Origin: a virus
IMG/VR virus record: IMGVR_UViG_3300032282_001942
Coordinates: 1-22,736 of that record
Length of the DNA: 22,736 bases
Strand: one strand, 5' to 3'
The translations under genes and the position numbers were made by a program. Each line of letters starts with the position of its first letter. Within the stretch, counting starts at the first letter, position 1. Positions 1-22,736 of this stretch are shown in pieces. Below the pieces are notes generated by a model that was not told the DNA's origin, did not search any database, and saw only the letters and a list, made by a program, of their open reading frames with translations.

Positions 1-1
1 G

Positions 2-955
2 CAATCAGAATTACAATCACTACTCAACACCGCATTCAGACACGCGGGGCGTCTGCGTAAGGGAAATAATTTACAATTTTTTTGCCCTTTTTGCCACCAT
101 CATAAGCCAAAGATGGAAGTGTGTCTTGATGAGCCTCATTCCTGGCATTGTTGGGTTTGCAATGCAAAGGGCAGAGGCATTTATTGGCTACTCAAGCGAA
201 TGAACGTAGCGTCCGATATATTGGACAAAGTAAAGGATAATGACCGATATATTGGACGTAAAGCAAACCTATCAGAGTTTGATGTCAAGCTCGCCAGCTT
301 AAACGGTACTGTAAAGCATGAGTCCACTGAGCTATTAAATCTTATGCCAGAATTCAAGAGCTTGGCGGAAAATGATGCTAGTATAGAATATCGCATTGCA
401 TTGAACTATGCAAAAAAACGCAAACTATCATTTTGTGATATTATCAAACATAACATTGGATATTGCAGCAAAGGACCATTTGCCAATCGCATTGTATTTC
501 CGTCATATGATAAAAATAACAACTTAAACTTTTACAGTTGTCGCAGTTATTATGATGATGGCTACAAATACAAAAACAGCGAGTTTAGTAAAAATATTGT
601 AGGATTTGAAAACCTTGTTGATTTTGATTTTCCAATTTATTTATGCGAGGGTGCTTTGGATGCCATCTCAATAAAAAGAAATGCAATTCCACTTTTTGGA
701 AAAACTTTGAGCGCAAAGCTAAAAGCAACAATTGTACAAAGCAAGTGCCCAGAAGTAAATATTGTGTTGGACGATGACGCATTGAATAATGCAATTCGCA
801 TCGCAGAATATATAAACTCTATTGGTAAAATAGCCAAGTTGGTTCAACTGCAAGGCAAAGATCCAAACACATTGGGCTTTGTTGAAACAATGGAACAGAT
901 TAGAAAAACAGATGTGCTTGACTTTAGAGCACTAACCATGCTAAGATTGGAATAA
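2..955 (+). CDS. DNA primase (T4 gp61 / DnaG type), 5' end cut by the window
   Basis: Primase that would make RNA primers for lagging-strand synthesis with the replicative helicase. The reading frame is open to the left edge, so the first ATG inside the window (113) is not the start: it falls in the middle of the zinc finger. Numbering from base 2, the CHC2-like zinc ribbon has C28, C31, C50 and C53 (a CPFCHHH stretch, then WHCWVC). The TOPRIM catalytic core shows E216-G217 and D220 (CEGALDA), then the acidic triplet D257-D258-D259, which binds Mg2+ in this family. At least 317 residues are present, near the 342 of T4 gp61, so little is missing. The stop is 3 bases before the next ATG, so it is probably cotranscribed with the Mre11-Rad50 gene. 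The family is clear; the assignment to gp61 rather than another DnaG branch is inference from context. Confidence 0.92.
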   Translation, partial: QSELQSLLNTAFRHAGRLRKGNNLQFFCPFCHHHKPKMEVCLDEPHSWHCWVCNAKGRGIYWLLKRMNVASDILDKVKDNDRYIGRKANLSEFDVKLASLNGTVKHESTELLNLMPEFKSLAENDASIEYRIALNYAKKRKLSFCDIIKHNIGYCSKGPFANRIVFPSYDKNNNLNFYSCRSYYDDGYKYKNSEFSKNIVGFENLVDFDFPIYLCEGALDAISIKRNAIPLFGKTLSAKLKATIVQSKCPEVNIVLDDDALNNAIRIAEYINSIGKIAKLVQLQGKDPNTLGFVETMEQIRKTDVLDFRALTMLRLE

Positions 956-958
956 CAT

Positions 959-3900
959 ATGATAGATACATACGAAAAACTGAATACATCCCTTGTTCGC
1001 GTAGATTATATTGTTCATCTAGCGGATGTTCATATTCGTTTGACCAAACGCCATGAAGAATATCGTGAAGTATTTTCCAAGATATATGAAGAAGTGAAAA
1101 AAACACCAGTAAACACATTGGTTGTTATAGCGGGAGACCTCACACACAGCAAAGTTGACCTTTCACCTGAGTGTGTTCAACTCATGAGCGACCTTCTAAA
1201 AAGTTTATCTGATTTGCGACCTACAGTTGTTATTGCTGGCAATCATGATTGTTTGCTCACAAATGTTACTCGACTTGACAGTATTTCTCCTATTGTAGAT
1301 AATCTGGCGCACGACAATCTTTATTATCTAAAAGAAAGCAAGTTGTATTCATTTGCTAATATTCTTATAAATAACATGTCTATTTTCACCGACCATACTT
1401 CATTTATAAAAATGAAAGATGTGACCAAGAAAATCAAGACCGAGTTTGATACAAAGATTGCTCTGTATCATGGTGGTGTATTTGACGCCAAAACTGATGT
1501 AGGTTATACTGTGACCAACAAGAGTATCATGAATGATATGTTTGATGGTCATGACATGGCACTGCTTGGAGATATACACATGGCACAAAATCTGCAAATG
1601 TATGATCCGGCAGCAGAAAAGCCAATCATTCGTTATGCTGGTTCGTGCATACAACAAAATCACGGTGAAGCATTGCTTGGTCATGGATTTTCTTTGTGGG
1701 ACGTAAAGAACAAAGCATACAAGCATGTAGAAATACCAAATGATTATGGTTATTTTACTATTGATATTGATGACGGCAAGTTGATGACTGATATAATCAC
1801 AATGCCCAAGAAGCCAAAACTTCGTGTGCGTTGCAAAGAAACCATTGCTACTGAACTAAAAAAGGTGGTAAATGAAATCAAAAAGACGCATGAAATCAGC
1901 GATATTATTTATATGCGAGTTGATGGCGACGATGCTTCTAAAGTTGTAAGTGTTCAAGCTGCTGCCAACTTGAGTCAGATTGGCAATGTTGATTATCAAA
2001 ATAAACTTATTAGTGAAGCACTCAAATCTAAATATCCAGATATTATGGATGATGACACACTTGCATCTGTTCATAAAATCAACAAAGACCTCAATGCTGA
2101 TTTGAGCAAAGATGACACTTCACGCAACATTCGTTGGAAGCCAATCAAGTTTGAGTTTAGTAATATGTTTAGTTATGGTGAAAACAATGTGATTGACTTT
2201 ACTAAACTGGAAGATGTGTATGGATTGTTCGCAAATAACGCAAGTGGTAAATCATCGTTGATGGATGCATTGTGCTTTACAGCATTTGATAAAAGTGCCA
2301 GAGCATTCAAAGCAACTCATGTGATGAACTCACAAAAAATGTCTTTTCATGGCAAGTTCACATTTGAGATAAATGATGTTCAATATATCATTGAGCGTAA
2401 AGGCATCAGAGATAAAAAGGGCAATGTCAAAGTTGATGTAAACTTCTATAAGATGGAGAAAGAAGAAAAGATTAGCCTCAACAGCGAAGCTCGTAGAAGC
2501 ACAAATGAAATCATTCGTGATTATATCGGTGATTATGATGACTTTGTATTGACTTCTCTTGCTCTACAAGGCAATCAAGGTTCATTTGTTGAAATGGGTC
2601 AAACCGAACGCAAGGATTTGTTGTGTCAGTTCATTGGTCTAAATGTGTTTGATAAACTTGTAGCAAAAGGCAATGACAAACTAAAAGAACTAACAGGTGC
2701 CATCAAGTCATTCAACAAAGAAAGCAATCAAGTCAAAATTGAGTCAAACAAAAATGATTTGGGATTGGCAGAGTCCAAACTTATTGATTTGACCACTCAA
2801 AAGGATTTTTACACAACAAAAAAGACCGAACTTGACAACAAAATCGGCGAAGAACAATCCAAGATTGTAAAACTTGAAAATGTGCCAACAAATGTCGTGG
2901 CTCTAAAGAAAGAACGCGAAACTTTGGAAACAAAAAATAGTCAATCTGTTGATGCCATTTCCGTTATTGACACAAACACAGAGTCAAAGAAAAAAGAATA
3001 TGTGGATGCGTCCAACAAACTATCTACTTGTCCAAGTGATCTAAAAGAAAAATCCGACAAGCATGCAGGTTTGGTTCGTCAAAAAACTCGTCTTGAACAA
3101 GACATGGAAAAGCTAAAGCTTGTGGTCAAAGAAAAACTCAAGAAACTTGAGCATCTATCCAAGCATGAATATGATCCAAATTGTAAATATTGCTGCGACA
3201 ATGCGTTTGTAAAAGATGCTATATCAGCCAAAGATAGTTTGGAAGCAGATAAAACCGACGCAAGAGAGTTGTCTGATGCCATTTCAACTATAAAAACACA
3301 CATTGTTGAAGTGGAACCATTTGTGGCTCAATATGAACAAAGTGTGCTGCTCAAAGAAACCATCAATACACTCACAGCATTCATTTCCAAGAAAGAGTTG
3401 GAAAAATCCAATCTAAACAATACTATCTCCAAAAACTCCAACAGAATAGTTGAGATTGATACTCTGGTTGAGTTGTATGAAAAGTCCAAAGAAATTGTAG
3501 AAAGCAACAAATTGGTTGAATCTGTTATTTACGATTTGAAAAATGATGCTGCTACTATAACATCAAAACTAAAGAACATTGAACGAGAATATGTGGATGC
3601 TTATAGTCGTAAAGTATCATTGACTGACCAAATCAAAAGCATTGAAGAACAAATCAAGAAAGTAGAAGAGTATGAAAACGAGCTTGCTGCTTATCAATAT
3701 TATCTAACTTCAATTGGCAAAGATGGCGTGCCATACAAGATTATTTCAGATGCCATTCCAAGAATTGAACAAGAAGTGAATAATATATTGTCTCAAATGG
3801 TTGAGTTTACAATGGGTATTGAAACAGATGGCAAGAATGTCAATGTATATATAAAATATGATGAAAAAAAATGGCCATTGGAACTATGTTCTGGTATGGA

Positions 3901-4165
3901 AAAGTTTGTTAGTGCTTTGGCTTTGAGAGTATCTTTGATCAACATAAGCAATCTACCGCGTTCCAACTTTTTGGTAGTTGACGAAGGAATGTCGGCCTTG
4001 GATGCTTCAAATCTTCCTATGCTACATGCACTGTTTGATTATCTAAAGAGCAGCTTTGATTTCATTATTATAATAAGCCATCTTGATGCTATGAGAGACA
4101 TGGTAGACAAGCAGCTAGAAATCAAAAAAGAAAACGGGTTTAGCAAGATTGATAACAGCGTCTAA
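959..4165 (+). CDS. Single-chain Mre11-Rad50 (SbcD-SbcC; T4 gp47-gp46) recombination nuclease
   Basis: One uninterrupted 1068-residue frame carries both subunits of the DNA end-resection complex. The N-terminal calcineurin-like phosphodiesterase (about 1-375) has D23-x-H25, G59-D60, G94-N-H96-D97, H171 and G204-D205-I-H207, the metal ligands of Mre11/SbcD. The ABC-ATPase follows: Walker A A425-x5-G430-K431-S432-S433, long helical coiled-coil arms (about 540-930) with a zinc hook C742-K-Y-C745 at the apex, signature LCSGME (976-981), Walker B LVVDE (1005-1009) and H-loop H1041. In T4 gp47 and gp46 are separate proteins of about 340 and 560 residues that resect DNA ends for recombination-dependent replication and host DNA breakdown; the fusion keeps that order. 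All catalytic motifs look intact, so a working fusion is more likely than a decayed gene. Start at 959 is 3 bases after the primase stop. Confidence 0.95.
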   Translation: MIDTYEKLNTSLVRVDYIVHLADVHIRLTKRHEEYREVFSKIYEEVKKTPVNTLVVIAGDLTHSKVDLSPECVQLMSDLLKSLSDLRPTVVIAGNHDCLLTNVTRLDSISPIVDNLAHDNLYYLKESKLYSFANILINNMSIFTDHTSFIKMKDVTKKIKTEFDTKIALYHGGVFDAKTDVGYTVTNKSIMNDMFDGHDMALLGDIHMAQNLQMYDPAAEKPIIRYAGSCIQQNHGEALLGHGFSLWDVKNKAYKHVEIPNDYGYFTIDIDDGKLMTDIITMPKKPKLRVRCKETIATELKKVVNEIKKTHEISDIIYMRVDGDDASKVVSVQAAANLSQIGNVDYQNKLISEALKSKYPDIMDDDTLASVHKINKDLNADLSKDDTSRNIRWKPIKFEFSNMFSYGENNVIDFTKLEDVYGLFANNASGKSSLMDALCFTAFDKSARAFKATHVMNSQKMSFHGKFTFEINDVQYIIERKGIRDKKGNVKVDVNFYKMEKEEKISLNSEARRSTNEIIRDYIGDYDDFVLTSLALQGNQGSFVEMGQTERKDLLCQFIGLNVFDKLVAKGNDKLKELTGAIKSFNKESNQVKIESNKNDLGLAESKLIDLTTQKDFYTTKKTELDNKIGEEQSKIVKLENVPTNVVALKKERETLETKNSQSVDAISVIDTNTESKKKEYVDASNKLSTCPSDLKEKSDKHAGLVRQKTRLEQDMEKLKLVVKEKLKKLEHLSKHEYDPNCKYCCDNAFVKDAISAKDSLEADKTDARELSDAISTIKTHIVEVEPFVAQYEQSVLLKETINTLTAFISKKELEKSNLNNTISKNSNRIVEIDTLVELYEKSKEIVESNKLVESVIYDLKNDAATITSKLKNIEREYVDAYSRKVSLTDQIKSIEEQIKKVEEYENELAAYQYYLTSIGKDGVPYKIISDAIPRIEQEVNNILSQMVEFTMGIETDGKNVNVYIKYDEKKWPLELCSGMEKFVSALALRVSLINISNLPRSNFLVVDEGMSALDASNLPMLHALFDYLKSSFDFIIIISHLDAMRDMVDKQLEIKKENGFSKIDNSV

Positions 4166-4168
4166 GTC

Positions 4169-4192
4169 ATATTTATCCATAGGCGTATATAC
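4169..4192 (+). promoter_or_regulatory. Candidate late promoter before the structural gene
   Basis: The 32-base gap holds ATATTTAT (4169-4176), then ATAGGCG and TATATAC (4186-4192), ending 5 bases before the ATG at 4198. The same order recurs upstream of 19613 and TATATAC recurs before several other genes. If TATATAC acts as a -10-like box, transcription would begin at or very near the start codon. This is pattern evidence only. Confidence 0.4.
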
Positions 4193-4197
4193 AACCT

Positions 4198-6366
4198 ATG
4201 GACACAGTACCAGATAGCAACTCACAGAATACATATTTTATTTTATCCAACTTCAAGGATACTCTCAAATCTGGAAAAAATTCATTCATTGTAAATCCTA
4301 CAAATTTGGTACTTCCAGATGCAGATATTACATTGACTGCATATGATGTGGACGGAAATGTATTATCTTCTGGTATTGTACGTCCAACCAGTGCAAAATA
4401 TAACGAAGTCACTGATTCTGGTAAATTGTATTATGTCAATATTCCAGCAACCACACCATCTGGAGTTGGTAGGTTGGAAATACAGTCGGTTGGTTTGGAT
4501 GTTGGAAATTATACCGGTAGGATTGCTTACTTTCGAGGCAATGGATATAAAATAGATAAAAATCAACGTACTCCATTGATTCAATCTCCATCACCCACTC
4601 CATTGTCAAAAGTAAATGTATTATGGTCTGCAAATGTATTGATTGATCCCACAAAAAAGACAGACACCGAAGTAAGATTCTTTGACTCTCCGTATATCGA
4701 AGTTACACCAGAAATATATGATTGTCCTATATACCCCACATCATCATATTTTCTATCATCCGGTTCATTCTCATCAATTGCCATATTGCCAAAAAACAAT
4801 GCTGATGGTGACTTTGATTATCAGTATGACAAGCCAATATATCAATTATATTGGAAAGGTGGAGCCAAGTTTAGTTCATCTATGGAAAATGAACAAGTTC
4901 GTATCAAGAGTCCAACCGTAAAGAAGTTCACATATACCAACTATACAAACAATCAGATACAATATGAAGGATTGCTTTCTACAGACTTTATAGCAAAGAT
5001 TGATAGTGTAGTAAATGACACAACAATATTATTGGATATTCCGTTCTCAACCGTCTCGGAATTGATAAATCGTTCCAACCAAGATTCTTCATATGATAAA
5101 AACAATTTGGTGAATATAAAGGGATATGGTACAAGCAACGATCCACTAAAGCAGACAGTACATCACAAAAAGAATTTTTACATATTGAGTATTGATGGAG
5201 GCGAGTTTGAAATCATTCACAAAAACATGGTCACGCAATTGCCACGTGCTATTGCGTCTGGTTCTGCGTTCTACAAAAAATCTATAATAGATATTGATTT
5301 CAATAACTTGCGCGTGTTGTGTGGAGATCTGAATAATTATAAAATTTATGGTCGCAGCTTAAATAGTCCAGAAACAAAAACATTGATTTGTGAAGGAAAG
5401 ATAAAGCCAACAAATCTAATTTCCACAACTAATTTTGATAACGGATTATACAATAATCCAGGTGAATTCTATAATCCATCTCACGTTTCTAAATATTGGC
5501 TTGTACAAGGTAGTTGTGGATTTTCTCAAACCAACCAAGTATTTGTTGATGGTGTTACTGTATCTCACACAGGAAATGAAAATCAATCTGATTATGTGAT
5601 ATTCAAAGATGATACAAGTACCGGTAGAACTGCGACGTATATAAGTTACACTTTGCTTCCAAATTCTTATTGGTACGGTAAATCCGACGCTTTTATAAAT
5701 TTTGCATCATATCCAAGTGCATCATATTTTGGACTTGATAATGCACCGGAATTGATGCCATATACATACTCCCAAGAAAATTTGATCGACGGTGATATTC
5801 ATGACAGCAATCCAATTCGGTTGAAAGGAAATTCACTGTATGAATTTTCTATAAATGTAAAACCGGCAGCAGAAAACACAGCAGATTCGACACTTTATGT
5901 TTATTTCGTAAGCGGAGATGATAAAATAAAGATTGCTACAATTGATGACACTTTCAGATTTGGTGCTGGTCAAAGATATAAATCAACATTCTTTTCTGAT
6001 ATAGAAAGATATGGCACAATCATATTGGTTCCGGTGTCTGGCACTTGGAGTATATCAAAACTCAAACTATCTTCGTATCAAGCATTGGACTATTCGGTGG
6101 ACAATTTTAAAATAAAGATTCCACTAAAAGCTACCTTGAACAACGAGTTGTTTGAAATTGAAGCGGAACTATATGATAGTGCGTGCAGATTGGCATATGG
6201 TGAAGATTCTTATACATTTGTATATAATCAAAAGTTCTTGCCATTAAAAAAACAAATCTTCTTGGACCCATATGGAATTACATTGATTTCTGCCACAGGT
6301 GGCGGTTCTCCTGCTCCATATGTTGCGATGGTTGGACCTGGTATGGGTCAACAATCTTTCCCATAA
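4198..6366 (+). CDS. Probable virion structural protein (tail, neck or fibre)
   Basis: A 722-residue protein, rich in Ser, Thr, Asn, Tyr and Gly, with predicted beta structure throughout, no signal peptide and no obvious enzyme motif. It has the look of a virion surface or tail component: alternating hydrophobic strands (for example around 25-110), many short polar loops, a lectin-like middle and C-terminal part with Trp/Tyr/Gly (about 440-640), and a glycine/proline-rich tail ending in GQQSFP. I do not recognise a named family. Placement directly before a glycosyltransferase cassette makes it one candidate substrate for glycosylation. It starts at the ATG preceded by the shared TATATAC motif. 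Alternatives are a baseplate-attached fibre, a head decoration protein or a neck whisker. Confidence 0.6.
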   Translation: MDTVPDSNSQNTYFILSNFKDTLKSGKNSFIVNPTNLVLPDADITLTAYDVDGNVLSSGIVRPTSAKYNEVTDSGKLYYVNIPATTPSGVGRLEIQSVGLDVGNYTGRIAYFRGNGYKIDKNQRTPLIQSPSPTPLSKVNVLWSANVLIDPTKKTDTEVRFFDSPYIEVTPEIYDCPIYPTSSYFLSSGSFSSIAILPKNNADGDFDYQYDKPIYQLYWKGGAKFSSSMENEQVRIKSPTVKKFTYTNYTNNQIQYEGLLSTDFIAKIDSVVNDTTILLDIPFSTVSELINRSNQDSSYDKNNLVNIKGYGTSNDPLKQTVHHKKNFYILSIDGGEFEIIHKNMVTQLPRAIASGSAFYKKSIIDIDFNNLRVLCGDLNNYKIYGRSLNSPETKTLICEGKIKPTNLISTTNFDNGLYNNPGEFYNPSHVSKYWLVQGSCGFSQTNQVFVDGVTVSHTGNENQSDYVIFKDDTSTGRTATYISYTLLPNSYWYGKSDAFINFASYPSASYFGLDNAPELMPYTYSQENLIDGDIHDSNPIRLKGNSLYEFSINVKPAAENTADSTLYVYFVSGDDKIKIATIDDTFRFGAGQRYKSTFFSDIERYGTIILVPVSGTWSISKLKLSSYQALDYSVDNFKIKIPLKATLNNELFEIEAELYDSACRLAYGEDSYTFVYNQKFLPLKKQIFLDPYGITLISATGGGSPAPYVAMVGPGMGQQSFP

Positions 6367-6379
6367 TGTAAATTTTTAC

Positions 6380-6405
6380 TTGACAAATAAAACAATGGTT
6401 ATAAT
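6380..6405 (+). promoter_or_regulatory. Possible sigma70-like promoter boxes
   Basis: TTGACA (6380-6385) and TATAAT (6400-6405) are both perfect consensus hexamers, in the 48-base gap before the first glycosylation gene. The spacer is only 14 bases, where 17 is usual, and the -10 box ends 9 bases before the ATG at 6415. It may be a weak early promoter or chance in AT-rich DNA. Confidence 0.3.
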
Positions 6406-6414
6406 CTGGTGGCG

Positions 6415-8967
6415 ATGAAAATTTTATATATTACTCCGCATTTGTCAACGGGTGGATGTCCACAATTTTTGTTGAAGAAAATACAGGTTCTGCACAAAGA
6501 CCATGAGATATATTGCATTGAATATGCAGACCACGGTTGTTTTACGGTACAAAAGAACAAAATAAAAGAAATTCTGAGTGATAGATTGATTTCTGTGAAC
6601 TATGATCGCTCAAAAATTGTTGATATAATAAAAGATTTGGACCCTGATGTTGTACATCTGGAAGAAATGCCAGAATATTTCATGGATCATGCAATTGCTC
6701 ACAAGATTTATATCAAAGACAGACGATATAAAATCATCGAAACTTCGCACGACAGCAGTTTCGATCCAAAAACCAAACTGTTCTTTCCGGACAAGTTGAT
6801 ATATGTGAGCAAATATCAAAAAGAAAATCTCAAAGAACTTGATGTGCCGTCTGAAGTATGTGAGTATCCAATTCTCATCAATCCAAGAAAGCCGCGAGAA
6901 GAAGCATTGAGAGTATTGGGTCTTGATCCAAAGAAAAAGCATGTGGTGCATGTTGGATTGTTTACACCAAGAAAAAACCAAAAAGAAATAATTGAGTATG
7001 CCAAGATGCTCAAGGACCATCCAATTCAGTTTCATTTTATTGGCAATCAAGCAGACAATTTTAAAGGATATTGGGAACCGCTCATGAAAGACTTTCCATC
7101 CAATTGCAAATGGTGGAATGAAAGAAAAGATGTAGACAATTTTTATCAAGCCGCTGATTTGTTTCTGTTTGTGTCCAAAGACGAAAACGGAGACAAAGAA
7201 ACCAGTCCATTGGTCATACGTGAAGCAATATCATACAACATACCAACACTGATATACAATTCTCCGGTTTATATGGGAATGTATGACAAGCATGACAATA
7301 TTAAATATCTTGATTATGACAGCAGAAAAGAGAATCTAACCAGAATACTGAAAGCCCTCAACCTATACACAGAAAAATCTATGATTAGTTTCAACGTAAA
7401 ATATGATAATACACAAAACAAGGTAATATTCTCGGCCAATACAACCGTAGACAATTTACTCATCTCTGTGAAAGAACTGGACTCTCGCACTGTGGTGTGG
7501 GCGGTTAACTATCCGCAACTTCCTGCCAATGCGGAATTGTGGATTGTTCCTACTCCAAAGCATGTGATAGATTATGAAACAGATCCTATGTTTGGAGGAC
7601 TGCTCGTTGAGTTTTATCAAAGCGGTACGCTTGTATACTCAAAGAGTATCAGAATAAAGCCAGCCGTTCCAAACAAATACCAATCTGTTCTAAAAAACGA
7701 TACAGAGCCGACGTATATGAATTATATGGAATTCTTTGTTGATAAGATATATGACAAGTATCTGTATGGAAAGACGTTTAACACCGTTGTTGACGTTGGT
7801 GCAAATATTGGCTTGTGGACAGAGTATATAAAGCATACAGCAAAATGCCAAAAAGTGTATTCAGTTGAACCAAATAAAGATGCATTGAAAATATTGAAAA
7901 ATACTTTTGGTAGCGACGTGGTTGTAGTTGAAAAGGCTTTGTCCAATAAGGACGGTCAAATTGAATTCTTTGTGGATAGCAACAATTCAACAGTCTCTTC
8001 CGTAGCCAAGATAAATTTGGCAGATGAAACGTATAAAGTAGATTGTATTTCATTCAAATCTTTTATACAACAGTATGATATCAAAAAAATTGATCTGCTA
8101 AAAGTTGATATTGAGACAGGTGAATATGATCTGCTGGGATCAATGACAGATTCTGACTTGGGAATGATAGATAACATATTGATGGAATATCATCTCATGG
8201 GTGGTAGAACATATGACGTTGACGTTTCAAAGATATTGAATCAGTTGAAAAACGCAGGGTTTTATCTTAGCATCAGAAACATGCATCTGAGTGGAGGGTT
8301 CATTTTTGCAACAAAGGAAGTAGTTACCACAGATAGCAGAAACGCAGATTTGCAAAAAATGCTAGATACATGCGGTTGTCCGGACAAAAGAGAATTGGCA
8401 ACACTGGCGAATACTCTATTTCCGGATGGCAAGGGTGTTGAAATTGGGGTACTTCGGGGAGATTATTCCAAGATAATATTGGAACGTTGGCATGGAGGCC
8501 AATTATATCTAATAGATGCTTGGCGTCATCTTGATAGTTATGTTGATATGAACGGACAGGATGATAAATATCATTATGATTGCTTGATACAAACTTGTGA
8601 AAATATCAAACCTTGGCAAAATCGTGCTCATATTATTCGTATGGACAGTGCCGCCAGTGCCAATATGTTCCCAGATGAACATTTTGACTTTGTTTATATT
8701 GATGCCGATCATTCATATGAAGGAGTCGTGCGTGATATGAAAGCCTGGTGGCCAAAGGTAAAGAAAGGTGGATTGTTCTGCGGAGATGATTATATTCCAG
8801 ACGATGGTGACATTTGGCTCACCATACAAGGAAAAGAACCTGTGTATGCTGGTAAGTTTGGTGTAAGAAGAGCCGTCAACGAGTTTGTGGCCAAGAATGA
8901 CTTGAAGGTATATTCAACCACAAGCGAGCCATATTGGAGACAATGGTATACGTTCAAACCCTTCTAA
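6415..8967 (+). CDS. GT4 glycosyltransferase - FkbM methyltransferase - class I methyltransferase fusion
   Basis: An 850-residue multidomain glycan-modifying enzyme. Residues 1-320 are a GT-B glycosyltransferase of GT4 type (start MKILYITPHLSTGG; HVGLFTPRKNQKE nucleotide-binding strand; then SPLVIREAISYNIPTL, the C-terminal donor-sugar region). Residues 323-420 form a beta-rich module resembling the N-terminus of the gene at 9795. Residues about 430-640 are an FkbM-type SAM methyltransferase (VVDVGANIG with D460; EPN; LLKVDIETGEYDLL), which usually O-methylates sugars. Residues about 655-850 are a second SAM methyltransferase of Methyltransf_24 type (GVEIGVLRGDYSK at 674; YLIDAW; FDFVYIDADHSYEGV; KKGGLFCGDDY). 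I chose ATG 6415; a GTG at 6409 is in frame but lies just after the -10-like box. The next gene follows after 12 bases. Linking sugar transfer to two methylations suggests ordered building of a methylated glycan; the substrate is unknown. Confidence 0.85.
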   Translation: MKILYITPHLSTGGCPQFLLKKIQVLHKDHEIYCIEYADHGCFTVQKNKIKEILSDRLISVNYDRSKIVDIIKDLDPDVVHLEEMPEYFMDHAIAHKIYIKDRRYKIIETSHDSSFDPKTKLFFPDKLIYVSKYQKENLKELDVPSEVCEYPILINPRKPREEALRVLGLDPKKKHVVHVGLFTPRKNQKEIIEYAKMLKDHPIQFHFIGNQADNFKGYWEPLMKDFPSNCKWWNERKDVDNFYQAADLFLFVSKDENGDKETSPLVIREAISYNIPTLIYNSPVYMGMYDKHDNIKYLDYDSRKENLTRILKALNLYTEKSMISFNVKYDNTQNKVIFSANTTVDNLLISVKELDSRTVVWAVNYPQLPANAELWIVPTPKHVIDYETDPMFGGLLVEFYQSGTLVYSKSIRIKPAVPNKYQSVLKNDTEPTYMNYMEFFVDKIYDKYLYGKTFNTVVDVGANIGLWTEYIKHTAKCQKVYSVEPNKDALKILKNTFGSDVVVVEKALSNKDGQIEFFVDSNNSTVSSVAKINLADETYKVDCISFKSFIQQYDIKKIDLLKVDIETGEYDLLGSMTDSDLGMIDNILMEYHLMGGRTYDVDVSKILNQLKNAGFYLSIRNMHLSGGFIFATKEVVTTDSRNADLQKMLDTCGCPDKRELATLANTLFPDGKGVEIGVLRGDYSKIILERWHGGQLYLIDAWRHLDSYVDMNGQDDKYHYDCLIQTCENIKPWQNRAHIIRMDSAASANMFPDEHFDFVYIDADHSYEGVVRDMKAWWPKVKKGGLFCGDDYIPDDGDIWLTIQGKEPVYAGKFGVRRAVNEFVAKNDLKVYSTTSEPYWRQWYTFKPF

Positions 8968-8979
8968 CACAACACAACT

Positions 8980-9798
8980 ATGGTTATATTTCTATACAGC
9001 GATAAGAACTGCGAATATCAAGCAATCTCTTGCATCAAGTCTTTGACACACAAAATAACAGACGATGTAAAGATTCTATATTATACCATTGGGTTTGACA
9101 GCAGTTTTGAATTCAAGAACTTGCACAAAGTCAAGATTGACTATCGACCACAATATCCAACCTTCCACTTCTACAAGGCTGAGTTGTCTTTACTTACAAT
9201 GCAGATGTTCCCAAATGATTATTATCTGTTCACCGACACTGATGTATTGTTTTCGCGTAATTTCAACTTTGCGGATCACAAATACAACGAGTCATATCCC
9301 ATCGCAAGTTATGGACCGCATGAATTTCCATTCATTTGGCAGGAAATAAATGGAGTTAAAATTATATTCAACGAACAAAAGTTGATGATGTATCATGGTG
9401 TTGCGAACAGAAGCATGAGATATTGTTGGTCTTGTTTTTATGCCTTCAATCCAAACTGCAAGGATTTCTTTGAAGAATATACATCGATGTGCCAGAATAA
9501 ATATTTGTTGGATCGCCGTAGAGATTATTTGCCATATGCTGACGAGACCGCGTTCAATGTTTGTTTATGGAAAAGAAGTGCAACCAAGAATTTAAAACAG
9601 GCATTTGTAAATACTCATCTAATTGAGACAGTAAAATCTGTTGAAGAACGAAAGGCAAAAAATACGGTATTCACAAACAGCTTTGATGCTTATGGCTCAA
9701 GTTGGGAGATGGTAGAAGACCCAGATCAAGTGTTGCTGTATCATGGATTTAAAGATGCGCAAGAAACCACCGAAACACTAGAGTATCTTTTGCAATGA
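8980..9798 (+). CDS. Small GT-A glycosyltransferase with DxD motif
   Basis: A 272-residue protein of GT-A fold, resembling GT8-like and related nucleotide-sugar transferases. The first strand (VIFLYSDKNCEYQAISCIKSL) is typical of such N-termini. YYLFTDTDVLFSRN supplies the metal-binding D86-T-D88. YADETAFN (D188-E189) is the usual acidic site facing the acceptor, and LLYHGFKD near the C-terminus supplies a late His seen as a metal ligand in GT8 enzymes. No membrane segment is visible, so it should be cytosolic. It sits 12 bases after the triple fusion, and its stop overlaps the next start by 4 bases (ATGA), indicating translational coupling within the cassette. The donor sugar and acceptor cannot be read from the sequence. 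Confidence 0.75.
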   Translation: MVIFLYSDKNCEYQAISCIKSLTHKITDDVKILYYTIGFDSSFEFKNLHKVKIDYRPQYPTFHFYKAELSLLTMQMFPNDYYLFTDTDVLFSRNFNFADHKYNESYPIASYGPHEFPFIWQEINGVKIIFNEQKLMMYHGVANRSMRYCWSCFYAFNPNCKDFFEEYTSMCQNKYLLDRRRDYLPYADETAFNVCLWKRSATKNLKQAFVNTHLIETVKSVEERKAKNTVFTNSFDAYGSSWEMVEDPDQVLLYHGFKDAQETTETLEYLLQ

Positions 9799-10709
9799 AA
9801 CCGTTTGATATAGCGATAGATAAAATCAATCCGGTTTTGTACATTACCCACCAGTTGGACATTGTTGAAAAATACACAATATCCATTGGAGATTTGTTTG
9901 CGGACTGTGTTTACTATATATGGTCTCAAGACTTTTCCCCGTTGGACAGGTTGTGGGTTTGTCCTTTCTCCGACAGAATGAACGAGGTTATAAAAGGAAA
10001 CCCAAATTTTCCGGGGTTTGTTGTAAAAGTATACAACAAAGACATGAGACTTATACAAGTTGAAAAAATGGTGATAAATAAAAACGTCAAACGTTTCACA
10101 AGTACATTCCAATCTGGTCAATTTGATGCAACTGGTCCATCTTATGCAGATTTCTTTTATGGAGATTTGTGTAAAGATTTTGACGTTTCGGGCGTGGTTG
10201 TTGATGCAGGTGCTAATGTTGGATTTTTTACATTATACGCCAAATACTTTGGTGCAAGAAAAATATATAGCATAGAACCAGATCCACTACCTTTCTTTTT
10301 TTTAGATAGGAATTTTGGGCAAGAGTCAAACATAACACTGTTGAACAAGGGTATGAACACATCCGATGCTGGTATGGATATAAATCTATCACTTGGTGCA
10401 TCAGTTGGTACAAGTGAGTTTTTGGTGACTCCAAATTCTATGAAAATGCACATACCAACTGTGTGCATCGATTCTATACTAAGTATAGAAGATAATATAA
10501 ACTTATTAAAACTTGACATCGAGGGAACAGAGTTTAAAGTTTTGGAAAATTTAAATCAATCACACTTTGATAAAATAAACCAATTCTTCATTGAGTTTCA
10601 CTTCGACCCCAAACCCATTGCATCAAAGTTGATGAGCGGTGGATACAAGGTAGAATACAGACATTCAACGGAAAATGATACGGTGGGATTCATATACGCA
10701 ACCAAATAA
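9795..10709 (+). CDS. FkbM-family SAM-dependent methyltransferase
   Basis: A 304-residue protein. Residues 1-100 are a beta-rich module with no enzyme motifs that resembles residues 323-420 of the fusion gene at 6415 (both keep ISI/ISV, LWV/LWI followed by P, and F-G/P-G-hydrophobic-V-E/K). Residues about 110-304 are the FkbM fold: VVVDAGANVGFFTLY (D137, G139, N141, G143) binds SAM, IYSIEPDP follows, and LLKLDIEGTEFKVLENL (D241, E243, G244) is the family's second signature. FkbM proteins typically O-methylate sugars or small molecules. It overlaps the preceding glycosyltransferase by 4 bases. A run of eight T at 10296-10303 lies in the coding frame, but conserved motifs continue in the same frame on both sides. 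Confidence 0.85.
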   Translation: MKPFDIAIDKINPVLYITHQLDIVEKYTISIGDLFADCVYYIWSQDFSPLDRLWVCPFSDRMNEVIKGNPNFPGFVVKVYNKDMRLIQVEKMVINKNVKRFTSTFQSGQFDATGPSYADFFYGDLCKDFDVSGVVVDAGANVGFFTLYAKYFGARKIYSIEPDPLPFFFLDRNFGQESNITLLNKGMNTSDAGMDINLSLGASVGTSEFLVTPNSMKMHIPTVCIDSILSIEDNINLLKLDIEGTEFKVLENLNQSHFDKINQFFIEFHFDPKPIASKLMSGGYKVEYRHSTENDTVGFIYATK

Positions 10710-10749
10710 AAATTATAAAATAAAATATTATGATGCAGAAATATCTGAC

Positions 10750-10779
10750 TTGACATTATGCAAAATTTTAAATATATAC
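10750..10779 (+). promoter_or_regulatory. Candidate promoter in the longest intergenic gap
   Basis: The 80-base gap 10710-10789, the longest in the window, is very AT-rich. It contains TTGACA (10750-10755), a 17-base spacer, and TATATA (10773-10778), which is inside the recurring TATATAC (10773-10779). The hexamer spacing is ideal for a sigma70 promoter and the start codon is 10 bases downstream, so the leader would be very short. Confidence 0.45.
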
Positions 10780-10789
10780 ACTGACAACA

Positions 10790-12925
10790 ATGAAAATAAT
10801 CAACATCACACCCGGTCTTATATCAATTCCACCAAATGGGTGGGGGGCAATTGAAAAAATTATTTGGGATTATCATATTGAATTGAACAAGTTGAACATA
10901 CGTAATGAGATAAAATATCTCAATGATGTTAAATATGACGAAAGTATAGTTGTGCATGTACACGTGGCAAACTTGGCCAACATGCTGCATGAGCGGGGTG
11001 TTCCATATATCTTCACTATTCATGATCATCATGCTTTTTTATATGGTAAAGACTCACAGGTGTATACAGAAAATCTAAAGGCAATTGAAAACAGTGTGTT
11101 TTCATTGTCGCCATGCAAGTTTTTGATACCATATTTTAACAGTAAAAAGTTGCGATACTTTTCTCATGCTGTAAATACAGATACTTTTGCCTACAAGCCA
11201 AGAGAAATGAGCAGTAAGCCTCAGTTGTTGTGTGTAGCCAACAATGGATATGCCAATGACCAAAGCAAAGATCGTAAGGGTTTTGCTATTGCAATTCAAG
11301 CGGCCAAGCGTTTGGGATTGCCGCTGACGATTGCTGGTCCACGCAACAATGACAATTTCTTCAAGACGCTTGATCCTGAACTCAACAACTATGAGCAACT
11401 GACCAAGATATATGACTTGGATGAAAAGTCGCTTATTGAATTGTATAACAGCCACGACATCTTTTTACACTTCTCTGAACTAGAAGCCGGTCATCCCAAT
11501 CTTACATTATTGGAAGCAATGGCTTGTGGTCTGCCGGTGGTGGGAACATTTGAAGAAAAAAAATATAAAGGTATGGTGGTTACTTCACGCGATGTATCCG
11601 AGGCAATCCGGTGCATCGAAGCAGTGATATTGAATTACAGAACATACAGATATGCCGCTTTGGAAAATGCCAAAGAAAATTCGTACAGCAACAGAGTGCA
11701 TGATTTGGCAAAACTATACAGCGAATATCGTGAATGTATTTTTGGTAATCAATTGATTGAAAATTACAACAACACAAACGTGACATACAAAGAACCAAAA
11801 CAGCCAGAAAACAAAATTAAAATAACTTTTGACGATGGTGCCAAGGCGGATATAACAGGACCGGTTAATAAAAAGTATAAAATCAAGTTTGTTGATTTTC
11901 ATTCTGGTCTTGTGTTATACGAAACACAAATCAGCAATAATATGTGGGCAACAACCGCAACCAAGTATTTCAACAAATGGGTGGTTGAAGTATATGACAT
12001 CACGGATGGATATGATCTGCTTGTGGAAAAGCACACTTTTGATCCAAAAAACAAAAAGGTTAAAATTGTATTGGACAGTGAAAGTTTGGGAGATTTGCTG
12101 GCGTGGATTGGTGCGGTTGATGAGTTCCAAAAGAAACATGAATGTATCATGGAATGTGCGGTATTCAATAAAGTATTGCGTCCGATGTTTGAGAAGAACT
12201 ATCCAAACATAAAGTTTTTGGGGGTTGATGTATATGCCGATCCATATTATGCCAAATACAAGATTGGTTGTTTTGATAGTGGCGATTTTCTAAATCACAT
12301 TCCAAGCGATCCTCGTTTATTAAATCTCTGTTCTATTGCCACAAGCATATTGGGCTTGACCAATGTAGAATATAAACCAAAGATCACTTTTGACGCCAAC
12401 AAGTATAAGAATATAAAGAAGAAATATGTTTGCATTGCCGTTCAAAGCACGTGCCAATCAAAATACTGGAACAACAAAACTGGTTGGAATACCGTGGTTG
12501 ATTATCTCAATCGCAATGGTTATGAAGTCTGGTGTATTGACCGCCACAGCAGTTTTGGCGTATCCAACAGCATGAATTATATGCCAGCGGGCTGTGTGGA
12601 CAAGACAGGCGACTTCTCGTTGGATGAGCGCATGGCTCAAATAGCAGGAGCTGAATTCTTCATTGGATTAAGTTCTGGATTGAGTTGGCTGGCATGGGCT
12701 GTAGACAAGCCCGTGGTTATGATCAGCGGATTCACCAAGAAACTCAATGAGTTCCAAACTCCATACAGAGTAATCAACGAAAATGTGTGCAATGGCTGTT
12801 GGAATGATACATCATGTAAGTTTGATCGAGGTAACTGGTTCTGGTGTCCTCGCAACAAAAACTTTGAGTGTTCCAAGGAAATATCCGCCGACATGGTATT
12901 GAAACAAGTCGAAAAATTGATATAA
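10790..12925 (+). CDS. GT4 glycosyltransferase fused to autotransporter-type heptosyltransferase (TibC/BAHT-like)
   Basis: A 711-residue two-enzyme chain. Residues 1-320 are a GT4 glycosyltransferase: a glycine-rich N-terminal loop (PPNGWGAIEKIIWDY), TIHDHH, and ELEAGHPNLTLLEAMACGLPVV with the E-x7-E type motif (E230/E232 to E242). Residues about 335-425 are a beta module ending MWATTATKYFNKWVVEVYD. Residues about 425-711 resemble bacterial autotransporter heptosyltransferases such as TibC: KVKIVLDSESLGDLLAWIG, the GT9-like FIGLSSGLSWLAWA loop (626-639), and a C-terminal cluster C667-x2-C670-x15-C686-x7-C694 (plus C676) like the iron-finger cysteines of that family. Those enzymes O-heptosylate Ser residues of autotransporter adhesins. 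Whether the phage enzyme modifies host or virion protein is unknown. A promoter-like sequence precedes the gene. Confidence 0.82.
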   Translation: MKIINITPGLISIPPNGWGAIEKIIWDYHIELNKLNIRNEIKYLNDVKYDESIVVHVHVANLANMLHERGVPYIFTIHDHHAFLYGKDSQVYTENLKAIENSVFSLSPCKFLIPYFNSKKLRYFSHAVNTDTFAYKPREMSSKPQLLCVANNGYANDQSKDRKGFAIAIQAAKRLGLPLTIAGPRNNDNFFKTLDPELNNYEQLTKIYDLDEKSLIELYNSHDIFLHFSELEAGHPNLTLLEAMACGLPVVGTFEEKKYKGMVVTSRDVSEAIRCIEAVILNYRTYRYAALENAKENSYSNRVHDLAKLYSEYRECIFGNQLIENYNNTNVTYKEPKQPENKIKITFDDGAKADITGPVNKKYKIKFVDFHSGLVLYETQISNNMWATTATKYFNKWVVEVYDITDGYDLLVEKHTFDPKNKKVKIVLDSESLGDLLAWIGAVDEFQKKHECIMECAVFNKVLRPMFEKNYPNIKFLGVDVYADPYYAKYKIGCFDSGDFLNHIPSDPRLLNLCSIATSILGLTNVEYKPKITFDANKYKNIKKKYVCIAVQSTCQSKYWNNKTGWNTVVDYLNRNGYEVWCIDRHSSFGVSNSMNYMPAGCVDKTGDFSLDERMAQIAGAEFFIGLSSGLSWLAWAVDKPVVMISGFTKKLNEFQTPYRVINENVCNGCWNDTSCKFDRGNWFWCPRNKNFECSKEISADMVLKQVEKLI

Positions 12926-12936
12926 TAAAGGCGTGG

Positions 12937-12943
12937 TATATAC
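12937..12943 (+). promoter_or_regulatory. TATATAC motif before the four-domain nucleotidyltransferase
   Basis: GGCG (12930-12933) and TATATAC (12937-12943) lie in the 26-base gap, 8 bases before the ATG at 12952. This repeats the arrangement seen before 4198 and 19613. The motif also supports 12952 over the upstream in-frame GTG at 12868 as the real start. Confidence 0.35.
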
Positions 12944-12951
12944 TTATAAGC

Positions 12952-15900
12952 ATGGACATTTCTATAAAAAATCTAAAAAAGTATATTTTTGAGCCAAAAA
13001 CAGAGTCACTGCGTCTAAAAAGGGCCAATGAAATACTAAGTCAGAACATGGTCATCACCGAAAAGGTGGATGGAACAAAACTGACATTGGTACGTACACA
13101 ACAAGTTGATAAAGTAGATTATACCAAAAATTGGGTTGTGGCATACAAAGGAACTGTATTGTATGCCAAAGAGTTTGCTCATTTGGGTTCACAAGAAAAA
13201 GGTGACATATCTCAATACTCAGTTGGTATTGGTCAATACTCCATGATATTTGATCATTTGTCCAAGATAAACGACAAGATCGCCGGCATTCCAAAGAACA
13301 CCGAGTTTAGTGTGGAGTTTGCTCAAAACAAAGACACTTTGACTCGCACATATGTTAACAAGGGTGGTATGTTTTTGAGAAGTTATGGTGAAGTGCAATA
13401 TCGTGTAGTTGGTGGAGATTTGCATACAATTCCAAAACAAGAAATCACCGACTATCCACAAGTAAAAAAGATGGCAGACTTGTTGGAAATATCAGCATTT
13501 CCAATTTTCTTTCAAGGAAAACTTAGCAAGGAAAATCTAACAAAGAATCCGTTGTTTGGTTCAAAACTAACAAGCGTTGATTGGAGTAATCCGATGGACG
13601 TTGTAACCAAGTTCTCGGATGCTATTCTTGCCGTTCCATCTACACTGGGTGGCACAACCGAAGGTGTAGTAATGAAGTTGGCCAATGGAGAATTTTTCAA
13701 GTTGGTACAAGCTGATCAATATGATGCCGAAGTGCGTGGAGCAAAGAAGGACATGTATAAGCTTGATCCAGAAGATGCCACGGCATACTTTCAACAAATC
13801 AGATCATTGATTCAAAATATTTTTACTGCCATTGGCACAGAAGGAAAGTCTGAAGAAGATGTTATTTCCGATTCCAATTTTTACATCGTCAAGAACGGTG
13901 CCAAGCTAAAGAAGTTCTTTGATGCTCTACAAAAAATTGCAGGCAACAAAAAGAATATTGTTCAAATCAAAGATGACATTCACGACACCATTCGTTTGAT
14001 GACATCAAAGCAAGGTTTGTTGGGAACAACTGGAAAAACTATTGCTCTTATTCCGATTGCTGGCAAGCCGTTGCACATTGGCCACTGGAAATTAATAGAA
14101 AAAGCAGCCAATGAAAATGACCGAGTGATTGTTTACACATCATCTTCTGACAGAATAAAGAAGGGTGAGTTTCCTATCAAGGGTGATGACTTTGTGAAAC
14201 TATGGAGCGATGTGTTTATTCCTGCGTTGCCAAAAAATGTAAAAGTAAAATTTGTGGATTCTCCGGTTCGTTCGGTTATGCATGAACTTGGATGGTTGGA
14301 ACAAAGATTGACTCAAGATGCCGTAGCTATGCCAACCATAAGTTTGTATTCTGATAAAGACGACGTTGAAACAAACTTCAAAGACGAAGATTTGAAAAAG
14401 TATCCAGAATTGTTGGCCGCAAATAAAATCAAAAAAGTTGGTGTTGAAAGAACTGCCACAGTGAATGTAAGTGGCACAAAAATGCGTGAATTTTTGATGA
14501 ACAATGATAAAGAATCATTCTTGAAAAATCTTCCACCGGTCGGCAACAAAGACAAAGAAGAAATTTGGAATACTCTCGTAGCAAACAAGCCAGAGCCGGT
14601 AGCAGAAGTTAATCCATATGCTGCTTTGGCCGAAGAATTGATACAAGCCGAAACAGAGTTATTTAGTGAAGGTGGTTGGCGATCTACTGCTACACAATCA
14701 ACTATTATAACTCCAAAAAAAGTATCAAATATTTTGAGTGCAATGGATAAATTTGTTTCAGAATTCAATGCATATTCAAATCTTCCTCCAATAGAATCCA
14801 ATGGACCTGTTGGTTCGGCAATGTATTATAAACAAGATTTGGAAAAAGATGGTGTAGAATATGGTGATATAGATATTCAAATTGTATTACCAGAAGAAAC
14901 TAATGATAGAACATCACAACTGACATCTAATAAAAAATATTCAGAAAAGATTATCCAATTTATTCAAGAAAAAAAACCAAGTTATATATATCCAAACTTT
15001 CAAGATAAAGACTTTGGTACAGGATACTTGATATTTGATGTTGGTGGAGAAAAAATTCAAGTTGATTTGGTTTTGTCATATAAAGTATCAGCAGAATGGA
15101 CAAAAATTAGAACAACTCCGGAAAAAGGACTAAAAGGATTTGTTACTGGAAATTTATTGAGTGCATTATCCGATGCTCTCAATGTTGTGTTGGGATCAAA
15201 CACCAATCCGTATGTAAATACGATAGATGGTAAGGTTGCGTCATCTCTGATTAAAACAAACACAAAGCCTGTGTTCTTTAATCCAAATCAAGTATTTTTG
15301 GATATATTGAAGTTTTATGGCAATCTTGCCGGTGTTTCAAAAGTAAATTCATCAGTATTACAAGGTCATTATGGATTGGATGTAAATGATCCATCATTAA
15401 AGAAAAAATGCGAAACCGTGGTTGCTTTGAGTAAAGCACTTGACAATAACAGAGCATTTGATAAAGGAGTTGTTGTATCAAAGAATGGAACAACATTTAA
15501 ATCCAGAGAAGAATTTGTAAAATATGTGCTAGATACATTCATAAAAAATATGAAATCAGCAAGCACTGCAAAAAAATTAGAAAAAGCAGAAACACCAGAA
15601 GCTATGAAAAATATTGAAAAGATAAAACGTGACGCAAATCTTGGTATAGAACTAGCCAAGCAACTAATCAGAGAAGAAATTGAATTATTGACCGAGTCTG
15701 GTCAATCGGTTGCCGCTGTAGATGACAAAACGTCAAAGACCGTAAATGGTCAACCAGCCCAAGCTACTACTAAACTCAAGATTGTTGATCCACAAGGGAA
15801 AGACATTCGTTCCGCTGTGTCTGGTGATGTGAAAGAACTTGTTTATGCTTTGAATGATAAAGTTCATTTTTGGAAGAAGAACAATCCATATATTGAAAAC

Positions 15901-16869
15901 GGATTTGTGTTCAACGGCAGTTCTCAATATCTAATGAGCGGAGATGCAAAGTACAAAGATTTGGCAAAATACAAATCTGGATTTGGTGACATTGATGTTA
16001 TTGTTCCAAAAGAAAAATTGGATGCCATGGAAGCATATTTGGACAGTATTGATGACAAGCAAGTTGAATGGAAAGCAACACCAAAGAACAAAGTTTCAAA
16101 GAATTTTTATTATGTTGGTCGCACCAAGAATCAACGCGCTTTGGCCGGTCAAACTGTCACATTGTGGTATTATGCACCAGTTAAACAAGTTGTTCAGATT
16201 GACTTTGAAGGAGACGAAATGACATTGGACCCACAAGGATTTGAAAAGCCATCTGAATGGAACAAGTTTATCAAAGACTCTCCTTGGCAAGATTTGACCA
16301 CTGGAATCAAGGGGTTGGCGGGAGCTATTTTGCTGCGTGGTCTGACACGAGCAGCAACCGCATTACCAAATGCTGTGTATGTAACAAACGCAACTGCCAC
16401 CAAGATACAATCCGGTCAGTTGAAGAGTTTGGTTGATGCCAAAGGAAAGAGTGTTGTATCAGCCAATGCTACACACGCTCTTCCGGCAGAATATACACTC
16501 AATACAAGTGGTTCTGGTCATGCCGGTATTCGTAAGGCATATAGCCTTGTGGCCAAGAACATGGACTATCAAGGTAAAAAAGTGGATGTTTATACCGACA
16601 TTGCTGCCAGCGAAAGCAAACCGGAAGATCGTATCAACAGCGTAAATAAAGTATTTGAGCTTATTTTCAAGCGCAAGCCAAGTGGTCAAGATATTGAAAA
16701 CTTTAGAAGTTATGTTGGATTGCTGACACTCATGAAGACTCTACCAAAAGATGTTCAAGTAAAAGCACTGGAAAGAGCCAAAGAAGGTCTTGCTCAAGCG
16801 GGGTTGGAACCAGCAGAATATGCTCCAATTCAAAAAGCGGCTAAAACTATATTGGGAATATCCATATAA
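12952..16869 (+). CDS. Four-domain nucleotidyltransferase: ligase-like, NMNAT-like and two Pol-beta-like domains
   Basis: A 1305-residue chain, starting at ATG 12952. Residues about 1-300 are a covalent nucleotidyltransferase of the RNA/DNA ligase group: motif I EK38-V-D-G with K38 the likely AMP-lysine, motif III-like E122 (FSVEFAQ), motif IV EGVVMK (237-242), motif V K250. Residues about 360-540 are a HIGH-type nucleotidylyltransferase related to NMN or cytidylyl transferases (H375-I-G-H378; VSGTKMR 506-512). Residues about 580-895 are a Pol-beta-like domain (G621-S622; D639-I-D641; D705). Residues about 930-1305 are a second (G989-S990; D1013-I-D1015; D1084), sharing an E-W and G-L/I-KG stretch after the third Asp. 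Two similar helical linkers (559-575, 901-917) separate domains 2/3 and 3/4. All four active sites look intact. Likely roles are RNA or DNA end repair or nucleotide modification; the substrate is unknown. Confidence 0.8.
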   Translation: MDISIKNLKKYIFEPKTESLRLKRANEILSQNMVITEKVDGTKLTLVRTQQVDKVDYTKNWVVAYKGTVLYAKEFAHLGSQEKGDISQYSVGIGQYSMIFDHLSKINDKIAGIPKNTEFSVEFAQNKDTLTRTYVNKGGMFLRSYGEVQYRVVGGDLHTIPKQEITDYPQVKKMADLLEISAFPIFFQGKLSKENLTKNPLFGSKLTSVDWSNPMDVVTKFSDAILAVPSTLGGTTEGVVMKLANGEFFKLVQADQYDAEVRGAKKDMYKLDPEDATAYFQQIRSLIQNIFTAIGTEGKSEEDVISDSNFYIVKNGAKLKKFFDALQKIAGNKKNIVQIKDDIHDTIRLMTSKQGLLGTTGKTIALIPIAGKPLHIGHWKLIEKAANENDRVIVYTSSSDRIKKGEFPIKGDDFVKLWSDVFIPALPKNVKVKFVDSPVRSVMHELGWLEQRLTQDAVAMPTISLYSDKDDVETNFKDEDLKKYPELLAANKIKKVGVERTATVNVSGTKMREFLMNNDKESFLKNLPPVGNKDKEEIWNTLVANKPEPVAEVNPYAALAEELIQAETELFSEGGWRSTATQSTIITPKKVSNILSAMDKFVSEFNAYSNLPPIESNGPVGSAMYYKQDLEKDGVEYGDIDIQIVLPEETNDRTSQLTSNKKYSEKIIQFIQEKKPSYIYPNFQDKDFGTGYLIFDVGGEKIQVDLVLSYKVSAEWTKIRTTPEKGLKGFVTGNLLSALSDALNVVLGSNTNPYVNTIDGKVASSLIKTNTKPVFFNPNQVFLDILKFYGNLAGVSKVNSSVLQGHYGLDVNDPSLKKKCETVVALSKALDNNRAFDKGVVVSKNGTTFKSREEFVKYVLDTFIKNMKSASTAKKLEKAETPEAMKNIEKIKRDANLGIELAKQLIREEIELLTESGQSVAAVDDKTSKTVNGQPAQATTKLKIVDPQGKDIRSAVSGDVKELVYALNDKVHFWKKNNPYIENGFVFNGSSQYLMSGDAKYKDLAKYKSGFGDIDVIVPKEKLDAMEAYLDSIDDKQVEWKATPKNKVSKNFYYVGRTKNQRALAGQTVTLWYYAPVKQVVQIDFEGDEMTLDPQGFEKPSEWNKFIKDSPWQDLTTGIKGLAGAILLRGLTRAATALPNAVYVTNATATKIQSGQLKSLVDAKGKSVVSANATHALPAEYTLNTSGSGHAGIRKAYSLVAKNMDYQGKKVDVYTDIAASESKPEDRINSVNKVFELIFKRKPSGQDIENFRSYVGLLTLMKTLPKDVQVKALERAKEGLAQAGLEPAEYAPIQKAAKTILGISI
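14626..14676 (+). repeat. Inter-domain helical linker, copy 1
   Basis: Encodes residues 559-575 of the four-domain protein (LAEELIQAETELFSEGG). It aligns with copy 2 at 9 of 17 positions and separates the NMNAT-like domain from the first Pol-beta-like domain. It is amphipathic and acidic. Confidence 0.5.
15652..15702 (+). repeat. Inter-domain helical linker, copy 2
   Basis: Encodes residues 901-917 (LAKQLIREEIELLTESG) between the two Pol-beta-like domains. Its DNA contains CAACTAATCAGAGAA (15661-15675), which is repeated exactly at 22650-22664 at the beginning of the last gene, where it encodes the same QLIRE residues. Confidence 0.55.
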
Positions 16870-16907
16870 TAAACACGGATGTTGATCAAACCAACAGTGA
16901 ATCCATA

Positions 16908-16920
16908 TATATACAAAAGG
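16908..16920 (+). promoter_or_regulatory. TATATAC motif and purine-rich ribosome site
   Basis: TATATAC (16908-16914) is followed at once by AAAAGG (16915-16920) and seven bases to the ATG at 16928. AAAAGG is one of the few plausible Shine-Dalgarno sites in the window, which suggests that here the motif is upstream of a normal ribosome site. Confidence 0.4.
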
Positions 16921-16927
16921 TTACATT

Positions 16928-17548
16928 ATGAAAAACAGTGAAATTATACAACATTATTTGGATGGAACTCGTCCTTATGTAAAAGTGGGATATACCGGTG
17001 ACAAAGACAAGTATATCATACGCAAAATTGGTGAAACTTGGAAAGATTCAGATGGTAGACAATGGATAGAAAAAGAATCAGGTCCACAAACTGTCACTCG
17101 CGTCATGGACATTATTCGCGAAGAAATGAATGAAAAATGTTCATGTTGCAAGAGAGAAATTCGTTGGGGAACAAAACAGGATCGTAAAATGTATTTCAAG
17201 ACCAAGAAATGTTTTGATTGTTTGATTGAAGAAGAAACACAACTGCGTCTCAAAGGACAGTTCAAGTTGTATGAAACCAAGAAACTATTAGAAAACGAAC
17301 TTGCTTATTTGAATGATATAAAGCAGAAACTCAAAGAAAGCAGAGAGTATCTCGCATCAGACGGATCAAAGAAATTAACATATGTAAATTCCAATGGATT
17401 TGTTGAAGAATGGGACAACAATGTGCGTGCTGAACTGACTATAAGTGTTGAAAAGGATTGGAAAACCTGTCTGAAGAAAATCAAAGAAGGTCAAAAGGAG
17501 TTAAAGAAAATCAACAATGAAATTGACTCAGTTCTTACCACAGGCTGA
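16928..17548 (+). CDS. Zinc-finger / coiled-coil protein of unknown function
   Basis: A 206-residue protein, not recognised as a named family. The first 65 residues are a compact mixed domain rich in Tyr, Lys and Trp. A probable zinc site follows: C71-S-C-C74 and C95-F-D-C98, with a basic stretch between. Residues about 100-205 are strongly helical and charged, consistent with coiled coil (many Lys/Glu and regular Leu). It lies two genes before the large terminase. In T4, gp16 (small terminase, about 164 residues, coiled coil) is directly before gp17, so this protein could supply a DNA-recognition function for packaging, but no sequence motif proves that. A clear AAAAGG site precedes the ATG. 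Its end overlaps the next gene by 32 bases. Confidence 0.7.
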   Translation: MKNSEIIQHYLDGTRPYVKVGYTGDKDKYIIRKIGETWKDSDGRQWIEKESGPQTVTRVMDIIREEMNEKCSCCKREIRWGTKQDRKMYFKTKKCFDCLIEEETQLRLKGQFKLYETKKLLENELAYLNDIKQKLKESREYLASDGSKKLTYVNSNGFVEEWDNNVRAELTISVEKDWKTCLKKIKEGQKELKKINNEIDSVLTTG

Positions 17549-17900
17549 TATAATCGAAGGATTGGCTATCAGAGTAAAAAATAGATATCCAGAAAAGGGT
17601 ATGTGTGAGTTTATTGCCAAAGATCTGGTCAAAGAACTAAAAAGCCGTGGTATAAATGCCAAGCATGTAGAAGGAAATTTTACATTGGACGAGCCAGCAG
17701 CATATCAATTCATAAGTCCATTGGACGAAGTGAATGATGAATACTCCATAGATCACGATTGGGCAGAAGTGGAGGGTGTGATTATTGATCCATCAGCAAC
17801 TCAATTTAGAAAATATGTGTATGATGAAATACCAAATATAGTAATGGCAAATCACACACATCCTTTATATACAAAATACGAACCACATAATTATGTCTAA
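17517..17900 (+). CDS. Small putative papain-like / transglutaminase-like Cys-His-Asp protein
   Basis: A 127-residue protein with a motif order typical of the papain/NlpC/transglutaminase-like fold: C30 at the start of a helix (GMCEFIAKDLVKELKSRG), H80 in HDWAEVEGVIIDPSATQF, and D91 following a hydrophobic strand. The H-x-W-x-E-V...I-I-D-P arrangement is the usual His-Asp part of such sites. It could be a peptidase, an amidase acting on peptidoglycan or an acyltransferase; there is no signal peptide, so it would act in the cytoplasm or be carried in the virion. AAGGAG (17495-17500) inside the upstream gene is 16 bases from this ATG, which is long for a ribosome site. The last 8 bases overlap the terminase start (ATGTCTAA), so the two are probably translationally coupled. 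Confidence 0.6.
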   Translation: MKLTQFLPQADIIEGLAIRVKNRYPEKGMCEFIAKDLVKELKSRGINAKHVEGNFTLDEPAAYQFISPLDEVNDEYSIDHDWAEVEGVIIDPSATQFRKYVYDEIPNIVMANHTHPLYTKYEPHNYV

Positions 17901-19548
17901 CACGACCAAAAATCTGAAAGATGTGATTCGTGAAGAGTATGTTAAGTGTGCTAAAAATCCAATATACTTCATGAAGAAGTATGTGAAGATTCAACATCCT
18001 ACTCGTGGTACACTTTCGTTTCTCACATATCCATTCCAAGACGAAGCATTGGAAGACTTTGTTGTACACAATCAAAATATCATTCTCAAAAGTCGTCAGA
18101 TGGGTATTACAACACTTGTTGCTGGATATAGCATGTGGTTGATGGCATTTCATAATGATAAACAGATATTGTGTTTGAGTATCACACAAGAAACATCCAA
18201 AGCCATCGTTACCAAAGTTAGATTTGCAAATGACAACTTACCAAGTTGGCTGAAAGTTCCAGCGGTAGAAGACAATAGATTGTCATTGAAGCTAAAGAAT
18301 GGTTCTGAAATCAAAGCCGCGAGTAGTGCAGGCACGTCCGGTCGTTCGTCCGCTTTGTCGTTGCTGGTGGTTGACGAAGCAGCATTTATTGACAACATCG
18401 AAGAAATCTGGCTATCATCTCAATACACATTGTCTACCGGTGGTAAAGCAATTATTCTATCAACACCAAACGGTGTAGGTAATTGGTTTCATAAGATGTG
18501 GACAGAAAGTGAAGCAGGACTGAACGATATGAATCGCATCAGTCTTCCTTGGCAGTTGCATCCAGACCGCGACCAAAAATGGCGCGATGAACAAACCAAG
18601 TTGTCTGGTGAAAAAGGAGCGGCACAAGAATGTGATTGTGAATTTAGCACATCTGGTAATACCGTTATTGATATTCCGCTGCTACAATGGTATGAAAAAA
18701 ATCACTCAATTGAGCCAAAAGAAAAACGCGGGCATGACAAAGGATTGTGGATATACAAATATCCAGAGGCAGGTAAGAGTTATATGATAAGTGCCGATGT
18801 TGGCCGAGGAGACGCCGCCGATTTTAGTGCATGTCAAGTTTTGGAAATAGAAACAATGGAACAAGTGGCAGAATATAAAGGAAAAATACCCACAAGTGAT
18901 TATGCTCGATTGCTCATGACAATTGCAACTGAATATAATCAAGCCTTGCTTGTTATAGAAAATGCCAATGTAGGATGGGCAGTTATACAAGTTGTATTAG
19001 ACAGCAATTATCCAAATCTATTTTATAGTTCATCAGATTTACAATATGTAGATGTAGAATCTCAAGCCACAAACAAGATAAATGCCGAAGAACGCAAAAT
19101 GACACCGGGCTTTACCACATCCAACAAGTCCAGACCACTTTTAATATCCAAACTTGAAAGTTATATTCGCAACAAAGAAGTAATCATACACAGCAAGCGA
19201 TTGTTGGAAGAACTGAATGTATTCATCTGGAAAAACACCGGTGGATCATCTGCCAAAGCAGAAGCCATGACTGGTTACAATGATGACCTTGTATTGTCAA
19301 TGGCTATTGGACTGTGGATCAGAGATGTAGCATTGCGATTGAGAAAAGAAGCGGATGAATCCACTCGTCTTATAATATCAAAGATTGGTTCTACTTCCAA
19401 TGAACAGGCAAAAAATAATATGGTTGCTTTGCATAAATCTGGAAATAATCCATATGGAGTTTATAACAATCCTTGGAAAATGAGCGTTGGTGGTCCAAGT
19501 GGTGTGGCTGGTCAAAGTAAAACAGAAGATCTAACTTGGCTACTATGA
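17893..19548 (+). CDS. Terminase large subunit (T4 gp17-like)
   Basis: The packaging motor and headful nuclease, 551 residues. The ATPase domain shows a deviant Walker A K66-S-R-Q-M-G71-I-T73-T: the usual GK lysine is isoleucine, and the Lys at the beginning of the loop probably replaces it, as in lambda-type terminases. Walker B is LLVVD161-E162 and motif III is ILSTPNG. The RNase H-like nuclease has D302 (SADVGRGDAADFSA), E356 (LLVIENANVG) and D464-D465 (YNDDLVLS). T4 gp17 is 610 residues; this one is shorter. It would dock on the portal encoded by the gene after next. A TATATAC (17866-17872) lies 20 bases upstream, inside the preceding gene. The start is the ATG in the ATGTCTAA overlap; the following residues NLKDVIREEY are normal for this family's helical N-terminus. 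Confidence 0.95.
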   Translation: MSNTTKNLKDVIREEYVKCAKNPIYFMKKYVKIQHPTRGTLSFLTYPFQDEALEDFVVHNQNIILKSRQMGITTLVAGYSMWLMAFHNDKQILCLSITQETSKAIVTKVRFANDNLPSWLKVPAVEDNRLSLKLKNGSEIKAASSAGTSGRSSALSLLVVDEAAFIDNIEEIWLSSQYTLSTGGKAIILSTPNGVGNWFHKMWTESEAGLNDMNRISLPWQLHPDRDQKWRDEQTKLSGEKGAAQECDCEFSTSGNTVIDIPLLQWYEKNHSIEPKEKRGHDKGLWIYKYPEAGKSYMISADVGRGDAADFSACQVLEIETMEQVAEYKGKIPTSDYARLLMTIATEYNQALLVIENANVGWAVIQVVLDSNYPNLFYSSSDLQYVDVESQATNKINAEERKMTPGFTTSNKSRPLLISKLESYIRNKEVIIHSKRLLEELNVFIWKNTGGSSAKAEAMTGYNDDLVLSMAIGLWIRDVALRLRKEADESTRLIISKIGSTSNEQAKNNMVALHKSGNNPYGVYNNPWKMSVGGPSGVAGQSKTEDLTWLL

Positions 19549-19578
19549 TGATATATCTTATAAAAATCCCATGAGTAT

Positions 19579-19609
19579 ATATTTATAGAATAGGCGCTCA
19601 TATATATAC
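19579..19609 (+). promoter_or_regulatory. Candidate late promoter between terminase and portal
   Basis: ATATTTAT (19579-19586), ATAGGCG (19590-19596) and TATATAC (19603-19609) occur in the same order as in the gap before 4198. TATATAC ends three bases before the ATG at 19613, so a -10 role would imply an almost leaderless message. The lower T in the longer TATTTATA also reads as the complement of TATAAATA, the T4 late -10 box. Confidence 0.4.
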
Positions 19610-19612
19610 AAC

Positions 19613-19729
19613 ATGACATCTCTACTTAAATGGATTAAAATCACGTTTCAATGCGACGTAATCGTGAGAAAACTCGGCAATGGTAGAGATCTTTCAAACT
19701 GTGATGTTTTTAGAAGATACAAACGATAA
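19613..19729 (+). CDS. Small basic ORF (38 residues) between terminase and portal
   Basis: A 38-residue frame from ATG 19613 to TAA 19727-19729. It starts MTSLLKWIKITFQ and ends VFRRYKR. Four Lys and five Arg against three Asp give a net charge near +6, and there are two Cys and one Trp. It begins three bases after the shared TATATAC motif and stops 5 bases before the portal ATG, filling the gap almost exactly, as a real gene would. There is no recognisable family. It could be a small DNA-binding or head-assembly protein, or a leader that couples portal translation. Its small size leaves room for chance. Confidence 0.5.
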   Translation: MTSLLKWIKITFQCDVIVRKLGNGRDLSNCDVFRRYKR

Positions 19730-19734
19730 AATTT

Positions 19735-21696
19735 ATGGCAGAACAAAAAGATATATTCACAAGACTAAAGAAGATGTTCTCAACGGACGTGCTCGTGCGT
19801 CACGTTGGCGGAAAGAAAATAAAGGTAGTAGACACTGATGAAATTCAGTACGCAACGGATAGGAATAGTCTGCGGGATCGTTTCAATCGTCTAAGAAGCA
19901 GCACATATAATCTACACAACCGCGATATGTCTATGGCATATCAAGCAAGTCGTTTAGAATTGTTTAGAGATTATGATGTAATGGACATGGACCCAATCAT
20001 TGCATCTGCATTGGATATTTATTCAGATGAGTGTCTCGTACCTTCAGAATTTGGAAATGTTCTTACCATTCGCTCAAAGAATGAAAACATCAAAAAGATT
20101 CTCAACAATTTGTTTTATGATATTTTAAATGTTGAGTTCAATATGTGGAGTTGGACTCGCAACATGTGTAAATATGGTGATTTTTTCTTGAGATTGGAAA
20201 TATCACCAGAATATGGCATTCACTTGGTGCATCCAATCAGTCCATATGAATTGACTCGTATTGAAGGTAGTGATCCAAAAAATCTTAACTATGTCAAATA
20301 TCAGCATGATGGTATGGGCGGTGGCATGGAGTATGAAAACTTTGAAATTGCTCATTTTAGATTGTTGAGCGACAGTAACTTTTTACCATATGGTAAGAGT
20401 ATGATTGAGCCAGCACGTCGTGTGTGGAAGCAATTGAGCCTCATGGAAGATGCCATGTTGATTCATCGTATCATGAAGGCTCCGGAAAAGCGTATTTTCT
20501 CTATTGATGTTGGTAATATTGCACCAAGTGAAGTTGATGCTGCCATGCAAAAGATTATCACTCAAGTCAAAAAGGTGCCATATATTGATGAAAAGACCGG
20601 TGATTATAACCTTCGTTTCAATCTAAACAACATGGTTGAAGATTTTTATCTGCCAGTTCGTGGCGGAGACAGCGGCACAAAGATTGATACATTGCCTGGT
20701 ATGGAATTTACTGGCATTGATGACTTGGAATATGTGCGCAACAAGATGATGGCAGCACTCAAGATTCCAAAGGCATTCTTGGGCTATGATGAAAGTATTT
20801 CTGGAAAAGCTACACTGGCAGCAGAAGATGTTCGGTTTGCTCGCACCATTGGTCGTATTCAACGCATCATTGTTTCTGAACTGACCAAGATTGCGATTGT
20901 TCATTTGTATGTACAGGGATATCAAGATGCATCATTGGTTGATTTTGAACTGGAACTGAGCAATCCTTCTACCATCTTTGAACAAGAAAAATTGGAAATC
21001 TGGCAGAATAAAGTAAATCTTGCTGCTGATATGATGGAGAGCAACATGTTCAGCAAGAAGTGGCTGTATAATAATATATTCAATATGTCCGGTGATGATG
21101 TTGAAGATCTGCAACAAGAAGTCATCAAAGACAAGAAGGAAGGTTGGAGAATTCAACAAATTACTGACGAAGGTAGTGATCCTGCTCTTACCACCGACAG
21201 TGGAGTGGGTGGTGGTGGCGGAGAAGATGGTGGAGACATGGGCGGTGGTGGTCTACCAGACCTTGGCGGCGGTGGCGAAGACGCTGGTGGAGGTGGCGAA
21301 GACGCTGGTGGAGGTGGAGAAGAAGCCGGTGGATTGCCCCCGTTGGAAGAAGAAAAGAACGCAGACGAACCAGTTCTTGACGAAGAAACTCGTAAAGAAC
21401 GTGAGCGCGGCATTCGTCCAAGTCAAGAAGGTAAAAAAGAAGAATATAGCGACACATTCACAAAAACACGTGGAGAAGATATTCTTGGCAATGGACAAAA
21501 CAAAGAAAAGTCCAAGTCAGACCGCAGAACAACTCATATATACCGTGGTGGCTCTCCGTTGAGCATGGATGAAGATCTAAAAAGTATAAAAAAGTCGTTG
21601 ATGGACAAGTATAATAACAAAAACAAGAAAGTATTGGTTGAAGAAAAATCCATCATGGATGAATCTAATCTGATAGATGATGATAAACCGCTCTAA
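19735..21696 (+). CDS. Portal vertex protein (T4 gp20-like)
   Basis: A 653-residue protein forming the twelve-subunit ring through which DNA enters the head and to which the terminase and neck bind. The region after residue 60 (MAYQASRLELFRDYDVMDMDPIIASALDIYSDECL) is the classic start of the T4-type portal core. The wing/stem region includes FLPYGKSMIEPARRVWKQLSLMEDAMLIHRIMKAPEKRIFSIDVGN, and the later IPKAFLGYDESISGKATLAAEDVRFARTIGRIQR is strongly diagnostic. After about residue 480 comes a Gly/Asp/Glu-rich low-complexity tail that makes it longer than T4 gp20 (524 residues). The ATG is 5 bases after the small ORF stop with no Shine-Dalgarno site. Confidence 0.95.
   Translation: MAEQKDIFTRLKKMFSTDVLVRHVGGKKIKVVDTDEIQYATDRNSLRDRFNRLRSSTYNLHNRDMSMAYQASRLELFRDYDVMDMDPIIASALDIYSDECLVPSEFGNVLTIRSKNENIKKILNNLFYDILNVEFNMWSWTRNMCKYGDFFLRLEISPEYGIHLVHPISPYELTRIEGSDPKNLNYVKYQHDGMGGGMEYENFEIAHFRLLSDSNFLPYGKSMIEPARRVWKQLSLMEDAMLIHRIMKAPEKRIFSIDVGNIAPSEVDAAMQKIITQVKKVPYIDEKTGDYNLRFNLNNMVEDFYLPVRGGDSGTKIDTLPGMEFTGIDDLEYVRNKMMAALKIPKAFLGYDESISGKATLAAEDVRFARTIGRIQRIIVSELTKIAIVHLYVQGYQDASLVDFELELSNPSTIFEQEKLEIWQNKVNLAADMMESNMFSKKWLYNNIFNMSGDDVEDLQQEVIKDKKEGWRIQQITDEGSDPALTTDSGVGGGGGEDGGDMGGGGLPDLGGGGEDAGGGGEDAGGGGEEAGGLPPLEEEKNADEPVLDEETRKERERGIRPSQEGKKEEYSDTFTKTRGEDILGNGQNKEKSKSDRRTTHIYRGGSPLSMDEDLKSIKKSLMDKYNNKNKKVLVEEKSIMDESNLIDDDKPL
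21271..21333 (+). repeat. Tandem 21-base repeats in the portal tail
   Basis: Three consecutive 21-base units (21271-21291, 21292-21312, 21313-21333) encode a GGEDAGG-type heptad. The first two units are identical and the third differs at a few bases. They sit in the Gly/acidic C-terminal extension of the portal, and such a repeat can change copy number by slippage. Confidence 0.85.
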
Positions 21697-21722
21697 AAAT
21701 TGAGTTTTTATCACCCACGCAC

Positions 21723-21735
21723 ATATTTATAAATA
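21723..21735 (+). promoter_or_regulatory. Candidate T4-type late promoter
   Basis: ATATTTAT (21723-21730) overlaps TATAAATA (21728-21735), which is exactly the T4 late-promoter -10 sequence. It lies in the 49-base gap, 10 bases before the ATG at 21746. In T4 this box is recognised by the gp55 sigma factor with gp33 and the gp45 clamp. Those genes are not in this window. Confidence 0.5.
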
Positions 21736-21745
21736 ATAAAACTGT

Positions 21746-22621
21746 ATGAAGAAGATGAAACACTCTAAGTATAAGAATGCTGGAATACTATTTGAACTGT
21801 TGGTACGCCAGGTTACCGCCGACATTCTTAACGGTCGGGAGGATTCAAAAGCCAACGCAATATTGCGTGATTATTTTTCAGAATCTACTGAACTTGGCAG
21901 AGAAAATAGATTGTATCGTATTATAATGGAAGACAGAACCAAGGATCAAACTTCTGCCGATAGACTACTTGAACAAATTATTCGCACCAGAACAAAGTTG
22001 GATGAACGCGCATTAAATTTACAAAAGTATAATTTGATAAAAGAAATTCGTGAAAACTATCCATTGGATGATTTTCTCAACGGTAGTATTTCAAACTATA
22101 AATTACTTGCTAGTATTTATAAAGTATTTGAAGAAAGTGTAAATTCGGTTGATTGTGATCCTCGTGAAATTTTTAAAGCTCGTACATGTATTGTAGAAAG
22201 CATTGCTGCACCAAAAACACCAACTCGTTTGGTTAGTGAAGATGAAAAGAAAGATTTGGTCAAAATATATCAGCAACAAAATGAAGATGTTCGTTTGCTT
22301 GCTTATAAATTGCTTGTTGATTCATTCAATGAAAAATATAAAGGATTGGATGAAAAGCAAAAAATTCTTATTCGCGAATATATCAATAATATCAGCAACA
22401 CAAACTCGTTGCGTCAATATATCAATAATGAAGTTCCAATTGTTCGCAAAGAAATCAATGAACTCAAATCATATGTGAACAATGATGTTGTTCGCATCAA
22501 ATTGGATGAAACATTAAATCAACTAGACAAGATATCCAAGGGTACCTTGGTCAAAGAAAATCAAATCATGGCTCTAATGTTGAGTTATGAGCTTGTAAAA
22601 GAACTTAAAAACCTAAAATAA
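21746..22621 (+). CDS. Helical protein following the portal; function unknown
   Basis: A 291-residue protein, nearly all predicted alpha helix, rich in Lys, Glu, Asn and Leu, with no signal peptide, membrane segment or catalytic motif. The N-terminus has a basic start, then AGILFELLVRQVTADIL. The C-terminal half (about 180-290) has long charged helices that may form coiled coil. In T4 the genes after the portal (gp20) encode head-assembly proteins: gp67/gp68, the gp21 protease, the gp22 scaffold and the gp23 capsid protein. No Ser-protease motif is seen, so it is not an obvious gp21. A core or scaffold role is an inference from position only. A TATAAATA box precedes it. Confidence 0.7.
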   Translation: MKKMKHSKYKNAGILFELLVRQVTADILNGREDSKANAILRDYFSESTELGRENRLYRIIMEDRTKDQTSADRLLEQIIRTRTKLDERALNLQKYNLIKEIRENYPLDDFLNGSISNYKLLASIYKVFEESVNSVDCDPREIFKARTCIVESIAAPKTPTRLVSEDEKKDLVKIYQQQNEDVRLLAYKLLVDSFNEKYKGLDEKQKILIREYINNISNTNSLRQYINNEVPIVRKEINELKSYVNNDVVRIKLDETLNQLDKISKGTLVKENQIMALMLSYELVKELKNLK

Positions 22622-22625
22622 AATT

Positions 22626-22736
22626 ATGAAAAAATCAGAACTAAAACAACTAATCAGAGAAACTATTGAAGAAGTAACTATGAACGAGGCTCCTGTGACT
22701 GGTGCCAAGTCATACACGTTTGAACAACTAAACGCA
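22626..22736 (+). CDS. N-terminus of a further gene, cut by the right edge
   Basis: An ATG 4 bases after the previous stop opens a frame that runs to the edge for 37 residues. It starts MKKSELKQLIRETIEEVTMN. The QLIRE segment and 15 of its bases are identical to the second linker of the four-domain nucleotidyltransferase (15661-15675). A short charged amphipathic N-terminus like this recalls the capsid-targeting peptides of T4 internal proteins, but that is inference. From position it may be a head scaffold, protease or capsid protein. Too little is present to say which. Confidence 0.6.
   Translation, partial: MKKSELKQLIRETIEEVTMNEAPVTGAKSYTFEQLNA

Follow-up and report, generated by a model that had tools for sequence, protein, structure and literature searches.

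The gene described here raises the question of why a phage should carry four nucleotidyl-transfer domains in a single chain, and where in the course of infection such a protein would act. It lies in a stretch of 22,736 nucleotides (the window), positions 1 to 22,736 of IMG/VR virus record IMGVR_UViG_3300032282_001942. The reading frame is open and intact from the ATG at 12952 to the stop codon at 16867-16869, which corresponds to 1305 codons, and is divided as follows, with a slash marking putative cut sites.

12952..16869, plus strand: whole polyprotein gene, 1305 amino acids plus stop
12952..14001, plus strand: RNL (residues 1-350), predicted Rnl2-like covalent nucleotidyltransferase with a helical C-terminal part; K38 VDG, E237 GVVMK, K250
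14032..14595, plus strand: NT (residues 361-548), predicted HIGH-superfamily nucleotidyltransferase; H375IGH, S507GTKMR
14596..14670, plus strand: linker 1 (residues 549-573), faster evolving, ending in the putative site LFSE/GG
14671..15621, plus strand: PB1 (residues 574-890), predicted Pol-beta-like nucleotidyltransferase; GS 621-622, D639, D641, D705
15622..15696, plus strand: linker 2 (residues 891-915), with the amphipathic stretch AKQLIREEIELLTE, ending in the putative site LLTE/SG
15697..16866, plus strand: PB2 (residues 916-1305), second predicted Pol-beta-like nucleotidyltransferase; G989 S990, D1013, D1015, D1084

A sequence-only reading had proposed that four nucleotidyl-transfer active sites are joined in one frame with all key residues intact, and both statements hold. 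The motifs K38-V-D-G, E237GVVMK and H375IGH are present in the translation and in relatives. A search for relatives of the 1305-residue frame yielded 19 loci, of which 13 match residues 1-1305, 12 of them at full length and one (L018) without most of PB1; contig ends interrupt the match in the remaining six. The objection that the frame might be an assembly join of separate genes is ruled out, because the full-length frame, and with it the same architecture, is found on 12 other contigs, with 86-93% identity over the best segment. In computable pairs, dN/dS values are 0.05-0.13 for the domains, with PB1 against L055 (0.26) as the sole exception, compared to 0.12-0.63 for linker 1 and 0.08-1.20 for linker 2, several dS values being saturated. 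These ratios indicate that purifying selection acts on the domains.

Structure prediction, carried out for residues 1-560 and 573-1305, returned fold matches to Rnl2, NadD and polymerase beta. With a mean pLDDT of 91.1, the 1-560 model matches T4 Rnl2 in Foldseek at E 3.5e-8, a Naegleria RNA ligase with Z 12.1 (184 aligned residues, 3.4 Å) and NadD with Z 12.7 (152 aligned residues, 3.0 Å). Residues K38, D40, G41, E237, G238 and K250 of RNL are invariant in 38 aligned sequences. Based on its motifs (KxDG, the EG motif IV and the motif V lysine) and modelled fold, RNL is predicted to be an Rnl2-type ATP-grasp RNA ligase, and enzymes of this type appear to be its closest relatives. The Pfam RNA_ligase model scores below its curated cut-off (E 4.2e-4; 20.9 bits vs 27), and residues 1-349 matched no solved structure by sequence. 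In NT, H378 and S507 are invariant in the same number of sequences; distant relatives carry T-x-x-H-like variants of the HIGH motif in which the final His is still retained. The HxGH and SGT/SSTxxR motifs and the predicted Rossmann-like domain identify NT as a probable HIGH-superfamily nucleotidyltransferase. PHROG 27149, to which no function is assigned, covers RNL-NT. A single scan of bacterial and archaeal genomes with the 38-row RNL-NT alignment, of limited sensitivity, gave 167 pattern matches, none of which was confirmed as a cellular relative.

The model of residues 573-1305 has a mean pLDDT of 84.3, falling below 50 at residues 910-926 around the end of linker 2, and the structure matches listed for this two-domain model are filled by PB1. 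The PB1 part aligns with DNA polymerase beta in VIA-align with Z 10.6 (182 aligned residues, 3.5 Å), and D639 and D641 are invariant in five aligned sequences. PB1 is thus a likely Pol-beta superfamily nucleotidyltransferase by its GS, DxD, third Asp and modelled palm fold. PB2 is assigned to the same superfamily by the corresponding sequence motifs, with G989, S990, D1013, D1015 and D1084 identical in all rows that are gap-free at these positions (66 or 67 of 68). A sequence search of solved structures with the PB2 alignment gave no match, and PHROG 19290, which covers PB2, has no assigned function. Kinship of PB1 and PB2 is indicated by one hhalign pair (probability 91.9, E 6.9e-7); an earlier, shallow comparison gave E 0.085. 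PB1 occurs without the other three domains in 15 loci. The sequence-only reading had known the domains singly in phages and the combination not at all; the fusion is confirmed. That reading missed that known Vibrio and Campylobacter phages have RNL-NT and PB2 as separate genes.

The joints between the domains, which the earlier reading overlooked, look like prohead-protease sites. The motif [LIVFM]xE[AGST] occurs exactly twice in the 1305 residues, directly before PB1 (E573/GG) and PB2 (E915/SG); the motif frequency in proteins encoded by a 297-kb relative predicts about 5.8 occurrences. All nine aligned rows (the window and eight relatives) retain both sites, and a site is present at every joint held by 25 of 25 fused or partly fused proteins, a set that includes the window and some near-identical sequences. 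E-GGW precedes PB1 in 35 of 35 sequences in which the PB1 start is present (window included), and all 65 gap-free PB2 rows retain the glycine of residue 917 (numbered as in the window protein). Away from the joints, most fused relatives contain further motif matches, with a maximum of six in L056. Proteins of the fused four-domain class start with RNL-NT directly, no leader preceding it, and this holds for the window protein; each of its internal linkers finishes with the putative cut motif, mostly without the spacing of a capsid-targeting sequence (CTS). Directly upstream of the gene, TATAAATA was sought and not found.

In relatives that encode the parts as separate genes, many, although not all, of the proteins begin with a short leader ending in the same motif. 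For RNL, the motif lies within 14 residues before the domain in 22 of 40 non-redundant sequences, uncorrected for relatedness, compared to 4.1% of 16-residue windows. The 37 split PB2 rows comprise 16 with a leader ending in xxE/GG, 19 that start with M-GGN, one that is truncated and one with both features, so that leaderless rows outnumber those with a leader. Met-aminopeptidase would be expected to remove the initiator Met from M-GGN starts, and either route, leader cleavage or direct initiation, would produce the same GGN N-terminus. In Campylobacter phage IBB_35, the PB2 protein AEF56792 has GGN following FILE, and the ligase protein is AEI88202. The pattern F/Y-x-x-F/Y-hydrophobic, which we take to represent the targeting positions of the T4 CTS, is found in 13 of 22 RNL, 6 of 13 PB2 and none of 12 PB1 leaders (3.5% of random 20-residue windows), and hydrophobic residues suitably spaced to the Glu in 11 of 12 PB1, 11 of 22 RNL and 1 of 13 PB2 leaders (background 0.7%). 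The leader lists were compiled by hand from site-bearing sequences only, and counts at P1 within them are therefore true by construction. Stand-alone leaders often resemble the T4 CTS, a further feature missed by the earlier reading. Fused linkers match weakly (aromatic pattern, 1 of 16; spacing, 2 of 16); linker 1 is possibly a former targeting leader.

A T4-type head protease and head protein are found together in the same 14 of 18 records searched. In 13 of these 14, the motif is present at the presumed maturation site of the head protein, which was chosen by eye with the T4 maturation region as a guide; head proteins often hold several motif matches. Leader, protease and head protein thus coincide for many, not all, of the stand-alone relatives, making them candidates for CTS-targeted head cargo. 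Among the 11 gel bands named for Campylobacter phage CP220, neither the PB2 gene CPT_0100 nor the ligase CPT_0026 (a tag inferred from gp026) appears. No description of a head-packaged RNA ligase was found among the open-access PMC titles and abstract openings listed, and the one paper there in which RNA ligase and capsid targeting sequence both appear does not connect the two. Searched against Pfam at E up to 1, the window protein matched no peptidase.

These data suggest a model, to which we assign a probability of about 0.52, in which the gene product is a polyprotein carried as cargo in the phage head, where it would be cleaved at the prohead stage and later ejected to mend broken RNA (probably tRNA). 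The amphipathic linkers would act as capsid-targeting sequences that bring the polyprotein into the prohead, where a T4-type protease would cut after Glu at E573/GG and E915/SG and release RNL-NT, PB1 and PB2 for ejection into the host along with the DNA. There, the Pol-beta-like enzymes would put back lost nucleotides, and the ligase would adenylate and then join the RNA ends. HIGH enzymes catalyse the transfer of an NMP, such as AMP, onto a phosphate, and NT may do the same; that this phosphate belongs to a 5'-phosphate RNA end or to NMN is speculative. The domains, their conserved active-site residues, the range from fused to split forms and the retention of the sites are directly observed. 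Prohead packaging and cutting of the chain appear well supported by the site and leader patterns, and RNA, probably tRNA, is proposed as the substrate with moderate confidence.

The choice of RNA bears on the earlier suggestion of RNA end-healing against RNA-cutting host defences, the proposal of that reading which fares best here. The similarity of RNL to Rnl2-type ligases and the neighbours of some relatives favour it. A motif search placed a P-loop kinase between or beside the parts, or fused to the ligase, in 6 of 37 split-type loci and none in 31; of three kinases compared with Pfam, two are AAA_33, and the ligase-fused one (L064) has only a weak AAA_19 match. Vibrio phages carry a CCA-adding/polyA-polymerase gene in the same stretch as the RNL-NT and PB2 genes. 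A metallophosphoesterase was absent by motif in 28 of 37 split loci, and defence-system models run on four proteins gave no match at E up to 0.1.

Alternatively, the protein could be a cytoplasmic RNA-repair fusion that is neither packaged nor cut, E/GG being the structural start of each Pol-beta-like domain. In its favour, Vibrio phages have a T4-type protease, yet no leader on the RNL-NT or PB2 gene (Va1 and phiKT1024), and the M-GGN starts of split PB2 genes point the same way. In the gene set of the relative G001, moreover, the motif is not enriched at the N-termini of head- and tail-region genes (10 of 80, vs 9 and 13 of 80 internally), with only a slight excess overall (32 of 250, vs 22 and 24). 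However, the M-GGN genes lack the Glu, and the Pol-beta-like fold can therefore do without it; in addition, unrelated ligase and Pol-beta domains bear leaders of a common general form, and the joint motif recurs in the head protein. We consider an uncut cytoplasmic fusion unlikely.

Models with a substrate other than RNA seem somewhat less likely still, DNA gap repair being a serious rival among them. A virion-borne kit for repairing the DNA of the entering phage, with gaps filled by PB1 and PB2 and nicks closed by the ligase, would fit the best VIA-align matches of PB1 among solved folds, DNA polymerases beta, mu and lambda, and the L156 protein, in which PB1 is fused with a lysozyme domain of family GH19 that may act during entry. 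It fits less well with a ligase nearest to RNA ligases, with the kinase or CCA-adding genes adjoining some split relatives, and with the Foldseek ranking of the 573-1305 model, topped by the human RNA uridylyltransferase TUT7 (E 4.8e-4, poor superposition), polymerase beta reaching only E 0.005. Least probable is a role in making or altering small nucleotides (a messenger, or a dinucleotide of the NAD type), in which the HIGH domain would provide the principal activity. NT resembles NadD, PPAT and NMNAT folds in Foldseek and structural alignment, PHROG 3462 (nicotinamide-nucleotide adenylyltransferase) matches it at E 4.3e-5, and Pfam Pantoate_ligase is barely above its cut-off (21.4 vs 20.7 bits) over only the 38 residues 357-394 around the HIGH motif. 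Against this, no NMN adenylyltransferase (NadM/NadR) model reaches its NCBIfam cut-off (nadR, 18 bits vs 341; two other NMNAT models are also below), and panC scores 22 bits vs 213. NT is also found together with RNA ligase, a weak argument because the loci were mostly sought via the ligase or Pol-beta domains. Apart from the generic fold of a single domain, nothing positively supports the earlier suggestion of a nucleotide messenger or NAD-related product.

The head-cargo model has precedents. T4 Alt and the internal proteins IPI-III are packaged in the head, targeted by a CTS and cut by gp21. The present system would share with them a short leader with a terminal Glu, found at the N-terminus of many stand-alone relatives, the accompanying T4-type protease and head protein, and enzymes or inhibitors destined for the host cell; in contrast, a single chain here combines several enzymes and holds its putative targeting and cutting elements internally. 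The polyvalent proteins (Iyer et al. 2017, PMC5512222) are multidomain phage proteins for which packaging and injection are likewise presumed, and the GNAT and lysozyme domains named there are found beside PB1 in relatives. In those proteins a built-in metallopeptidase cuts, whereas here the task probably falls to the head protease; that paper gives Pol-beta nucleotidyltransferases for conjugative elements only, and mentions RNA ligases in connection with 2H domains. Repair sets of jumbo phages also place a Pol-beta nucleotidyltransferase, RlaP, alongside an ATP-grasp RNA ligase (PMC7824862), but the window protein has no match to PF10127 (RlaP) at E up to 1. Relative G001 has its own RlaP at a different place in the genome, where it also encodes a ligase of the T4-Rnl1 type and a macro-like protein apart from the genes discussed here.

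More generally, we tentatively propose, at somewhat under an even chance, that phages of a T4-related lineage employ the protease that matures their capsid to process a polyprotein as well: a single precursor would be loaded into the prohead, cut into separate enzymes and injected as an RNA-repair kit. The head protease would then play the role of the polyprotein proteases of other viruses. PHROG 27149 and 19290, families without an assigned function that are encoded by cultured Vibrio and Campylobacter phages, are linked here to each other, to PB1 and, putatively, to head packaging, which offers a function for both that is open to testing. If valid, the leader rule would also provide a simple search key for further injected enzymes in T4-type phages. 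In the usual picture of phage RNA repair, the enzymes are made after infection. A kit arriving with the DNA would counter anticodon nucleases at once, and if the model is correct, host tRNA cleavage could be undone before the expression of any phage gene.

The gene at 12952-16869 is an intact frame encoding 1305 residues, and its translation, together with its relatives, shows the motifs of the ligase, that of the HIGH domain and the two DxD motifs at the positions given in the sequence-only reading. An IMG/VR scan using this protein yielded 19 loci, 13 of which cover residues 1-1305 (12 of them full length, with 86-93% identity in the best segment); the remaining six end at contig ends. Because the full-length frame recurs in 12 other loci at this identity, the fusion is real and not an assembly join, and the presence of four domains in one chain is nearly certain. 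The domains are under purifying selection (dN/dS of 0.05-0.13 in computable pairs against six relatives, the exception being 0.26 for the first Pol-beta-like domain, PB1, against L055), with values of 0.12-0.63 for linker 1, before PB1, and 0.08-1.20 for linker 2, before the second such domain, PB2; several dS values in this comparison were saturated. One of the 13 loci, L018, carries a natural variant of 1044 aa (2028-5159, single contig) from which most of PB1 is deleted in frame, which suggests that PB1 may be dispensable.

AlphaFold modelled residues 1-560 and 573-1305 with confidence, at mean pLDDT values of 91.1 and 84.3. The former matched T4 RNA ligase 2 (Foldseek E 3.5e-8), and the ligase model reached Z 12.1 against a Naegleria RNA ligase. 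NadD, PPAT and NMNAT matched the HIGH domain about equally (Z 11.9-12.7) and ATP sulfurylases also scored high in Foldseek, so the fold singles out no substrate. For the Pol-beta part, the two Foldseek matches at E <=0.001 were both human uridylyltransferase TUT7, with poor superposition, followed by DNA polymerase beta (E 0.005). PB1 aligned with DNA polymerases beta, mu and lambda (Z 9.8-10.6) in a VIA-align list for the 573-1305 model that PB1 matches filled; PB2 was joined to PB1 by profile comparison (E 6.9e-7). An uncultured-phage protein of 1096 aa named ParB/Sulfiredoxin (BFVD A0A6J5TD12) shows 27% identity with model 2 over 343 columns and may be a further multidomain phage protein that includes PB1.

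The same domains occur in other arrangements. In Vibrio phages (e.g. Va1, phiKT1024) and Campylobacter phages (e.g. CPt10, CP220, IBB_35), PB2 and the ligase-nucleotidyltransferase (ligase-NT) are separate genes. Three more IMG/VR scans and domain searches of all fetched reading frames, with identical ones removed, gave 15 complete four-domain proteins besides that of the window, and four complete ligase-NT-PB2 proteins without PB1 (L056, L061, L110, L114). At 25 loci PB2 and ligase-NT are encoded by separate genes, which in 12 cases are immediate neighbours with PB2 first, and 15 loci hold PB1 but none of the other three domains. Tandem PB2-like gene pairs, both starting M-GGN, were seen in L087 (5725-7934) and L133 (4752-6461). 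PB1 follows a GNAT acetyltransferase domain in L152, and in L156 the same chain carries a GH19 lysozyme domain (Pfam). In L156 and L164-L167, PB1 leads through a stretch like LTSTLTE/G (slash, presumed cut) into a C-terminal extension, those of L164-L167 resembling the L156 lysozyme extension by eye; they are possibly another cargo cut by a head protease.

A cut-like motif, [LIVFM]xE[AGST], marks the joints. The window protein has two matches, at 573 and 915, where 5.8 would be expected at the protein rate of the 297-kb relative genome G001, and both sites are kept in all nine aligned rows, the window being one. In all 25 fused or partly fused proteins listed, window included, each joint present has the site, most of these proteins having at least one further match elsewhere. 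EGGW precedes PB1 in 35/35 rows with the PB1 start present. The 37 split PB2 rows comprise 16 with a leader (a short N-terminal stretch) ending E/GG, 19 with an M-GGN start, one with both and one that is truncated. Ligase leaders resemble PB2 leaders though the domains are unrelated (endings such as LIFE/AAN, FLTE/AKD and YLNE/GKE), and the motif stands just before the ligase domain in 22 of 40 non-redundant sequences against 4.1% of windows (binomial 2e-20, kinship ignored). Counting against packaging and cutting, a leader is missing ahead of the ligase in the fused four-domain class, and in some split phages from both genes. A ~470-aa gene directly after ligase-NT in L083 (9443-10867) and L085 (9473-10873) has a leader-like start (SFTQYILE/A in L083); the L083 protein had no Pfam match.

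In T4, a capsid-targeting sequence (CTS) of ~10 residues is described as sending cargo into the prohead, positions 4 and 7 serving targeting and 8 and 10 processing (PMC9026906); internal proteins and Alt are described as trimmed by gp21 (PMC9958956), and in both T4 and giant phages the head proteases are described as cleaving after Glu (PMC5694885, PMC10052503). F/Y-x-x-F/Y-hydrophobic was found in 13/22 ligase, 6/13 PB2 and 0/12 PB1 leaders and in 1/16 fused linkers, against 3.5% of random windows; Glu-spaced hydrophobic residues were found in 11/22, 1/13, 11/12 and 2/16, respectively, against 0.7%. Likeness to the T4 CTS is thus good in many stand-alone genes and weak in the window's own linkers.

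A T4-type head protease and major head protein were both found in the same 14 of 18 records searched; the other four, which may be fragments, had neither at E 0.001. Vibrio Va1 has no leaders, yet is among the 14, so protease presence alone does not discriminate. The motif lies at what we take to be the maturation site in 13/14 head proteins (the 14th reads LNE/N), most having further matches upstream, and the G001 site, AKQLIDE/A, much resembles window linker 2, AKQLIREEIELLTE/S. Other results went against packaging and cutting. Among head/tail-region genes of G001, the motif shows no enrichment at N-termini. The CP220 gel legend covers 11 bands and does not include the PB2 gene CPT_0100; in the article texts covered, virion mass spectrometry shows none of the ligase-NT, PB1 or PB2 proteins, the list of 38 proteins for IBB_35 being in a supplement. 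We put the probability that the putative polyprotein is packaged and cut in the head at about 0.75.

Around the polyprotein gene, the window holds:
6409-12925: glycosyltransferase and methyltransferase genes, upstream of the polyprotein gene
16928-17548, + strand: protein with a Cys-rich zinc-ribbon-like block, after the polyprotein gene here and in G001
17517-17900, + strand: 127-aa protein beside the terminase gene, with leader-like start MKLTQFLPQADIIE/G

By eye, Cys, His and Asp blocks of the 127-aa protein recall papain-like or transglutaminase-like enzymes; a Pfam search with E limited to 0.01 gave nothing for it. Similar glycosyltransferase/methyltransferase genes lie downstream of the polyprotein gene in G001 (L037), the mark of a block that is mobile or has been rearranged. 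Six copies of the T4-type late promoter string TATAAATA are present in the window against 1.5 expected, two overlapping ones (21724-21735) standing directly ahead of the gene at 21746.

Given packaging and cutting, RNA repair is the probable role. The proposal of RNA end-healing is favoured by the Rnl2-like ligase and by neighbouring genes: a P-loop kinase lies beside, between or fused to these genes in 6/37 split-type loci (by motif), a CCA-adding/polyA-polymerase gene occupies the same stretch in Vibrio phages and, as a weaker sign, a metallophosphoesterase-like gene lies within 4 kb in 9/37 (by motif). Three of the kinases were put to Pfam: two are AAA_33, with a leader of the kind described above, and the fused one gave only a weak AAA_19 match. 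Bacterial Pnkp systems combine kinase, phosphoesterase, nucleotidyltransferase and ligase in such an end-healing set, and by analogy these genes together would make a full one. Set against this, a role in DNA gap repair is possible for the window protein. For RNA repair, a parallel is offered by the RlaP enzymes of jumbo phages, for which a role in replacing nucleotides removed by nucleases such as RloC has been proposed (PMC7824862); PB1 and PB2 could do this job, but a Pfam search of the window protein gave no RlaP match.

CTS cargo, polyvalent proteins and phage RNA repair are known kinds, and the window system, as read here, would combine features of all three, a combination that our searches of open-access papers did not show in print. 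Apart from the polyprotein, G001 encodes RlaP, an Rnl1-type ligase and a macro-like protein, with 36 tRNAs and one tmRNA. In its 100-120 kb stretch (L029), RlaP (PF10127, 1.6e-16), the T4-Rnl1-type ligase (PF09511) and the tmRNA lie with the macro-like protein (PHROG 335; Pfam Macro below cut-off), and 29 tRNA genes (L028) adjoin this set. With these separate repair genes and tRNAs, a packaged set would supplement one made by expression.
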